Below the pieces are notes generated by a model. That model ran no database searches. It was not told the DNA's origin and worked only from the letters and a program-made list of their open reading frames with translations. Both the position numbers and the translations under genes were made by a program. From Photobacterium indicum (GTDB lineage: Bacteria; Pseudomonadota; Gammaproteobacteria; Enterobacterales; Vibrionaceae), in NCBI RefSeq assembly GCF_003026215.1, contig NZ_PYOC01000003.1, forward strand, positions 62,001 through 126,000: a stretch of 64,000 nucleotides of DNA, written 5' to 3'. The first letter of the stretch is position 1; the number at the start of each line of letters is the position of its first letter. Positions 1 to 64,000 of the stretch are shown piece after piece.

Positions 1-68
1 TTGGCATGTCTGCAAGTTCGATCATTGTTGTATCAAATTCTTTAAGGTTGTTAAAAGAAAATGGCTAG
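1..68 (+). CDS. ccoI: C-terminal end of copper-type P-type ATPase CcoI (partial)
   Basis: The frame starting at base 3 reads GMSASSIIVVSNSLRLLKENG and then stops at TAG (66-68). A GMS.SS..VV.NSLRL tail is typical of the last membrane helix of heavy-metal P1B ATPases. CcoI (FixI) of this family supplies copper for cbb3-type cytochrome oxidase assembly and normally lies just before ccoS. The stop codon overlaps the ccoS start by 8 bases, so the two genes are probably translationally coupled. Only about 21 residues are inside the window. The family call rests on the tail motif and on the neighbour. Confidence 0.75.
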   Translation, partial: GMSASSIIVVSNSLRLLKENG

Positions 69-288
69 TCTTTACTTATTAATACCTATTGCCATTATTT
101 TTGTATGCATCGCAGTTGCTATCTTTTTATGGGCAGTAAAATCAGATCAATTCGAAGATCTTGAACGCCAAGGCTTCGATATTTTGTTTGATGAAACAGA
201 ATCTAAGTCAAAAAGTGCACCTTCTGCTGAAGAAATAGAGCCGACTACAAAGACGATAGAAAACCAAAATACTGGCGATAAATCGTGA
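61..288 (+). CDS. ccoS: cbb3-type cytochrome oxidase assembly protein CcoS
   Basis: This 75-residue protein has one N-terminal membrane helix (about residues 4-26). The motif that follows, AVKSDQFEDLERQGFDILFDE, is the hallmark of CcoS/FixS proteins (W-A-x-x-x-x-QF-D/E-D-L), which are needed for insertion of cofactors into cbb3 oxidase. The tail is polar, rich in Glu and Lys, and probably disordered. The gene overlaps the end of ccoI upstream and the next gene downstream (GTGA overlap at 285-288), so it sits inside a tight operon for microaerobic respiration. Its length is usual for the family, with a slightly long tail. Confidence 0.93.
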   Translation: MASLYLLIPIAIIFVCIAVAIFLWAVKSDQFEDLERQGFDILFDETESKSKSAPSAEEIEPTTKTIENQNTGDKS

Positions 289-962
289 ATATAGATTTCT
301 ATGCTGCTTTTGCTATCGGCCTGATGGGCGCAGGACATTGTATTGGTATGTGTGGTGGTGTAGCCGCCGCACTAACCTTAGGTATGCCGGGTCAAGAACG
401 CAATAATCGTTGGCTTTACTTACTGGCCTATAATATAGGGCGCTTATTTTCTTATTCTATTGCCGGTGCCATTATAGGTGGTGCTTTCGCAGGCATGGCA
501 GCTTACAGTGGTTATTCAAGTGCATTGATTTCATTGCGCTTATTTGCCGCTTTAATGATGATCGGCTTGGCACTATACCTTGGTCAATGGTGGCAAGGCA
601 TCACAAAAATTGAGCGTCTCGGGCAATTCCTTTGGAAATACATCTCCCCGACGGCGAAATCTTTTCTACCTTTGAAATCACCATTATCAGCACTACCCTT
701 TGGGGTTCTCTGGGGCTGGTTACCTTGTGGTTTGGTGTATTCGACTCTTAGTTGGGCTGCAGTCTCTGGCAGTGCCATTGGTGGTGCTAGTGTGATGCTT
801 GCTTTCGGTTTAGGCACACTGCCCGCGATGTTATTGATTGGTTCAGTTGCTGAACATGCAAAACAACTTTTAAAAAACCTCTACTTTAAACGCGCGAGTG
901 CCTTGCTGTTATTGGCGTATGGCGTTCATACTGGTTACATCGCAATCAAACAAATGTTGTAG
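285..962 (+). CDS. TauE/SafE (UreH-like) family membrane protein of the cco cluster
   Basis: This 225-residue polytopic protein has about six hydrophobic segments. Its first helix carries the motif GAGHCIGMCGG, typical of the 'sulfite exporter TauE/SafE / urease accessory UreH-like' family found next to ccoGHIS in many gammaproteobacteria. A second Cys-containing motif, GWLPCGLVYS, follows in the middle. The paired Cys motifs suggest metal (copper) handling for cbb3 oxidase, which is an inference from the location. The start is GTG at 285, overlapping the ccoS stop. The gene ends 75 bp before fnr. The sulfite exporter name comes from the family and is not evidence of that substrate here. Confidence 0.85.
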   Translation: MNIDFYAAFAIGLMGAGHCIGMCGGVAAALTLGMPGQERNNRWLYLLAYNIGRLFSYSIAGAIIGGAFAGMAAYSGYSSALISLRLFAALMMIGLALYLGQWWQGITKIERLGQFLWKYISPTAKSFLPLKSPLSALPFGVLWGWLPCGLVYSTLSWAAVSGSAIGGASVMLAFGLGTLPAMLLIGSVAEHAKQLLKNLYFKRASALLLLAYGVHTGYIAIKQML

Positions 963-1005
963 AGTTTTTATTACTCGTAATATTACTTCATAATATGTTA
1001 AAATA

Positions 1006-1019
1006 TTGACCTACATCAA
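1006..1019. promoter_or_regulatory. FNR box upstream of fnr
   Basis: The 14-mer TTGACCTACATCAA matches the FNR consensus TTGAT-N4-ATCAA at nine of its ten defined positions. It ends only 17 bp before the fnr start codon at 1037, so a bound FNR dimer would sit over or just downstream of the promoter. This fits negative autoregulation, which is known for fnr of Escherichia coli. The site is direct sequence evidence. The sign of the regulation is inferred from its position. Confidence 0.8.
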
Positions 1020-1036
1020 ATTGGTTAGACAGGCTT

Positions 1037-1789
1037 ATGATTTCAGACAAACTTACAACCAAACGTATCCAGTCAGGGGGATGTGCTATTCACTGTCAGG
1101 ATTGCAGTATTAGTCAGTTATGTATTCCATTCACACTGAATGAGTCTGAACTTGATCAACTCGATCAAATTATCGAACGGAAAAAACCTATCCAGAAAGG
1201 ACAAGAGCTTTTTAAAGCTGGCGATGAGTTAAAATCTCTTTACGCTATCCGCTCTGGTACGATCAAGAGTTACACCATTACAGAACAAGGTGATGAGCAA
1301 ATTACAGCTTTCCATCTTGCTGGTGATCTTGTTGGTTTCGATGCTATCAATGAAATGATGCACCCTAGCTTTGCACAGTCTCTTGAAACATCAATGGTAT
1401 GTGAAATCCCATTTGAAATTCTAGATGACTTATCAGGCAAGATGCCAAAGCTACGTCAGCAAATCATGCGTTTGATGAGTCATGAAATCAAAGGTGACCA
1501 AGAAATGATTTTACTGCTTTCTAAAAAGAATGCAGAAGAGCGCTTAGCGGCTTTCCTTTATAACTTATCACTGCGTTTTTCGCAGCGTGGTTTTTCACCT
1601 CGTGAATTTCGTCTAACAATGACACGTGGTGATATTGGCAACTACCTAGGTTTAACGGTTGAGACTATCAGTCGTTTATTGGGTCGATTCCAAAAATCAG
1701 ACATGCTAAGTGTTAAAGGTAAATATATTACAATCCTTGATCACGACGAGCTAGCTCGCCTTGCTGGTGTTAGTAAAAAAAGCATCTAA
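1037..1789 (+). CDS. fnr: Fumarate/nitrate reduction transcriptional regulator Fnr
   Basis: This 250-residue CRP/FNR-family regulator senses oxygen through a [4Fe-4S] cluster. The four cluster ligands are all present at the same numbers as in E. coli FNR: C20, C23 and C29 in the N-terminal motif [14 protein letters not shown], and C122 in MVCEIPF. A cyclic-nucleotide-binding-like barrel comes first, then the dimerisation helix and a C-terminal helix-turn-helix whose recognition helix reads [12 protein letters not shown], with the E..SR residues that contact TTGAT. The gene has its own FNR box at 1006-1019 and is followed by a strong terminator. It probably controls anaerobic genes elsewhere in the genome. 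Confidence 0.98.
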
Positions 1790-1810
1790 TCAATAACTAT
1801 TTGTTTTCAG

Positions 1811-1848
1811 AAAAAGTGATACGACTATTGATGCGTATCACTTTTTTT
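1811..1848 (+). terminator. Rho-independent terminator after fnr
   Basis: The 11-bp arms aaagtgatacg (1813-1823) and cgtatcacttt (1834-1844) pair perfectly around a 10-base loop. The hairpin is followed by a run of T residues (1842-1848) and lies 24 bp after the fnr stop codon. Confidence 0.9.
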
Positions 1849-1982
1849 ATATTTTTTGTTATATCCTCTCCCTTTAATACCTTCTATACGTTACAGTTAA
1901 TGTACTAATCTGATTAGACACAGTTTTACCTGCTATCATTCAGAAAGGTATTTTGCCAGCACAGTTGTGTAAGGGGGCAGTT

Positions 1983-2924
1983 ATGAAAAAATACAATAAT
2001 ATTCTTGTTGCTATCGACCCGGCTCAGGATCACCAACCTGCGTTATCGCGTGCCATTCATCTTGCCAACAAGTCTTCCGACGTAAAAATCACCATCTTTC
2101 TTGCCATTTATGATTTCTCATACGAAATGACATCTATGCTCTCATCTGAAGAACGACACGCTATGCGCCGTGGTGTTGTGATGCAAAGAGAAGCATGGCT
2201 TAAAGATCTCATTAAGCCACATGCTGAAGACGGATTAGATATAGATATAAAGGTTGTTTGGCATAACCGTCCGTATGAGGCAATTGTGGCCGAAGTATTT
2301 ACAAGCCATATAGACCTGCTAGTTAAAGCAACGCACGAACACGATAAAATTGGTTCAGTTATCTTTACGCCAACAGATTGGCATTTATTACGTAAGTGCC
2401 CTTGCCCGGTTCTTATGGTGAAAGAGCATAGTTGGCCTGAAAATGGAAAAATTGTCGCATGTGTTAATTTAGCTGCAGATAGTGAAACACATGAGTCACT
2501 TAATAATGCCATTGTAAAAGAAGCGCAATGTCTCGCGGGTATTTTAGGGGCAGAAATCAACCTTGTGAACGCATACCCAGCAACACCCGTTAATATTACC
2601 ATTGAGCTACCCGAGTTTGATCCCGCTTCTTATACCGATGCAGTGCGTGGGCATCACTTAACGTCAATGAAAGCGCTACGACAGCAATATAGTATTTGTG
2701 AAGATCAAACTCATGTTATCGAAGGATTACCTGAAGACGTTATACCTAAAGTGGCAGAAGATTTAGACGCTGAACTTGTTATTTTAGGGACTACTGGGCG
2801 TACTGGCTTATCAGCCGTCTTTATCGGCAATACTGCCGAGCATACTATTGATAGTCTAAATTGTGACTTACTCGCGTTAAAACCCGATGGCTATGTAAGC
2901 CCTCTCGCACCTAATATTGATTAA
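1983..2924 (+). CDS. uspE: Universal stress protein UspE (tandem Usp domains)
   Basis: This protein of about 313 residues has two tandem universal-stress-protein domains. The first begins KKYNNILVAIDPAQDHQPAL and the second begins near residue 155 (GKIVACVNLAAD). The second domain ends with the nucleotide-binding-type motif GTTGRTGLSAVFIGNTAEH. Both the length and the N-terminus match UspE, a cytoplasmic stress protein linked to motility and oxidative stress resistance. ATG at 1983 is chosen because it is preceded by a purine-rich site (aaggggg, 1971-1977) and because UspE proteins begin with a short stretch before VAIDP. An in-frame TTG upstream at 1953 is unlikely. The order fnr-uspE-ttcA is conserved in related bacteria. 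Confidence 0.93.
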   Translation: MKKYNNILVAIDPAQDHQPALSRAIHLANKSSDVKITIFLAIYDFSYEMTSMLSSEERHAMRRGVVMQREAWLKDLIKPHAEDGLDIDIKVVWHNRPYEAIVAEVFTSHIDLLVKATHEHDKIGSVIFTPTDWHLLRKCPCPVLMVKEHSWPENGKIVACVNLAADSETHESLNNAIVKEAQCLAGILGAEINLVNAYPATPVNITIELPEFDPASYTDAVRGHHLTSMKALRQQYSICEDQTHVIEGLPEDVIPKVAEDLDAELVILGTTGRTGLSAVFIGNTAEHTIDSLNCDLLALKPDGYVSPLAPNID

Positions 2925-2955
2925 AGCTCGATGTTAAACACAATATTGCTACGAT

Positions 2956-2984
2956 AAAAGCCTCTAACAACGAGGCTTTTTTAT
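2956..2984 (+). terminator. Rho-independent terminator after uspE
   Basis: The arms aaaagcctc (2956-2964) and gaggctttt (2972-2980) are perfectly complementary with a 7-base loop. The right arm runs into a T-rich stretch. Confidence 0.88.
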
Positions 2985-3036
2985 TATACCTAAATCTTCT
3001 GGGATAAGAATGTGCAGAACCTTGTCTAAATTGGTA

Positions 3037-3390
3037 TTAAAGGTTCGTTGCTGGCAAAGGAACAGGTTTTGTTGCACCTTCGGTCGTTTTTTTGTCTTTG
3101 TTTGCAGCTAACCAGCTCGCCCAAGCAGAAATATAAAGTTGGTTAATTGTTTCTTCGCAGTATTTACGGCTTAAACCACGTCGGCTCCATTCACTGGCAA
3201 TCGCAAAGTGAGTCTGTGTTGTACTTCGACCATATAAGTACGTTTCGCAAAGCTCTAAATTAGACATTTGCTGAGAAACTTTTGTAACAGTACTACTTCG
3301 CATTCCCAGCTGTTGAGATTGCTTCGCTGAACATCCAGATAAAGCAGCTATAGCAATACCAGCAATTAAACATCGATGCAATTTATCCAT
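3037..3390 (-). CDS. Small predicted lipoprotein of unknown function
   Basis: This protein of about 117 residues starts with a basic, hydrophobic signal ending in a lipobox (AALSGC), so it is predicted to be lipidated and anchored in the envelope. The mature part is polar, with two further cysteines (in LELCETY and RKYCEET) that could form a disulfide, and a Pro-rich tail. I do not recognise a named domain. The second ATG (3390) is preferred over the one two codons earlier (3396) because it sits 6 bases after an aaaggga ribosome-binding site. The gene is convergent with uspE. Similar short lipoproteins next to uspE/ttcA may be conserved in Vibrionaceae, but I cannot verify this. Confidence 0.7.
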   Translation of the reverse strand: MDKLHRCLIAGIAIAALSGCSAKQSQQLGMRSSTVTKVSQQMSNLELCETYLYGRSTTQTHFAIASEWSRRGLSRKYCEETINQLYISAWASWLAANKDKKTTEGATKPVPLPATNL

Positions 3391-3563
3391 TCCCATCCCT
3401 TTACGTAAATATTGTTTACGTATTTATCATTGAGTAGGTCTATATGACTTACTGTTAATAGCCAATTATGGAGTATATGGTACTAATATCTTAATTCAAA
3501 AGCAGTTTTATTGTTAGTTTGGTTTTTGTTTAAATTTTACGTGTTGTTACACTTTATGTACCT

Positions 3564-3692
3564 ATACCAAATCCATTAATTATCTGCTGAGTTCAGCAAG
3601 AGTTAAAAGAGAACCACTCTTCTATCAAGTACTATCCTTGAACTCGACTCCCAGTGGTATTCGAATGGTCAGATAATTAATGGATTTGGTAT
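3564..3692. repeat. 129-bp inverted-repeat element (MITE-like)
   Basis: Perfect 23-bp terminal inverted repeats lie at 3564-3586 (starting ATACCAAATCC) and 3670-3692 (ending GGATTTGGTAT). The 83-bp interior has no coding potential. The ends resemble those of the shorter elements at 4694, 26223, 38718 and 41782 (ATACCA...TGGTAT, with an inner TATCTG/CAGATA), so this is probably the palindromic parent form of one dispersed family. It occupies most of the ttcA upstream gap (3391-3794), and I see nothing else definite there. Confidence 0.8.
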
Positions 3693-3794
3693 TAAGCACA
3701 AGAACACTTCCCTGAACGTGTAAAAAAGCATTATAATCCCCCGCTAATCCATCAGCTGTTCACTACTTCATTTACGGTAGTACGAGATTTGAGA

Positions 3795-4694
3795 ATGAAT
3801 CAACAAGATACGCACAAAGAAAACCTTGAATTTAATAAGCTTCAAAAGAAACTTCGACGCAATGTAGGTAATGCGATTACTGAATACAACATGATTGAAG
3901 AGTCAGATGTTGTAATGGCTTGTATCAGTGGTGGTAAAGATTCTTTTGCGATGCTTGATATTCTTTTGGGCTTGCAAAAATCAGCACCGATTAACTTTAA
4001 AGTGATCGCTGTAAATCTGGATCAGAAACAGCCAGGTTTTCCAGAGCATATCTTGCCAAACTATTTTGAATCTCTGGGCATTCCTTATTATATTGTAGAT
4101 AAAGACACCTACTCTGTCGTTAGAGAGAAAATACCTGAAGGTAAAACAACATGTGGCCTTTGTTCTCGCTTACGTCGCGGAACCTTATATTCTTTCGCAG
4201 AGAAGATTGGAGCGACTAAAATTGCGCTTGGTCATCACATGGACGATATGGTTGAGACAATGTTCTTGAACATGTTCTATGGCTCAAGATTGAAATCAAT
4301 GCCGCCTAAATTACGTTCTGATGATCAACGTAATGTTGTTATTCGCCCTCTTACTTATTGCCGTGAGAAAGACTTAATCGCTTACGCTGAATACCGCGAA
4401 TACCCAATCATTCCTTGTAACTTATGTGGTTCACAAGAAAACCTTCAGCGTCAAAACATTAAAGCAATGCTGATTGATTGGGATACACAAACACCAGGTC
4501 GTGTAGAAAGCATTTTCAAATCAACACAAAATATTAGCCCAAGTCAGCTAGCTGATAGAAATATCTTTGATTTTGAAAATCTACCGTTAGATAGAAATGG
4601 TGAAAGAGCTGAGTATGAATTTACTGAAGCAGAAGTATCGTCTTCTAATATCAATATTGATGAATCAATGTTCATTGATGTAACTAACATTTAA
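3795..4694 (+). CDS. ttcA: tRNA 2-thiocytidine(32) synthetase TtcA
   Basis: This protein of about 299 residues belongs to the PP-loop ATPase family. The ATP-binding PP-loop SGGKDS is at residues 45-50. The catalytic and cluster-ligand Cys motifs are CGLC (C120, C123) and CNLC (C208, C211), as expected for the iron-sulfur-dependent thiolation of cytidine 32 in tRNA. ATG at 3795 gives the usual start ([23 protein letters not shown]). A TTG two codons earlier is less likely. The gene is monocistronic, with an inverted-repeat element on each side. Confidence 0.96.
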
Positions 4695-4753
4695 TACCAT
4701 TCTGAAGAATATATGGTCAGCAAGGATGATCAGATAATTATCTAGATGAGTAT
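4694..4753. repeat. Short dispersed repeat directly after ttcA
   Basis: The element runs from ATACCATTCTG to GATGAGTAT, starting on the last base of the ttcA stop codon. It contains the inner sequence GATCAGATAATTATCT, which links it to the 3564-3692, 26223-26384 and 38718-38765 elements. It can fold weakly and may protect or end the ttcA transcript. Confidence 0.6.
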
Positions 4754-4768
4754 AAATATGTTAGAAAA

Positions 4769-4801
4769 AACCCACTTTCTCTTGTACAGTGAAAGTGGGT
4801 T
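4769..4801 (-). terminator. Rho-independent terminator for dacA
   Basis: The arms aacccactttc (4769-4779) and gaaagtgggtt (4791-4801) pair perfectly. On the minus strand the hairpin is followed by a run of six T residues, so it ends the dacA transcript and separates it from convergent ttcA. Confidence 0.88.
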
Positions 4802-4843
4802 CAATTCTAAATCTATAATTGATTCAGCCTGTTAAGCTAGTAA

Positions 4844-6019
4844 TTACTTAAACAGGTTCGCAAAAAACATTTTAACATAATCAATTAAGCGACTAAAGAT
4901 ACCGCCTTCTTCAACCGTTTCTAAAGCGACTAACGGCACTTCTGCAATATCTTCACCATTCACTTGGTAGAAGATTGAACCGACATTATCACCAATCACA
5001 ATTGGTGCCATTAAATCATGTGTTAATTTAACATTGGCTGTCACTTTCTTTGCATCATTGCGTGACAGTGTCACGTAAGTATCACTATCGACCCCAAGGC
5101 TAATTGTGTCGGTGTTACCCATCCAAATACGCTCATTCAGCACCTCTTGCCCTTTTTTATGTGGCGAGATTGTACTAAAGAATCGGAATCCATAATTTAG
5201 CAGCTGCTTACTTTCGGCTTCACGGCTTTTTGTACTACTAGAGCCCATAACAACTGAAATTAAGCGCATGTTCCCCTGCGTTGCTGAGCTCGCTAAACTA
5301 TAACCAGCACCGCTAGTGTAGCCCGTTTTCATACCATCAACATTAATACTTTTATCACCGAGTAACCCGTTACGGTTACGCTGTGTAATATTGTTGTAAG
5401 TAAAAGAACGTTCACTATATAGAGGGTAAAGATCCGGTAAATCTTTGATTAATGCTTGCCCTAACAAAGCTATATCGTAAGGGGTACTGAACAAATTAGG
5501 GTTATCAAGACCATGTGCATTCGCAAATTGGCTGTTATTCATGCCTAAATTTTTAGCCCATGAATTCATTAATCCAACGAATGCATCTTGAGAGCCAGCA
5601 ACATGCTCAGCAATAGCAACACTTGCATCATTACCCGATTGAATAATAAGGCCACGGTACAAATCCATCATTGAGACTTCAGTACCTACTTCAATAAACA
5701 TCTTAGATGAATCAGAAAAGTTTCTAGCCCATGCATTTCTACTTATAACAACAATATCATCTTGACTGATGTTTCCGCGTTTCATCTCTTGCCCTGCTAC
5801 ATAGCTGGTCATTAGCTTTGTTAAACTGGCAGGATTTAATTTTACATTTGCATTTTTTTCGACGAGAACTCGACCTGTATTGTAGTCCATCAATACATAT
5901 CCTTTAGCGCCTAATACAGGTGCGTCAGGAACCACAGTTGGTACGGCTAGAGCAGGCAAAGATAACGAGAGAAAAAAAGTACCTGTTACTGCTGAAATTA
6001 TTCTTGATGTCTTTTTCAT
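4844..6019 (-). CDS. dacA: D-alanyl-D-alanine carboxypeptidase DacA (PBP5)
   Basis: This low-molecular-mass penicillin-binding protein of about 391 residues trims the terminal D-Ala from peptidoglycan pentapeptides. A signal peptide (about 1-25, ending PALA) is followed by the S11-family motifs SLTK (S65-K68), SGN (128-130) and KTG (231-233). A C-terminal beta domain comes next, then an amphipathic tail helix (IFSRLIDYVKMFFANLFK) that anchors the enzyme to the inner membrane. ATG at 6019 (MKKTSRIIS) is chosen because it gives a clean signal peptide. An upstream in-frame start at 6058 would add 13 residues that do not look like a signal. The gene is divergent from the M32 carboxypeptidase gene. 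Confidence 0.95.
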   Translation of the reverse strand: MKKTSRIISAVTGTFFLSLSLPALAVPTVVPDAPVLGAKGYVLMDYNTGRVLVEKNANVKLNPASLTKLMTSYVAGQEMKRGNISQDDIVVISRNAWARNFSDSSKMFIEVGTEVSMMDLYRGLIIQSGNDASVAIAEHVAGSQDAFVGLMNSWAKNLGMNNSQFANAHGLDNPNLFSTPYDIALLGQALIKDLPDLYPLYSERSFTYNNITQRNRNGLLGDKSINVDGMKTGYTSGAGYSLASSATQGNMRLISVVMGSSSTKSREAESKQLLNYGFRFFSTISPHKKGQEVLNERIWMGNTDTISLGVDSDTYVTLSRNDAKKVTANVKLTHDLMAPIVIGDNVGSIFYQVNGEDIAEVPLVALETVEEGGIFSRLIDYVKMFFANLFK

Positions 6020-6059
6020 TTTAGTATGAAAATTCCTAATTACGACTACTTTGGGCATT

Positions 6060-6509
6060 ATATCTGACTATCAATTCAATGCGCGCGTACTTTACAAATT
6101 CTTACGAAAGTGTAAGTGTTTTGACACATTAGAGCTTATCACGCTTCATTTATCACACTACACAATATGACATTAATTACATATATTTGCAGTGATTTTC
6201 TGAGAAACGTTTTTAGAAAATACGTTCTTAATTTCATAATGCCTTTTTAGCAGAAAAGACCAGTCAGATTCAACACTCTTCATTTTTATACTGACAGTTT
6301 TGTGTCAATAAATAGTAATGTGCGTTTTATAGGATAATTAACCAGCGTATTACTCTGCAGTAGCTGATAAAACTCGACAAATTCAACCGTAATAGCAAAT
6401 AAATCACTCAACTGCGGTAAAATGCCCTGTTTGCTAGTTAAGGCATTCTTTATTCCGGTATTTATCGATATTCTTAGTAGTTAAAGCTACTAAGTCAACG
6501 CAAGGATTG
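6060..6509. other. Intergenic region between divergent dacA and the M32 carboxypeptidase gene
   Basis: About 450 bp of AT-rich sequence must hold the two divergent promoters. I found no convincing RNA gene, long inverted repeat or small ORF with a ribosome-binding site. A purine-rich aagga at 6502-6506 is the ribosome-binding site for the downstream gene. Confidence 0.6.
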
Positions 6510-7997
6510 ATGATGACTTACTATGAAAAGTTAGTAAAACACTCAAAGAAAATTAACCGCTTATCACATCTTGGGGCTATCTGTGGTTGGGATCAGGCTG
6601 CAATGATGCCTGAAGGTGGTAATGATGCTCGTTCAGAAGCCATGGCTGAATTAGCCGTTATGTCTCATGAACTCTCCACAGCCTCTCATTTAGCTGATTG
6701 GTTCAATCAAGCAGAAGCAGAATCATTAACGGCTGAAGAAACCATCAGCCTGAAAGAGATGAAGCGTGTTTGGCAAATGAGCAATATTCTTCCTGCTGAA
6801 CTTGTAGAGGAGCAATCGCTTGCAGGTTCTAAATGTGAGCATGCTTGGCGAACTCAGCGCCAAACCAACAACTGGCATGATTTCAGTAAGAATTTAGAAA
6901 CAGTTGTTGAGCTAGCACGAAAAGAAGCCGCGATACGCGCAGAAGCTACGGGCTTGAGTCGTTATGATGCATTGCTCGATATTTATGAACCAGGAATGAC
7001 AACTACTGAGCTTGATTCACTATTTGCTGATGTTAAATCATGGCTACCTTCCCTTATCCAGCAAGTGCGTGAAAAACAAAATACAGAATCGGTTTTAACA
7101 CCTAAGGGGCCTTTCTTCATTGATGAGCAAAAATCCCTTAGTTTAGAGGTTATGAGCAAGCTGGGATTCGATTTTGACCATGGCCGTCTAGATGTAAGTA
7201 CACATCCATTCTGTGGTGGTGTGCCAAGCGATGTACGTATTACTACGCGTTACGATGAAGACGATTTCACTTCTGCATTAATGGGCGTTATTCATGAAAC
7301 GGGCCATGCTCGTTATGAGCAAGGTTTACCTCAACAACTCGCGGGATTACCCGTTGGCCAAGCGCGTTCTATGGGTATTCACGAATCTCAAAGCCTATTT
7401 TTTGAAATGCAGCTTTCTCGTAGCCCTGAATTTATTGCCTTACTTGCACCTTCTGCACGTGAAGCATTTGAGCGCGAGAACGATAAAGCATTAACGAACG
7501 AGAACCTTGCTCTATTTAATACGCGTGTTAAACCGGGATACATTCGAGTAGATGCAGATGAGGTAACCTACCCTGCACACGTTATTCTTCGTTATGAAAT
7601 CGAACGTGATTTAATTGAAGGTAATATTGAAGTCGTTGATATTCCAAGACTTTGGGATAAGAAAATGACTGAGTATCTTGGGCTTTCAACCAAAGGAAAT
7701 TATACCGATGGCTGTATGCAAGATATTCATTGGACAGATGGCAGCTTCGGCTATTTCCCTTCTTATACATTAGGTGCAATGTACGCAGCCCAGTTTATGT
7801 CTGCTATGCGTACTGAAATGAATATTGAAAACCTTATTCGTGAACGTAACCTAACGCCGATATTTAATTGGTTAGATCGCCATGTTTGGAAGAAAGCCTC
7901 TACATTATCGACGGACGATATATTAAAAGCAGCGACTGGCGAACGTTTAAATGCTCAATACTTCAGAACACACCTAATTGATCGCTATCTGAAATAA
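6510..7997 (+). CDS. Carboxypeptidase Taq-type metallopeptidase (M32)
   Basis: This zinc carboxypeptidase of about 495 residues has the length typical of family M32 (thermostable carboxypeptidase Taq). The zinc motif HETGH is at about residues 262-266, in the context GVIHETGHARYEQG, followed by the M32 motif HESQS about 30 residues later. The expected HPF motif (STHPFCGG) is also present. The enzyme is cytoplasmic, with no signal peptide, and releases C-terminal amino acids with broad specificity. Start codons at 6510 and 6513 are both possible; the second has better spacing from the aagga site. The gene stands alone, with a terminator at 8069-8099. Confidence 0.93.
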   Translation: MMTYYEKLVKHSKKINRLSHLGAICGWDQAAMMPEGGNDARSEAMAELAVMSHELSTASHLADWFNQAEAESLTAEETISLKEMKRVWQMSNILPAELVEEQSLAGSKCEHAWRTQRQTNNWHDFSKNLETVVELARKEAAIRAEATGLSRYDALLDIYEPGMTTTELDSLFADVKSWLPSLIQQVREKQNTESVLTPKGPFFIDEQKSLSLEVMSKLGFDFDHGRLDVSTHPFCGGVPSDVRITTRYDEDDFTSALMGVIHETGHARYEQGLPQQLAGLPVGQARSMGIHESQSLFFEMQLSRSPEFIALLAPSAREAFERENDKALTNENLALFNTRVKPGYIRVDADEVTYPAHVILRYEIERDLIEGNIEVVDIPRLWDKKMTEYLGLSTKGNYTDGCMQDIHWTDGSFGYFPSYTLGAMYAAQFMSAMRTEMNIENLIRERNLTPIFNWLDRHVWKKASTLSTDDILKAATGERLNAQYFRTHLIDRYLK

Positions 7998-8068
7998 TCT
8001 CGCCTTTATCTCGACGTAAAGACTGGTGACGTTGTTATCGTTGGCGAAAGTAAGTAAACACCCAGCTC

Positions 8069-8099
8069 AAAAAGGGGCTCTTCTGAGTCCCTTTTTTTT
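8069..8099 (+). terminator. Rho-independent terminator after the M32 carboxypeptidase gene
   Basis: The stem aaaaaggg/ccctttttt has an inner ctc/gag extension (8069-8092) and runs into eight T residues. It lies about 70 bp after the stop codon. Confidence 0.85.
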
Positions 8100-8310
8100 G
8101 TTTCCGGTGAACACCAGAAACACGCTAAATGCCGAATAAACCCAACCACCTTATATTATACTAATCATATATTGAAGACATGTACAAAGCACCGCATAAG
8201 CTTTTAATTTCTTTTCGCAAAAAAAATCAAATAATCATTTATGTGCATGACAGGAGGATTATTATTAATACATATAATATGATGCAGAAATAACTTTTAA
8301 TCACCCTAAC

Positions 8311-8340
8311 CATTTCTAACCATTTCTAATCATTTCTAAT
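8311..8340. promoter_or_regulatory. Three tandem 10-bp repeats (catttctaay) upstream of the porin gene
   Basis: The 10-mer catttctaa(c/t) occurs three times without a gap, inside the 463-bp gap 8100-8562. Direct repeats phased at one helical turn resemble binding sites of winged-helix (OmpR/PhoB-type) regulators. The same core TTTCTAAT recurs at 10355, 11214 and 11292, upstream of the next two envelope genes. A second shared motif, CCCCATCAA, is at 8362-8370. The rest of the gap shows no gene. The regulator is unknown. Confidence 0.45.
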
Positions 8341-8562
8341 AACGTTTGTTTTTACTCAAAACCCCATCAAGCATAGCATACACCCCGTCGAATAAATCGC
8401 AGTAAGCGAATGTGTGAAATTTTAATTTTGAAAGAAAGTAGAATAATATTTCTCACGGAAAGTCGCTTGCACCTTGAACCGAAATTTAATATTCAACACT
8501 GTCAACGGAATACAAAACCTTGCGATGGATTGCTTGATAGAAAAAGCAGATAGGGTTTAAAA

Positions 8563-9393
8563 ATGAAAAAGGCTATTTTAGCAGCAACTCTAGTTTCACT
8601 ATTCTCTGGCGCGGCTCTGGCTAATACAACTTATGAAATTTCACATGATGGTGACCAAGAAACCACCGCAAAATTTGATTCAGAATTGATCGGAGGCTTA
8701 CATGGCGGCATTGAGCTTGTCGCCATGGATAACCTTAAATACCACAAAGAAACTACTTTCTCACTGGATTACAAGTTTGACATCACTGATGCTTGGTATA
8801 TTGAACCTCAATTCGATTTGACAATTCCATCTCACCATGTTGGTCGTGCTTCTTATTATGGCAATATTGACGGTAGTGCAATGATGCCGGGGGGAGATGA
8901 GGTAAATGCTAGCTATAAATCTAGCAACACTGCTAAATTTGGTATCGAAACTGGCTATAACTTCGGTAATGGCTTTTATACTAGTGCTCGTTACCGTTAT
9001 GAAGTTCGTGACGGCAAATTAAATGCTAAGTTCTTATCTGTAAACGATGGAGTTGACGCCACGCTTTCTTCTAAAGAGAAAGAGAAGCTACATCGCTTTG
9101 ATCTTACTGCTGGTTATGTAGTTGGCGACATGGTTGATTTGTCAGCAAACTACATTATTAAAACGGGTAAGTTAGATATCGATAGCGAAGTGCCAAAACA
9201 CCAACTCACAAATTCACTAGATGCAGACTTCAGTCAAACAGAACTTGAGCTAAAAGCACAATATGCAGGATTTGATAACTTTAAACCATACTTCGAATAC
9301 ACGGTTAAGAGTGATACTAACTTTGACGGTGGTCTTAACGGTAAGTTGAAGAATGACAACGTTTGGAAAATCGGTGCGCAATTTAGCTTCTAA
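8563..9393 (+). CDS. Outer-membrane beta-barrel protein, possibly a KdgM-like porin
   Basis: This 276-residue protein has a clear signal peptide (MKKAILAATLVSLFSGAALA). The mature part is made of alternating polar/aromatic strands and ends in a C-terminal phenylalanine (IGAQFSF), the outer-membrane insertion signature. Segments such as YTSARYRYEVRDGK and HRFDLTAGYVVGDMVDLSANY resemble small 12-stranded oligosaccharide porins of the KdgM family, but the match is by eye. The substrate is unknown. The upstream gap carries three tandem 10-bp repeats. A terminator hairpin at 9406-9434 separates the gene from the lipoprotein gene that follows. Confidence 0.6.
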   Translation: MKKAILAATLVSLFSGAALANTTYEISHDGDQETTAKFDSELIGGLHGGIELVAMDNLKYHKETTFSLDYKFDITDAWYIEPQFDLTIPSHHVGRASYYGNIDGSAMMPGGDEVNASYKSSNTAKFGIETGYNFGNGFYTSARYRYEVRDGKLNAKFLSVNDGVDATLSSKEKEKLHRFDLTAGYVVGDMVDLSANYIIKTGKLDIDSEVPKHQLTNSLDADFSQTELELKAQYAGFDNFKPYFEYTVKSDTNFDGGLNGKLKNDNVWKIGAQFSF

Positions 9394-9405
9394 CTAAGTA
9401 TGTAT

Positions 9406-9434
9406 AAGAGGCAGTCATAGACTGCCTCTTTATT
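9406..9434 (+). terminator. Rho-independent terminator or attenuator after the porin gene
   Basis: The arms aagaggcagtc (9406-9416) and gactgcctctt (9420-9430) pair perfectly with a 3-base loop and lead into a short T-rich stretch. The next gene starts only 14 bp later, so some read-through is likely. Confidence 0.82.
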
Positions 9435-9443
9435 GGTGATTTT

Positions 9444-9953
9444 ATGAAAAAAACTATTGTTCTGACTCTTCTTTCTACTTTCGCTATGTTTGGCTGTGAA
9501 GCAATCAACATGACGCGTGCCGCCAGTCTAATGTTGGACTACAACCTTCTTGCAAGTGGTGCTTCTGTATTTAATTCGCAGGATGGTAGTCAATACCTTA
9601 TCCCACCGGCGCATGATAGCAACAAAGACCTAATGCTTGTATGTTACACCAATAGTGGCCTTTTTAGTGACACTGAAGAACAACCTCTGCGTGATGCTGC
9701 AAACGAATGGCTGTCACAAAACAAAGATGGCATGGTAGCGACTGCAAGCAAAAACCGTTCTGGTGTTTGGGAATCTCGAACTTGTTATGAGTTTCAATAT
9801 GAAAACAAAGAGCTAATGGCACAAATCAGTCGAGCTTCTGGTGCTTACATACACGATTATGAAACGAAGACAGAGAAAGAGCAGCCAATTGGTGCTTATC
9901 TAGATGAAGAAACGGGTGATGTTGTAATAGTAGGAGAAACAAACTCAAATTAA
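9444..9953 (+). CDS. Predicted lipoprotein of unknown function
   Basis: This 169-residue protein has a signal of 17 residues ending in a lipobox-like FAMFGC, so it is probably a lipoprotein. The mature part contains two more cysteines (MLVCYTNSG and SRTCYEFQY) and an acidic tail ending in ETNSN. I do not recognise a domain. It follows the porin gene at 50 bp on the same strand and could be co-transcribed by read-through. It is followed by a perfect 17-bp hairpin. Confidence 0.65.
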   Translation: MKKTIVLTLLSTFAMFGCEAINMTRAASLMLDYNLLASGASVFNSQDGSQYLIPPAHDSNKDLMLVCYTNSGLFSDTEEQPLRDAANEWLSQNKDGMVATASKNRSGVWESRTCYEFQYENKELMAQISRASGAYIHDYETKTEKEQPIGAYLDEETGDVVIVGETNSN

Positions 9954-9988
9954 GTAATGAAGGAGAACTAAAGTTCTCCTTCATTACT
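9953..9988 (+). terminator. Perfect 17-bp hairpin after the lipoprotein gene
   Basis: The arms agtaatgaaggagaact (9953-9969) and agttctccttcattact (9972-9988) are exactly complementary, with a 2-base loop. The hairpin starts on the last base of the stop codon. It has no long T run, so it may act as a terminator or as a 3' stabilising structure. Confidence 0.65.
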
Positions 9989-10106
9989 ATACCCAAACTA
10001 CCTCAAGATGCAGGATTCAGAGTGATCTCAGCGTGTTTAATTCAAGGGAAATGTGTAGGAATGGCATTCCGCTGGAGTAATACAATGAGTGCAACACATT
10101 TGACAC
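9989..10106. repeat. Partial copy of the ATACCCAA palindromic repeat family
   Basis: Starting at ATACCCAAACTACCTCAAG, this segment matches the reverse complement of the right half of the 52618-52881 element almost base for base, through CAGAGTGATCTCAGCG to ACACATTTGACAC. The left half is missing, so it is a truncated copy. The remaining gap to 10414 is AT-rich and holds the promoter region of the next gene, with one TTTCTAAT at 10355-10362 and a CCCCCC run near 10295. Confidence 0.75.
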
Positions 10107-10414
10107 TCCTTATTTATTTACTATACAGCCTGTAAGCAGAGTATATTCCAGACAAACCAAATACCGTACTTAAATAAACCATGCTGTTCGGCTAATACAA
10201 CAAGAAGGTTAAGCTTGTCTTTATATACGTAATCTATTTCAACTAATCACTATTGATCACCCTACTACCTTTAAAAACCCCGCATGTATATCATTCCCCC
10301 CACAATCAATGATAATGCGGTAAATATTAATTTCATCTATATAAATTGGTTGCGTTTCTAATCAGGAAAATACTATCCATTGCCCATACATAAATAAAAA
10401 ATGAGAAAATCATT

Positions 10415-11161
10415 ATGAAGAAATCATTTTTAGCAGTATTACTATTACCATTTTCAGCTATTTCTAATGCTGCTGACACTCCGCCAGACCCAAGTGACTT
10501 AACTCAAGTTAACTCTTTTGTTTATGGCACGGTTGATAATGATGGAACACTAAAAGGCATAGCTGGTCTCGCCGGTCAGTATACAGAAGGTAATAGCTTC
10601 CTTGGCTTGATTGAGCACTCAAGCGCGACAAAGGATAACACTATCGGTAAAAAAGACCATAATACTCGTCTCCGTTACTTTCAAGTATTAGATACTGGTA
10701 TTGATAGCCTTCCTCAAGCAGGCTTCTCAATCGACTACATGAAAGGCTGGAAGAAAACTAATGGTGTTGATAGCGATATTGTAGCGCTTGGTACAATAGC
10801 TAAAGTCACTACACCCTGGGAAAGCTTTACTATTTTCCCTAATGTTGCTTATGTAACAGGCAAAGCTGAAGCTAATGGCCTTGGTAGCCTTAGTATCAAA
10901 GGATATCAAACTAACTTATTTGGTTCCTTATCATTTGGTGAAGCTGGTCAGTATATGGTGTTCCAACCACAATGGATGGATACTAACGTTGGTAGCAAGT
11001 TTGAAATGCGGACCGCATATGGTCAACCATTTAGCTCAGACGCTAAATGGTGGGTTGAAGTTGCGCACTCTTATACTCGTATAGCTGGTGATAGCGAACT
11101 CAAAGGCCTTGGTACTAGCAATGATAACAAGTTCACATTAGGAGTCTCTTATTATTTCTGA
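10415..11161 (+). CDS. Outer-membrane beta-barrel protein of unknown specificity
   Basis: This 248-residue protein has a signal peptide (MKKSFLAVLLLPFSAISNA). The sequence is rich in alternating strands and ends in KFTLGVSYYF, with the terminal Phe of outer-membrane barrels. It is about the size of a 10-12-stranded barrel. I do not recognise the family with confidence; it is not an obvious OmpA, OmpW or Tsx. It precedes a secreted Ntn hydrolase by 219 bp on the same strand, and both share upstream motifs, which suggests a joint role such as uptake or processing of a small amide compound. This role is an inference. Confidence 0.55.
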   Translation: MKKSFLAVLLLPFSAISNAADTPPDPSDLTQVNSFVYGTVDNDGTLKGIAGLAGQYTEGNSFLGLIEHSSATKDNTIGKKDHNTRLRYFQVLDTGIDSLPQAGFSIDYMKGWKKTNGVDSDIVALGTIAKVTTPWESFTIFPNVAYVTGKAEANGLGSLSIKGYQTNLFGSLSFGEAGQYMVFQPQWMDTNVGSKFEMRTAYGQPFSSDAKWWVEVAHSYTRIAGDSELKGLGTSNDNKFTLGVSYYF

Positions 11162-11191
11162 ATAGAAGTCAGTCCACAGGGCAAGGATGCC

Positions 11192-11299
11192 CATTTCTAA
11201 ATCCCAAATAGTATTTCTAATTACATCTAATAACCCCCCAAATTACTTGAAATAAGCGTTGCTCTACTATTCCCCCATCAAATGAAAACACTTTCTAAT
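11192..11299. promoter_or_regulatory. Cluster of TTTCTAA motifs upstream of the C45 hydrolase gene
   Basis: Copies of the core occur at 11192-11200 (catttctaa), 11214-11221 (tttctaat) and 11292-11299 (tttctaat). The element CCCCCATCAA at 11272-11281 also occurs as CCCCATCAA at 8362-8370. These are the same motifs as upstream of the porin gene at 8563 and, less fully, of the barrel gene at 10415. A common regulator is possible but unproven. Confidence 0.35.
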
Positions 11300-11380
11300 A
11301 TCTCTGATAAAGAAGGTGAAAATTAAACAATTTACGAAAAAACACATAAATCAAATGGTTATAACATTGAGATTAATATC

Positions 11381-12565
11381 ATGAGAAAATCAGTCATTGT
11401 TACATTGCTTGCAGTTTCAGCTTTTGGTGCAAAAGCCGAGCTTATCCAACACACTGACCAAATTGCTGAGGTTAAATTCACGGGTTCATCTTATGAACTT
11501 GGTAAACATGTTGGTGCTGTTGCCAAAAACCAAGTTCTTGATGCTATCAAACGCTTTGATAGCACATTAGATGTAATGCTTCCTGGTTTAAGCATTTCAA
11601 AACTGTCAACTTCATTTAAAGAAAAGAATGTTTATGGCAAATTGCAAAAAGCATCTCCTGACGCGGCAGCCTATATTGAAGGTTTGGCAGAAAGCCTCGA
11701 CAAAGATCCTGACTTGCTTCTAGCTGTTGGTATGTCAGATGAAGCAATTCTTGAATCTCAGCGCAATGGTGGTATGGGCTTTCTTCAGACTGAGAAAGCC
11801 GGTCATGATCCAAAAGCTCCTGCTAAATGTACTGTAATGGGGGTAAGTGATGGTAAAGGTAAAGCTTGGGGTCAAGCAAACTTTGACTACATGGGTATTA
11901 ATTACAAAGGGTTGATTGTGTTAAATCATACTGACATAGATGGTAAAACACGTGTTATTCAAACCTGGGCAGGCCTAATCCCTTATGGTGGTGTTAGCAA
12001 AGGTGGCCAAGCGATGCTGATGAACACAATGGCCGATGAAGGCACAGCACGACAAAATGCTAATAGTGATATTTTGTCTGAAACGGCTACCCCATCATAC
12101 TACTTGAGCTGGGATGCTTATAATGCTGAAAGCTACCGGGATGTGATCGATATGTATAAAGCATACCCTGAATATACAGCGTTCTTCACTTACACTGTAG
12201 TAGATGCAAACAGAAAAATAATGAACATCGAAAATAATTATGGTGGTGATGTTTCTTACAGCATTTCTAACAAACAAGCTCATGCTAACCACTCAATTTT
12301 CCATTCGAAGGACTTTGTAAACCATGAATTTGCTGCGCACTCTCTTGATCGTCAAAAAGCAGCTGAAAGATTCATTCAATCTGCGACAGTGAATACTACT
12401 AAGGCAGAAACCCAATCTTTTGCAGAGACTAAACCATTATGGAAAGGCCGTGGCGAATTGATGGGTACAGTCACATCAACTCGCTTTGAAGTAGACAAAA
12501 AGAAAGTTGATATGTATATCAAGACAGATGCTGAACATCCAGAAGTTCATATTAAGAATTATTAA
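11381..12565 (+). CDS. Secreted C45-family (acyl-CoA:6-APA acyltransferase-like) Ntn hydrolase
   Basis: This 394-residue protein has a signal peptide (MRKSVIVTLLAVSAFGAKA). The N-terminal part contains YELGKHVGAVAK, typical of the pro-region of the penicillin acyltransferase-like (AAT/C45) family. A CTVMGV motif puts the likely autoproteolytic nucleophile at C150, followed by GKAWGQANFDY, which matches the family's GQNWD-type strand. Such enzymes self-cleave before the Cys and then hydrolyse or transfer amide-linked acyl groups. The substrate is unknown; the export signal suggests a periplasmic amide or N-acyl compound. A terminator follows at 12582-12603. Confidence 0.75.
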   Translation: MRKSVIVTLLAVSAFGAKAELIQHTDQIAEVKFTGSSYELGKHVGAVAKNQVLDAIKRFDSTLDVMLPGLSISKLSTSFKEKNVYGKLQKASPDAAAYIEGLAESLDKDPDLLLAVGMSDEAILESQRNGGMGFLQTEKAGHDPKAPAKCTVMGVSDGKGKAWGQANFDYMGINYKGLIVLNHTDIDGKTRVIQTWAGLIPYGGVSKGGQAMLMNTMADEGTARQNANSDILSETATPSYYLSWDAYNAESYRDVIDMYKAYPEYTAFFTYTVVDANRKIMNIENNYGGDVSYSISNKQAHANHSIFHSKDFVNHEFAAHSLDRQKAAERFIQSATVNTTKAETQSFAETKPLWKGRGELMGTVTSTRFEVDKKKVDMYIKTDAEHPEVHIKNY

Positions 12566-12581
12566 TCAATCAGTCTATAGA

Positions 12582-12603
12582 GGAGAGAATAACCTCTCCT
12601 TTT
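12582..12603 (+). terminator. Terminator after the C45 hydrolase gene
   Basis: The short stem ggagag/ctctcc (12582-12587 and 12594-12599) is followed by TTTT, 17 bp after the stop codon. Confidence 0.65.
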
Positions 12604-12851
12604 GTTCACTATGAAATTTCATTCAACATTAAAATATTCTATTTCATTTGTATTGATTCTAGTTTTTCTTTGGTATCACACTACTGATGATGGCCATATT
12701 AGCAGCATATCCATCTATTGGTTATGTAAGTACTTTCTATTTCTTATCACTTGTAACTTCTGCTGGTATGCCTAGTTCTAGCTTATGCGATTTGATGTGG
12801 TTTGGAAAACGCCGAAAGTATAGTTTTCTATAAGTCATTGATATTGTGTAA

Positions 12852-13580
12852 GTGCTGATGTCAACAATATGCTACAGTTTAAAGCTCAATTCCATATCGG
12901 ATAAGATGAATTCTCAAGTGAGCACAATTATGGATGAAAAATCGCGTTCCCAACTTGGACTTCTACTAACAGACCAAGACAAACTTCTAGATATATTAGC
13001 TCAAAATCCATCAGCTCTTGAAGACTATCCAGAACTTCAAACCCATATCTTAGAGAAGAATAAAAAATCAGTTGAATATCGACGCGCTATAAGAAACAAA
13101 GAAATCACAAAAGATGAGTACATTGAAGCTATCTTAGATCGCATAGACTGGATAGGGTTTGAGTTGTGCATGACATTGAATCTTGATTTCTTGGTAAACA
13201 AAGTAGCTTCGCAAGTTGGTTCAGATATCGAAGCAATCAAATCTTTAGAAATCAAAGAGTTTGGTAATGATACTTTATCTAAACTTTTACACCTTATGGG
13301 TAATGCAATATATACGACACAGGACAATAAACCATCATATCCATGGTTAAGTGTAAGAGGCCATGCAAATCCTGCATTTTGGCGTAAAGCACATCTTGCT
13401 TATGATGCATTTCAAGATGGATACTCAAGTCATTTCAAACTCAATGAATACTTTAAATTTAAGTATGGTATAGCTGTTCCACAGTCATTTACACGGTTTG
13501 TGCGTCAAGAAGGTGATCCAAGAGAAATTGAAAGTTGGAGAGAATTTGCAGGATACGTGGATCGGTGTTCTTCCAGGTAG
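12852..13580 (+). CDS. Protein of unknown function, accessory region
   Basis: This 242-residue soluble protein has no signal peptide or membrane helix. It is rich in charged helices (DQDKLLDILAQNPSALEDYPEL, EKNKKSVEYRRAIRNKEITKDEY) and has a C-terminal half with aromatic motifs (PSYPWLSVRGHANPAFWRKAH). I do not recognise a family. The start is uncertain: ATGs at 12852, 12906 and 12930 are all in frame, and only the one at 12906 has a weak purine-rich site (ggata) close upstream. It stands between gaps that hold no other gene. It may be a horizontally acquired gene, judging from the neighbourhood of unknown genes and a toxin-antitoxin pair. Confidence 0.6.
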   Translation: MLMSTICYSLKLNSISDKMNSQVSTIMDEKSRSQLGLLLTDQDKLLDILAQNPSALEDYPELQTHILEKNKKSVEYRRAIRNKEITKDEYIEAILDRIDWIGFELCMTLNLDFLVNKVASQVGSDIEAIKSLEIKEFGNDTLSKLLHLMGNAIYTTQDNKPSYPWLSVRGHANPAFWRKAHLAYDAFQDGYSSHFKLNEYFKFKYGIAVPQSFTRFVRQEGDPREIESWREFAGYVDRCSSR

Positions 13581-13934
13581 CATTTGGATGGTACTCATTT
13601 TAAGATGCATTTAGAAAATCGTTACTTGAAATAGTAATAGCTGATTCTGACAAAGACTCATTTTTATTGTGAGTCTTCTCACACTGAAACGCCCTGTGGG
13701 ACCATGGAGTGTTTTGTAGAAATTTCTGAGGTACTCGCATCACGAATTAATTAACACTTGCAGTTGTACCTTTATGTTCATTGAGAGGGTTTGCAACGAC
13801 CGAATTTCTTACGATATATAAAAAGAAACAACTTAATTATAATTTTTTTATCATACGTCACAATTTCTATCTATTTATTTTCTATACTTATTTAGCAATA
13901 TTATTCGATGTTGTTTATGAATGAAGGAATAAGT
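13581..13934. other. Intergenic region without a recognised gene
   Basis: A hairpin with arms aagactca (13653-13660) and tgagtctt (13670-13677) may end the upstream transcript, but no T run follows. The rest is AT-rich near the 3' end and presumably carries the promoter of the next small gene. I see no RNA gene or mobile-element end. Confidence 0.5.
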
Positions 13935-14228
13935 ATGAAGTACAAAGCACAAAATCTAGACTACAAAGGTGAAAATTGCGGCGTACATAACTGGATTTCT
14001 GATAAAGGAAATTCATTTTACTGGCACCCTGATTGGCTACACATTGCGGAAGATGAAACAGGCTTGCATGCACAACAACAATTAGACATTCCTTCTGGCG
14101 AGAAAGGCACAAAAAAACATGCTGTCACAGCAATTCTTAAACACTTAAATGATTGGATTGTAGATGGTCTTGAAAAAAATCCTGACATTAAAGATGAAGC
14201 TGAAAAAGCCGAGAAAGGTTTGAAATAG
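13935..14228 (+). CDS. Small protein of unknown function
   Basis: This protein of about 97 residues is soluble, with a W/H-rich N-terminal half (CGVHNWISDKGNSFYWHPDWLHIAED) and a charged helical tail ending in EKAEKGLK. I do not recognise the family. ATG at 13935 is preferred over 13908 because it is preceded by aagga at the proper distance (13923-13927). It lies between an unknown gene and the RES-Xre pair, all in an accessory stretch. It ends about 50 bp before a hairpin shared with the convergent toxin gene. Confidence 0.65.
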   Translation: MKYKAQNLDYKGENCGVHNWISDKGNSFYWHPDWLHIAEDETGLHAQQQLDIPSGEKGTKKHAVTAILKHLNDWIVDGLEKNPDIKDEAEKAEKGLK

Positions 14229-14281
14229 AACGTCGCTGTTATCGAGTGAGTTATAACATCTACCTACTTGATTATTTCTAT

Positions 14282-14305
14282 AAGCCAGCAATTCCTTGCT
14301 GGCTT
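14282..14305. terminator. Hairpin between convergent genes (bidirectional terminator candidate)
   Basis: The arms aagccagcaa (14282-14291) and ttgctggctt (14296-14305) pair perfectly around a 4-base loop. It lies between the end of the small + strand gene (14228) and the end of the RES toxin gene (14322). T runs are short. Confidence 0.65.
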
Positions 14306-14321
14306 AATACTTTCTAATCAA

Positions 14322-15002
14322 TCACACCAAGCTAATCTCAAGAACGGCATTTACTGATGCCCCATTCCATTTATATGAAAAGTGCTTTGATTGGCAAACT
14401 TTACTGACTAGGTTAGGTTTGAATAACGCATAGCAATCGTAACCTTGGTGCCGTACTGATTGATAAAGAATTCCGTCACCTTTTTTGCCTTTAATATCAT
14501 TAGCAACAGCTTGCGAGTGGGTATAATTCGTTGGGTGATAAACCTCTGAATCTAAAGAGCCTTGATCAGTTAAATCAGCAAGTTCACCATTAAACCAAGC
14601 ATCTATACAGCGCATTTGAATATCTTGCGCGGGCTCTTTGGTATACCCCATTAAACGCTCAAGGTGATAAACCGTTTCTTTAATCGCAGTATTGATATCA
14701 GGCGCCGCATAATAAACCCCATAATCTGCTGTATTAAACCGAGAACCGTCAGGGTTTATATGGGTAAACGCAGCCATAACATAGCTGCAATGTGGAATAC
14801 CAACCAAACGATCGCTCACGGGTATTCCACTAAAATCACCGACTTCTTCGGCTAGTCTTGGGTTGGTAATCGCTTCAACAGCAAAGATCGCTTCTAACTG
14901 TTCTGGATTTGCCACATCTTCATAAAGATTTATCGGTGGATATTTAGATGGGATCAGTCGAAAACATAATTGTTCTGAAAAAGATTTCATTGAATACTGC
15001 AT
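14322..15002 (-). CDS. RES-domain toxin of a type II toxin-antitoxin pair
   Basis: This 226-residue protein matches RES-domain toxins, which break down NAD+ and stop growth. The three residues that name the domain are visible as an Arg near the N-terminus (CFRLIP, R15), a Glu in the context YYAAPDINTAIKETVYH (E109) and a Ser in GILYQSVRHQG (S182). ATG at 15002 is chosen because it overlaps the antitoxin stop codon (TAATG), the usual coupling. A longer in-frame start at 15023 would overlap the antitoxin by 22 bases. The antitoxin is encoded directly upstream. Confidence 0.88.
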   Translation of the reverse strand: MQYSMKSFSEQLCFRLIPSKYPPINLYEDVANPEQLEAIFAVEAITNPRLAEEVGDFSGIPVSDRLVGIPHCSYVMAAFTHINPDGSRFNTADYGVYYAAPDINTAIKETVYHLERLMGYTKEPAQDIQMRCIDAWFNGELADLTDQGSLDSEVYHPTNYTHSQAVANDIKGKKGDGILYQSVRHQGYDCYALFKPNLVSKVCQSKHFSYKWNGASVNAVLEISLV

Positions 15003-15406
15003 TAAGACTTCCCACCACGCCAAGCATTTAAGCGTGAAGCTACCTGGTAAAGATCAATCACTTTACCTTGCATCATGACATCCATTGCGCTTCGGCCAGA
15101 AAAGAAAGGATGTGTGTTGGGTTTCTGTACCCAGTTATAAACACTTTCTTCCGCGGTAAACATTATGCGTAGACATTTGTGAATATTTAATATGTAGCTC
15201 ATACGCTCTAGTAAATCTTTCGATACTTTTGCAGACTCTGGGTGGCTACGGTATTTATTCAAGGTTGAACGGCTGGTTAAGCCAAGTACAGCCATCTGCT
15301 GAGCTTGTGTACAAGACCATTTATCCAAAATATTGAAAACAACTGGCAGTACTGCATTTCCAGCATTGAGTTGAGCTTGTTGGTGAGTCGCTGGTGTTGT
15401 ATTCAT
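15002..15406 (-). CDS. Xre/MbcA/ParS-type antitoxin (DUF2384) partner of RES toxin
   Basis: This 134-residue protein has an N-terminal helical DNA-binding part (GLTSRSTLNKYRSHPE) and a C-terminal MbcA/ParS/Xre toxin-binding domain with the typical pattern W-x-x-x-PN-x-x-x-x-x-G-x-x-x-x-D-x-M...RLNAWRGG (about residues 92-132). Such antitoxins neutralise RES toxins by direct binding and repress their own operon. It is the first gene of a two-gene operon. A palindromic candidate operator lies about 50 bp upstream at 15458-15471. Confidence 0.88.
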   Translation of the reverse strand: MNTTPATHQQAQLNAGNAVLPVVFNILDKWSCTQAQQMAVLGLTSRSTLNKYRSHPESAKVSKDLLERMSYILNIHKCLRIMFTAEESVYNWVQKPNTHPFFSGRSAMDVMMQGKVIDLYQVASRLNAWRGGKS

Positions 15407-15457
15407 CGCACCCTCTTCATTTTACTTTTATATGTATATTTATAGACTAAATTTAAT

Positions 15458-15471
15458 TAAATGTCCATTTA
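15458..15471. promoter_or_regulatory. Palindromic candidate operator of the RES-Xre operon
   Basis: TAAATGTCCATTTA has 6-bp arms, TAAATG and CATTTA, that pair exactly around TC. It lies in the AT-rich region between the antitoxin gene and the divergent CDF gene (gap 15407-15715), where I see no further gene. Autorepression is usual for such antitoxins. The site itself is only a candidate. Confidence 0.4.
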
Positions 15472-15715
15472 TGGCTAGTCGTGTATTCTTTATTAAACCC
15501 GTAACGATTCTGAGCTAACAGGGCTAAGAAGTAGCTCAATACCATTGAACTACGTAATAAAGGCACTTATTATCAGTACGACTGAGGTTCGCAACAATGG
15601 TGCTTTTAAGCCGTAGAAACAACGTATTAATTAACAGATTAGTTAGCGTTAGGTGGCTTAAAACAGGTATGGTAAAGCAACGACGTATTTTAGCTGTTTT
15701 TGTTGAGAGCAAATC

Positions 15716-16633
15716 ATGATTCACAAACTACAATCTATCGAGCGGCAATCATTGACTGTTGGTGTTGTTGCAAATCTTGTAATGGCGCTATCTGGCTGGG
15801 CGACTTTTTACCTATCAGGGTCTGAAGCCTTATTACTCGACGGTAACTTTTCGTTCATTATGTTCTTGTCATCTATCGCTGCACTGAAAGTGGCTGAGAT
15901 AAAAACGCGGCGCTCTCACACTTTCCCTTTTGGCTTATTTATCACAGAAGCCTTATATTCTTTGGTTAAAGGCTTATTGATTGGTGGCGTGCTACTGGCT
16001 GCAATCATCGGTAACGTGTCTAAAATTGTCCAGTACATCAATGGAGCAGAATTACCGCCTCTCAAAACAGGTCCTATACTGATTTACTCCATTGCGATGG
16101 TCATCATCTGCTTTGGCTTATCTTTGTTTTATCATTATCAAAACAAACAGGTAGGCAATAAAAGCAGCATGCTCAGTATCGACAAAAGTGCATCGCTCGT
16201 CGATGGCTTCATGTCGGCAGGCACCGGTGCCGCTTTGGTTATTATCGGGTACGTGAATGCTGATAGTGGATGGGGTTTTCTTCTTTATATTGGTGATGCC
16301 ATCATGGTTCTAATTTTGGCGTGCCTGATGATAAAACAACCTATCTCTATCATCAGAAATGCCTTTATCGAAATGGCAGGCGGACAGTTACAAAATCAAC
16401 AAGATTATCAGCGCATTGAAAGTGTTATTAGTGATTCACTCACTGCACAAGCACTTAAGCAAGAAGCCTTGTTCATCAGCAAAACAGGGAGCAGCTATTT
16501 GGTCGTGATCAGCTTTTCGGCTGAGCAACTCACATCTATAGATAGCGACTCTTTACAGACAGCAAAAAATGGCATAAGTCAGCAGCTTAGTCAGACATAT
16601 CCGCATATTGATGTTGAGTTTGTTCTAGCATAA
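15716..16633 (+). CDS. Cation diffusion facilitator (CDF) family transporter
   Basis: This inner-membrane protein of 305 residues has about six membrane helices and a soluble C-terminal domain. The second helix region has the aspartate motif SEALLLDGNFSF and a later helix has SLVDGFMSAG; these correspond to the two D-containing metal-binding helices of CDF proteins (D-x-x-x-S/H and D-x-x-x-S/A). They exchange divalent metals such as zinc, iron or manganese for protons. The metal is not predictable by eye. The gene stands alone, divergent from the RES-Xre pair and convergent with pepT, sharing a terminator at 16658-16691. Confidence 0.85.
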   Translation: MIHKLQSIERQSLTVGVVANLVMALSGWATFYLSGSEALLLDGNFSFIMFLSSIAALKVAEIKTRRSHTFPFGLFITEALYSLVKGLLIGGVLLAAIIGNVSKIVQYINGAELPPLKTGPILIYSIAMVIICFGLSLFYHYQNKQVGNKSSMLSIDKSASLVDGFMSAGTGAALVIIGYVNADSGWGFLLYIGDAIMVLILACLMIKQPISIIRNAFIEMAGGQLQNQQDYQRIESVISDSLTAQALKQEALFISKTGSSYLVVISFSAEQLTSIDSDSLQTAKNGISQQLSQTYPHIDVEFVLA

Positions 16634-16657
16634 AGAGAGTAACTTCTCGTTAGGTAC

Positions 16658-16691
16658 AAAAAAGGCGCCGTAATCATACTGCGCCTTTTTT
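16658..16691. terminator. Bidirectional terminator between CDF gene and pepT
   Basis: The arms aaaaaaggcgc (16658-16668) and gcgccttttt (16681-16690) give a GC-rich hairpin with an A run on the left and a T run on the right, so it can end both convergent transcripts. Confidence 0.85.
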
Positions 16692-16732
16692 ACAGAGCAA
16701 CTTTACAGGTCAATGCTAAAAACACATCAAAT

Positions 16733-17962
16733 TTACTGGTACTTCTCTGATGTTTTCTCAGCTAATTTAACGATAACACGTACAGCCTGCTCCATGCCTT
16801 CAATCGTAATGAATTCATGAATACCATGGAAGTTATAACCGCCAGTGAAAATATTAGGACAAGGTAAGCCCATAAACGATAAGCGAGCTCCGTCTGTACC
16901 ACCACGAATAGGCTTGATATCAGGTTTTACATCACACGCAATCATTGCTTCTTTCGCCAATTCAATAATATGCTGATGTGGCTCTACCATTTCACGCATG
17001 TTGAAATAACTATCGGTAAGAATAAGCTCAACACGTCCTTTCGTTAATGAACTGTTTAGCTCATCGACTTTACTTTGCATAAAGGCTTTTCGTTGCTCGA
17101 GCCCTTCGCGATCAAAATCACGGATAATGTAGCCAAGTTCAGTTTTTGCAACAGAAGGCTCCATTGATTTTAAATGATAGAAGCCTTCATAGTGCTCGGT
17201 ACATTCTGGTGTTTCTTCTGTAGGCATCATTAACTGGAATTGAGCGGCAATATTCATCGAGTTAATCATTTTGTTTTTTGCAGTGCCAGGGTGAACATTC
17301 ACACCATGACAAATAACATCAGCCGACGTGGCATTGAAGTTTTCAAACTCTAGCTCACCAACAGGGCCACCATCTATGGTGTAAGCCCATTTTGCACCAA
17401 ACTTTTCAACATTAAACAAATTTGCACCACGACCAATCTCTTCATCCGGTGTAAAACCAATACAAATATCACCATGTTTAATATCTGGGTTAGCTTTAAG
17501 GTGCGCAATAGCCGTAATAATCTCTGCAATACCCGCTTTATTATCAGCACCCAGTAATGTTGTACCGTCAGTGGTAATAATATTGTGACCAAGCAACTTT
17601 TTAAGATCAGGGTATTGAATCGGCGAAAGCACTTCATCGCCTATACCTAATGCAATGTCACCACCTTGATAATTTTCAACAATCTGTGGTTTTACATCTT
17701 TGCCTGAAGCATCTGGTGCTGTGTCCATATGCGCGATAAGACCAATCGCTGGCACATCATGCTCTACATTTGACGGCAAGCGTGCCATCACGTAACCGTT
17801 CTCATCAAGCTCAACATCAACCAATTCTAGCTCGATAAGCTCATTCTTTAATTGTTCTGCAAGTACAATCTGACCACTGGTACTTGGGCAGTGGGTAACT
17901 GAGAAGTTAGATTGAGTTTCAAAGCTTACATAACGTAGAAAACGCTCAACTAAATTATCCAT
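16733..17962 (-). CDS. pepT: Tripeptide aminopeptidase PepT (peptidase T)
   Basis: This 409-residue cytoplasmic zinc enzyme of family M20 removes the N-terminal residue from tripeptides. The metal and catalytic motifs are in order: HMD (H78, D80), GADNKAG with the bridging D140, and DEEIGRG with catalytic and metal Glu at 174-175. The later [12 protein letters not shown] motif is a PepT signature, and the length is as expected. It has its own terminator region, and I see no operon partner. In enteric bacteria pepT is induced by FNR under anaerobic conditions, but I did not see a clear FNR box before this copy. Confidence 0.97.
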
Positions 17963-18127
17963 AGACCACTCTTAATTAGGTTATTTAAGTACTGTTACGA
18001 AAATAGATAAGTACTTACAAAATGTAACAGTGATTATTATGCACATTGGGCAAAGCTGGCTTTGAGGTGGGTCATTTTTTAAGAGGATAAGTAAAATAAA
18101 TATTGCTTTAATAGACAAAAATGAAAA

Positions 18128-18161
18128 AAAGAGAGCCATCACAGAATGATGTACTCTCTTT
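18128..18161 (-). terminator. Terminator of the bax operon
   Basis: The arms aaagagag (18128-18135) and ctctcttt (18154-18161) pair with an inner atca/tgat helix. On the minus strand the structure is followed by a T run, downstream of the DUF2987 gene. Confidence 0.75.
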
Positions 18162-18196
18162 GATTTTGTAGTCAATTATCAATAATTACTGATAAA

Positions 18197-18859
18197 TCAA
18201 CTATCTTGCGGAATCCATGGTGTCACTTTTATTGGATTTCCTGGAAACTGAACATTCTCACCTTCAGTTAAATCAGCAAGCTTAAGCACAAGCGTTTGAT
18301 CGCTTACGGTTAATGTTTTGCCATTACTTAATGTAATAGGGTTCGATGATGGTGTTGCAAAGTGCACAACCACCCCTTTCACTTCAGGCATAAACCATTT
18401 AGAGAACATGCCACCTAAGTCACCCATCATGTTATTCATTTGAGGAACAAGGTTGGCAAGTTCAGCCTGGCTGATAGCATTATCGTAAGCCTTATTTGCA
18501 ATAACCTGCATAGAGACATCACACGTAATACCATCATCAATCACGAAAGTGACATCAGGGTTTGCCGAGCGTAAGTTCTTATCGACAGGAACTGCGAGTT
18601 CATTACTACTTGGAATCACCAATTCTTCATAGTGCTCATCTTTACGCATTGAACCTTTTTGAATCTTACAGACTTCACCATTAGCCTGATTAATCAGATA
18701 CAGTGCAATGCGTACGTCGTCATGCCCTTCTTTTACATTTTGCTTTAGTTTGCCGTAAAGCGTGCTATAACGCATTTCAATATTTTGTGCTGCTGCATCT
18801 TGAGCGTAAACAGATCCTGTTGCAAACAGACCTGCTAATAGCCAATGAGTTAACTTCAT
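18197..18859 (-). CDS. Secreted DUF2987-like protein in the bax operon
   Basis: This 220-residue protein has a signal peptide (MKLTHWLLAGLFATGSVYA). The mature part begins with NIEMRYSTLYGKLKQNVKEGHDDVRIALYL and contains two cysteines (GEVCKIQ, ITCDVSM) and a beta-rich C-terminal half. It resembles the DUF2987 family, periplasmic proteins of unknown function found next to bax in vibrios; this assignment is from memory of the family. Its start follows directly after the bax stop, so it is the third gene of a tight operon. The context suggests an envelope or peptidoglycan role. Confidence 0.6.
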   Translation of the reverse strand: MKLTHWLLAGLFATGSVYAQDAAAQNIEMRYSTLYGKLKQNVKEGHDDVRIALYLINQANGEVCKIQKGSMRKDEHYEELVIPSSNELAVPVDKNLRSANPDVTFVIDDGITCDVSMQVIANKAYDNAISQAELANLVPQMNNMMGDLGGMFSKWFMPEVKGVVVHFATPSSNPITLSNGKTLTVSDQTLVLKLADLTEGENVQFPGNPIKVTPWIPQDS

Positions 18860-19627
18860 TTATCCTTGGCTCCAATATTTATTGTTATGTTTAATCATGG
18901 CTTGAATTTCAGTGACGTAAGCGTTACCACGTTCTGAGTAACGAGTTAGCCCTTCAGCAAGCTTTGTCCCTTCAATCGACTTACCTGCGCGACGTTGAGC
19001 GGCACGTAAGTCACGAAGTTCAGCATAAGCACTATTACGATTCACATTCATAAAGTAAGCATTAACAGAACGATAAGCTGATTCAAATACAGCAACTTCG
19101 TGTGTAGAGCCTTCACTTCTTGCTAACGGTACTAGTCCACAGCCTTTACGATAACACCACTGACCAAAATAATTATTCCCTTCAGTGGCAAAGCGTGATG
19201 TACCCCAAGCGGATTCATTTGCAGCTTGGCTTAATACTAACTCTTTCGGTAAAACATCAACTCGAAGTAGCATATGAGACAACCAAGCATCAGTTACACC
19301 GTCACCAATGAAGGAAACGCTATACATTTTGCTTAAACGTCTAGCATGATCTATTTCTTCATTATCTAATGATTCACCCGCATCAAGCTCTGCTTTTATT
19401 TTTAATAAGAAATCCCTTTCTTTCGTCACTCGTTTATTTTCTTGTTCAACAGATGGCATTAAATACGCAAAGAAAGCCGCTTTCTTTTCATTCACATCTG
19501 TCATTGCAGAAAAATTAGGTTTTGAAAGTGACGCAACATTTACACTTTCATCAGAATTTGGTGTATCACCACACCCCACCATAAGTGCAGACATTAACGC
19601 TGCAATAACAACCTTGTTTTTATTCAT
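18860..19627 (-). CDS. bax: Bax-like glucosaminidase-domain lipoprotein
   Basis: This 255-residue protein starts with a lipoprotein signal ending in LMVGC. The C-terminal domain matches the Bax/FlgJ glucosaminidase family, with motifs LAQAANESAWGTSRFA-like (SQAANESAWGTSRFATEGNNYFGQWC; the Glu is the presumed catalytic acid) and the following YRSVNAYFMNVNRN. Such enzymes cut the glycan strand of peptidoglycan. E. coli Bax is of similar length and lacks a known role. Its start overlaps the upstream gene's stop (TAATG). Confidence 0.85.
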   Translation of the reverse strand: MNKNKVVIAALMSALMVGCGDTPNSDESVNVASLSKPNFSAMTDVNEKKAAFFAYLMPSVEQENKRVTKERDFLLKIKAELDAGESLDNEEIDHARRLSKMYSVSFIGDGVTDAWLSHMLLRVDVLPKELVLSQAANESAWGTSRFATEGNNYFGQWCYRKGCGLVPLARSEGSTHEVAVFESAYRSVNAYFMNVNRNSAYAELRDLRAAQRRAGKSIEGTKLAEGLTRYSERGNAYVTEIQAMIKHNNKYWSQG

Positions 19628-20613
19628 TACGCGTTAAATACCTTACCGCCTTTTTCTGTGTCATCGTTTTGTGGCGTATCTCCACTACCTTGCTGGTGGT
19701 TATCATTTTCATCATCATCAGCGTGGTCTTTATTTGGCGTCGGTGCAGAGTCTGTTGTGTCAGTTTCATTGTCTAGGACAGACGTCGGTTGTTGCTGTTC
19801 ATTCTCTGATTGAACATGACCAGTCAGCACGTTGTTTTCTGATGTGTTTCCCTTCGTTTTAGTTGATGTTACTTGCAAGGTAATACCAAACATATTGCGA
19901 TATATAATTGCTTTCACATTAAAGAAAAATGGAATCGTCCAAAGAAGACCAATGCCTGCTGTTGCGAAAGAAACAAAAAACATAATCAAAACAACCAGAA
20001 AAATAGCTGTCATTGGCATGAATTTTTTGAATGTAGCTTGCAATGAAATTTTAATCGCTTTAATTGGCGCAATGCGTTTTTCACAAACAAGAATAATTGC
20101 CATGCTAAAGCCCATAGACAGCAATAAACCGATGATTGGAAATATCGCATTACCAATACCCTGAAGAGAGGATATCAGTAGCATAGTAATGATAGAAACA
20201 AGCGTAAACGGAAAACCTTTGATCAAGTGCCCAGGCTTAGAAGGTAAACCAACAGCATGATTAAGCGCCATTAAACTTGCGCCTACATACAATGGTGCAC
20301 TCAACACATCAGACCAAAAATTAGCCATGTAGCCAGCTTGAACGATCTCTTGTGTCAGTTCTTTTCCTGTTATCACGGCATCGAAAAATATTGCCGGATT
20401 ACCAAGCTGAACTTGCAGACCAAGCAGCAATAACGCGATTTGCGCCAAAAACAACCCGATCACAGCAGGTAAAAATGTGAGAATGTTGCGAGCAGTTATC
20501 TTCCACGCTTCTTGTAAAACAGCAACAGCCTGCAGTTCTACATCTCCCTTTAACGCTTTTTCAACCGACCCGCCAACATGGAAACTTTTATTCATCGCGT
20601 CTTTCATAAACAT
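19627..20613 (-). CDS. Multi-pass membrane protein of the bax operon
   Basis: This 328-residue protein has about six hydrophobic segments between residues 38 and 250. A long polar, acidic, low-complexity cytoplasmic tail follows (rich in D, E, N, Q, T; about 255-328). Its family is the one annotated as the transmembrane protein next to bax in related genomes, with no known function. It is the first gene of a three-gene operon (membrane protein, bax, DUF2987), with overlapping or abutting start and stop codons. The tail is probably disordered. Confidence 0.65.
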   Translation of the reverse strand: MFMKDAMNKSFHVGGSVEKALKGDVELQAVAVLQEAWKITARNILTFLPAVIGLFLAQIALLLLGLQVQLGNPAIFFDAVITGKELTQEIVQAGYMANFWSDVLSAPLYVGASLMALNHAVGLPSKPGHLIKGFPFTLVSIITMLLISSLQGIGNAIFPIIGLLLSMGFSMAIILVCEKRIAPIKAIKISLQATFKKFMPMTAIFLVVLIMFFVSFATAGIGLLWTIPFFFNVKAIIYRNMFGITLQVTSTKTKGNTSENNVLTGHVQSENEQQQPTSVLDNETDTTDSAPTPNKDHADDDENDNHQQGSGDTPQNDDTEKGGKVFNA

Positions 20614-21055
20614 ATCATTCTGTGTGAGGAACGCCCATTGTACGACATCAACACCTTTTTAAAAAACCTAGCCATACTAAAAAGTAGTTACCATTTGTTG
20701 AATTGTTCAATATTTGTCCGATAATGGCTCGTGATATCATTTTTCATGCTGGTTCTTAGTGTTTTCATTACGGTTGATATAGCACTGAAACAGTATTGCT
20801 CACAGGTGCACATTCCAAAGAGTAAAAAGTCATGTTAAATACGCCTATTTTTCATGTTCATAACAACTGTAAATTGTAGCAAATAAGTGACATTTTTTCG
20901 ATTGAAGGAATTTAGGCACAACGTATTGCACCCACTAGAAAAAACACTGAAAAAAAACGCTTTGAATTGCGCGATTTGAGGTCTATTATGCGCCTCCTAA
21001 AATTAGCCTTTATATTGGGGTATAAGCAAAGCCTCAGGATGGAGATAACGTAGAA
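20614..21055. other. Intergenic region between the bax operon and potA
   Basis: This 442-bp AT-rich gap lies between divergent transcripts and should contain both promoters. I found no strong hairpin, RNA gene or ORF with a good ribosome-binding site. A ggag at 21041-21044 precedes the potA TTG start. Confidence 0.55.
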
Positions 21056-22174
21056 TTGAACGCTTCAACAACATCTAAGAAACCAGTCATTCAGCTTAAA
21101 GGGTTAAGCAAGAGCTTCGATGGTAAGCAAATTATTGCTGGTTTGGATCTAAACGTTAATGATGGTGAGTTCTTAACCATCTTAGGTCCATCAGGTTGTG
21201 GTAAAACCACAGTACTTCGTCTTATTGCTGGTTTTGAAAACTCTGACGCTGGTCAGGTTATTATTGCCAGTAATGATGTTACTCAGATTCCCGCTGAACA
21301 ACGCCATGTCAATACGGTGTTTCAAAGCTACGCACTGTTCCCCCATATGACAGTATTTGAGAATGTTGCGTTTGGTTTACGCATGCAAAAAGTAAACGAG
21401 AGTGAAATAGAGCCTCGTGTTATGGATGCATTGCGCATGGTACAGCTTGATAAGTTTGCACCTCGTAAGCCACATCAGTTGTCTGGTGGACAACAACAGC
21501 GTGTTGCTATTGCGCGTGCCGTTGTAAACAAACCAAAAGTATTATTATTAGATGAATCACTCTCTGCTCTTGATTACAAATTACGTAAACAAATGCAGCT
21601 CGAGCTAAAACAACTGCAAAGAAAATTAGGCATTACGTTTATTTTCGTTACGCACGATCAAGAAGAAGCATTGTCGATGTCTGATCGTATTATTGTTATG
21701 CGTGACGGTAATATCGAACAAGACGGCTCTCCGCGTGAAATATATGAAGAACCAACAAACTTATTTGTTGCACGCTTTATTGGTGAGATCAACGTGTTTG
21801 ATGCCACTGTAAAAGAGCGTTTAGACGAAAAACGTATTATGGCTGAGGTTGAAGGTCGTATAGCGCAGGTTCACTGTGATCTTGCTGTCAACGCTGGCGA
21901 TAAACTGAAAGTATTGCTACGCCCTGAAGATATTCGCCTTGAAGAGATCAACAATGGTGAACAAGCTAAAGGCATTATCGGTTACGTACGTGAACGTACC
22001 TATAAAGGGATGACACTCGATTCAGTCATAGAATTAGAATCAGGCATGTCAGTAATGGTAAGTGAGTTCTTCAACGAAGATGATCCAGACGTTGACCACT
22101 CACTTAATCAAAAAGTTGCTGTAACTTGGGTAGAAAGCTGGGAAGTGGTATTAGCTGATGAACAAGAAGCTTAA
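21056..22174 (+). CDS. potA: Spermidine/putrescine ABC transporter ATP-binding protein PotA
   Basis: This 372-residue ABC ATPase drives polyamine import. Walker A is GPSGCGKTT, the ABC signature is LSGGQQQR, Walker B is VLLLDES, and the switch His lies in [12 protein letters not shown]-terminal TOBE-like regulatory domain follows (about residues 235-370). The start is a TTG at 21056, because no ATG precedes the conserved N-terminus ([14 protein letters not shown]) and a ggag site lies upstream. It overlaps potB by 17 bases, so potABC is one operon. Polyamine uptake is the family role. Confidence 0.95.
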
Positions 22175-23015
22175 TCTACAAAACATCATCATAGCAATTA
22201 TCGTCAGTTGGTTGGTTTTATTTGTTTTCGTGCCAAACTTGATGATCATCGGAACCAGTTTTCTGACCCGTGATGATGCAAATCTGATTGAAATGACCTT
22301 TACCTTTAATAACTACATAAGGTTGTTTGATCCGTTGTATGCAAAAGTTATGTGGCACTCGTTCTACATGGCAATTACGGCAACGGCGTTGTGTTTGCTT
22401 ATTGGGTATCCGTTTGCGTACGCCATTGCGAAGATGCCAGTAAAGTGGCGTCCGTTTATGTTATTTTTGGTTATCGTGCCATTTTGGACTAACTCGTTAA
22501 TCCGTACCTATGGTTTGAAAATCATGCTTGGTACGCGTGGCATTCTTAACAATACCCTGCTCTATTTAGATATTATTGATAAGCCAATACGTATCATGTA
22601 CACAGAATACGCTGTCATGATTGGTCTCGTTTATATTCTTTTGCCGTTTATGGTGTTGCCATTATATTCAGCCATCGAAAAACTCGATAATACGTATATT
22701 GAAGCTGCCCGTGATTTGGGTGCATCAAAATTCCAAACGTTTATCAAAGTGATTTTCCCATTAACAATGCCGGGTATTATCGCTGGTTGTTTACTTGTCC
22801 TGCTGCCAGCACTAGGTATGTTCTATGTATCTGACTTATTAGGTGGCGCGAAGAACCTACTAATCGGTAATGTGATTAAGAGCCAAGTATTGAACGCTCG
22901 AGATTGGCCATTTGGTTCTGCAACCAGTATTGCCTTAACGGCGTCAATGGCAATTATGCTTTATGCCTATTATCGTGCTGGTAAATTGCTGAACCGTAAA
23001 GTGGAGCTGGAATAA
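22158..23015 (+). CDS. potB: Spermidine/putrescine ABC transporter permease PotB
   Basis: This 285-residue inner-membrane permease has six predicted helices. It carries the EAA loop [26 protein letters not shown], which docks the ATPase. It overlaps potA upstream and potC downstream (stop and start share bases at 23013-23017). Together with PotC it forms the channel of the polyamine importer. Confidence 0.94.
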
Positions 23016-23785
23016 TGGGACGTACCTTTAAATTTGGCTTTATGACGTTGGTGTACGCTTTCTTATATACACCTATTTTGATTTTAATTGTGAATTCATT
23101 TAATTCCAGCAAATTTGGGATGAAATGGGGCGGTTTTACAACCAAATGGTACGAACAATTACTCAATAACGATAGCTTAATGCAAGCAGCATGGCACTCG
23201 ATCACGATAGCGGTATTCTCTGCCACTGTTGCCGCTATTATTGGTAGTTTGACGGCAGTAGCATTATTTCGTTATCAGTTCCGAGGCAAGAAATTCGTCA
23301 ATGGCATGTTGTTTGTTGTAATGATGTCGCCTGACATTGTTATGGCTATTTCGCTATTAGCGTTGTTCTTAATTATGGGGGCTCAGTTGGGTTTCTTAAC
23401 CCTACTTCTTTCGCACATTACATTCTGTTTGCCTTTCGTGGTAGTGACAGTATATAGCCGTCTTAAAGGCTTTGATGTGAAGATGTTAGAAGCGGCACGC
23501 GACCTTGGTGCGAGTGAATGGGTGATTTTAAAGCAAATCATTCTACCATTAGCAAAACCGGCTGTTGCTGCGGGTTGGTTGTTAAGCTTCACCCTATCGC
23601 TCGATGACGTTATCGTTAGTTCGTTTGTAACTGGCCCAAGTTATGAAATTCTTCCGTTGAAAATTTATTCAATGGTTAAAGTCGGCATTTCGCCTGAAGT
23701 AAATGCACTGGCGACGATCATGTTGATTGTATCTCTCTTCCTTGTTGTGTGTTCACAACTCCTGGCAAGAGATAAGATCAAATAG
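23015..23785 (+). CDS. potC: Spermidine/putrescine ABC transporter permease PotC
   Basis: This 256-residue permease pairs with PotB. The EAA loop [25 protein letters not shown] is present, along with the PotC-type segment FTLSLDDVIVSSFVTGP. It is followed by a strong hairpin with a T run at 23831-23865, so much transcription may stop here before the potD genes. Confidence 0.95.
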   Translation: MGRTFKFGFMTLVYAFLYTPILILIVNSFNSSKFGMKWGGFTTKWYEQLLNNDSLMQAAWHSITIAVFSATVAAIIGSLTAVALFRYQFRGKKFVNGMLFVVMMSPDIVMAISLLALFLIMGAQLGFLTLLLSHITFCLPFVVVTVYSRLKGFDVKMLEAARDLGASEWVILKQIILPLAKPAVAAGWLLSFTLSLDDVIVSSFVTGPSYEILPLKIYSMVKVGISPEVNALATIMLIVSLFLVVCSQLLARDKIK

Positions 23786-23830
23786 AGCTATACTGACAAC
23801 GAATACATCATTGGCATTAGCCAACTAAAC

Positions 23831-23865
23831 ACAAGTGATTAATCTAATTAATCACTTGTTTTTTT
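23831..23865 (+). terminator. Terminator/attenuator between potC and potD
   Basis: The 13-bp arms acaagtgattaat (23831-23843) and attaatcacttgt (23847-23859) are perfectly complementary and run into a stretch of T residues. It lies 34 bp before the first potD gene. Confidence 0.88.
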
Positions 23866-23898
23866 ATTCCCCAATGGGGCTTTGGAGTTGATAGAAAA

Positions 23899-24930
23899 AT
23901 GAAAAAATGGTCTGCTTTATTTACTGGTGCTGCATGTGCAGCCGCTATGTTTACGACTACAGCAAACGCAGCAAATAAGGAATTAGTCTTCATGAACTGG
24001 GGGCCGTATATTTCTACGGAACTTCGAGAACAGTTCACGAAAGAAACTGGTATTAAAGTTATTTATTCGACTTACGAATCGAATGAAACAATGTACGCTA
24101 AGTTAAAAACACACCCACAAGGTTACGACTTAGTTGTACCTTCAACATATTTCGTTGCAAAGATGCGTGACGAAGGTATGTTGCAGAAAATTGATAAATC
24201 AAAGCTGACCAATTTTGATGAATTAGATGAAAACTATCTAAATAAGCCTTTTGACCCAAACAATGATTACTCCATGCCGCATGTGGTCGCAATGACAGGT
24301 TTAGCCGTAAATACCGATATGTATGATCCTGCCGATTTTGATAGCTGGGCTGACTTATGGGACCCAAAATTTAAAGGTCAGTTGATGCTAATGGATGACA
24401 CACGCGAAGTCTTCCATATAGCATTACGCAAACTGGGTTATTCTGGTAACACGACAGATCCTAAGCAAATTGATGAAGCAAAAGAAGAGCTGAAAAAACT
24501 GATGCCTAATGTATTAGTTTTTAATTCAGATAACCCTGCAGCACCCTACTTAGCAGGTGAAGTTGGCTTAGGTATGCTTTGGAATGGTTCTGCTGCTGCT
24601 GCACAGAAAGAAGGTTTACCTATTAAGTTAATTTGGCCAAAAGAAGGCGGTATTTTCTGGGTTGATAGCTTAGCCATTGCTAAAAATGCACAAAATGTTG
24701 AAGCTGCACATAAAATGATCGACTTTTTGCTTCGCCCTGAGATTGCAGCGAAAATCTCTGAAGAAACTGGTTATTTAACAGCGGTTAAAGCATCTAACGC
24801 AAAATACAAAGACGACCCTACTCTTTTCCCACCACAAGAAGATTTAGACCGTGGTGAGTGGCAAGATGCAGTTGGCGATATGAATATCCGCTATGAAAAT
24901 TACTTTCTTGAACTAAAAGCTAGCCAGTAA
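23899..24930 (+). CDS. potD: Polyamine-binding periplasmic protein PotD (copy 1)
   Basis: This 343-residue extracellular solute-binding protein has a signal peptide (MKKWSALFTGAACAAAMFTTTANA). Conserved PotD features include NWGPYISTELREQFTKETGIKVIYSTYESNE at the mature N-terminus and the ligand-site region MLWNGSAAAAQ. It is closely similar to the second copy downstream over its whole length, which points to a tandem duplication. In this copy NWGPYIS replaces NWSEYIP of copy 2, and the segment MPHVVAMTGLAVNTD replaces IPYIWGATGIGVNTD. Changes at the usually conserved W and Y positions may alter the bound polyamine. This is an inference. Confidence 0.93.
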   Translation: MKKWSALFTGAACAAAMFTTTANAANKELVFMNWGPYISTELREQFTKETGIKVIYSTYESNETMYAKLKTHPQGYDLVVPSTYFVAKMRDEGMLQKIDKSKLTNFDELDENYLNKPFDPNNDYSMPHVVAMTGLAVNTDMYDPADFDSWADLWDPKFKGQLMLMDDTREVFHIALRKLGYSGNTTDPKQIDEAKEELKKLMPNVLVFNSDNPAAPYLAGEVGLGMLWNGSAAAAQKEGLPIKLIWPKEGGIFWVDSLAIAKNAQNVEAAHKMIDFLLRPEIAAKISEETGYLTAVKASNAKYKDDPTLFPPQEDLDRGEWQDAVGDMNIRYENYFLELKASQ

Positions 24931-24951
24931 TTATTAGTTGACGATTTAAAC

Positions 24952-24990
24952 AAGGCAATCAGTTTAGTTAGTAGATTTGATTGCCTTTAT
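24952..24990 (+). terminator. Terminator between the two potD genes
   Basis: The arms aaggcaatca (24952-24961) and tgattgcctt (24978-24987) pair perfectly and are followed by a T/A stretch. A tataat at 25027-25032 downstream may be the -10 element of a separate promoter for the second potD. Confidence 0.75.
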
Positions 24991-25175
24991 AATCGCGAAC
25001 TTAAGACGTTAGCTTTATAGTTCTGCTATAATTACCCCTTGTTTTAATTACACTAAAACGGAAATATCATTTAACGTTAAATCGTTGATATGTTTTTTTC
25101 CATTTTATTAGGAGAAGCGGTATATACCGCTAGAGAGCACTCTCGATATTCCTGTTTGTTAGGAGCAACAACATA

Positions 25176-26219
25176 ATGAAAAAATGGTCCTCTTTAATGA
25201 CCAGCGGCATCTGTGCTGCTGCAATGTTTACGAATGTAGCGATGGCTGCAGATGAAGAACTGTATTTCTACAATTGGTCTGAGTATATTCCGTCGGAAGT
25301 GCTAGAACAGTTTACGAAAGAAACTGGCATTAAAGTTATTTATTCGACTTACGAATCAAATGAAACCATGTACGCTAAACTTAAAACCTTTGGCGAAGGT
25401 TATGACCTAATCGTACCATCAACGTATTATGTATCTAAGATGCATTCTGAAGGTATGCTACAAAAAATCGATAGAACGAAGCTGCCACATTTCAAAGATC
25501 TTGATCCTAATTTCTTGAACAAGCCTTTTGATCCTAATAACGACTACTCTATTCCATATATTTGGGGCGCAACAGGTATTGGTGTTAACACCGATATGAT
25601 GGATAAGTCTGAAGTTAGTGGTTGGGCAGATCTTTGGGACCCTAAATGGGAAGGTCAATTAATGATGATGGATGACTCGCGTGAGTTCTTCCACATTGCC
25701 CTTCGTAAATTAGGCTATTCAGCTAACACGACGAATCCTGAAGAAATTAAAGCAGCATACGAAGAATTGAAAAAACTAATGCCAAACGTATTAGTATTCA
25801 ACTCTGACTACCCTGCAAACCCATACATGGCAGGTGAAACGTCACTGGGTATGTTATGGAACGGCTCTGCATATATGGCGCGTCTTGAAGGTGCTCCAAT
25901 TGATATCGTATGGCCGAAAGAAGGTGCTATTTTCTGGATGGATAGTTTATCTATTCCGGCAAAAGCGAAAAATACAGAAGCAGCTCATAAGATGATCGAC
26001 TTCTTACTTCGTCCAGAAAACGCAGCAAAAATTGCAGTCGAAATCGGCTACCCTACACCAGTAGCAACAGCTAAAAAGCTATTGCCTGCTGAATTTGTTA
26101 ATGATCAAAATATCTTCCCACCACAAGACGTACTTGATGCGGGTGAATGGCAAGATAATGTTGGTACAGCAAATACAATTTATGAAGAGTATTACCAAAA
26201 GCTAAAAGCTGGTCAGTAA
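25176..26219 (+). CDS. potD: Polyamine-binding periplasmic protein PotD (copy 2)
   Basis: This 347-residue solute-binding protein has a signal peptide (ending NVAMA). The mature start EELYFYNWSEYIPSEVLEQFTKETGIKVIYSTYESNE is the classical PotD form, and the PYIWGATGIGVN and MLWNGSAYMAR segments keep the aromatic ligand residues. It has its own strong ribosome-binding site (taggag) and a likely separate promoter in the 245-bp gap after copy 1. The two copies may serve the single PotABC with different ligand preference or expression. A dispersed repeat follows directly after the stop. Confidence 0.95.
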   Translation: MKKWSSLMTSGICAAAMFTNVAMAADEELYFYNWSEYIPSEVLEQFTKETGIKVIYSTYESNETMYAKLKTFGEGYDLIVPSTYYVSKMHSEGMLQKIDRTKLPHFKDLDPNFLNKPFDPNNDYSIPYIWGATGIGVNTDMMDKSEVSGWADLWDPKWEGQLMMMDDSREFFHIALRKLGYSANTTNPEEIKAAYEELKKLMPNVLVFNSDYPANPYMAGETSLGMLWNGSAYMARLEGAPIDIVWPKEGAIFWMDSLSIPAKAKNTEAAHKMIDFLLRPENAAKIAVEIGYPTPVATAKKLLPAEFVNDQNIFPPQDVLDAGEWQDNVGTANTIYEEYYQKLKAGQ

Positions 26220-26222
26220 TTT

Positions 26223-26384
26223 ATACCAATCTAGACAAATATCTGGTCATTTTTGCTGGTTAAAATAGCTTATAACTACGTTAGAAATTTTATAATTAGA
26301 ACCACTAGTTACTTCAATTTCTGCCTTGTTATTATCAATTTTATCTACGCAATTATCTGACCATTTACTTACCCAGAATGGTAT
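26223..26384. repeat. 162-bp dispersed repeat directly after potD copy 2
   Basis: Starting at ATACCAATCTAGAC and ending at CCAGAATGGTAT, its outer ends are inverted. Inner segments TATCTGGTCATT (left) and TTATCTGACCATT (right) are direct copies of one motif. It shares the ends and the TATCTG.TCATT core with the 38718-38765 element and the ends with the elements at 4694 and 41782. It starts 4 bases after the potD stop. Confidence 0.75.
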
Positions 26385-26423
26385 TTTGCGCAAATTGCTT
26401 TAAGATATAACGCATAAAATTAG

Positions 26424-26451
26424 AAGAGGCTCTTATTGAGCCTCTTTTTTT
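26424..26451 (+). terminator. Rho-independent terminator after potD copy 2
   Basis: The arms aagaggctc (26424-26432) and gagcctctt (26438-26446) pair perfectly with a 5-base loop and lead into a run of T residues. Confidence 0.9.
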
Positions 26452-26477
26452 ATGATATGAATACAGCAGAATAAATG

Positions 26478-27200
26478 CTATTTGGTACTTAATATTTCAT
26501 CGATAAATTCCGGCACCACTATCGATGCTGGCCCATAACGTTTTTCAGCAAATTCGCTTTGAACTTCACTCGGTTCAAGGTTTAACTCAATAGTATGAGC
26601 ACCATGCATAGCAGCCTCATGAACAAACCCAGCGGCAGGATAGACTGCACCAGATGTACCAATAGAAATAAATAAATCTGCTTTTAGTAACGCATCGTGT
26701 ATGCGCTCCATTCCGATAGGCATTTCACCAAACCACACAACGTTAGGTCGTAACGGTGAAGGAATCTGGCAGCAATGGCAGTGGTCATCTAATTTTATAT
26801 CGCCTTGCCAATGAATACTCTGCCCTGTTCCACTGCACTGTGCTTTTAATAATTCACCATGCATGTGTATAACATTTTCGCTGCCTGCCATCTCGTGCAA
26901 ATTATCGATATTTTGAGTGACAATCGTAACCGTGCCATCAAGTTCAGCTTCAAGCTTAGATAAAGCAAGGTGGGCAGCATTGGGGGAAACAGTTCCACTT
27001 TCTAGTTGTTGACGACGTTGATTATAAAAATTTTGGACTAAAACAGGATTGCGGCGGTACCCTTCTGGTGTTGCAACATCTTCAATGTGATGGTTTTCCC
27101 ATAAACCATCTTGATCTCTAAATGTTCTTATACCAGATTCAGCAGAAATGCCCGCACCAGTTAAAATAACAATATTACGGTAGGGAAAAAGCATACTCAC
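26478..27200 (-). CDS. cobB: NAD-dependent protein deacylase CobB (sirtuin)
   Basis: This 240-residue class III (Sir2) deacylase has the NAD-binding motif GAGISAESG (15-23), TQNIDNLH with the catalytic-site residues, and catalytic His in HMHG (H114). The zinc ligands are C122 and the cluster CHCC (C141, C143, C144). The motif Y59-N-Q-R62 matches the YxxR signature of sirtuins that also remove succinyl groups. It acts on lysines of cytoplasmic enzymes such as acetyl-CoA synthetase. The gene is monocistronic and convergent with potD. Confidence 0.95.
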
Positions 27201-27597
27201 TGTCCTTATTGTAACGATATACTATTTATACCATTGTTTTTATATGGTTTTAACCTACTTCGTATAATACCATGGTCTAACAAGCCTTTATCAAGCTCAC
27301 AGTCTTTAATGAATACTCAATGTTCTTACTTTAAAGCGATTTGTATTTTTTATCTGTGTTTTAACGATCTCAAGTTGTGAGTTATATTGATTGCCAATTT
27401 AAAGTTATAGTGCGTTAGGCCTGAGTAAATAAAGCATCTATTTCCATTTGTCATACTTCACTTATTCTAACATAATTGTAACTCATTATAAATTAAGACA
27501 TTTTACATTACTAACAGACAATAAAAAGCCGATGGATTATACCATCGGCCTCTCTTTAACGTTACGGCGACTACGCCAAATAACTACACATCAGTCG
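27201..27597. other. Intergenic region between fdhC end and cobB start
   Basis: This gap holds the cobB promoter region and the terminator of the formate dehydrogenase operon (27523-27549). I see no gene, RNA or long repeat in the remaining AT-rich sequence. Confidence 0.5.
27523..27549 (-). terminator. Terminator of the formate dehydrogenase operon
   Basis: The arms gccgatgg (27528-27535) and ccatcggc (27542-27549) pair perfectly. Read on the minus strand the hairpin is followed by ttttt, about 50 bp after the fdhC stop. Confidence 0.88.
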
Positions 27598-28674
27598 CTA
27601 TACATTATCTTGGCTTGCTTTACCTTTCGATTCAGCATCCAATTTTTCATCATAACCGGGTTGATTTTCAGGTAAATCTTTAACATCGTCATACCATAAA
27701 TCGTGGTGTTCTTTCGCCCATGTCTCATCGACTTCACCCGTAATCATGCCATCTAATGCTGCTTCCATACCAAATAAACCAATATAGATATGGAATACAA
27801 AACCACAGATTAAGATCAAAGCAGAGAACATATGCACGAGATTAGATAATTCCATATCGCGGCGTGTTTGACCAAATATAGGGAAATCTAATACAAACCC
27901 ACTTACAGCAATAAAAATACCAAACCAAATCAGCAACCAAAAAATGACCTTTTCGCCACCATTAGAAAATCCAGCGGATGGATGCTTACCTTTATGCTTC
28001 CCCACCATTCCGCCTAGTTTCATGAACCATACTATATCTACTTTGTTAACTATGCTCTTACGCCACCACTTAATTAAAACGGTAAACAATAAGATAGCAA
28101 AGATAGGTCCTATGTAGTTATGGTATTGCTTCGCGGCATAAATAACCCAACCCCATATTTCTGATGGCACAATGGGTTTAATGAAATGCTTACCATAAAC
28201 CAGTGTTAATCCACTGAATGCTAACGTTAAGAACGTAAACGCCATGCTCCAGTGTAAGGCTCGATCCATACGGCTCCAGCGCTTAATTTTACGACCAGTT
28301 TTAGGTTTGCTTAGCTTCAAAGGGCCAATAGTGACGTACGCGAGTGCAACCATTGCAAGGCTACCGAAGATAGCCAATGCGCCTAACGGTGACATCCACT
28401 TTTCTTTCAGAATGTACCACGTCTGCCCAGGAACACTGATCAACACACCATGCTCTGGTGATTTAGATGTTGTTGTCCCTTCTTGACCATTCTTGACCGC
28501 GCGCCAATAGTCAGCACCAGCGAAACCTGCCATTTCACCTTTAATGACAGATTCCCCTAAGCGCTCATTATTTATGTTTTGGCTCGACTCTTCACTGGCT
28601 ATCGCCGACAAAGTAAACGCCAGCATAAATGCAGTAACCAATAAAGTGAACCAACGTTGGATTCGCTTAGTCAT
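27598..28674 (-). CDS. fdhC: Formate dehydrogenase cytochrome b subunit (gamma)
   Basis: This protein of about 358 residues has an N-terminal signal-like helix and a periplasmic stretch, followed by the cytochrome b556 module (RMDRALHWSMAFTFLTLAFSGL, with further His in HNYIGP and HMFSALILICGFVFHIYIG) that ligates hemes b and passes electrons to quinone. It is longer than E. coli FdnI because of the N-terminal part with an extra helix, as in FdhC of Shewanella-type operons. ATG at 28674 is chosen for its aggag site 6 bases upstream. It is the last gene of the operon, 145 bp after fdhB. Confidence 0.92.
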   Translation of the reverse strand: MTKRIQRWFTLLVTAFMLAFTLSAIASEESSQNINNERLGESVIKGEMAGFAGADYWRAVKNGQEGTTTSKSPEHGVLISVPGQTWYILKEKWMSPLGALAIFGSLAMVALAYVTIGPLKLSKPKTGRKIKRWSRMDRALHWSMAFTFLTLAFSGLTLVYGKHFIKPIVPSEIWGWVIYAAKQYHNYIGPIFAILLFTVLIKWWRKSIVNKVDIVWFMKLGGMVGKHKGKHPSAGFSNGGEKVIFWLLIWFGIFIAVSGFVLDFPIFGQTRRDMELSNLVHMFSALILICGFVFHIYIGLFGMEAALDGMITGEVDETWAKEHHDLWYDDVKDLPENQPGYDEKLDAESKGKASQDNV

Positions 28675-28818
28675 TAAAACTCCTAACTGCTTATACAAAA
28701 CAGCGGTAAAAAGAAACCAGTTTTGTGACTACATGCTGATTTCATTATTTTCATATCATCTTTCTACAATGAGTCGCTCGTGTGCGCTTACACACAAACG
28801 AGCGATTCAAATAAGAAA

Positions 28819-29436
28819 TTAGGCTTTTTGTTCTTTACTTGCATCGTATGCAAGATCATCAACATTTGCCCAACCCGCTTCTTTCGCGCCGCGTGCAACT
28901 ACACGCTCACGGAAGACGTCAGAGATTTTAGCAGCATCACCTGCTAACAAGGCTTTTGTTGAACAAAGCGATGCACACATAGGTAGCTTGCCTTCTGCAA
29001 TACGGTTTGCACCGTATTTTTGTTTTTCTTCAATCGAGCCAGGTTCAACACCGGGACCGCCTGCACAGAAAGTACACTTATCCATCTTGCCACGTTCAGC
29101 AAAGGCGTCCTCTTTAGGAAATTGAGGAGCACCAAAAGGACAAGCAAACAAGCAGTAACCACAACCGATGCAAAGGTCTTTATCGTGACGAACAATACCG
29201 TCTTCAGTTTGTTCGAAACAATCAGCAGGACAAACCGCCATACATGGTGCATCTGAGCAATGCATACAAGCGACAGAGATTGACGTTTCGCCGGGTTCAC
29301 CATCATTAAGGGTTACAACGCGTCGACGTTGAATACCCCACTCTAGGGCATCATCGTTCTCGTTCTTACATGCGGTAACACAACCATTGCACTCGATACA
29401 ACGCTTAGAGTCACAAAGAAATTTCATACGTGCCAT
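28819..29436 (-). CDS. fdhB: Formate dehydrogenase iron-sulfur subunit (beta)
   Basis: This 205-residue ferredoxin-type protein carries four Cys clusters (CDSKRCIECNGCVTACK, CMHCSDAPCMAVCP, CIGCGYCLFACPFG, and CTFC...CASLC), enough for four [4Fe-4S] clusters. It relays electrons from the catalytic subunit to the cytochrome b. It lacks the C-terminal membrane anchor helix of E. coli FdnH/FdoH, so it depends on FdhC for membrane contact. It has no signal peptide and would be exported with FdhA by the Tat system. It lies 12 bp after fdhA. Confidence 0.93.
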   Translation of the reverse strand: MARMKFLCDSKRCIECNGCVTACKNENDDALEWGIQRRRVVTLNDGEPGETSISVACMHCSDAPCMAVCPADCFEQTEDGIVRHDKDLCIGCGYCLFACPFGAPQFPKEDAFAERGKMDKCTFCAGGPGVEPGSIEEKQKYGANRIAEGKLPMCASLCSTKALLAGDAAKISDVFRERVVARGAKEAGWANVDDLAYDASKEQKA

Positions 29437-29448
29437 CTGAATGACTCC

Positions 29449-32304
29449 TTACGCTTTAGATATTTTACATAGGGTTACTTTGGTTTCCTGCATTTGTGTT
29501 ACAGGGTCATAACCGTATGTTGTTGCAATGTTCGCTGATTCACCCGACACATACGGTGCAGAGCCTTCAGGGTAATTACCACGAAGATCTTCACCTTCAA
29601 AGTAACCACCAAAGTGGAATGGAAGAAATGCCAAGCCCGGTCTCACACGACGGGTAACCATCGCTTTAACGTGAATACGGCCTTTCTCAGCACCTTCAAC
29701 CCACACCATATCGCCATCGCGGAAACCAAGATCGTTCGCATCTTTAGGGTTAACTTCTACAAACATTTCTTGTTGCAGTTCAGCAAGCCAAGGGTTTGAA
29801 CGGGTTTCATCACCGCCACCTTCGTATTCAACAAGACGACCAGATGTAAGAATCATTGGGTATTCACCCGATACATCTTTATCTTGAATCGACTTATAGA
29901 ATGTAGGTAGACGGAACATTGCCTCACTGTCATTCCACGTAGGATAGTCAGCAACCAAATCACGACGTGGTGTGTACAGCGGCTCACGGTGAATAGGCAC
30001 AGCATCAGGGAAGGTCCATACAACAGCACGCGCTTTTGCATTACCAAAAGGAATACAACCGTGTTTAATCGCAACACGTTGGATACCACCAGAAACATCT
30101 GTTTTCCAGTTTTTACCTTCTGCTTTTGCTTTTTCTGCGTCGGTTAAGTCATCCCACCAACCTAGTTGCTTCAACAGCTTATCGGTAAATTCAGGGAAAC
30201 CACCTTCAAGCTCACAACCTAGTGAATAGCTATCGACTGCCAGCAAGCTTTCCCCTTCACGCTCTACACCAAAGCGTGCACGGAAGTTACCGCCACCTTG
30301 TGCAACAGTTTTCGATGTATCGTAAAGAATATGTGTACCAGGGTGCTTCATTTCTGGCGTACCCCAACATGGCCAAGGAAGACCATAAGTTTCGCCATCA
30401 ACCACACCGCCTTCAGCTTCTAGCGACGTTTTGTGGAAGGTATGCCAGTTTTGTTGGTGTGTTTTAAGACGCTCAGGGCTTTGGCCTGTATAACCAATTG
30501 TCCACATACCCTTGTTATATTCACGGGTTATATCTTCAATAACAGGGATATTGTTTTCAACTTTAATATTCTTAAACAGCTGATCAGATAAACCGAGTTT
30601 TTGCGATAATCTAAACATGATTTCATGATCAGGCTTAGATTCAAATAGCGGTTCAATAACCTGATCACGCCACTGAATAGAACGGTTTGTTGCTGTTACA
30701 GACCCCGTTGTTTCAAACTGTGTCGTTGCTGGTAGCAAATACACGTTATCTGTACGGCCGTTCATTACAGCGGCAACACCTGGGTACGGATCGACGATAA
30801 CCATCATATCCAATTTACCCATTGCGGTACGCATTTCAGGGCCACGGGTTTGTGAGTTTACTGCGTGTCCCCAATAGAACATTGCACGAATATTATCGTT
30901 CTGCTCAATGTTGTCTTTATTTTCAAGCACACCATCGATCCAACGAGAAACAGGGATACCTGCATGGTTCATTGGTTTCTTACCGCGGTAATCAGCTTGA
31001 TCAAAACGGCCTTTTAGCCATTCGTAATCAACATCCCACACGCCTGCCCAGTGTTTCCATGCACCTTCAGAAAGGCCGTAATAACCCGGTAAGTTATCAG
31101 ACAGTACGCCAAAGTCAGTCGCACCTTGAACGTTATCGTGACCACGGAAAATATTAGCACCACCGCCAGATTTACCCATATTGCCTAGAGCAAGCTCAAG
31201 AATACAGTAAGCACGTGTGTTGTTATTACCAGTAGTGTGTTGCGTACCACCCATACACCACACTACACAGCCAGGGCGATTTTCAGATAACAATTTTGCC
31301 GTTTCATAAACATCAGCTTCTGGTACACCAGAAACACGTTCAACTTCTGCTGGTGTCCATTTTGCCACTTCTTTTCGTACGTCTTCCATGCCGTAAACAC
31401 GTTGACGAATAAACTCTTTATCTTCCCAACCGTTTTTAAAGATGTGGTACAACACACCCCAAACGAAAGCAACGTCAGAACCTGGGCGTAAAGAGACATA
31501 GTGATCAGATTTTGCAGCCGTACGAGTACGACGCGGATCGGCAACTACAATCTTACAGCTGTTCTTCTCTTTTGCGATCAAGATGTGCTGCATAGCAACA
31601 GGGTGTGCTTCAGCAGGGTTTGAACCGATAAACAGAATCGACTTACAGTTATGCATGTCGTTCAACGAGTTTGTCATCGCACCGTAGCCCCATGTATTTG
31701 CAACACCGGCTACTGTAGTAGAGTGACAAATACGTGCTTGGTGATCGACATTGTTAGTACCCCACATCGACACCATTTTACGGAATAGATACGCTTGCTC
31801 GTTGTTATGCTTTGCTGAACCTAACCAATAAACAGAATCAGGGCCAGACTCTTCACGAATCTTAAGCACTTGTTTACTGACTTCATCTAATGCTTGTTCC
31901 CAGCTCAGTTTGGTCCACTTGCCGTCGACTAACTTCATTGGGTATTTAAGACGTTTAGCACCATGACCGTGTTCACGCAGTGCTGCACCTTTTGCACAGT
32001 GACCGCCCGCATTGAATGGGTGGTCAAAAGCAGGTTCTTGCCCTGTCCATACCCCTTCCTGTACTTCAGCATAAATACCACAGCCAACAGAACAGTGTGA
32101 ACAAATGGTACGTTTAATTTCAACTGGCGATGTAGGGTCGACAGTCTTCGCTTCTGCTTTTTTCATCATGCCAGGCGCAAACATGCTGGCACCAGCAACA
32201 CCACCAGCGGCAGCAAGTGATGTATTACGAATAAAGGAACGACGAGAAATACCTAATTGGTTTTCGTCCTTGCTTACATTATCGGAACGTTTTGTTAATT
32301 TCAT
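29449..32304 (-). CDS. fdhA: Formate dehydrogenase catalytic subunit (alpha), Tat-exported, Cys-type
   Basis: This 951-residue molybdopterin oxidoreductase has a twin-arginine signal (SRRSFIRNTSL, about 20-50). A [4Fe-4S] binding motif, C68-x2-C71-x3-C75...C103, comes next, then the bis-MGD domains. At the metal-ligand position the motif is ARICHSTTVAG with C193, where E. coli FdnG has selenocysteine, so no Sec machinery is needed. The enzyme oxidises formate in the periplasm. The metal could be molybdenum or tungsten; a tungstate transporter and Mo/W cofactor genes lie further along this window. It is preceded by a small Tat-signal protein, a TorD-type chaperone and a ferredoxin. Confidence 0.95.
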   Translation of the reverse strand: MKLTKRSDNVSKDENQLGISRRSFIRNTSLAAAGGVAGASMFAPGMMKKAEAKTVDPTSPVEIKRTICSHCSVGCGIYAEVQEGVWTGQEPAFDHPFNAGGHCAKGAALREHGHGAKRLKYPMKLVDGKWTKLSWEQALDEVSKQVLKIREESGPDSVYWLGSAKHNNEQAYLFRKMVSMWGTNNVDHQARICHSTTVAGVANTWGYGAMTNSLNDMHNCKSILFIGSNPAEAHPVAMQHILIAKEKNSCKIVVADPRRTRTAAKSDHYVSLRPGSDVAFVWGVLYHIFKNGWEDKEFIRQRVYGMEDVRKEVAKWTPAEVERVSGVPEADVYETAKLLSENRPGCVVWCMGGTQHTTGNNNTRAYCILELALGNMGKSGGGANIFRGHDNVQGATDFGVLSDNLPGYYGLSEGAWKHWAGVWDVDYEWLKGRFDQADYRGKKPMNHAGIPVSRWIDGVLENKDNIEQNDNIRAMFYWGHAVNSQTRGPEMRTAMGKLDMMVIVDPYPGVAAVMNGRTDNVYLLPATTQFETTGSVTATNRSIQWRDQVIEPLFESKPDHEIMFRLSQKLGLSDQLFKNIKVENNIPVIEDITREYNKGMWTIGYTGQSPERLKTHQQNWHTFHKTSLEAEGGVVDGETYGLPWPCWGTPEMKHPGTHILYDTSKTVAQGGGNFRARFGVEREGESLLAVDSYSLGCELEGGFPEFTDKLLKQLGWWDDLTDAEKAKAEGKNWKTDVSGGIQRVAIKHGCIPFGNAKARAVVWTFPDAVPIHREPLYTPRRDLVADYPTWNDSEAMFRLPTFYKSIQDKDVSGEYPMILTSGRLVEYEGGGDETRSNPWLAELQQEMFVEVNPKDANDLGFRDGDMVWVEGAEKGRIHVKAMVTRRVRPGLAFLPFHFGGYFEGEDLRGNYPEGSAPYVSGESANIATTYGYDPVTQMQETKVTLCKISKA

Positions 32305-32316
32305 TTAAAGCTCCGC

Positions 32317-32520
32317 TTACAAGGTTTCGTAGTAATCACGAACATGCTGAGTTTCGTGATAGCCAGTAGTTTGGGTTTCTTTTTTGCTATCGTCTTGCTT
32401 ATCAACAGCAGCATGAGCAGCCGTTGTTGTGCCAGCAGCAATAGCACTTACTGCCACGCCTAAACCAATGTTTTTCAACAATTGGCGACGGCTTTCATTA
32501 GGTTTACTTTGCTCACTCAT
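32317..32520 (-). CDS. Small Tat-signal protein of the formate dehydrogenase operon
   Basis: This protein of about 67 residues is mostly a twin-arginine signal (ESRRQLLKNIGLGVAVSAIAAG...AHA) followed by a short polar tail with TGYHETQHVRDYYETL. It matches the 'formate dehydrogenase region TAT target' family, found directly before fdhA in many proteobacteria; its role is unknown. ATG at 32520 is chosen for the aaggag site upstream; an earlier in-frame ATG at 32556 adds 12 unlikely residues. It lies 12 bp before fdhA. Confidence 0.88.
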   Translation of the reverse strand: MSEQSKPNESRRQLLKNIGLGVAVSAIAAGTTTAAHAAVDKQDDSKKETQTTGYHETQHVRDYYETL

Positions 32521-32618
32521 AAAGCTTGCTCCTTCGTCGTATTCTTCGACTCTCATAGGAAATCGATTATTTTTTATAGCTATAATTCGTTACATCAATA
32601 AAAGCGAATGCGTTAATA

Positions 32619-33260
32619 TTAGTTCGCTTCTACAAATCGCGTTTTTTCTACAGTCAAAAATTGCAATGCTAGTTCGCCAACCGCGCTGTAAAACACAGCA
32701 CTTTTAGCGGTTTTAAGATCAGCGCAAAAACGTTCACACCATGTTGCGATATGACGATTAAAGAACCTTGCTTGCAGTGTGTTCTCGCCCTCTTCCACCA
32801 GCATTGCCATCACTTCTAACAAGGCTGCCATATGATCTTCTGGCTCTTTTACTGATTCATCACGTTCAAATTCCAGTTGTTTAAGATCATGACGCAAATG
32901 CGCAAGAGGCATTTCCATTAATGAACCGGTTAAATACCAAGAACCAAAAGGCACAATCTCGCCACGACCAATACCAATAAACAAATCTTGATATTCATCT
33001 TCTGTCGCCATCAAGGTTGTTTTCTGTGCCGCAAGTTTTAGTAATGGCCAAGCCGCTGCCATACCTGTTGTTTGTTTCAATGCATTTGGGGCATCAACAT
33101 CTAATGCCGCTAACCAATCGATCACATTCTGATCGGGTGCTTTACGCAGTAGATGTGCCAACATGCTGTAAATATCAACACGCAACCGAGTATCTTCTGT
33201 TAGCGCTATTGTTTCTGATGTAGACATAGTTTCTGAATTAGACATATTTTGTGATTCCAT
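32619..33260 (-). CDS. TorD-family chaperone for formate dehydrogenase
   Basis: This 213-residue all-helical cytoplasmic protein shows TorD/DmsD family features: LRVDIYSMLAHLLRKAPDQNVIDWL at the start and the motif EDEYQDLFIGIGRGEIVPFGSWYLTGSLMEMPL, followed by EPEDHMAALLEVMAML. Such chaperones bind Tat signal peptides and guard the apoenzyme until the molybdopterin cofactor is inserted. The exact start (33260 or the ATG five codons later) is unsure. It lies between the ferredoxin gene and the Tat-signal protein gene. Confidence 0.9.
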   Translation of the reverse strand: MESQNMSNSETMSTSETIALTEDTRLRVDIYSMLAHLLRKAPDQNVIDWLAALDVDAPNALKQTTGMAAAWPLLKLAAQKTTLMATEDEYQDLFIGIGRGEIVPFGSWYLTGSLMEMPLAHLRHDLKQLEFERDESVKEPEDHMAALLEVMAMLVEEGENTLQARFFNRHIATWCERFCADLKTAKSAVFYSAVGELALQFLTVEKTRFVEAN

Positions 33261-33269
33261 AAATTTGCC

Positions 33270-34970
33270 CTATACCCTTAGCTGACTTTCAGGATCGTCT
33301 TCCATATTTGAGAAAATATCGCGCACACGACAATCTTCACACATGGCTAAACGACGAATCGCATCTCCTTGAAATTGAGAGTGACTCTGTAATTTCTCCG
33401 TCAACATTTTCACCATGGATGCAGGGGCAAACGCTTTACCACAACTTGTACAACAAGCCGCTTCTTCTTCATGAACCACAACAGCGGCTTTACGTGTTTC
33501 AGCATTCCAATTAAAGCCAGGTTTTAACGTAAGAACCTTTTCAGGACATGCCTTTTCACATAAACCACATTGAACACAATCTTCTTCAATAAGTTGTAAT
33601 CCTGGACGACCACCCACAGCATGAAATGCACGTGTAGGACAAACCGCCACACAACTCATACACAATGTGCAATCATCCGTTTTACATTCAACAGAACCAT
33701 AAGGCGCATTGTCAGGCACAGCTGAATATTCAGGTTGCTCTGGGCTATTGGCGTACAGTCGTTCAAGTGCAGCAAACAATTTCTCACGCTTAGTACCAGA
33801 CAATTGTTCTGCAAAAGTTTGAGAATGTGTAAGCGCAATAAGTGGTTTATCAAATGCCGTAAATGAATCAGCCGTAGATAAGTCAAACAGCGCTATTCGA
33901 TTTTCTTCATAACCCAGTTCCGTTAAAAAGTTATTGGCAATCGAAAGTTCATCAGCCAAAACACGATCAATCGTTGCTGGAATATAAGCCGTATTAGTTG
34001 CAAGTAAAACTTGATGCGCACCATAAACCAATGCACTAAACCAAGTATCAACACCAACAGTCGCTAACTCTTCCAACGCAATAGGCACAACATTTGAAGG
34101 AAGTGTCGTCAGTGTTTGAGTAATGGTTTCTTCATCACGGTTACCATAAAAAAGGATCGTTGGTTTTTCTCCCCCTTCTTCTTGATAACGTGCGAGTAAA
34201 CGATGCACAAAATTTTGTGTCTTTTCAGGATCTGGTAATGCATATGTAATCGCTTCAGTAGGACAAGCCGTTGCACATGTTCCCACCCCCTGACAAAGAT
34301 AAGGGTTAATTTCGATAGCATGACCAAGGCTTGATAAGGCACCAGCAGGACATGCATCAACACAACGATTACAACCATTCACACCACGAGATGAGTGCGC
34401 ACAAAGATCAGGGTCTAATCGGAAGTATTTAGGCTTATCAAACGTACCTAACATAGCAGGCAGTTCTTCAGTCACATCGGCCAACTTACCTTTACTTGCA
34501 CCTACTAGGTAATAACCCGGAGCAGGAATTTCAGTTGCCACAATCCCTTCTTCCGTCATGTCTAATACAAGATCAAAACAATCACGACCAATAGCCACTT
34601 TCGCAAGATTGACTTTAGTCTCTGTAATTGTTCCGTCTACGCGACATGTCACTTCAAACGCGCCAAGGTAACCTTTAATGGCAACCTCTTTACTAAAATA
34701 CAAATTTGCACATTTTTCAGCTTTCGTTGATTTTGATGCTTCATCAATCGCCGTCTTTTCTGTAGCAAGAAGCGTTACAGAATGAAGGGCTGAAAATTGG
34801 CTTGCCAGTGTTGTAATCGAACCTTGAGCACCGATGATCAATAAATCACCACGACTCTCATAAGAAACCGTAGGGGGAATCAAATTCGACAATTCTACTG
34901 TGCCTGTAATAGCATTCAGTCGAGCTTGACCATTCGTATCAGAAAATGCTTCTAGTGTACTTTTTAACAT
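33270..34970 (-). CDS. Large multi-cluster ferredoxin of the formate dehydrogenase operon
   Basis: This 566-residue cytoplasmic protein has an N-terminal domain without Cys motifs (about 1-180). Two [4Fe-4S] motifs follow near residues 190-235 (CNRCVDACP, CATACP), then a spacer with a Rossmann-like stretch (KPTILFYGNRDEETI). Two more clusters appear near 425-475 (CTLCMSCVAVCP, CVQCGLCEKACP). The C-terminus has a CCTSCGKAF and a MCEDCR motif, possibly a zinc site. It is related to ferredoxin-like proteins linked to formate dehydrogenases in vibrios and Shewanella. It may pass electrons during maturation or between cytoplasmic partners. It is first in the ferredoxin-to-fdhC operon, behind a sigma54-type promoter. 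Confidence 0.8.
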   Translation of the reverse strand: MLKSTLEAFSDTNGQARLNAITGTVELSNLIPPTVSYESRGDLLIIGAQGSITTLASQFSALHSVTLLATEKTAIDEASKSTKAEKCANLYFSKEVAIKGYLGAFEVTCRVDGTITETKVNLAKVAIGRDCFDLVLDMTEEGIVATEIPAPGYYLVGASKGKLADVTEELPAMLGTFDKPKYFRLDPDLCAHSSRGVNGCNRCVDACPAGALSSLGHAIEINPYLCQGVGTCATACPTEAITYALPDPEKTQNFVHRLLARYQEEGGEKPTILFYGNRDEETITQTLTTLPSNVVPIALEELATVGVDTWFSALVYGAHQVLLATNTAYIPATIDRVLADELSIANNFLTELGYEENRIALFDLSTADSFTAFDKPLIALTHSQTFAEQLSGTKREKLFAALERLYANSPEQPEYSAVPDNAPYGSVECKTDDCTLCMSCVAVCPTRAFHAVGGRPGLQLIEEDCVQCGLCEKACPEKVLTLKPGFNWNAETRKAAVVVHEEEAACCTSCGKAFAPASMVKMLTEKLQSHSQFQGDAIRRLAMCEDCRVRDIFSNMEDDPESQLRV

Positions 34971-35041
34971 TCTTATTCCTGTGTACTCGTCACCGTTAGT
35001 CAGTGTCGATTAAAGAACGGGATAAGTTCTTCTGCTTCTAT

Positions 35042-35061
35042 AAGAGCAATAACCGAACCAA
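35042..35061 (-). promoter_or_regulatory. Sigma54 (-24/-12) promoter of the ferredoxin-fdhABC operon
   Basis: On the minus strand the sequence reads TTGGTTCGGTTATTGCTCTT. It contains the -24 element TTGG (GG at 35058-35059) and the -12 element TTGCT (GC at 35046-35047) with exactly ten bases between GG and GC, as required for RpoN. Transcription would start near 35034, about 64 bp before the ferredoxin start codon. Two copies of a 15-bp near-palindrome lie 79 and 111 bp upstream of the -24 element, the usual place for enhancer-binding protein sites. Confidence 0.72.
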
Positions 35062-35129
35062 CTTTTAACGGAATAAAATGACCTATAAGGAACTAAAGTC
35101 AGAAAGGGACAGTTGGTACAATCTCAACT

Positions 35130-35144
35130 GGGACAATTTGTCTC
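35130..35144. promoter_or_regulatory. Candidate enhancer-binding site UAS1
   Basis: GGGACAATTTGTCTC is a near-perfect palindrome (only the second base from each end fails to pair). Its centre is 32 bp from that of a second copy (35162-35176), about three helical turns. It differs at two positions from GCGACATTTTGTCTC upstream of tupA (59162-59176). The likely ligand is the NtrC-type regulator encoded at 57662-59131. Confidence 0.62.
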
Positions 35145-35161
35145 TGCACTTAAATGCAAAT

Positions 35162-35176
35162 GCGTCAATTTGTCCC
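35162..35176. promoter_or_regulatory. Candidate enhancer-binding site UAS2
   Basis: GCGTCAATTTGTCCC matches UAS1 at 12 of 15 positions. It is placed on the same helix face and lies between the DUF3306 gene end (35240) and the sigma54 promoter. A further half-site, GGGACA, occurs at 35106-35111. The rest of the 269-bp gap 34971-35239 shows nothing else. Confidence 0.55.
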
Positions 35177-35239
35177 GGTTAATTATAGGGTTATTATTCC
35201 CTTAATGTCTCAACTGCCTTTCTTTAGACTTTTTCGTTA

Positions 35240-36037
35240 TTAATTTTTGTTAGCTTCAACACCAACAAGTAAGTCTTCTTCTTTATCTGTCTGAGATAAA
35301 GAGGTAGGGATAGACTCACCGTCGGCTAATTCTTCTGTTGTCTCTTCAGCTATCTCTACTTGTGACAGTTCTTGAGGCAGCTCTTGTGATAATGTGTCAC
35401 CAGTTGTCGCTTCATCAGCCATAGTAAGATTTTCTGCTTCACCTTCTGACGCAGTGCTAGCATCTGTAATAAGATTGGCGTCAGTCAGCTCACCACCAGC
35501 ACTTTCTTTTCCATCATCTAACGCATCTGCTACTTTCTTAATGCTTTCAGATACATTATTCACCCAACCACGCAGTTGTTTTGCTACGTTAGGATCTAGC
35601 GTTGGAATATTCGAGAAATCCTCGGTGTGATCATCCATATCACTGATGTAGTTAAATTCATCAGAGTGAAATAGTTTCTGCAAGGCTGCCTTTTTAACTG
35701 CTTTATCAACACCTTGCTTTAAGAAAGAGGCAACACCACTATCAAACGTGACATCTGCTGCATCTTCTATCGTTAAAATCTTATCTTCAGTAACATCAAT
35801 CAATGATTCAGCTGAGTCTGTTACATCATCTTCACTCGTCCCTGCAAATTCACCGAGTTCAGGTTCAATATATTTTGATTCAAGATCATCCGATGAATCA
35901 TCAATACTGGCAGCCTGTTGCGCTTCAGTACTTGCCGGTATGGTAGATACAGCAGCATCATTGCTAGTTGGCTCTTCATGCTCTTCCTTGGCAGTCAATT
36001 TACGGCTAGACCAACGCTGGAAAAAATTAGTTGCCAC
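35240..36037 (-). CDS. DUF3306 family protein of the formate dehydrogenase cluster
   Basis: This protein of about 265 residues starts with ATNFFQRWSSRKLTAKEE, the conserved N-terminus of DUF3306, followed by a long acidic low-complexity region. A conserved block then appears near the middle (SFLKQGVDKAVKKAALQKLFHSDEFNYISDMDDHTEDF), which is the family core, and an acidic tail follows. GTG at 36037 is chosen because it gives the family N-terminus and has an aaagga site; a longer start at 36082 lies deep in the upstream gene. Function is unknown, but it is found with DUF3305 and formate dehydrogenase genes, so a role in enzyme maturation is likely. The stop is followed by the UAS and promoter of the next operon part. 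Confidence 0.8.
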   Translation of the reverse strand: MATNFFQRWSSRKLTAKEEHEEPTSNDAAVSTIPASTEAQQAASIDDSSDDLESKYIEPELGEFAGTSEDDVTDSAESLIDVTEDKILTIEDAADVTFDSGVASFLKQGVDKAVKKAALQKLFHSDEFNYISDMDDHTEDFSNIPTLDPNVAKQLRGWVNNVSESIKKVADALDDGKESAGGELTDANLITDASTASEGEAENLTMADEATTGDTLSQELPQELSQVEIAEETTEELADGESIPTSLSQTDKEEDLLVGVEANKN

Positions 36038-36509
36038 TAGAACGTCCTTTCTTGTCTTTACAGCGCTTGCGCTTGAATTCAATTAACTCGCCATGGCGCC
36101 CGATGAATGCTTCCATCCACGCCTGTACAGGTAATGGGGTTTTAATGTGTAATACTTGGTAGTCACCGTCCATATAACTACTGGCAACACTTTGCGCAGC
36201 AGTAATTAATAACGGGGATAATTGTTCATTCTCTTCTTCACAAACAATGAATAAGTGCGGGTCTTGAGAGCTAAGGTTAAAGCGATAGTCTGTGCGCTCA
36301 TCACGATAAAGTGTTAGAAGTCGCTCATAACTGCCTTTAGATTCATCAATTTCATACACCCTGTCTTGATCGTAAAGAACAACATCTTCAATCGTCCAAG
36401 ATAGTGTCGTCCAGCGACCTACTTGCTTTTCTTCCGACACTAAGCGAAAGGCAATCGGCCAAATAGATTCATCTTTTTGTAGTAGCTTATGTTCATCGAG
36501 TTGTTGCAC
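36027..36509 (-). CDS. DUF3305 family protein of the formate dehydrogenase cluster
   Basis: This 160-residue soluble protein shows the DUF3305 start WPIAFRLVSEEKQVGRWTTLSWTIEDVVL and the C-terminal motif LPVQAWMEAFIGRHGELIEFKRKRCKDKKG. The start is a GTG at 36509 with an aaggag site 6 bases upstream. It overlaps DUF3306 by about 11 bases, so the two are coupled. Its function is unknown; the conserved pairing with Mo/W formate dehydrogenases suggests an assembly or quality-control role. It is divergent from fdhD, with sigma54-like sites upstream. Confidence 0.82.
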   Translation of the reverse strand: MQQLDEHKLLQKDESIWPIAFRLVSEEKQVGRWTTLSWTIEDVVLYDQDRVYEIDESKGSYERLLTLYRDERTDYRFNLSSQDPHLFIVCEEENEQLSPLLITAAQSVASSYMDGDYQVLHIKTPLPVQAWMEAFIGRHGELIEFKRKRCKDKKGRSSGN

Positions 36510-36567
36510 ACATGCTCCTTAATTCTTGTTTGTTATGTTCAACAGTGATTCTCTTTCATCGTAACTA

Positions 36568-36607
36568 AAGCAATATTTAGACCAAGAAAGGCAATATTTA
36601 GACCAAG
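36568..36607 (-). promoter_or_regulatory. Two tandem sigma54-like promoter elements before DUF3305
   Basis: A 21-bp unit is repeated twice. On the minus strand each copy contains TTGGTCTAAATATTGC, with GG and GC separated by ten bases (plus-strand GC at 36570-36571 with CC at 36582-36583, and GC at 36591-36592 with CC at 36603-36604). The spacing and the TTGG...TTGC bases fit RpoN promoters. Starts would fall about 50-70 bp before the DUF3305 GTG. No copy of the 15-bp UAS was found nearby, so these could also be binding sites of another protein. Confidence 0.5.
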
Positions 36608-36720
36608 TTGAATAATTATGAGAAATAAGGGAAAGATTACCCCTAAGGAGGAGGTGTCCTCGAGTAACAAATCCGTCTAAATAAACGATCTTGTTAACTT
36701 AAAAATAAAAAATAGTTAAG

Positions 36721-36737
36721 TTGGAATGAACCTTGCT
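36721..36737 (+). promoter_or_regulatory. Sigma54-like promoter element before fdhD
   Basis: TTGGAATGAACCTTGCT has GG at 36723-36724 and GC at 36735-36736, ten bases apart, with the TTGG and TTGCT contexts of RpoN promoters. The start would lie about 140 bp before fdhD. It points opposite to the tandem sites at 36568-36607. A short dyad, gagga-ggtg-tcctc (36648-36661), lies between them. The rest of the 380-bp gap shows no gene. Confidence 0.48.
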
Positions 36738-36889
36738 TTATCTCTCGCTCTATCTATATTTCAAGTACTAAGCTCTATATAGCATAGTGTTAATGTGAGA
36801 TATGGCGAGTTCAGTATTAAGAAAGCATGATACGTCTAAAATACTGAACCCTTAGAATAAAAACACATATAATCTGTTTACAGACATTG

Positions 36890-37804
36890 ATGAACCAGCA
36901 GGATTTTCTGATGCCCCAATTGCCAAAAATTATAAAAACAAACTCTTCTGTCAGTCAGACAATGACCGTCGACGTGATGGATGAATACGGCGACATGATG
37001 ACCAAAGAAATCGCCTGCGAGCATCCGCTTACCGTTTACTTGAATTGGATTGAAGTTGTTACCTTAATGACATTAGGTGAAAGACCGTCTGTGCTAGTGT
37101 TGGGTTATTTAAAAAACCAAGGATTTATTGATGATATTGAAGCCATTGAATCTGTCATTATTGATTGGGATACCAATTCTGCCGCGGTCATTACTAAAGA
37201 AAACACTGACGGTTTAGAGAAGAAGCTCGGTAAGAAAACCGTTACCTCAGGCTGTGGTCAAGGCACCATGTTCGGTAACGTAATAAAGAAACTAGAAGGT
37301 GTTACACTGCCTCAAATAACATTAGCGCAGTCAACCTTATACGGTTTGCTTGAGTCCCTTACCCACCATAATGAAACCTATAAAGCCGCAGGTGCTGTTC
37401 ATGGATGCGCAGTATGTAAAGACACCAATATTTTATCGTTTGTTGAAGATGTAGGTCGTCATAACGCCGTTGATACCTTAGCTGGTGAGATGTGGTTGAA
37501 AGGTGAAACCGGTGAAGACAAGATTTTCTATACGACTGGTCGTTTGACGTCAGAGATGGTGATCAAAGTCGCGCAAATGGGTATTCCTGTTCTGCTTTCT
37601 CGCTCTGGTGCGACTCAGATGGGCTATGACTTAGCAAAGACGTTGGGCATTACCATGATAGCCCGCGCTAAAGGAAATCGCTTCCAAGTTTATAACGGCA
37701 TGAATAACCTGATTTTAGATGTGAAAGGTGATGCGTCTGGCTTCAACTTAGATGATAAAGCTAAAGGTGCACATAGAGATGAGCGTTCTGGGGGTAAGGC
37801 GTAA
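36890..37804 (+). CDS. fdhD: Formate dehydrogenase accessory sulfurtransferase FdhD
   Basis: This protein of about 304 residues passes sulfur from IscS to the molybdenum or tungsten cofactor, which formate dehydrogenase needs for activity. The family core is visible as VTSGCGQGTMFG, then the active-site CxxC in HGCAVCKDTN (E. coli has CGVC), followed by VEDVGRHNAVDTLAGE, and later TTGRLTSEMVIKVAQMGIPVLLSRSG. ATG at 36890 is listed; ATG at 36911 has a better ribosome-binding site (aggattttctg) and may be the real start. The next gene starts on the last base of the stop codon. Confidence 0.93.
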   Translation: MNQQDFLMPQLPKIIKTNSSVSQTMTVDVMDEYGDMMTKEIACEHPLTVYLNWIEVVTLMTLGERPSVLVLGYLKNQGFIDDIEAIESVIIDWDTNSAAVITKENTDGLEKKLGKKTVTSGCGQGTMFGNVIKKLEGVTLPQITLAQSTLYGLLESLTHHNETYKAAGAVHGCAVCKDTNILSFVEDVGRHNAVDTLAGEMWLKGETGEDKIFYTTGRLTSEMVIKVAQMGIPVLLSRSGATQMGYDLAKTLGITMIARAKGNRFQVYNGMNNLILDVKGDASGFNLDDKAKGAHRDERSGGKA

Positions 37805-38718
37805 TGTCCACTAGCTTTCCAGAGTTTATGAATGCTAAACAAGTTGCTGAATATTTAGATCTGAATGAAAAGAAAGTCTACTCCTTGGCAAACGATGCAT
37901 TGTTACCCGCAACGAAAGTAACGGGTAAATGGCTATTCCCTAAATCAATGCTCGATAAATGGCTATTAGAATCTTGTCATAACGGTGTGCTAAACGATCG
38001 CTTATTAATAGCGGGGTCTGACGATCCTTTATTACAGATGGTGGTAGGGAAAATGGCGAACCAATTAGGCAGTACCGCCTTAGTCGGTTATACCTCGACA
38101 GGTACTCGACAAGGGTTAGCCATGTTAAGTAAAGGGCATGTAGATATATGCGCAATTCATTGGGGGCATGCTGAAGAAGCGGCTTTGCGTCACCCTGCTT
38201 TATTACAACAATATCCGGGTCATAAAAACTGGGTGCTAATACATGCCTTCGAACGCCAACAAGGGTTAGTCGTGAGTCACGACATTGCAGAAGCTGTTAA
38301 CTCACGTTCGTTAAACCCACAAGAATTACTCGCCTCACGTTGGCGTTGGGCGTTACGCCAAGAAGGTGCCGGTAGTATGCGCGCCTTAGAAGAATGGTTA
38401 CATGGTCATGCCTTTAATATCAGTATGCTTACAAAGGCTGATACGTGTAACAGTGAACGTGAACTGGCTTCATATATTGCACGTGGGCTTGCAGATGTGG
38501 GGTGTGCAAGCCAAAGCACAGCTGGTGAATTTGGTTTGGGCTTTATACCTTTATGTAGAGAAGCATTTGAATTAGTAATACCTAAAAACATTTACTTCCG
38601 CACCTTACAACAACAGCTATTGCAATCGTTATCTGACATGGAAATACAAGCCAAGGGTGATCAACTAGGCGGTTATAACTTTGCACGCAGCGGCAAGCAA
38701 GTATGGAGTGCTAACTAA
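37804..38718 (+). CDS. Excisionase-type HTH plus PBP-like domain protein next to fdhD
   Basis: This 304-residue protein begins with an excisionase/MerR-like helix-turn-helix (FMNAKQVAEYLDLNEKKVYSLANDALLPATKVTGKWLFPK, about 8-48). A periplasmic-binding-protein-like domain without a signal peptide follows (about 65-300; SDDPLLQMVV, GYTSTGTRQGLAMLSKGHVDICAIHWG). The second domain resembles the PBP-like module found in some MoeA-type and molybdate regulators. It probably senses a small molecule such as molybdate, tungstate or a cofactor precursor in the cytoplasm and acts as a regulator; this is an inference. It overlaps the fdhD stop by one base (TAATG), so the two are co-expressed. Confidence 0.75.
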   Translation: MSTSFPEFMNAKQVAEYLDLNEKKVYSLANDALLPATKVTGKWLFPKSMLDKWLLESCHNGVLNDRLLIAGSDDPLLQMVVGKMANQLGSTALVGYTSTGTRQGLAMLSKGHVDICAIHWGHAEEAALRHPALLQQYPGHKNWVLIHAFERQQGLVVSHDIAEAVNSRSLNPQELLASRWRWALRQEGAGSMRALEEWLHGHAFNISMLTKADTCNSERELASYIARGLADVGCASQSTAGEFGLGFIPLCREAFELVIPKNIYFRTLQQQLLQSLSDMEIQAKGDQLGGYNFARSGKQVWSAN

Positions 38719-38765
38719 TACCAATCTAGACAAGTATCTGATCATTTACTTATCCAGAATGGTAT
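38718..38765. repeat. 48-bp dispersed repeat directly after the HTH-PBP gene
   Basis: It runs from ATACCAATCTAGACAAG to CCAGAATGGTAT, starting on the last base of the stop codon. It has the inner TATCTGATCATT core shared with the 26223-26384 element. It is the minimal form of the family. Confidence 0.75.
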
Positions 38766-39253
38766 TACACAACGGATTACGCCTGTAATAGTCAGGAGCA
38801 GAGCAAGTATTTAATGCTTCGTTTTAAATACTTACTCTGACCACATAACAACAATGATTGCAATTCTTACAAGCAACCTGTTATCCCTCGCCGCAAAAAG
38901 CCATCATAAAATAAAACACCGTCATTCACCTCTTAATAAATGAACGCTTTTACTATGTATAACAATCTCTTCTTTGTAGAAAACCACGATATAACATTGT
39001 CGACCCATCATGATTACCAATACAAAAACTAATGCACTAAATGAGTTGATTTTACATCGCTTCACACCCCAAATGTGAGCAGTTACTCTAAATCTAAAGA
39101 TTCCATGAAGGAATATTGATCTACTCGATATTTTTGGTTGCTCCTCTTTGAGAATTTACGCCACAAGTAGCATAATAAAGAATCCTCATCCGACCAGTTT
39201 GGCTGCTGTGATGGATGACTATATTTATAAAAAAAATCGCGTAAGGAGTGGTT
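38766..39253. other. Intergenic region before the fatty acyl reductase gene
   Basis: A long imperfect hairpin with arms gagcaagtatttaa (38801-38814) and ttaaatacttactc (38824-38837) may end the fdhD transcript. The remainder is AT-rich with no ORF carrying a good start signal. An aaggag at 39243-39248 is the ribosome-binding site of the next gene. Confidence 0.5.
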
Positions 39254-41242
39254 ATGAATTATTTCATTACCGGCGCAACAGGGTTCATCGGATCCCATTT
39301 ATTGCAACGTATGGCAAAACGTCCTGGAGTATTCTACGTATTGGCGCGTAGCGAATCTTCTGAGAAGAAACTTCAAGATTTAATTGAAAAGCATGCTTTT
39401 CCTCAAGATAAGTTTCATACCGTAAGAGGCTCAATTACAGAATCAAATCTGGGGCTTTCTACAGAAAACATCAAACATCTAACAGGTAAGATAACGCACT
39501 TTTTCCATCTTGCAGCAGTCTACGATTTAGAAGCAGATGAAAATGATTTAATGCGTGCCAATGTTGAAGGCACAGAAAATGCCCTTCGGCTAGCAGAACG
39601 AATTCAAGCAGGCTGTTTCCATCATGTAAGTTCAATTGCCGTAGCAGGTCTATTCCGTGGCTGGTTTAGAGAGGACATGCTAGAGCAAGCAACCGATTTG
39701 GAACACCCTTACTTCAAAACCAAACATGAAGCTGAAAAGCTGGTTCAAGAAACAGCAACCATCCCTTGGCGAGCATACCGACCGGGTATCGTTATCGGTG
39801 ATTCAAAAACTGGTGAAGCTGAACGTGTCGATGGTCCTTATTATTTCTTTAAGATTTTACAAAAGCTACGTCGTTCATTACCAGAATGGATGCCGATGCT
39901 GGGCCTTGAAGGTGGGCGTTTAAATTTAGTGCCTGTCGATTATGTTGTTGATAGCATCGATCACATTGCCCACAAAGATGAATTAGACGGACAAGCTTTC
40001 CATATTGTCGATCCCGACCCTTACCGCGCAGGTGAGGTTATCAATATTTTTGCTGAAGCCGGTCACGCGCCACGTATGGCAATGCGTTTAGATATGCGAC
40101 TATTTCGCATGATACCGACGCATTTATGGAAAGAGTTAAGCCAATTACCAGTACTTCGTCGTTTCATGGATGCGTTAAGCCAAGAGATGCAAGTACCGAA
40201 AGAAGCATTATGTTTATTTAACTACCCTACCCAATTCGATTGCCACAACACATTAAAAGCCTTAGAAGACAGCACAATCAATTGCCCTCGCTTAACAGAT
40301 TATGCGCCAAAGATTTGGGATTACTGGGAGCGTAACCTTGATCCATCACTTCATGTCGATCGCACCTTAAAAGGCTGTGTAGAAAATAAAGTGGTTGTAC
40401 TAACAGGTGCCTCTTCAGGTATTGGTTACACCACTGCATTGAAACTGGCAGACACCAACGCCACGTTAGTCTTGATTGCCCGTGATTTAGAACGCCTACA
40501 GCAAACTCGAAATGATGTTGAAAGCCGAGGTGGACGCGCATTCATCTACCAAGCCGATCTCAGTAAAGAAGAAGAAAGTAACAAGGTGATGGATGAAATT
40601 AAACGCCATCACGGCAACATCGATATTTTGATCAACAACGCGGGTCGTTCAATTCGCCGCTCTGTTATGCACTCGACAGACCGTTTGCACGATTATGAAC
40701 GTACCATGCAAATTAACTACTTTGGCGCGCTACGTTTAATTCTAGGTAGCCTGCCTGGCATGGTGGAGCAGCAATCAGGGCATATCATCAACTTGTCTTC
40801 CGTTGCTGTATTAACGAACCAACCTCGCTTTTCTGCCTATGCTGCCTCTAAATCGGCATTAGATTCATTTACACGTACAGCAAGTGCTGAATTATGTGGA
40901 CAAGGCGTTAACTTCACGACAATTAATATGCCGTTAGTCGAAACTCCGATGATTGCCGATCATTACCGTAAAGCAAAAGGTGGCATTCCGCTGCTATCGT
41001 CAGATGAAGCCGCCGATTTAATCATCAAAGCAATTATTGAAAAGCCGAAACGTATCGCAAACCGTATCGGTCTTTTTGCCGCGTTAGTTCACGGCGTTTA
41101 CCCTAAATTAGGTGAACTGGTAATGAATACCGGTTTTAACATGGCCCCCGAAACAGATGGGAAAAAACACGACAGCGATCCTAAACAAAATAGTGCTGAC
41201 GTAATGGCGTTATCCAATCTCATCCGTGAAATACATATGTAA
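39254..41242 (+). CDS. Two-domain alcohol-forming fatty acyl-CoA/ACP reductase (FAR, Maqu_2507-like)
   Basis: This protein of about 662 residues has an N-terminal extended-SDR reductase domain (TGATGFIG at 6-13; active-site Y153-x3-K157 in HPYFKTKHEAE) and a C-terminal classical SDR domain (TGASSGIG at 384-391; NNAG at 461-464; Y529-x3-K533). Both domains, and long stretches such as GPYYFFKILQKLRRSLPEW and APKIWDYWERNLDP, match from memory the alcohol-forming fatty acyl reductase Maqu_2507 of Marinobacter, which reduces acyl-CoA or acyl-ACP to fatty alcohol with NADPH. ATG at 39254 has an aaggag site. It forms an operon with DUF2505 and lies before a TetR gene. Confidence 0.85.
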   Translation: MNYFITGATGFIGSHLLQRMAKRPGVFYVLARSESSEKKLQDLIEKHAFPQDKFHTVRGSITESNLGLSTENIKHLTGKITHFFHLAAVYDLEADENDLMRANVEGTENALRLAERIQAGCFHHVSSIAVAGLFRGWFREDMLEQATDLEHPYFKTKHEAEKLVQETATIPWRAYRPGIVIGDSKTGEAERVDGPYYFFKILQKLRRSLPEWMPMLGLEGGRLNLVPVDYVVDSIDHIAHKDELDGQAFHIVDPDPYRAGEVINIFAEAGHAPRMAMRLDMRLFRMIPTHLWKELSQLPVLRRFMDALSQEMQVPKEALCLFNYPTQFDCHNTLKALEDSTINCPRLTDYAPKIWDYWERNLDPSLHVDRTLKGCVENKVVVLTGASSGIGYTTALKLADTNATLVLIARDLERLQQTRNDVESRGGRAFIYQADLSKEEESNKVMDEIKRHHGNIDILINNAGRSIRRSVMHSTDRLHDYERTMQINYFGALRLILGSLPGMVEQQSGHIINLSSVAVLTNQPRFSAYAASKSALDSFTRTASAELCGQGVNFTTINMPLVETPMIADHYRKAKGGIPLLSSDEAADLIIKAIIEKPKRIANRIGLFAALVHGVYPKLGELVMNTGFNMAPETDGKKHDSDPKQNSADVMALSNLIREIHM

Positions 41243-41251
41243 GGACACATT

Positions 41252-41770
41252 ATGCAAGTCTCAGCGATTCATGATTACCAAGAAGATCTCGATACTATTT
41301 TACGTTTCTTCAGCGAAGAAGAACTGATTATCGAAAAGTATCAAAAACTCGGTGCGCGTAATGTACGTATCGTCAAAATTGAAGAAACAGAAGATGGCTT
41401 CCTTGTGGAGACACAACGAGAAGTACCGGCGAATGTGCCAGGAATGCTAAAAAGCCTGCTAGGTAATTACAACACAATAAAGCAATCTGAAACTTGGCAC
41501 TGGTTAGACGGTGATCAACTAAAGTGTGAGATGCAAGTTGAGCTTATCGGTGTGCCTGCGGCGATTACCGGTCAAATGCTATTTAGTGAGCCAGCAGCAA
41601 AGCTAAAAAGTGGGCCTACAACGCGTAATAATGTGGAGATGACCATTAGTTCATCTGTGCCATTCATTGGTAGCACATTGGTCTCGTTCATTTGTGACGA
41701 TATAAAGCAGCAAATGCAAACTGAGTATGAATTTTTGCTTGAGGCGCTACCTGTATTACTAACTGAGTAG
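41252..41770 (+). CDS. DUF2505 domain protein next to the acyl reductase
   Basis: This 172-residue protein begins with FSEEELIIEKYQKLGARNVRIVKIEETEDGFLVETQREVPANVPGMLKS, the pattern of the DUF2505 (START-like, hydrophobic-pocket) family. It has no signal peptide. It starts 9 bp after the reductase gene. A helix-grip fold could bind a lipid, which would fit the neighbour, but the role is not established. Confidence 0.75.
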   Translation: MQVSAIHDYQEDLDTILRFFSEEELIIEKYQKLGARNVRIVKIEETEDGFLVETQREVPANVPGMLKSLLGNYNTIKQSETWHWLDGDQLKCEMQVELIGVPAAITGQMLFSEPAAKLKSGPTTRNNVEMTISSSVPFIGSTLVSFICDDIKQQMQTEYEFLLEALPVLLTE

Positions 41771-41781
41771 CACGCAAACTT

Positions 41782-41812
41782 ATACCAATCTAGATAATAT
41801 TTAGGTTGGTAT
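41782..41812. repeat. 31-bp member of the ATACCAATCT repeat family
   Basis: ATACCAATCTAGATAATATTTAGGTTGGTAT is a compact palindrome whose ends match the elements at 26223 and 38718. It lies 12 bp after the DUF2505 stop codon, like other family members that follow stop codons. Confidence 0.65.
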
Positions 41813-41849
41813 TAGGCAACTAAACAAACAACGTTGTGTTTATAAACCC

Positions 41850-41887
41850 TTTCGTTGTTACCAGCAGTAACCTTGGTAACAACGAAA
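41850..41887. promoter_or_regulatory. Overlapping palindromes, candidate TetR operator (or terminator)
   Basis: A perfect 13-bp inverted repeat has arms tttcgttgttacc (41850-41862) and ggtaacaacgaaa (41875-41887). Inside it are two smaller palindromes, GTTACcagcaGTAAC and GTAACCttGGTAAC, that share half-sites. It ends 39 bp before the TetR-family gene, the usual place of an autorepressor site. A related gttacggcgtaacc occurs at 42593-42606 after the gene. It could also fold as an RNA hairpin, but no T run follows. Confidence 0.55.
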
Positions 41888-41926
41888 CGCTAACCAACAA
41901 CCAAAAACGTCAGACAAGGAAGAAAA

Positions 41927-42559
41927 ATGAAGACTCGAGATCGGATTCTATCAGTCAGTCTTGACCTTTTTAATCGTAATGGTATCTCGCAAGTGAGTAC
42001 CTTGATCATTGCTACTGAAATGGGGATTAGCCCAGGTAACTTGTATTACCATTTTCGCGGTAAAGACGAGATTATTGCGACCTTGATTAATGAATTACAA
42101 AATTCAGTATCAACCATCAGTATTGAGTATCCCAAGCAAGTTCAGGATTTTGATGATTACTGGCCTTTCATGCATACCGTGATGGCATTGTTTACCCATT
42201 ATCGGTTCATGTTCAGAAATTTAGATAACTTGAACGGTCAAAACCCACAGATAAAACGTAAAATTCGCACATTAATTTTAAAATTACGGCAACTCAGTAG
42301 CGATATGCTTGCGCATTTAGTGAGCTTAGGAAAACTGCAATGCGATAATAACAGTCTACCGCTATTATCAGATAACTTACTTTTAGTCAGTTTGAATTGG
42401 TTAAACTACCAAACACTATTAGATGATAAATACAGTGAAACGGAACTCATTCGTGCTGGCGTTTTACGTTTAATTTCAATGGTAGAACCATACTTAACTG
42501 AATCTGCAAGATCACCGTTCTATACACATCAAGACTTATTAGACGAACTGGTTAACTAA
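41927..42559 (+). CDS. TetR/AcrR family transcriptional regulator
   Basis: This 210-residue regulator has an N-terminal TetR helix-turn-helix (TRDRILSVSLDLFNRNGISQVSTLIIATEMGISPGNLYYHFRGKDEI). An all-helical ligand-binding domain rich in Leu, Phe and Trp follows. Its position, directly after the acyl reductase and DUF2505 genes, suggests control of that pair in response to a fatty acyl ligand, as FadR/PfmR-type TetR proteins do. A palindrome cluster upstream is a candidate operator. The ligand is unknown. Confidence 0.88.
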   Translation: MKTRDRILSVSLDLFNRNGISQVSTLIIATEMGISPGNLYYHFRGKDEIIATLINELQNSVSTISIEYPKQVQDFDDYWPFMHTVMALFTHYRFMFRNLDNLNGQNPQIKRKIRTLILKLRQLSSDMLAHLVSLGKLQCDNNSLPLLSDNLLLVSLNWLNYQTLLDDKYSETELIRAGVLRLISMVEPYLTESARSPFYTHQDLLDELVN

Positions 42560-43070
42560 TAACCTACTCAGCGCCGTAACGACATGAACCATGTTACGGC
42601 GTAACCGGTTTTCATTTATCCGCCTTTATATCACCATTATTACTTCGTTAATATTTTGACTTAATAACCGCCTTGTTTTTGACGATACAACCTTGATATA
42701 AATAAACTTAACAAAATAATAAGACACCAGTTTCACATAAAATCATTCGAGATATGATCGAGTTATCATAAACAATGATAAATGTATAATTTATATGGTT
42801 AAAATTAATAAATATAATGACTTTGTAGAAGAATAATTATTAAATATCTACCCTAAGTATATAAAGATATTCAAAGTAGTCATCTGGTACAGTTCTTACA
42901 CGTAATGGATAACCGTGTACGAACCTTTTCAACTCGAGATAATCGATAGTCATATGACAAGTCGGAATATAAAAGACGCTGAATTCACTACTTATCAAAA
43001 ATTACAGACTAAACATTACTAACTTAAAGAAAATTAATACTATTCTCATATTTCTAAGGTTCGTTATATC
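42560..43070. other. Intergenic region after the TetR gene
   Basis: A hairpin with arms cgccgtaac (42572-42580) and gttacggcg (42593-42601) follows the TetR gene and may end its transcript. The remaining 460 bp are strongly AT-rich and contain no ORF with a ribosome-binding site. They presumably hold the promoter of the next gene. Confidence 0.5.
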
Positions 43071-44036
43071 ATGCTAAAAAAAGCCATTATTCTTATATCA
43101 GTGGGGGTTTCGTTTTGTACTCAAGCGACCCCATTGCTAACAAAAGCCGAGCAAGAGCAAGTCAGCTCTGTAAGAGAACAGTTTAATGATACTGCTGAAT
43201 TACAAAAATTAACGAAAGTTAATAGCAGTATATTCACGTTAACCAACCAGACGAGTCAGTTAAAAGCCTCGATTGTTAACGAAAGACAAGTCTACCAAGA
43301 GTACCAACAAAAACTAAGCAAAGAGATGCTCTCTGGCACAGAAGAAAATACAAATTACTACTTTGAGTCAATGAAAAAGACATCAAATAAGATTAAAGCA
43401 AACAATGATACAATTCACAAAAATACGGTACTTGTCACTCAATATAACGCGGAACTTGAGAAGCTAAACCACTCCATTCGCCAATCTAAAAACGTGTATA
43501 GCGATAAACTTACCGCCATCAAAAATAGTGTTGTTACCCGTATAAAAACAGAATTTTCAAAGCCCCTTCCTATTAAAATAGAAGGCAAGCTTCAATGCTC
43601 CCCTTATGAATCTATTCGCGCCTGTTTTGAAAGCAAACAAACGACAAGTAAGCTTGTGAATGATGCTATTGAATCACGCTTTGGTCAGATTGATATTACA
43701 AGCAGTACCAATCAATTTACGGTCAATTCAGCCAGTATGGATTTTGAAGGGAATGTTGATTACAACGTTAGCTTTAACTTATTTGTTCAATATAACGAAC
43801 AAATCAATGCTCAAATCATGAAAGAAGTCGGCATTAACTCATTTGATATCATGCTTGTAAGCAATAAAGATGCAGTGTTCTATATTGATGGGTTACCAGT
43901 AGGAAACGGCAATAATGTCTCGGTAAAAGTATCGAAAGGTAAATACTCGATACTGGCTAAATTTGATGATAAGCAAGAATCATCAATTCAAAACATCACT
44001 AGCCCAGTTAGCTTAACGTATAACTTTTCAAGCTAA
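43071..44036 (+). CDS. Secreted coiled-coil protein of unknown function with PEGA-like tail
   Basis: This 321-residue protein has a signal peptide (MLKKAIILISVGVSFCTQA). Long helices with coiled-coil character cover about residues 35-160 (TNQTSQLKASIVNERQVYQEYQQKL and SNKIKANNDTIHKNTVLVTQYNAELEKL). A Cys pair (LQCSPYESIRACFESK) probably forms a disulfide. The last 70 residues resemble a PEGA-type beta domain (DAVFYIDGLPVGNGNNVSVKVSKGKYSILAKFDD). I do not recognise the full architecture. It may be a periplasmic structural or sensor protein. It is followed by a strong terminator and stands alone. Confidence 0.65.
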   Translation: MLKKAIILISVGVSFCTQATPLLTKAEQEQVSSVREQFNDTAELQKLTKVNSSIFTLTNQTSQLKASIVNERQVYQEYQQKLSKEMLSGTEENTNYYFESMKKTSNKIKANNDTIHKNTVLVTQYNAELEKLNHSIRQSKNVYSDKLTAIKNSVVTRIKTEFSKPLPIKIEGKLQCSPYESIRACFESKQTTSKLVNDAIESRFGQIDITSSTNQFTVNSASMDFEGNVDYNVSFNLFVQYNEQINAQIMKEVGINSFDIMLVSNKDAVFYIDGLPVGNGNNVSVKVSKGKYSILAKFDDKQESSIQNITSPVSLTYNFSS

Positions 44037-44079
44037 GCCTATCCCCCTCTTTGACTGAAAAACAAAGACTGATATCACC

Positions 44080-44104
44080 AGCCAGCTCAATGAGCTGGCT
44101 TTTT
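44080..44104 (+). terminator. Rho-independent terminator after the coiled-coil protein gene
   Basis: The arms agccagctca (44080-44089) and tgagctggct (44091-44100) pair perfectly and are followed by TTTT. Confidence 0.85.
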
Positions 44105-44123
44105 CAATAAAGACAGTTAACGA

Positions 44124-44480
44124 TTATAACGCAGACAATGCTTCTTTATCTGCTCGTGTTAATTTACTCACAACTAAGCTATAAGATTTATCGGCTAAGT
44201 CTTGCAATACACTTTCCGATAGCTCCCCCGTTAAAGCGATTGTTATCCAATGTTGCTTATTCATGTGATAGCCAGGAATGATAGAGGCAAACTCATTAAC
44301 TAAAAAATCAGCATCGGCAGGAAGGCACTTTAGCGTCACACTGGGAGCCTCATTATGAATGGCAGTCAGTGCAAACATTTTCCCCATCACTTTAAATACA
44401 TATGCTTCAGGGCCGAAAGGATAACCACCTTGAACCCCTTTTAAGCTAAGCAGGTATTTTTCCAATTGTTCCATTTTCAT
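44124..44480 (-). CDS. MmcQ/YjbR family protein
   Basis: This 118-residue protein shows the MmcQ/YjbR pattern: an N-terminal helix, LSLKGVQGGYPFGPEAYVFKVMGKMFAL, and the later segments VTLKCLPADADFLVNEFASIIPGYHMNKQHWITIAL and DLADKSYSLVVSKL. The fold resembles a DNA-binding CyaY-like domain; the cellular role is not known. The first ATG has a gaggt site 4 bases upstream. The gene is convergent with the coiled-coil protein gene. Confidence 0.88.
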   Translation of the reverse strand: MKMEQLEKYLLSLKGVQGGYPFGPEAYVFKVMGKMFALTAIHNEAPSVTLKCLPADADFLVNEFASIIPGYHMNKQHWITIALTGELSESVLQDLADKSYSLVVSKLTRADKEALSAL

Positions 44481-44713
44481 ATGACCTCCTCACCAACACT
44501 CGTCTGGCATATTTTCTCATTATAATCCACACACTGCATATTGATTCATCTAATTGCATTGCGTTTCATTAAAATCTGCGTCTGACTGCTTAATTATTCA
44601 GCACTTCTCCGTTTTTTTACATAAACTTGACTTGCACGTATTGGGCATTAAAGGGAACAATGCACTCTTTCCTTTTTTATCCATTTCGACTATTTCATCC
44701 TCAAGGAGCAATT

Positions 44714-45610
44714 GTGGGCAGAGCATTATTATTCATTTTTTCCCTGGTAAGCGTAAGTATCGCCACTTCCGCACATGCCACGACTGCCAAATTAGATCCC
44801 AACAACATTCAAACAGCGTCAGTCAGTACTTATGTGACCGATTTAAAATCTGGCAAAACCTTATATAAAAAGAACCAGAACGTGGTAATGCCATTAGCCT
44901 CTATTACTAAGCTTATGACAGCAATGGTTACACTCGATGCAAAATTGCCTTTAGATGAGAAAATAACCTTCAAGCCGATTGATAAGAAACGGATGTATAA
45001 CGGTTACACACGTATTCGTATGGAATCACGATTAAGCCGTGGCGAAACTATACACATTGCACTTATGTCATCTGAAAACTTGGCTGCGGCAGCACTGGCA
45101 GGGAACTACCCTGGTGGCTACAACGCATTTATTAAAGCCATGAATGCGAAAGCCAAAGCTTTAGGTATGACCAACACAAGGTTTGTGGATAGTTCAGGCC
45201 TCGATCCTAAAAACGTATCAACAGCTTCAGATATTAATAAAATGGCAAAAGCCGCATATAAATATACGAAGATCCGTGAATACAGTACAACGCCCGTTCA
45301 CACCGTTTACTTTTCTAAACCGAAATACAAATTGGGTTACACCAATACAAATGTTTTGGCTCGTGGTAAAAAATGGGATGTAGAAATGACTAAGACGGGT
45401 TATTTAGATATTGCTGGTCATTGTTTAACAATGATCACCAAGATTGATGGTAAAGAGATTTTAATGGTTATGCTTGATGCGCAAGGCAAGCTCACCCCTA
45501 TTGGCGATGCTGGCCGCATTAAAAAGTGGTTACAAACGGGTAATAGCGGCAAAATTTCTGATTCAGCGAAAAACTACCAACAAGTTAAATTGGCTGATTT
45601 ACAAGGCTAA
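44714..45610 (+). CDS. pbpG: D-alanyl-D-alanine endopeptidase PbpG (PBP7)
   Basis: This S11-family protein of about 298 residues cleaves D-Ala-meso-DAP cross-links of peptidoglycan. A signal peptide (GRALLFIFSLVSVSIATSAHA) is followed by the motifs SITK (S63-K66), SEN (120-122) and KTG (227-229). The block YPGGYNAFIKAMNAKAKALGMTNTRFVD matches PBP7. GTG at 44714 is chosen because an aaggag site lies directly upstream and it yields a clean signal peptide; an upstream ATG at 44627 would add 29 residues before it. It shares a bidirectional terminator with rnhA. Confidence 0.93.
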   Translation: MGRALLFIFSLVSVSIATSAHATTAKLDPNNIQTASVSTYVTDLKSGKTLYKKNQNVVMPLASITKLMTAMVTLDAKLPLDEKITFKPIDKKRMYNGYTRIRMESRLSRGETIHIALMSSENLAAAALAGNYPGGYNAFIKAMNAKAKALGMTNTRFVDSSGLDPKNVSTASDINKMAKAAYKYTKIREYSTTPVHTVYFSKPKYKLGYTNTNVLARGKKWDVEMTKTGYLDIAGHCLTMITKIDGKEILMVMLDAQGKLTPIGDAGRIKKWLQTGNSGKISDSAKNYQQVKLADLQG

Positions 45611-45636
45611 GTCATACTTTATTATAATTCTAAAAT

Positions 45637-45674
45637 GGGTCGTTAAATCGGTTTACAATCCGACTTAACGACCC
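45637..45674. terminator. Bidirectional terminator between pbpG and rnhA
   Basis: The 15-bp arms gggtcgttaaatcgg (45637-45651) and ccgacttaacgaccc (45660-45674) pair with one mismatch. They are flanked by aaaa on the left and tttt on the right, so both convergent transcripts can end here. Confidence 0.88.
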
Positions 45675-45721
45675 GTTTTCTATTTTGGTCACTTATCAAA
45701 TAGCATGATTATAAAATCATA

Positions 45722-46471
45722 TTAACCACGCTTATAATTTAAAATCTTTTCTATATCTAATGCATCTGAGTACTGGCAAAAGTCGTACTGCTCTTGATCG
45801 GCGCCATATACCGACATGCGATCGGCAAGTTCATTGCCCTCAACACCAATGTGCGCTTTTACGTGTGATACTACTACGCGGTTTTTGATTGTGTCGTACA
45901 GTGCATGAGCTTGCTGAATCAATTCAAGGTTTTTTATATCCCCTGCAACTTTTCGCTTCCAGCCTTTTGTTTTCCAGCTATATGCCCACAACGTTAAACA
46001 ATTAATTGCGTACTGAGAATCCGCTAATACCTGAACACGCAAACCTTTCTCAATTTCCTGCTTAGCAATAAGCAATGATTGATGCAGTGCATTTAGCTCT
46101 GCCGTGTTATTTGTGCCCATTGGGTTATATAATCCATACCAAAGCTCAGCTAACGCGCCATCACGATACACAGCGACGCCAGAGCCTGATTTACCCGGAT
46201 TCGGATCGCACGCACCATCACAATAGATATTAACTTCAAAATTAGCCGTTTTAGGTGCAAGAGATGCAGACGGCTTAGACGCTGTCTTTTTTACTGATGA
46301 CCTTGGGGTACTTACACGGCCAGATGCAAATGCAGCTTCTGCTTCTTGCTCTGTAGGAAATGATTTATAGCGTGCTTGCGGAAATTTATCGACGAGCTTT
46401 TTCGTATATGGCCAACTTGTGAAAACACCTGTTTCTCGACCAGCCCAAACAACGTAAAATTTCTTCGCCAT
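45722..46471 (-). CDS. rnhA: Ribonuclease HI with N-terminal viroplasmin-type domain
   Basis: This 249-residue protein starts with a Cauli_VI/RNase H1 N-terminal domain (KKFYVVWAGRETGVFTSWPYTKKLVDKFPQARYKSF) that binds RNA-DNA hybrids. A basic linker follows, then the RNase H core. The catalytic carboxylates are visible as YCDGACDPNPG (D), NTAELNAL (E), ADSQYAIN (D) and GNELADRMS (D). It degrades the RNA of RNA-DNA hybrids. The two-domain form differs from the short E. coli RnhA, so the genome may also hold a standard copy. Confidence 0.92.
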   Translation of the reverse strand: MAKKFYVVWAGRETGVFTSWPYTKKLVDKFPQARYKSFPTEQEAEAAFASGRVSTPRSSVKKTASKPSASLAPKTANFEVNIYCDGACDPNPGKSGSGVAVYRDGALAELWYGLYNPMGTNNTAELNALHQSLLIAKQEIEKGLRVQVLADSQYAINCLTLWAYSWKTKGWKRKVAGDIKNLELIQQAHALYDTIKNRVVVSHVKAHIGVEGNELADRMSVYGADQEQYDFCQYSDALDIEKILNYKRG

Positions 46472-46615
46472 ACTTTTTCCTATATCGTTTTATTGCCACA
46501 CTTCTTAGGCGACAATTTATATAGATGTATAGTTACCTAATTCTACGTAATTCACAATGTTAACAAATGTTATCTGGCATCTTCCGGTATCAACTGCTTA
46601 GGATTGACTCAAAAC

Positions 46616-47035
46616 CTACACACCTAGCAGCGGTAAATGCTTAATTTGATGATAACGTAACGACAGTGAAATGCAGTGTGCTAACTCACGAGTTGCAATG
46701 TCATCGTCAACGGTAAAAACAATGCCTTTATCATCATCAAAACGGAAAGTATCATCATATAATTCTTTAAATGTATCGACCAATTTAGTTTTACATTGAA
46801 AATACATTGCATATTGATTGGGTGTATGTGATTTCCAATCAATACGAATCGGGCTACCACCATCAACAACAAAGCTGGGTTCGTTAGCATTGATTGTTTC
46901 TTGAACTTGCGCTGGCAAATCAATTTTCTTTGATACATCAATCACTAATTGACGCAGTGATAATAACTTGTCACGAATCCCCTCTGGGTAGGATTGGTAT
47001 TTTTCATCAACCATTAACACGTTTGCATTATTCAT
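46616..47035 (-). CDS. DUF1801 domain protein
   Basis: This 139-residue protein shows the DUF1801 (YdhG-like) pattern: LLSLRQLVIDVSKKIDLPAQVQETINANEPSFVVDGGSPIRIDWKSHTPNQYAMYFQC and later DDDKGIVFTVDDDIATRELAHCISLSLRYHQIKHLPLLGV. Members have a Frataxin-like fold and unknown roles. It is monocistronic, with no conserved partner here. Confidence 0.85.
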   Translation of the reverse strand: MNNANVLMVDEKYQSYPEGIRDKLLSLRQLVIDVSKKIDLPAQVQETINANEPSFVVDGGSPIRIDWKSHTPNQYAMYFQCKTKLVDTFKELYDDTFRFDDDKGIVFTVDDDIATRELAHCISLSLRYHQIKHLPLLGV

Positions 47036-47379
47036 CTGATTACCTTTCTTAATTCTTTCGTGCCCTTTGGGCTAGCCCTAGCATTAATCTACATCTAAAC
47101 GGCGCTAAAACTGCACAGACCAGAATACTTATCTTATAGTTTTTTCGTGACAGTATGGTGTTGATCACACCTTTATCTGGGCAAGATCACGTATTTATTA
47201 CTTTCCGATAAAGTAATAATCAATTAACACGCAGGGTAAATAACTGCATGTAATTTGGCACCACAAACAGTGATACGTATCAATATGAAAGCACAGTAAA
47301 TACAACTTAAATTAATGCCAAAGAGATAGGATTTTAGGACGGTAGCCTTCGGTTAAAAAGGCTATCAGAAAGAAAGGGG
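47036..47379. other. Intergenic region between DUF1801 and esterase genes
   Basis: An inverted repeat attacttt/aaagtaat lies near 47198-47218. A weak hairpin tagcctt/aaggcta (47343-47364) lies just after the esterase stop on the minus strand. I see no gene. Confidence 0.45.
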
Positions 47380-48315
47380 TTAGCTGGCCTTTTTCGTTAA
47401 TGGCTTAGCTTCTTTATATTTGCCTGTAATATATTCAGACATAAGCTTAATGGCTTCACGCGCTTCGGTTAGCTGATAAAACAATGGGTATACATGAGGT
47501 ACACCTTTAACGATATTGATCGTTACATCTCCCCCTGCTTCACTCATCTTATTGGCGGTACGTATAGCATCATCCATTAGGACCTCTTCCGTACCAGCGG
47601 TGATAAAAGTAGGTGGCAATCCATGTAAATCGGCATAAAAAGGAGAGACATCAGGCTCACAAGGATTTTGCAATCCGATATAGTTATTTCTCATCAACAA
47701 TAAGCTGCTTAAATCGAAGAAAGGATCATCTTTACTTTTTGTAAACGCAGACTCCCCCGTTACAGCCATATCTGTAACCGGTGACATAAGCACGAGAGCT
47801 GCAGGCATTGGCTGCTTTGCTTCACGTAAGCGAATAGCCGTTGTTAATGCAAGATTTCCACCAGCAGAGTCGCCGGCAATGATTATCTGATGCGCTAAAT
47901 ACCCTTGTAACAATAACGCATTATAGACAGCGTAACATTCATCAGCTGCTATCGGGTATGGGGATTCTGGTGCCAAGCTGTAATTAACCATTAAACCACG
48001 AGATTTGGTTGCATTGGATAGTCTGGCTAAGAAAGCATTATGGGTATTGGGACTATGGAAACAAAAACCGCCACCATGAAAATACAAAATGATTTTATTG
48101 CCACTGCTTTTAGGCATATCGACCCAATCGCAGTTGATACTAGCAAATTTTGTAGGAGCAACTTCCATTCCTTTAGGCATGCTAATGAGTGCGCCATAGC
48201 TATCAATATTCTTAATAAGTTCACGCATTTCTAATGTGGAGTGACAACTCGCAAGGCGCTGGCGCATGACGCGTGATAAAACTTTGTTGAATGCTCTTGT
48301 ACGCCAACTGTACAT
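47380..48315 (-). CDS. Alpha/beta hydrolase of the hormone-sensitive-lipase (GDXG) family
   Basis: This 311-residue esterase has the oxyanion-hole motif HGGG (80-83, in ILYFHGGGFCFH) and the nucleophile motif GDSAGG with S150. An acidic residue lies in TAGTEEVLMDD and the catalytic His in KGVPHVYPLF. There is no signal peptide. It hydrolyses short- to medium-chain esters, and the true substrate is unknown. It lies before a phasin/PHA cluster on the same strand but at a distance of 341 bp, so it is not clearly in an operon with it. Confidence 0.88.
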   Translation of the reverse strand: MYSWRTRAFNKVLSRVMRQRLASCHSTLEMRELIKNIDSYGALISMPKGMEVAPTKFASINCDWVDMPKSSGNKIILYFHGGGFCFHSPNTHNAFLARLSNATKSRGLMVNYSLAPESPYPIAADECYAVYNALLLQGYLAHQIIIAGDSAGGNLALTTAIRLREAKQPMPAALVLMSPVTDMAVTGESAFTKSKDDPFFDLSSLLLMRNNYIGLQNPCEPDVSPFYADLHGLPPTFITAGTEEVLMDDAIRTANKMSEAGGDVTINIVKGVPHVYPLFYQLTEAREAIKLMSEYITGKYKEAKPLTKKAS

Positions 48316-48656
48316 AACGACCCCCCTTAAATTTTACATTCTTTATTAGTACTTTAGGTCATGAATCTTATAAATAAAAGTTCATCGATAACCTATCGGC
48401 TTAATCCATGGCAGTAAACGTTAAGTGACATACGTCGTAATAATATAGATTATCACTGTCTTTTTGCCCTGTCCTAATACATAGAATTGTTACAAACAAA
48501 AAGAGGTGCGCGTGCATGGCACACGCGCAACCTTAAAAAGCATATAACTAACGTTGTTAGAAAAATCTCTTATAACTCAGTCTATATATGCTATCAGGGC
48601 TACATTATTGTCTGGCTTGGCTGGCTTATAACCTCGTAACCCTGTGTAAATTGTAA
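48316..48656. other. Intergenic region between phasin and esterase genes
   Basis: It holds the phasin terminator (48503-48533) and the esterase promoter region. No ORF with a start signal was seen. Confidence 0.45.
48503..48533 (-). terminator. Rho-independent terminator after the first phasin gene
   Basis: A GC-rich imperfect stem (aggtgcgcgtgc paired with gcacacgcgcaacct, about 48504-48533) is followed on the minus strand by a ctcttttt stretch. It lies about 125 bp after the phasin stop codon. Confidence 0.75.
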
Positions 48657-49016
48657 CTATTCTACTTCTGCTAGCTTTTCAACTGCTGATGTTAGTTTGT
48701 CGATTTTGTCGTCCATACGATCTAGCTTTTCACGATCAACACCACTTAAGCGATAGAATAAATCATTCATACCAGCTTCAACTTCGTCAGTCGCTTTTTC
48801 TGCATTTTTACCAATGCACTCTTTCGCTTGAACTTCAACTTCTTTGCCGCGTTCAACAAGTTCATCAAACGCAGTATTCGTTTTATCGTTAATTTGTTGA
48901 GCTTCTTCAAGTGTGCGGCTATATAGACCTAAACCTGCAAGCCAAATATTGCGTGCAACACCTTCGCCACTTTCTACGACATTTTTCGCCGCTTTTGCTA
49001 CTGTTTTATCAATCAT
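48657..49016 (-). CDS. Phasin-like protein (short form)
   Basis: This 119-residue, fully helical protein has the phasin (PhaI/PhaF-type) motif ARNIWLAGLGLYSRTLEEAQ, a long amphipathic helix, and the repeated pattern REKLDRMDDKIDKLTSAVEKLAE typical of the family's coiled-coil end. Phasins coat polyhydroxyalkanoate granules. It shares the NIWLAGLG.Y block with the next gene (49120-49845), so the two are tandem paralogues. No PHA synthase lies in this window. Confidence 0.85.
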   Translation of the reverse strand: MIDKTVAKAAKNVVESGEGVARNIWLAGLGLYSRTLEEAQQINDKTNTAFDELVERGKEVEVQAKECIGKNAEKATDEVEAGMNDLFYRLSGVDREKLDRMDDKIDKLTSAVEKLAEVE

Positions 49017-49119
49017 AATAATCTCCTGCGTATAAACGCTGATCTGTATAAGATAATCTCGCTAAGTCTTCTTTAAAGCTCACCATTTCATGCATAAGCT
49101 CATCGGTATATAGCGCGTA

Positions 49120-49845
49120 TTAATTCACTTCTACTGGCTTTGTAACAACAGATTGATTGCCAGCAGTAGTTACTGCTTCTGGTTTCTCATTTAATGACTC
49201 AGTTTTTGCCAGTTCAGTTTTCACTACGGCAGACTTAGCGTCAGTTTTTGGTTTATCCGCAATAGAATCAGCAACAACAGCTTTAGCTACTACGGTTTCC
49301 TGCTTTACTTCAGAATTTGCCACTACTGCTTTTTCTGAAAGTGTTTCTTTTTTTTCTACAGCACTCACTGCTGATTTACGACGCGCAACGCCTGGTTTTT
49401 TTCCACGGGTTGCGGGTGTTTTAGCTACTTTCTTTGCTGGCTCTTTCGCTACAGTCTTCTTAACTGCAGATTTGCCTTCTTGTTGACGAACTAATAGCGC
49501 TTCAATATTGGCTGTTAGTTGATCAATTTTGTCATCAACACGATCTAAACGTTCATTATCAATACCGATGAAACCTTGCACCATTTGATGCATACGTTCT
49601 TCAATAGCGACTGATGTTTGGCTACGTGCTGTATGTACACGTTCTTTTGTATTTGATTCAACTGAACGACCACGCTCAATTAACTCATCAAAAAGGCTTT
49701 TGCCTTTGCCTGACAGTTGATTAACTTCATCGGCACTTTTCGCATAAGCACCTAATCCTGCTAACCAAATGTTGTAGACCATGGCATCACGTACAAGCTT
49801 TTTCTCTTTGCTTGATTCATCTGCAGTCTGTTTAAAGATGCTCAT
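49120..49845 (-). CDS. Phasin-like protein with Lys/Ala-rich tail (PhaF-like)
   Basis: This 241-residue protein has a phasin domain in its first 110 residues (VYNIWLAGLGAYAKSADEVNQ; NERLDRVDDKIDQLTANIEAL). A histone-like basic segment follows (AVKKTVAKEPAKKVAKTPATRGKKPGVARRKS), then a Val/Lys/Glu-rich low-complexity tail. The basic AKKP-type region resembles PhaF, which binds DNA and links PHA granules to the nucleoid; a nucleoid role here is an inference. It is the longer paralogue of the next gene. Confidence 0.85.
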   Translation of the reverse strand: MSIFKQTADESSKEKKLVRDAMVYNIWLAGLGAYAKSADEVNQLSGKGKSLFDELIERGRSVESNTKERVHTARSQTSVAIEERMHQMVQGFIGIDNERLDRVDDKIDQLTANIEALLVRQQEGKSAVKKTVAKEPAKKVAKTPATRGKKPGVARRKSAVSAVEKKETLSEKAVVANSEVKQETVVAKAVVADSIADKPKTDAKSAVVKTELAKTESLNEKPEAVTTAGNQSVVTKPVEVN

Positions 49846-50091
49846 TGTTGCGCCCTCCGGGATTACTGTTAATTCGACTGTCAGTCAGTGGGTATTGCCT
49901 GACTACTTGTAACTAGAATAGGAATTTCAATTAGAATGTTCTTACTAAAACAGCAATTTATCGTGGGCGAGATCAAATATTTGAAGAATAAAGATAATTA
50001 ATAAGCAAAGAGGTAGGTAAGTAGAGAGGTAAAGGTAACCGAGCTATTTTAATGAAATAACAGCTCGGTAAATAACAACACGAAAAGGTAA

Positions 50092-50418
50092 TTATTGCGT
50101 AATCAGTAGCTGATCAAGACGTTTAGAAATACTGTTTTCAATACTTGAAGCAAAAAGGCTAGCAGCAAAGCCTAATTTCAATTGAATGGTAATTTTTCCA
50201 TGCTGAGAATGAAGAAAACCACGGGCTGACATATGATCAATAATCAAACGGTCATCTTGCCAAGACCATTCGATTCCATACTTATTAGCAAGCTCATCAG
50301 CGATTTGTTCTGACATGACAGCAACGTCATCAATATGCAGGTCATGCTCTCGTTCGATTAAAATAGTCACTTTCTTTCCATTTTTTAGTGCAAATACTCT
50401 GTTACGTCTTTTTAACAT
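50092..50418 (-). CDS. Polyhydroxyalkanoic acid system family protein
   Basis: This 108-residue protein (VTILIEREHDLHIDDVAVMSEQIADELANKYGIEWSWQDDRLIIDHMSARGFLHSQHGKITIQLKLGF) matches the putative PHA granule regulatory family (PHA_gran_rgn), short proteins encoded next to phasins. Its role is unknown. It lies in the same orientation as the phasins, upstream of them by 246 bp. Confidence 0.8.
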   Translation of the reverse strand: MLKRRNRVFALKNGKKVTILIEREHDLHIDDVAVMSEQIADELANKYGIEWSWQDDRLIIDHMSARGFLHSQHGKITIQLKLGFAASLFASSIENSISKRLDQLLITQ

Positions 50419-50525
50419 AACGGGATATCAAGTCAATGTCTGTGCTACAGATCGAATAGTCCAAATTTGACTTACTACAGTGAAAAAGAATAGACCAAAA
50501 TATTACTAAACCACAAAAAAACACA

Positions 50526-51047
50526 CTAACGGCGAAAAACAAGCCGCAATATCTTAGAAAGCACAATCGCCCCCCCTACGGTCAAACGAGCCCCCGCAAT
50601 CGCCCGTCGATAAGGTCGCTTTTCTGCGGGCGCGATCATACCGCCAACGAGCAGGCCAATCCCCGCTAATTTAATTAGCCTATTTTCAGTTCCCGTAATA
50701 AGAAGTCCTGCAAATAATAGTACAAATAATCGTTGAAATTGAGTGCACTCAACAGGCAAGCCATGCGATTGACGAACAAATTGTTCGCAATTACGATTGA
50801 ATAAATTATAGGGAGTACCTAAATATTGTTGGGCATAGAAATATGCTTTCTCTGGTTCATCACTGGTAATTGAACTAACCAAGATGGTTCTACCTTCTGA
50901 AAACTCATATAAAGTATCAAACTGTACTTGCCTACGTTTTTTTGAATTGTGTATTACCCCACCTCTCCCATCAGCCATACCATAGTGCCAATATGATAAG
51001 CAACGAACTTTAAGAATGGTTCCTACCGGATAACGAGTTATCTCCAT
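50526..51047 (-). CDS. LRAT-domain (NlpC/P60-like) protein
   Basis: This protein of about 173 residues has a lecithin-retinol-acyltransferase-type domain. The permuted papain-like catalytic His is in SYWHYGMADG (H21), a second His lies in GGVIHNSK (H33), and the nucleophile Cys is in NRNCEQF (C87), the family's NCEH/Q motif. A hydrophobic C-terminal part (LFVLLFAGLLITG and IGLLVGGMIAP) suggests membrane association. LRAT-type proteins move acyl groups from phospholipids. ATG at 51047 has an agga site. The neighbourhood of phasins and lipid enzymes fits a lipid role, which is an inference. Confidence 0.8.
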   Translation of the reverse strand: MEITRYPVGTILKVRCLSYWHYGMADGRGGVIHNSKKRRQVQFDTLYEFSEGRTILVSSITSDEPEKAYFYAQQYLGTPYNLFNRNCEQFVRQSHGLPVECTQFQRLFVLLFAGLLITGTENRLIKLAGIGLLVGGMIAPAEKRPYRRAIAGARLTVGGAIVLSKILRLVFRR

Positions 51048-51326
51048 ACCATTTCCTATTAACAGTACTATCAAATACATGACTAAATAATAGCTGATTT
51101 TTTCAAAATGATTATCGATCGTACCTTTTATAACCCGTTACCTCTCCCCTTAATAACAAGAATATTGTCTCATCACCAAGACTTTGGTTATTGTCATATT
51201 CATTCACAAGCAAGACAAATAATTCATGCTATATTTTTATCAATGAAATATTTATGCTTGGTTTTAATGATACTTTTATATCATTAACAAGGTGTATCAC
51301 ATTGATTAGTCGTAGATGGTATTAAT

Positions 51327-52580
51327 ATGCAGTGGCTTCTAATATTGTTATTTACACTTATTATTTCCGGTTGCCAAGGGCTCCAAAACGTTGAGCCGAC
51401 GAATAGCGTTCTAACAGAAAGTGACCACCTTATAACTATAACCTCTGTTGAATTTAACCAAAACTGCCCTATATCTCATCAGCAGCAAGAAGGTTTTTTT
51501 ATTGCTACTGGTAAGCAAAGCAGCCAGTCTATATATGAACCTTTTAATATTAAGTATTTAAATAGTCAGACATTTAATAGTACAACAACAATTCCCCCTC
51601 ATTCCGCACCCGATTTGTGGAACGTAATGGGAGAGTCTTTTTCACTACCTGTGCCAAATAACAAACGTATTCGATATTACCGAAATTGGTTTGTCGATAA
51701 CCCCTTACACATTAAAACGGTGTCTAAACGTGCTGAACCTTTTCTATACCTGATGTATGAAGAAGTACAGAAACGTGGTTTACCGACAGAAATAGTGCTG
51801 CTTCCTTTTATTGAAAGCTCTTTTGATCAGTTTGCCCATTCAAACAAAGGGGCATCAGGACTTTGGCAAATTACAGCACCTACTGGGAAGTCTTTTGGAT
51901 TGGAGTATTGGCAAGGTTACGATGGTCGTCGTGATGTGATTGCATCAACCCATGCAGCATTGGATCTTCTTGAATACTTGCACGATAAGTTTGATGGTAA
52001 CTGGCTACATGCTATAGCTGCTTATAACACGGGTGAAGCCCGAGTCAGGAATGCCATTAAAAGTAATAAGAAAAAAGGCATTTCAACTGATTTTTGGTAT
52101 TTAGAATTACCGAAAGAAACACGCTTATATGTACCAAAGTTGCTTGCGATGGCTGATATTGTAAAACATAAACAAGAATACCAGTATCAGCTCGATTTCG
52201 CGATGATACCAGCCTCACCAGCAGTGACAAAAGTTATAGTGAACAACCGCGTTCGTTTAAAACAAATAGCGAAACATGCAGATATATCAAGTAAACAACT
52301 TTATGCGCTAAACCCTGGGTATACCGCTGGTTACACACTTAAAAATAGAGACAACATTGTATTATTACCCAAAAATAACATTGAAGCTTTTTATAACAAC
52401 ATCGACAGTCGCCTTTATGTTAGACACAAATATTTCATACATAAAATAAGAATTGGTGAATCGTTAAGTGAATTGGCACATAACAATAACACGACAGTGT
52501 CAATGATAAAACAAGCCAATGAAATGTCAGATTCGTATATTATTGCGGGGCAGCGATTATTAATCCCACTCATTGATTAA
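51327..52580 (+). CDS. MltD-like membrane-bound lytic transglycosylase
   Basis: This 417-residue lipoprotein (signal ending in IISGC16) has an SLT domain with catalytic Glu in LLPFIESSFDQFAHS (E163). The family motifs GASGLWQITAPTGKSFGL and AIAAYNTGEARVRNAI follow. LysM-like repeats come after it (VNNRVRLKQIAKHADISSKQLYALNPGYTAG and KIRIGESLSELAHNNNTTVSMIKQANEM). It cuts peptidoglycan glycan strands to form 1,6-anhydro ends. It resembles MltD, but the N-terminus is shorter; I call it MltD-like. A repeat element follows its stop. Confidence 0.9.
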   Translation: MQWLLILLFTLIISGCQGLQNVEPTNSVLTESDHLITITSVEFNQNCPISHQQQEGFFIATGKQSSQSIYEPFNIKYLNSQTFNSTTTIPPHSAPDLWNVMGESFSLPVPNNKRIRYYRNWFVDNPLHIKTVSKRAEPFLYLMYEEVQKRGLPTEIVLLPFIESSFDQFAHSNKGASGLWQITAPTGKSFGLEYWQGYDGRRDVIASTHAALDLLEYLHDKFDGNWLHAIAAYNTGEARVRNAIKSNKKKGISTDFWYLELPKETRLYVPKLLAMADIVKHKQEYQYQLDFAMIPASPAVTKVIVNNRVRLKQIAKHADISSKQLYALNPGYTAGYTLKNRDNIVLLPKNNIEAFYNNIDSRLYVRHKYFIHKIRIGESLSELAHNNNTTVSMIKQANEMSDSYIIAGQRLLIPLID

Positions 52581-52587
52581 ACATGTA

Positions 52588-52617
52588 ATATACCCAAACC
52601 ACCTCAAGGTTGGGTAT
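52588..52617. repeat. Collapsed copy of the ATACCCAA repeat (ends only)
   Basis: The ends ATACCCAA and TTGGGTAT are joined by only a short ACCACCTCAAGG core, as if the element had lost its interior. It abuts the full element at 52618, sharing the alternating TATA junction. Confidence 0.65.
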
Positions 52618-52881
52618 ATACCCAAGTTACCTCAAGATGCTCGTTTCAGCGAGAATTGGTTGGGCTCTAGGTAAGGCGCTTATTTATAGACCTAGTCGTT
52701 CTACGTTAAAAATAAGTAACACCGCATAGAGCCCAACAAAACTCGCCCTTTGGGAGTGATTCAGCGTATCTACTTCTGTGTCAAATGTGTTTGAAAGGGA
52801 AAGCCATTCCTACACACATTTTCCTTGAATTAAATACGCTGAGATCACTCTGAATCCTGCATGTTGAGGTAGCTTGGGTAT
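52618..52881. repeat. 264-bp palindromic element with 23-bp inverted ends (MITE-like)
   Basis: The left end starts ATACCCAAGTTACCTCAAG (52618) and the right end finishes TAGCTTGGGTAT (52881). The 23-bp ends are inverted with two mismatches. A second inverted pair, TTGGGCTCTA and TAGAGCCCAA, lies inside, so the element can fold into a branched hairpin. A truncated relative lies at 9989-10106. It has no ORF, so it is non-autonomous. Confidence 0.82.
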
Positions 52882-52887
52882 ATATAT

Positions 52888-53289
52888 TTACTGTATATTC
52901 TCTGTTTCTACTACAGCGACAAGACTGTTTTGTTCAGTATAAGGCTCTACAATGTTTTGAATATTCACTGCTTTCTGTCCATTAACACCGCTGAAATTCA
53001 GTCCATTCACACTTAAATCGACGTCTTCAAAAGCAATATTTACTGCTTGTTCCAATTTAGCCAACACACTTAAATCGGCCTGATTATGGGATAGTGATAA
53101 ACCAATTATAATCCCCATAAATGTACAGGCAGGGGCAATTAAACTTCTAATCGCCATTAGAGTACAAAGTGAAATAATTGAGATAATAGTCGCTATATAA
53201 ACATTACTACCACCTACACCATTAAAAAAAGCGATATAGACAGCTAAACCTTGAAGCAGCATTCCTATAAAAAGCACAAAAAGTTTCAT
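52888..53289 (-). CDS. Small membrane protein of unknown function
   Basis: This protein of about 133 residues has two or three hydrophobic segments (KLFVLFIGMLLQGLAVYIAF, NVYIATIISIISLCTLMAI, LIAPACTFMGIIIGLSLS) and a polar C-terminal half (KLEQAVNIAFEDVDLSVNGLNFSGVNGQKAVNIQ) likely in the periplasm or cytoplasm. No family was recognised. ATG at 53289 starts directly at the first membrane helix. It lies 7 bp after a palindromic repeat. Confidence 0.6.
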   Translation of the reverse strand: MKLFVLFIGMLLQGLAVYIAFFNGVGGSNVYIATIISIISLCTLMAIRSLIAPACTFMGIIIGLSLSHNQADLSVLAKLEQAVNIAFEDVDLSVNGLNFSGVNGQKAVNIQNIVEPYTEQNSLVAVVETENIQ

Positions 53290-53469
53290 ATTGTAAAACC
53301 TATATATCTTATTTGAGTTAATTATAGGCAGACACATTTACAAAAGAATAATTTACTTGCTATGAAAAACAGCCTTAGGGGTATAGTTTACTCTAAAGCC
53401 AATAGCTACGTTGCATAAGTGTTACATGAGCTGTAACTTAGCACTTTGCTTTTTATTTGTCGGTTCTAC

Positions 53470-54642
53470 ATGAAATCTTTACCTTGGAACGCATGGCTGC
53501 TTGCTTTGGTTCAACCCTTTGTATTATCTGTTGGGGCGCTCAATGTGTTTCTTGGTGGCCTTGTTGGGGCAAAATTACATCCTAACCCTGAACTCTCCAC
53601 GCTTCCTGTTACTGCGCTCATCATTGGTGTTTCCTTAAATATTTTTCCAGCGGCTAAAATTCAACATACGTTTGGTCGAAAAAATGCGTTTATTACTGCT
53701 GCCGTTATCAGTAGTTGTGTTGCTTTTGCTGCGGGGTTTGCAATAGAGCATGAATCCTTTTGGGGATTTACTTTATGTACTTTCCTTCTTGGCACTCAAT
53801 TGTCTTATGTGGGGCAATACCGTTTTGCCGCCATAGAAAGCTGCAACAATGCGAGTCAACACCCTACTGTCATTAGTATTGTTCTGGTTGGGGGTATAGC
53901 AGCTGCAATCGTGGGGCCCGAGTTACTTAACATAGGGCAACTCATTCCACTTCATATTTCCGAATATGCCAACGCTTATAATGCATTGGCTATTATCGAA
54001 TGCATTGGCGCGATGATTTTATTTATTGCAATGAAGCCCATTATTATAAAGGAAAGCAGCGATGCTGATGGAATAGCTCGTCCTTTCTCTGAAATATTAA
54101 AGCAACCTTTACTGTGGCTTGCTATTGGTTCAGGTTTAACGGCTTACGCTGTGATGGCGTTTTTGATGACAGCAACCCCCTTAGCAATGCAGCACCATGG
54201 TCATGATATTCAAAGTGCTAAATGGGTTATTCAGAGTCATGTTATGGCAATGTATTTACCGTCACTCATTACCCCACTATTGATTAAATACCTTGGCATT
54301 TACCGACTGATCTATGTTGGATGTATCGCAATGATTACCTGCATTGTTGCAGGATTGCTAGGTCAGAGTGTGCATAGTTATTGGTGGGCATTGGTGTTAT
54401 TGGGTATAGGCTGGAATTTCTTGTTTATTAGTGGCACAACATTATTGCCTAAAACATATCAAGCTAATGAACGATTTAAAGTACAAGCTATTAATGACTT
54501 TTCAATAACAGCCTTTCAAGCTACAGGCTCTCTAGGTGCCGGTATAGTTTTATTTACTCAAGGCTGGAGCTGGATGTTGCTTGCTTCTATTTTCCCCGTT
54601 GTCACATTGTTTTTGCTGAGTGTGATTGTGAAGAAAAAATAG
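53470..54642 (+). CDS. Major facilitator superfamily transporter
   Basis: This 390-residue protein has about 12 hydrophobic helices. The first contains VLSVGALNVFLGGLVGAKL, and a basic loop (IQHTFGRKNAFITAAVIS), the MFS loop 2-3 motif in variant form, follows. The substrate is not predictable by eye. ATG at 53470 is chosen because the upstream Met at 53446 has no ribosome-binding site. It is a single gene with a hairpin (54674-54713) between it and a convergent small gene. Confidence 0.82.
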   Translation: MKSLPWNAWLLALVQPFVLSVGALNVFLGGLVGAKLHPNPELSTLPVTALIIGVSLNIFPAAKIQHTFGRKNAFITAAVISSCVAFAAGFAIEHESFWGFTLCTFLLGTQLSYVGQYRFAAIESCNNASQHPTVISIVLVGGIAAAIVGPELLNIGQLIPLHISEYANAYNALAIIECIGAMILFIAMKPIIIKESSDADGIARPFSEILKQPLLWLAIGSGLTAYAVMAFLMTATPLAMQHHGHDIQSAKWVIQSHVMAMYLPSLITPLLIKYLGIYRLIYVGCIAMITCIVAGLLGQSVHSYWWALVLLGIGWNFLFISGTTLLPKTYQANERFKVQAINDFSITAFQATGSLGAGIVLFTQGWSWMLLASIFPVVTLFLLSVIVKKK

Positions 54643-54673
54643 CACCTGTTGATTGTTATAAACGCAAAACCCT

Positions 54674-54713
54674 ATCCTCTGCTTATTGCTGTATTACAGC
54701 ATACTCAGAGGAT
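54674..54713. terminator. Compound hairpin between the MFS gene and a small convergent gene
   Basis: The outer arms atcctctg (54674-54681) and cagaggat (54706-54713) enclose an inner tgctg/cagca stem. T runs are weak, so the function as terminator is uncertain. Confidence 0.5.
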
Positions 54714-54732
54714 CGTAAGCCATTATTCAGTT

Positions 54733-54897
54733 TTACTTGCTTACTGAATCTTCTGACTTGAAATATTTATGGTCTAAATCTAAGTCTTTGGCTTGTTTTT
54801 CATGTAGTGCTTCAATTAATTTTTTGTTGAGCTCAGCAAAGTATATATCTTCTTCTGCTTTACCCTTCAAGCGCATTCGTTCGGTAAAATCAACCAT
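54733..54897 (-). CDS. Small conserved-looking protein of unknown function
   Basis: This protein of about 54 residues, MVDFTERMRLKGKAEEDIYFAELNKKLIEALHEKQ and an acidic tail, is all helical and highly charged. ATG at 54897 has a ggaggt site 7 bases upstream; a longer start at 54954 is possible but has no good site. I believe such short proteins with TERMRLKGKAEEDIYFA are widespread in vibrios, but I cannot name a function. Confidence 0.7.
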   Translation of the reverse strand: MVDFTERMRLKGKAEEDIYFAELNKKLIEALHEKQAKDLDLDHKYFKSEDSVSK

Positions 54898-54992
54898 ACG
54901 TGCTACCTCCAAGTACCTATACTTACTATTAGTGTATGAGGTAAACAATGACATGTCGTATTAAATGAAGAAAAGTAGATCTAGAACAATTT

Positions 54993-55050
54993 AGGGTGTG
55001 TTGACGTTTCAAATTCTAGCCTGTGAAGTCTGAAAACGTCAACACGCCCT
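54993..55050. repeat. 58-bp hairpin with 17-bp arms
   Basis: The arms agggtgtgttgacgttt (54993-55009) and aaacgtcaacacgccct (55034-55050) pair with one G-T pair. It lies in a 465-bp gap without a gene (54898-55362). It may be a remnant of an insertion-sequence end pair or a non-autonomous element. The rest of the gap holds the promoter of the small membrane ORF. Confidence 0.6.
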
Positions 55051-55362
55051 AGAGTACACTCGTCGATTACAGTCATATTCTAGTGGTTGCTCTAAAAAAA
55101 CCACCAAAGCCATAAAAAACCCACAAATAAAAACTAACGTAATGATATACAACAAGTAAATCAAAACAATATGAACAGAAGCACACTACGTTATAGCATT
55201 ATTATTGTATTGTGAAAAAATGTTGCGCACTTTACGAGCGGAAATAAGAATTTTTTATGAACCTTACTTTGTGAGCAACAATATGATGGTGTTTTACCCT
55301 ATAATGAATTCAAGATGAAATTTAATCGTTTCATCATAATACTGTCACATTAAGGAGTGTCT

Positions 55363-55473
55363 ATGCAGCATCAAGAAATGATTGTTCCAACTAACCTAGG
55401 TCTTATCTCTCGAATTTCACTTGTCGCAACAGTATTTATGGTTATCGGGCTAAGCATGATAGCTGGATTCTAG
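55363..55473 (+). CDS. 36-residue single-helix membrane protein
   Basis: A strong ribosome-binding site, taaggagtg (55351-55359), lies 3 bases before an ATG that opens a 36-codon frame ending TAG at 55471-55473. The protein (MQHQEMIVPTNLGLISRISL, then a helix of about 15 hydrophobic residues ending in AGF) would be a small inner-membrane protein. It lies near the two-component system but on the opposite strand. The function is unknown. Confidence 0.6.
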   Translation: MQHQEMIVPTNLGLISRISLVATVFMVIGLSMIAGF

Positions 55474-55619
55474 TAATCAGCGCATCACTCTTAATTCTTA
55501 CACTGTAAAATAGTACTGTAAAAATGAAATTCTAACGATGTAGTGTGTCAGCTTACAATTCTGCTTTAATTAAATCATTAATCAGGTTGTAGCATGACAT
55601 TCTCATCGTAATCTTCTAA

Positions 55620-57665
55620 TTAATTAGCTTCAACATCTAACATTAGATCATTAGTCGATGTCGCTTTCTCTCGTAAATATATAGAGAAGGTTGAACCTTT
55701 ACCTAATTCAGATTGCACTTCAATTTCACCGCCGATTTCGCTAATAATACCTTGGCTAACAGACAGTCCTAATCCTGTTCCACTTCTACGCGTCGTAAAA
55801 AATGGATTAAAGATTCTCTTAAGGTTTTCCTTACTGATACCGCAGCCATGATCGGTAACACGCACCACAGCCCCTAATACTTTTCCACTTTGATCAATCC
55901 AATCTTCTGTTTTGACTTTCAATAAGCCTTTGTCGTCCATTGCATGAACGCCATTCATTTGTAGATTAATTAATACTTGTAAGAGTTGGTGTCGATTCGC
56001 TTCAATGCAACACTTAGCATCTAGCTGAGCTTCAACCTTCACATCATAAGACTTGGTACCAGAACGTACTAAAGTTAAGCTTTCTTCAACAATGAGATTG
56101 ACATGATGCCACGTAATTTCATCTTGTACGCCACCTTGACGGCTATACTGCAAAAGGCTTCGAGTAATATTTCGGATCCGGTCTATTTGCTCATGAATCG
56201 CATCTAACTCTTCTTTAACGCGCAAAGTATCATCACCGAGTTCCAGTTGTAACAATTCAACGTTGCCTAAAATAACAGCTGTCGGGTTATTAATTTCATG
56301 CGCTATTCCCGCCGTTAACTCACCGAGTGCTGCCAGTTTTTCACTTGCCACCAGCTTGATTTTCGCCTGATTCAACAATTTGATATGTTGCTCTAGCTCT
56401 TCTGTTTTTTCATGCAAGCTACGGGTTCGAATTTGCACTTTATCTTCAAGTTCAAGAGATGCTTTTTTAATGTCTTCATTACGTTGATGAAGCTGATCAA
56501 GCATTGAATCAAACTGTAGGCCAAGAATCTGTAACTCGTGGTTTTTAAACAGATCTAAGGAGCCAATACGGCGATCAAGTCCAACTTGCACCGCCTTGAC
56601 TACGTTATGAATTTTTTCAATTGGACGGAATAAATCACGCGCACCACGATAAACAACCACACCAGAAAGTAATAGAACAATTACAATACCAATACCTAAC
56701 TCAATAATATTGGTTAAAAACGTTTTTAATAACGGCCACTCAAGGTAACCCGTATACAGCATGCCTATCACATTGCCATCATGATCATGTAGTGGCTCGT
56801 AGGAAGAAACGTACCAGTCATCGTAAACAAACGCCCGCCCTACCCAGTTCTCCCCCGCAAGCAGTACTTGCTGTTTTACTTCATCAGAAACTCGCGTACC
56901 AATTGCACGACCATAACGCGCTTCACTATCAAGCGGTACATTCGTACTAACACGAAGATCATCCATAAACAGCGTAACCGTGCCAATACTTCCTGCAGGC
57001 AATGTATCTGCGGCGTAAACCAAATCACGAATGCGATCAACAAGTAAGGTACTGTTATTTAAAAGTATACCGCCATCAACAATCCATTGAAGCTGATTTT
57101 TCTCATTAAAAATTGGAATGAGACTACGGCTAATTAAGCCTCTTGACTCAAATTCACTTTCATTTATTAAAGGTATTTCTGCATTTGCAGGAAGATTAGG
57201 GTTAAGGTTTTCTAATGCTTGCCCATCCAATACTTGAAAGAACGTTTGCTCTTTGCCCTTCAGTAATAATCGACGATTTACTTTTGAAAATTCACCTAAT
57301 GCAGAAGCGGGATGCAGTACAACAAAATCCAACTCATAATTTGACGTTTGAGTACTTACCCAATCACTTAACTTTGCTTCATCGGTTCGTAATAATGTCT
57401 GAAAATCATAAGACGATGACAACGACATTAAGCGCATTCGTTGTTCTTTTTGCAGCAACTCCATACTATGGTGTGCGACAGCGAGATCGGCTCTTACATT
57501 CATCAATGCACTTTGCCATGTATAAGTCACAGTCCAATACATAGTCAATGCAATCAAGGCAAGCAATGTAATGATAATGGGTACAGATGTAAGCACCAAT
57601 AAACGATAACGCACCATCGTTCTAAATCGGCGTACCCACTTCAGCACTAGGTGTTTTAAATTCAT
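55620..57665 (-). CDS. Cache-domain sensor histidine kinase
   Basis: This 681-residue kinase has an N-terminal membrane helix (about 23-45) and a large periplasmic Cache-type sensor domain (GLISRSLIPIFNEKNQLQWIVDGG; NWVGRAFVYDDWYVSSYEPLHDHDGNVIGMLYTGY). A second helix, a HAMP domain and a coiled coil follow. The HisKA motif GIAHEINNP puts the phosphorylated His at about residue 456. The ATPase domain shows NLQMNGVHAM (N box), DHGCGISKE (G1) and GTGLGLSVS (G2). It pairs with the sigma54 regulator encoded upstream (4-base overlap). The stimulus is unknown; context suggests formate or metal status. Confidence 0.92.
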   Translation of the reverse strand: MNLKHLVLKWVRRFRTMVRYRLLVLTSVPIIITLLALIALTMYWTVTYTWQSALMNVRADLAVAHHSMELLQKEQRMRLMSLSSSYDFQTLLRTDEAKLSDWVSTQTSNYELDFVVLHPASALGEFSKVNRRLLLKGKEQTFFQVLDGQALENLNPNLPANAEIPLINESEFESRGLISRSLIPIFNEKNQLQWIVDGGILLNNSTLLVDRIRDLVYAADTLPAGSIGTVTLFMDDLRVSTNVPLDSEARYGRAIGTRVSDEVKQQVLLAGENWVGRAFVYDDWYVSSYEPLHDHDGNVIGMLYTGYLEWPLLKTFLTNIIELGIGIVIVLLLSGVVVYRGARDLFRPIEKIHNVVKAVQVGLDRRIGSLDLFKNHELQILGLQFDSMLDQLHQRNEDIKKASLELEDKVQIRTRSLHEKTEELEQHIKLLNQAKIKLVASEKLAALGELTAGIAHEINNPTAVILGNVELLQLELGDDTLRVKEELDAIHEQIDRIRNITRSLLQYSRQGGVQDEITWHHVNLIVEESLTLVRSGTKSYDVKVEAQLDAKCCIEANRHQLLQVLINLQMNGVHAMDDKGLLKVKTEDWIDQSGKVLGAVVRVTDHGCGISKENLKRIFNPFFTTRRSGTGLGLSVSQGIISEIGGEIEVQSELGKGSTFSIYLREKATSTNDLMLDVEAN

Positions 57666-59131
57666 AAGACTTCTTCGTCAATCCATTCTTTATATTTACG
57701 TTCCAATGTCTTACGCGCAACACCAAGCTGACGAGCAGCGGCTGATTTATTCCCTTCATGCGAATCAACAACCTGCATGATATGCGCTTTTTCAACCTCT
57801 TTTAATGTCCAATTGGTTGGATAACAGAATTGGTCTCCTTCTACGTCATAAATTGAGGAGCAACGGCAATCACTGCTTACATTTTTAACGACTTCACCAT
57901 TGATATCATCAGATGTTGTATTTGCAGCCCTTGGCAGAGGATTACTATCACCTTGTAGATCTCGCCAGTATTCTGCTGGCGGCTTACCCAGTAAAATACA
58001 ACGTTCCATCATATTACGAAGCTCTCGAATATTTCCGGGCCAGTCATACGCTTGCATGGCTTTAATATCTTCATGCGTCCAGTTAATGGTCTTCATGCCT
58101 AAATCTTTGGCTAGCTGCTGGGTAAAATGATGGGTCAGAGAAGGAATATCTTCCACTCTATCCCGCAAGGCGGGTAAATCGACCGTTAATACGTTTAATC
58201 GATAATATAAATCGCGACGGAAGCGCCCTTCGTCTACTTCCTCTTTCAAATTTCGGTTGGTAGCCGCGATGATCCTTACATCGACTTGCACCTCACGCTC
58301 TGCACCTACAGGTCGAATCGCTTTTTGCTCTAAGGCGCGTAATAAAGACGATTGCATTGAAAGGGGCATTTCACCAATTTCATCAAGGAAAAGCGTTCCC
58401 CCATTCGCCACACGGAATAAACCTTCTCGCCCTTTTTTGGCACCAGTAAAAGCCCCTGAAACATGGCCAAACAACTCACTTTCTAATAAATCAGGTGCTA
58501 TCGCACCACAATTTAGCGGTAGAAAAGGACCCGTTCGTTTACTTAATTGATGTAATGCACGTGCCACTAATTCCTTCCCCGTACCAGATTCACCTTCGAC
58601 GAGAACAGCTGCAATAGAGGGAGCAACCTGTGCGATCAATTTCTTCATCTGTTGGGTTTTTACCGCGTCACCAATAATATCTACGGGGAATGTACGTTCA
58701 ACATCTCGCTGAAGAGCAAAATTTTGTCGCTCTACTAGGCGACGTTCAATACAACGGCTAACGGATTGCATCATTTGTTCTAAATTGAATGGCTTCAAAA
58801 TAAAATCAGAGGCACCGGCACGTAGCGCTTTAATCGCGGTATCTAAATCGGCATACCCCGTCATGAAGATCACATCACTGCGGCGGGTTGATGGGTCCAA
58901 AGCCTCGTGCCACTCAATGCCTGAGCGTCCGGGTAAATTAATATCTACAATTAGTAAATCGAAATGACAGCGTTTACGGAGTTCTTCTGCTTCTTCAATA
59001 CTGCCAGCGGTATCGACTTGAGCAAATTTTTTACTTAATGCTTTTTTTAAAATAGCACGCATACCCGGTTCATCATCAACAACCAGTACAGATACGGCAG
59101 CCCAAGAGAGAGAAGAAGAAAATTCAGACAT
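57662..59131 (-). CDS. Sigma54-dependent NtrC-type response regulator
   Basis: This 489-residue protein has a receiver domain (D19-D20, phosphorylation site D63 in LLIVDINLPG). A sigma54-activating AAA+ domain follows with Walker A GESGTGKE (180-187) and the GAFTGA loop (226-231) that contacts sigma54. A C-terminal Fis-type helix-turn-helix (NKSAAARQLGVARKTLERKYKEW) comes last. Phosphorylated by the adjacent kinase, it would bind enhancer sites and activate -24/-12 promoters. A 15-bp palindrome at 59162-59176 upstream of its own gene and of tupA recurs twice before the formate dehydrogenase operon, so these are likely targets. Confidence 0.95.
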   Translation of the reverse strand: MSEFSSSLSWAAVSVLVVDDEPGMRAILKKALSKKFAQVDTAGSIEEAEELRKRCHFDLLIVDINLPGRSGIEWHEALDPSTRRSDVIFMTGYADLDTAIKALRAGASDFILKPFNLEQMMQSVSRCIERRLVERQNFALQRDVERTFPVDIIGDAVKTQQMKKLIAQVAPSIAAVLVEGESGTGKELVARALHQLSKRTGPFLPLNCGAIAPDLLESELFGHVSGAFTGAKKGREGLFRVANGGTLFLDEIGEMPLSMQSSLLRALEQKAIRPVGAEREVQVDVRIIAATNRNLKEEVDEGRFRRDLYYRLNVLTVDLPALRDRVEDIPSLTHHFTQQLAKDLGMKTINWTHEDIKAMQAYDWPGNIRELRNMMERCILLGKPPAEYWRDLQGDSNPLPRAANTTSDDINGEVVKNVSSDCRCSSIYDVEGDQFCYPTNWTLKEVEKAHIMQVVDSHEGNKSAAARQLGVARKTLERKYKEWIDEEVL

Positions 59132-59161
59132 AAAATAAACAACAGCAATGATTTAATAGTT

Positions 59162-59176
59162 GCGACATTTTGTCTC
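59162..59176. promoter_or_regulatory. Candidate enhancer-binding site UAS3 (shared by tupA and the regulator gene)
   Basis: GCGACATTTTGTCTC differs at two positions from UAS1 (35130-35144) upstream of the formate dehydrogenase operon. It is 31 bp before the regulator start codon on one side and 137 bp upstream of the -24 element of the tupA promoter on the other. It could serve activation of tupA and autoregulation. Confidence 0.6.
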
Positions 59177-59303
59177 ATCGAGGTCAACAAAGTCAAAGCT
59201 GTTTCATACATTTATGACATACAGCCTGACTATTGGATTATTTATTGTTTTAAATCATTAAGTTAAATACTGAAAAAGCGTTATTGTTCCATGAAATTAC
59301 AAC

Positions 59304-59320
59304 TTGGCATCTGATTTGCT
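59304..59320 (+). promoter_or_regulatory. Sigma54 (-24/-12) promoter of tupABC-mobA-mobB/moeA
   Basis: TTGGCATCTGATTTGCT has GG at 59306-59307 and GC at 59318-59319 with ten bases between them. It also has the favoured TTGGCA and TTGC contexts, so it is the best RpoN match in the window. Transcription would begin near 59331, about 90 bp before tupA. UAS3 lies upstream. Confidence 0.72.
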
Positions 59321-59421
59321 TATAAGTTGGTAATGAGTGCTGTTTTTTAAGCACCTAAATGCATGCGTATTATTAATTTCATACATTATAAATAATGTAA
59401 CTTATTTCGTCAGGAAGACTT

Positions 59422-60273
59422 ATGACTGTAAAACCGATGACATTTATTCAAACGTCGATTGTGACTCTAGCCCTTGCTTCAACGGCAAGCGTTTATGCGC
59501 AAGACAGTTCGCAAGGCAACTCACAGGAAAACATGAAAATCCGCCTTGCGACAACAACCAGTACTTATCACTCAGGTTTGTTAGATTACCTACTGCCTGA
59601 ATTTAAAAAAGACACTGGCTATACCGTTGATGTTTTAGCTGCAGGTACGGGTAAATCACTGCGTATGGGACAAAATGGTGATGTTGATTTAGTAATGACT
59701 CACGCACCTAAATCTGAAGCAAAATTTGTGGATGATGGTTTTGGTGTACTTCCACGTAAACTAATGTATAACGATTTTGTTTTAGTCGGTCCAAAAGCGG
59801 ATCCAGCCAAAATCGATACTGATAAAGACGTTGTCAAAGCAATTACAGACATCGCGTCTTACAACGCTACCTTTATTTCACGCGGTGATGATTCAGGCAC
59901 GAACAAAAAAGAATTAGGTTTGTGGGAACAAGCAAAAATTGAGCCTAACTTCGGTGGTTACAAAGCAGTAGGACAAGGTATGGGGCCAACATTGAACATG
60001 GCATCTGAACTGCAGGCTTACACATTAACCGACCGTGGTACTTGGTTAGCTTACGAGAACAAACTGGATCTAAAAATCTTAGTTCAAGGTGACAAACGTC
60101 TCTTTAACCCTTACCAAGTTATTCTGGTTAACCCAAGCCGTTACCCAGACATCAACTACCAAGGTGCTAAAGCATTCAGTGACTGGTTAGTTAACCCTAA
60201 AGCGCAAGCTATGATCAATAGCTACCAGCGCCACGGTGAGCAGCTATTCGTTGCTAATGCTGTTGTTCAATAA
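59422..60273 (+). CDS. tupA: Tungstate ABC transporter substrate-binding protein TupA
   Basis: This 283-residue periplasmic protein has a signal peptide (ending VYA). The mature part begins with RLATTTSTYHSGLLDYLLPEF, which holds the TTTS motif that separates the tungstate binder TupA from molybdate binders. Further anion-site segments are AAGTGKSLRMGQNGDVDLVMTHAP and SRGDDSGTNKKELGLWEQA. It is the first gene of an operon with tupB, tupC, mobA and mobB-moeA. Downstream of a sigma54 promoter and UAS3, it is probably under the adjacent two-component system. Confidence 0.9.
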   Translation: MTVKPMTFIQTSIVTLALASTASVYAQDSSQGNSQENMKIRLATTTSTYHSGLLDYLLPEFKKDTGYTVDVLAAGTGKSLRMGQNGDVDLVMTHAPKSEAKFVDDGFGVLPRKLMYNDFVLVGPKADPAKIDTDKDVVKAITDIASYNATFISRGDDSGTNKKELGLWEQAKIEPNFGGYKAVGQGMGPTLNMASELQAYTLTDRGTWLAYENKLDLKILVQGDKRLFNPYQVILVNPSRYPDINYQGAKAFSDWLVNPKAQAMINSYQRHGEQLFVANAVVQ

Positions 60274-60322
60274 AAGTGTTATCTCTTACTAAACACATTG
60301 AAACGGAAAAAACGTAAATATA

Positions 60323-61024
60323 ATGGATATTTGGCAAACGACCCAACAAGCAGTTCAACTTCTCTTCAGTGGCGACATGGCACTATGGGGCATTGTTGGC
60401 GTTTCATTTTCCGTTTCTTTGCTGGCTATTAGCATTGTGCTGATACCCGCTTTAGTGATTGGTTTTGCCCTCGCCTATGGGAAGTTCCCTGGGCGTTGGC
60501 TTATCTTGTCTCTATTTAATACATTCCAATCCATTCCTACAGTGGTAATTGGTTTATTACTGTATATGATGCTATCGCGTTCTGGTCCTATGGGTGACTG
60601 GAAAATGCTGTTTACGCAGCAAGCAATGATCATAGGTCAAATCATGATCTGTTTTCCCATTCTTGTATCTATGATGCATGCCGCATTTCAAAATAGTGAT
60701 CGTCGAGCATGGGAAACCGCTTTAACGCTGGGTGCTAGCCTGCCACGTGCATTAATGAGCTTGATGTGGGAATCACGCTTTCCACTGCTTGCCGCAGTTA
60801 TCGCAGCCTTTAGTCGTATCATTACCGAAGTCGGTTGTTCAATGATGGTCGGTGGCAACATTTTAAATTCGACCCGTAATATTCCCACAGCGATTGCCCT
60901 TGAAAGCTCAAAAGGTGCATTCGCCCAAGGTGTTGCCTTAGGCATGGTATTACTGATTCTCGCATTAGGTCTAAACTTCATTTTATCTGTTGCTCGTGGG
61001 AAAGCCCACTTGCGTACCAATTAA
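60323..61024 (+). CDS. tupB: Tungstate ABC transporter permease TupB
   Basis: This 233-residue inner-membrane permease has about five or six helices. Its EAA-type loop is ETALTLGASLPRALMSLMWESRFPLLAAVIA. The early segment FNTFQSIPTVVIGLLLYMMLSRSGPMGDW is typical of TupB. It forms the channel for TupA-delivered tungstate and lies 49 bp after tupA. Confidence 0.9.
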   Translation: MDIWQTTQQAVQLLFSGDMALWGIVGVSFSVSLLAISIVLIPALVIGFALAYGKFPGRWLILSLFNTFQSIPTVVIGLLLYMMLSRSGPMGDWKMLFTQQAMIIGQIMICFPILVSMMHAAFQNSDRRAWETALTLGASLPRALMSLMWESRFPLLAAVIAAFSRIITEVGCSMMVGGNILNSTRNIPTAIALESSKGAFAQGVALGMVLLILALGLNFILSVARGKAHLRTN

Positions 61025-61039
61025 GTTGAGGAACAGGTG

Positions 61040-61750
61040 ATGTCTCAAGTTTCAATTCAAGCACATGATCTTTCAATGCGATTTAAAGATCGTTTGCTTT
61101 TTCATGTCCCTCATCTCACGCTTGGTCCTAGCGACGCAATTTATCTAACGGGTGATAATGGTGTAGGAAAAACCACACTATTGAAAATTTTGTCTGGGTT
61201 ACAAAAACCCACAACGGGCAAAATGAACCTTCAAAATCAATCATTGCTCCATCGTCTTTTTAAAGGCAATACCAAAGGTGGCATTATTTATATGCACCAA
61301 ACACCTTATATGTTTGACGGTTCTGTATTTGAAAATGTCTGTTATGGTTTAAAGTTCGCCATTAAAGACCGCCAAACACGACGAAGTGAAGCTATAAATG
61401 CCTTACGTATGGTAGGGTTAGAAACCTTAGCTGATGAACACATTTCGGTGTTATCCGGCGGTGAAAGACAACGCGTCGCAATGGCACGCGCATGGGTATT
61501 AAAACCCAGTGTACTCTTGATGGACGAATCCAGTGCTAGTCTTGATAAAGAATCGATCGAACGGCAGGTTATTCTGGCAAAAGATTTGCTAGAACGCGGT
61601 TCGACATTGGTTATTACGAGTCACCAACAGAATGCACTTACTGCACTTTGTCGTCGTCAATGGACTATTAGCAATACAAAATTAATAGAACGAGCAGATT
61701 TACAGCTCGTCACAAAAGACAAAGATAAGGACGATTATGCCTTCGGCTGA
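61040..61750 (+). CDS. tupC: Tungstate ABC transporter ATP-binding protein TupC
   Basis: This ABC ATPase of about 236 residues has Walker [10 protein letters not shown], signature [15 protein letters not shown] and Walker [18 protein letters not shown] at 61040 is preferred over an in-frame GTG one codon earlier. It overlaps mobA by 14 bases, so metal uptake and cofactor synthesis are translationally coupled. It powers TupAB tungstate import. Confidence 0.9.
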
Positions 61751-62321
61751 ACAAACAAGTTGGGTAATTTTAGCGGGTGGACAAGCCAGCCGCATGGGCG
61801 GCAATGATAAAGGTCTGGTTGAATTAACAGGCAAAGCAATGATCGAGCACGTTATCGGCACTCTCTCTCCACAAACCTCATCGATAACGATTAACGCAAA
61901 CCGTAATCAAGAACGTTATTCACAGTACGGTTCTGTGTTTGGGGACAATATTCAAGACTACCCTGGTCCTTTAGGTGGTATTCATGCTGCCATTCACCAC
62001 TTAGATGATGAGTGGATTGGTTTTGTACCCTGCGATTGCCCCCAACTACCTCACGACTTAGTCGAACGCATGGCCAATGCTTGCTCAGAAAACACAGACA
62101 TTGCAGTAGCGCATGATGGCGATCACATTCAGCCCGTAGTTACTCTAGTTCACCGTCGTATCTTACCGAAGCTAGAAGCATTTCTAGCCAATGGCGATAG
62201 AAAGATCATCTTACTTTACCGCCAGTGCAACATGATCACTGTCGATTTTAGCGATCAGCCAAACGCTTTTGTAAATTTAAATACACCCGAAGAACTACAA
62301 CAATTTGGACAGACATTATGA
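61737..62321 (+). CDS. mobA: Molybdenum cofactor guanylyltransferase MobA
   Basis: This 194-residue cytoplasmic enzyme attaches GMP to molybdopterin to form the MGD cofactor used by formate dehydrogenase. The nucleotide-binding signature [19 protein letters not shown] (about residues 12-30) is clear, and the later segments [11 protein letters not shown] and VPCDCPQLP match MobA. It overlaps tupC and, by ATGA, the following mobB-moeA gene. Confidence 0.93.
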
Positions 62322-64000
62322 GTCAATTTAACGCTTCTCTGCCATTGTTAGGCTTCGCGGCTTATAGCGGAACAGGCAAAACAACTCTTTTAGAAGCGAT
62401 GCTGCCTAAATTGGTTGAACGCGGTATTCGTGTTGCTGTTATTAAGCATGCCCATCATAATTTTGATATCGACCAAGAAGGTAAAGACAGCTACCGCTTA
62501 CGCAAAGCAGGAGCAAGTCAGATGCTAATTTCATCGCGCTATCGTCGCGCTCTGGTGACTGAAACACCGGATGATGAAGCATCCCTTCCCTACTTGATTG
62601 CACAGTTAGACCAAACTCAACTGGATCTTATTTTAGTTGAAGGCTTTAAAAAACTCAGTTTTCCTAAAATTGAATTACATCGTGAAGAAGTAGGCAAACC
62701 TTGGTTGCACCCAGATGACAGCAATATTATTGCAGTTGCTGCTAATGTTGATGCCGATACAACGCTGCCTAAACTTGATATAAACAACCTTGAAAAGCTC
62801 ACTGATTTTGTCGTTGCCTTTGCAAAAGATAACAAAGATTTCAAAGCAAACACGCAAGAAAACAAACAAGGCTTATTGTGTGGCGATTTAACACCGAGTG
62901 GTATGTTGTCTGTCGATGAAGGACGAGATCGTATTCTCAGCCAAATTGAGGCGTTACAGAACACACAAAAAGTCGACCTAAAATCCGCATTGGGTCAAAT
63001 TGTCTCACGCGACATTTTATCTCCTGTCAATGTGCCGCAACACACTAACTCTGCAATGGATGGTTACGCTATTCGTGGCGATGATTTAGAGCGAGATAAC
63101 TATAACGTTGTCGCGCAGGTGATGGCTGGGCATAGCTATGATACCCCATTAGAGAAAGGCCAAGCTGTTCGCATCATGACAGGTGCACCCGTACCCGAGT
63201 ATGCAGATACTGTCGTGATGCGTGAGCAAGCAGAACAAGAAGGTGACGCCGTCACGTTCAATCTGAATATGTCACCGATATATGCAGGTCAAAATGTACG
63301 TCAAGCCGGTGAAGATCTTGCGCTAGGACAAACAGCTATCGCGGCAGGCACAAAAATTGAAGCGCCAGAATTAGGTATGCTCGCCTCTTTAGGCATTGAT
63401 AGTGTAAAAATTAACGCGCCTGTTCGTGTTGCCATCTTCTCAACAGGTGATGAAGTTCAACACCCAGGTGAAGCGCAAAAAACAAACTGCATTTACGACT
63501 CCAACCGCTACACATTGCATGCCATGCTAACGCAAGCAGGTTGTGAAGTTATTGACCTAGGCATTATTGAAGACAGTGAAGCATCGCTAGAAGCAACATT
63601 AGTAAAAGCCAGCGAGCAAGCGGATCTGATTTTATCATCTGGTGGTGTATCGGTGGGTGATGCTGACTACATTAAGACCGTATTAGACAAGCTTGGACTC
63701 ATTAATTTCTGGCGGATCAATATGCGTCCAGGTCGCCCTCTTGCATTTGGTCAAATAGCAGATACCCCTTTCTTTGGTCTGCCTGGTAATCCTGTTGCAG
63801 TCATGGTTGTTTTCCTTCAGTTCGTTGAACCCGCTATTCGCAAGCTTCAAGGTATCAATAACTGGCAGCCCGAAGTATTGAATGCTATAGCTTCAGAACG
63901 CTTCCGCTCTCGTCCTGACCGCACTGAATATACGCGAGGTATTTTCAGCTTTGATGCTAATGGCCGCTTAACGGTTAAATCAACCGGGCAGCAAGGTTCT
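62318..64000 (+). CDS. moeA: MobB-MoeA fusion (partial, runs off the window end)
   Basis: An uninterrupted frame of 561 codons starts at ATG 62318, overlapping the mobA stop (ATGA), and stays open to the last base. The first 175 residues are MobB, with a P-loop at residues 15-22 (AYSGTGKT) and [17 protein letters not shown]. From about residue 200 the protein is Moe[49 protein letters not shown] and [14 protein letters not shown]. MoeA inserts the metal (Mo or W) into molybdopterin, and MobB helps MobA. The fusion links metal insertion with guanylation. Only the extreme C-terminus is missing. Confidence 0.93.

Follow-up and report, generated by a model that had tools for sequence, protein, structure and literature searches.

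The window, the whole stretch of 64,000 nucleotides from Photobacterium indicum that was analysed, carries a formate dehydrogenase operon on its minus strand. The first gene of the operon (33270-34970) encodes a 566-aa protein with several 4Fe-4S ferredoxin domains, and the following genes encode a chaperone of the nitrate reductase delta / TorD type (32619-33260; PF02613), the molybdopterin oxidoreductase catalytic subunit FdhA (29449-32304), the 4Fe-4S subunit FdhB (28819-29436) and the cytochrome b561-type subunit FdhC (27598-28698). On the other side of the operon promoter, the genes for a DUF3306 protein (35240-36082; PF11748) and a DUF3305 protein (36027-36509; PF11749) are located on the minus strand, and the gene for an FdhD/NarQ family protein (36887-37804; PF02634) is on the plus strand. 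The fdhD gene is adjoined by a gene for an HTH_17 + PBP_like protein (37804-38718), possibly a metal-oxyanion sensor, a relative of which was present in 6 of 20 fetched clusters.

A response regulator (57662-59131) and its partner histidine kinase (55620-57665) are also encoded on the minus strand, and the kinase gene overlaps the end of the regulator gene. The regulator contains a receiver domain (PF00072), a sigma54-interaction AAA+ domain (PF00158) and a Fis-type HTH domain (PF02954), i.e., the domain set of the NtrC-type enhancer-binding proteins, and the GAFTGA loop motif, which is typical of sigma54 activators, is visible in its translation. Its best named match was a protein of Photobacterium frigidiphilum with 97% identity (very near relatives may be left out of this comparison), and its recognition-helix region hardly changes between Photobacterium and Aeromonas, with a similar region in Rhizobium. 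The kinase was assigned an sCache_3 sensor by Pfam. On the plus strand, ABC transporter genes (tupA-like, 59422-60273; tupB-like, 60323-61024; tupC-like, 61037-61750) and a mobA-like gene (61737-62321) together occupy 59422-62321. The first of these reached 225.3 bits with the TupA equivalog model, below the cut-off of 400 bits, and therefore the transporter is called only tungstate-type here.

The promoter of the formate dehydrogenase operon

An earlier note on this DNA had proposed a sigma54 promoter with paired enhancer palindromes in front of the operon, and the positions given there proved correct to the base. The sigma54 (-24/-12) box, TTGGTTCGGTTATTGCT, is an exact match at 35045-35061 on the minus strand, and has the GG-N10-GC spacing with the flanking pyrimidine-T and T-T. 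The two upstream 15-mers, both putative regulator sites, are the promoter-proximal GGGACAATTTGTCTC (35130-35144, centre 35137) and the distal GCGTCAATTTGTCCC (35162-35176, centre 35169). The centre-to-centre distance is 32 bp, and the -24 GG lies about 79 and 111 bp downstream of the two centres, respectively. Both are imperfect palindromes, in which 12/14 and 10/14 positions, respectively, are self-complementary.

A symmetrised matrix was built from 97 unique sites of fdh promoters, and reads T-G-N-G-A-C-A-(A/T)3-T-G-T-C-N-C-A. It was trained on the same promoters as those tested, and the earlier patterns were drawn from the window and the first relatives. The top five places in the window scored 24.7, 22.6, 17.8, 17.0 and 15.2 bits, with the next at 6.1 bits and the best of eight Markov controls at 14.3 bits. 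The score of 24.7 bits belongs to GGGACAATTTGTCTC and is not independent, since this site is within the training set, and that of 17.0 bits belongs to GCGTCAATTTGTCCC; the tup and moeA places described below are outside the training set. Counting of loose matches within the window was discarded as evidence, because neither the 15-mer with up to 3 mismatches (15 matches versus 14.7 expected) nor the loose box (37 versus 36.1) exceeded the shuffles. It is through conservation, and not through match counts in the window, that the 15-mer and the box rise above chance. In the 5.9 Mb source genome, exact GNGACAWWWTGTCNC was found at three places, namely fdh, tup and the interior of a Na+/H+ antiporter gene, and the last (C33:22947) was set aside. 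The one-mismatch pattern had 17 places genome-wide versus 32 for the reversed control, and thus was not over-represented; five of the 17 fall within this window, and one (C23:18171), inside an ORF, was set aside.

Conservation and joint loss in the Vibrionaceae

Both 15-mers, 32 bp apart, were found in all of the first 30 Photobacterium promoters (the window's own counted in), and in 29 of them the box was located exactly 83 and 115 bp from the 15-mers, start to start. The exception (L023, from the regulator-bearing genome G133) keeps the palindromes and lacks the box stretch, which is missing between short repeats some 40-70 bp ahead of the first operon gene, either by a true deletion or by an assembly fault. 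In other Vibrionaceae the array consists of two or three sites, some of them weak, and in some Vibrio it is displaced as a block by about 11 bp, or about one helical turn (from 84/118/145 to 95/129/156). The site-to-box distances peak at 83-84, 94-95, 105-107 and 115 bp. Helical phasing of the sites relative to the box is at most suggestive, as the vector strength is nearly equal over periods from 10 to 11.5.

A survey of 247 Vibrionaceae genomes, with thresholds of E 1e-60 for the first operon gene and E 1e-150 for the regulator, detected the former in 184 and the latter in 176 genomes. Both genes were present in 172, the first gene alone in 12, the regulator alone in 4 and neither in 59 (counts uncorrected for descent). 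The promoters of 158 of the 184 first-gene genomes were examined and 26 were left out; L060, which duplicates L097, was dropped. Of the 148 regulator-bearing promoters, 147 had a sigma54 box with a matrix site 60-180 bp upstream of it; none of the 10 regulator-less ones did. The 148 include two genomes (G084 and G013) in which a looser search detected regulator fragments only, and in the ten regulator-less genomes the best matches of this search were NtrC-family proteins with 37-41% identity. A box within one mismatch was present in 147/148 regulator-bearing promoters versus 1/10 regulator-less ones, and this single box (L106) is a one-mismatch look-alike without a site. The rpoN gene was kept in all ten regulator-less genomes. 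On the first-gene tree, the regulator-less state requires three changes, at least two of which are forced by well-supported branches; the third (G011) is a long branch placed beside Shewanella.

These results show that relatives having the operon keep the palindromic sites and the -24/-12 box in all but one case where the regulator is present, and the lack of conservation that the earlier note had named as evidence against its promoter was not observed. The box and the palindromes almost certainly constitute a real regulatory unit. The putative sites, through their conservation and co-loss, also supply the upstream enhancer sites that characterize NtrC-type proteins. The same note had suggested the regulator at 57662-59131 as the activator, and this gains support from the co-occurrence and co-loss; the protein is very probably the activator of the fdh operon.

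The joint absence extends to the neighbouring genes. The ten regulator-less genomes had no site before tup, and their gap between DUF3305 and fdhD was free of boxes in both orientations. In all ten (L404-L413), a tupA relative was located directly behind fdhD in the same direction, unlike the order in the window, and therefore the tup site and the regulator may have been removed by one deletion. For this reason the loss of the tup site is not independent evidence, and the sites of the first-gene promoter, located on the other side, are the stronger evidence. Six box look-alikes before tup in these genomes were rejected, because they lie inside fdhD.

Fur-box-like sequences (14-15/19 identical) were observed upstream of the first gene in L097, L098 and L104-L107. 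They were present in 6/10 regulator-less and 15/148 regulator-bearing promoters and in 10/500 shuffles, a mild enrichment, which possibly reflects a switch to iron control. Two genomes with the regulator and without a first-gene match (G087 and G200) keep DUF3305, DUF3306 and sigma54 boxes, and G200 also keeps fdx-type sites; a contig end may have truncated their first gene. No fdhD match was found in G169 and G218. One Photobacterium genome (G022; L403, L347) had neither the regulator nor the first gene above the threshold. Its tup site is gone, its tup box is kept with one mismatch and the site inside moeA is kept, which looks like recent decay.

Further predicted sigma54 units and the palindrome inside mobB-moeA

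The palindrome GCGACATTTTGTCTC (59162-59176; 22.6 bits), a putative regulator site, is located between the regulator gene and the tup operon, and is followed by a sigma54 box, TTGGCATCTGATTTGCT, at 59304-59320 on the plus strand. This palindrome and box before tup were found beside the regulator in 29 of 30 Photobacterium loci, the 30th being cut by a contig end, and in 6/6 further loci from regulator-bearing Vibrionaceae whose stretch included tupA.

Back-to-back sigma54 boxes were detected between DUF3305 and fdhD. The box toward DUF3305-DUF3306, TTGGTCTAAATATTGCT, at 36569-36585 on the minus strand, is duplicated in tandem: a near-identical copy, with C as the last base, occupies 36590-36606 on the same strand, 21 bp apart. 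The box toward fdhD, TTGGAATGAACCTTGCT, is at 36721-36737 on the plus strand. The DUF3305-ward box was present in 41/41 regulator-bearing genomes, in one case on a second stretch, and in 0/10 regulator-less genomes. The fdhD-ward box was present in 35/41 and 0/10, respectively, where two of the 35 were read from a second stretch and one (L059) is a doubtful one-mismatch match; it was absent in G185 and in five genomes of one genus. No strong palindrome was found near these boxes, with no matrix place above 8 bits in the gap. A search for hidden palindromes near fdhD and DUF3305 allowed up to 4 mismatches, and 4/19 non-Photobacterium regulator-bearing loci (L058, L063, L064 and L066) had a 3-mismatch palindrome near the DUF3305 start; L065 had a matrix place of 15.7 bits inside DUF3305. 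The nearest strong palindromes in the window are those of the fdh array, 1.4-1.6 kb away. According to the available text of a review, NtrC-type enhancers moved to a distance of at least 1 kb remain functional, and those at 6 kb work less well (PMC7408454), which makes it plausible that the fdh enhancer could act at a distance on the fdhD and DUF3305 promoters. The regulon seems to contain at least four sigma54 transcription units.

The remaining strong matrix places are inside the mobB-moeA fusion gene, where the palindrome GGGTCAAATTGTCTC (62992-63006; 17.8 bits), a putative regulator site, is accompanied by a second, weaker palindrome (63009-63023; 15.2 bits), 17 bp apart. The place at 62992-63006 scored above 8 bits, and was often near-perfect, in 29 of the 30 best-matching loci from the 40 Photobacterium genomes with mobB-moeA; the other 10 genomes, less similar, gave no locus. 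The locus without the site (L371) is the least similar of the 30. Synonymous variation was compared with that of the other conserved codons of the same residue in the stretch, omitting the near-copies L343-L345. The Gln, Ile, Val and Ala codons at the site varied least (0/8, 0/13, 0/14 and 0/15 as low, respectively), and the Gly and Leu codons were unremarkable (3/14 and 6/16 as low). The site is the six-codon window with the lowest synonymous variation (27 rows; descent not modelled). No shared sigma54 box was found within 1.5 kb of the site in 27 loci, where seven boxes occurred in six loci and shared places only among near-copies; downstream of the site, 17 loci had scattered boxes, none shared beyond near-copies. 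The site inside moeA was absent in the checked loci of Enterovibrio, Vibrio, Aeromonas, Shewanella, Thiothrix and Sedimenticola.

The DUF3305 and fdhD promoters are conserved and co-lost with the regulator, yet have no strong site of their own. We tentatively suggest, as a possibility that may well turn out otherwise, that the fdh cluster (35130-35176) could loop to three sigma54 promoters and that, in Photobacterium, a second enhancer within the mobB-moeA coding sequence could serve tup, constraining the codons there. The distances would be about 100 bp to the cluster's own promoter and 1.4-1.6 kb to the DUF3305 and fdhD promoters, with the moeA site 3.7 kb downstream of the tup box. If this is true, it would be a natural long-range, coding-embedded bacterial enhancer network. 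Siteless dependent promoters and a coding-embedded site are unusual for two-component sigma54 activators, and the siteless fdhD/DUF3305 promoters and the codon-constrained moeA site make long-range enhancer action directly testable.

Of 80 loci of regulator relatives, 17 were scanned for palindrome-box pairs by a strict rule, and the pair was found in nine and absent in eight. Outside the Vibrionaceae, it precedes tup in Aeromonas salmonicida and Shewanella frigidimarina, and in a Sedimenticola MAG a perfect palindrome and a box precede relatives of DUF3305 and of the first gene. In Rhizobium terricola and an Agrobacterium (regulator 44-45% identical), the regulator and kinase genes adjoin a formate-dehydrogenase-like gene and fdhD. 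Both loci (L225 and L226) carry, at the same place around 12370-12480, a box and two palindromes spaced by 22 bp; in Rhizobium these precede an MFS gene, and in Agrobacterium the box has one mismatch. The Rhizobium MFS protein is a distant match to the lactate and oxalate/formate transporter models. The motif GGACA-(A/T)3-TGTCC occurs once per genome in Rhizobium and Agrobacterium, at the pair adjacent to the regulator and kinase. No palindrome-box pair was found in the distant relatives L227, L228 and L230-L232, and GGACANNNTGTCC outnumbered its reversed control in only three of six named genomes.

Predicted signal, alternative explanations and known systems

A structural model of the kinase's sensor region (mean pLDDT 87.4), based on 31 aligned sequences with its own among them, was compared with known structures by realignment of Foldseek's best 1000 chains. 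The best realigned match was 8py0_A, a formate-bound receptor domain (Z 15.5, rmsd 2.1 Å, 149/155 residues), followed by 8py1_B, also a formate complex (Z 14.9, rmsd 2.2 Å); the other listed structures had Z of at most 14.1 and rmsd of at least 3.6 Å. In Foldseek's own ranking, an integrative McpB-McpC model was first and 8py0_A second. LuxQ, DctB and amino-acid receptors scored Z 11-13.5, and the Cache fold therefore does not fix the ligand. By profile search, 8py0 and 8py1 were the only PDB sequences below E 0.01 (profile E 5e-4), with LuxQ next at 0.073. Candidate ligand-contact residues, among them R238, R253, Y285 and Y289, are common to the sensor and the formate-bound receptors in the alignments, as judged by eye. 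On this model and profile evidence, formate is the probable signal of the kinase. The predicted ligand, the enzyme and the regulon agree with each other, and the fold is no proof of the ligand.

Looping to sigma54 promoters and opening of them is the general mechanism of this activator family. We consider it quite likely that a formate-sensing two-component system activates a regulon for formate dehydrogenase, its cofactor and tungstate. Formate outside the inner membrane would bind the sCache_3 domain of the kinase (55620-57665), as the structural and sequence similarity suggests, and the kinase would phosphorylate the regulator (57662-59131), as suggested by their adjacency and domains. The regulator would then bind the GNGACA-(A/T)3-TGTCNC palindromes, to which the co-occurrence and co-loss point, loop to the RNA polymerase-sigma54 at the -24/-12 boxes and open them. 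The ferredoxin-chaperone-fdhABC operon, DUF3305-DUF3306, fdhD, and the tungstate-type transporter with the mob/moe cofactor genes would thereby be switched on jointly. The apparent regulon of at least four units, the coding-internal site and the formate-receptor-like sensor of the kinase go beyond what the earlier note had proposed.

We take VC1519 to be the fdhD gene of V. cholerae, and, from their position, VC1521/VC1522 of V. cholerae and VP1502 of V. parahaemolyticus to be the counterparts in this system. As far as the available text of the sources goes, VP1510-VP1515 decreased by 3.2 to 4.8 log2 in an rpoN mutant of V. parahaemolyticus by RNA-seq, purified RpoN alone gave no EMSA shift of the VP1510 promoter, with the authors calling the control indirect, and an RpoN ChIP result on the V. 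cholerae operon is quoted (PMC9817140). The RpoN dependence of the Vibrio fdh operon is thus already published. The V. cholerae genes VC1511-VC1518 and VC1523-VC1524 are jointly increased in a ribD mutant, and the changed-gene table, in the part available, passes from VC1518 to VC1523 without VC1519-VC1522 (PMC5816637). VC1522 is divergent from VC1523 (PMC6855506), and is a list entry in the available parts of PMC4441509 and PMC6855506; VP1502 is listed as an unnamed sigma54 regulator in that of PMC10469919. In the search listings of open-licence papers we found no function or binding site for VC1521/VC1522 and VP1502, and no published activator, binding site, palindrome or formate two-component system.

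Alternatively, the sigma54 promoter could be real with the 15-mers owned by a general activator, such as NtrC, FlrC or another. NtrC-family proteins were found in 12/12 loosely searched genomes, some 23 kb separate the regulator gene from the operon in the window, and of 20 relatives for which 11-13 kb around the first gene were fetched, 8 had the regulator gene within this stretch and 12 did not, one of which lacks it. However, the ten regulator-less genomes keep NtrC-family proteins and rpoN, yet have neither the site-box pair nor the boxes between DUF3305 and fdhD, and the palindrome adjoins the regulator's own gene in 29/30 Photobacterium loci, so that a general activator is improbable. 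Still harder to credit is the explanation of the 15-mers as targets of a separate repressor or nucleoid protein, with the box a chance look-alike. It would fit the loose matches in the window, which are no commoner than in shuffles, but the box and the sites are kept together at set distances and are missing together, and the operon is rpoN-dependent in V. parahaemolyticus, according to the part of the report available (PMC9817140).

The signal is a separate question, and the two-component system might sense molybdate or tungstate supply, redox state or another small carboxylate. The promoter beside the regulator drives the tungstate-type transporter, Cache domains bind many ligands, and the Rhizobium MFS protein matched the lactate-transporter model best, below the cut-off. 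In V. cholerae, the operon genes respond to riboflavin supply, and three of them appear in the list of the iron regulon, as stated in the accessible text of PMC5816637. Against these stand the formate complexes as the two best realigned relatives of the sensor, at 2.1-2.2 Å versus at least 3.6 Å for the others listed, and the four shared residues, and we regard a signal other than formate as rather unlikely. With formate as the predicted signal, an activator, a binding site and a signal are now proposed for a two-component regulator that 176 of the 247 Vibrionaceae genomes encode, and one formate-responsive regulon would tie together the enzyme, the cofactor genes and the metal-type transporter. 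The absence of the regulator and the sites in separate lineages is a natural experiment in regulatory rewiring.

The proposed system resembles NtrC-glnA, in which, according to the available text of the review, a sigma54 promoter has paired sites for a receiver-AAA+-HTH activator about 90-140 bp upstream, with presumed looping (PMC7408454). It differs in that the regulator scored below the NtrC cut-offs (399 versus 558.6 bits for TIGR01818, and 336.9 versus 620 bits), and in having a membrane-bound Cache-sensor kinase as partner. Its palindrome also differs from the NtrC site. As with FhlA of E. coli, formate-related genes would be switched on via sigma54. FhlA, however, is a one-component protein with its own sensory domains, whereas here a receiver domain is combined with a separate kinase, and the regulator reached 243.6 bits with the FhlA model against a cut-off of 830 bits. 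The formate-bound sCache chemoreceptors (8py0 and 8py1) are the best realigned fold and profile match of the kinase sensor; those proteins are chemoreceptors, whereas the sensor region of the protein described here, a histidine kinase, is larger.
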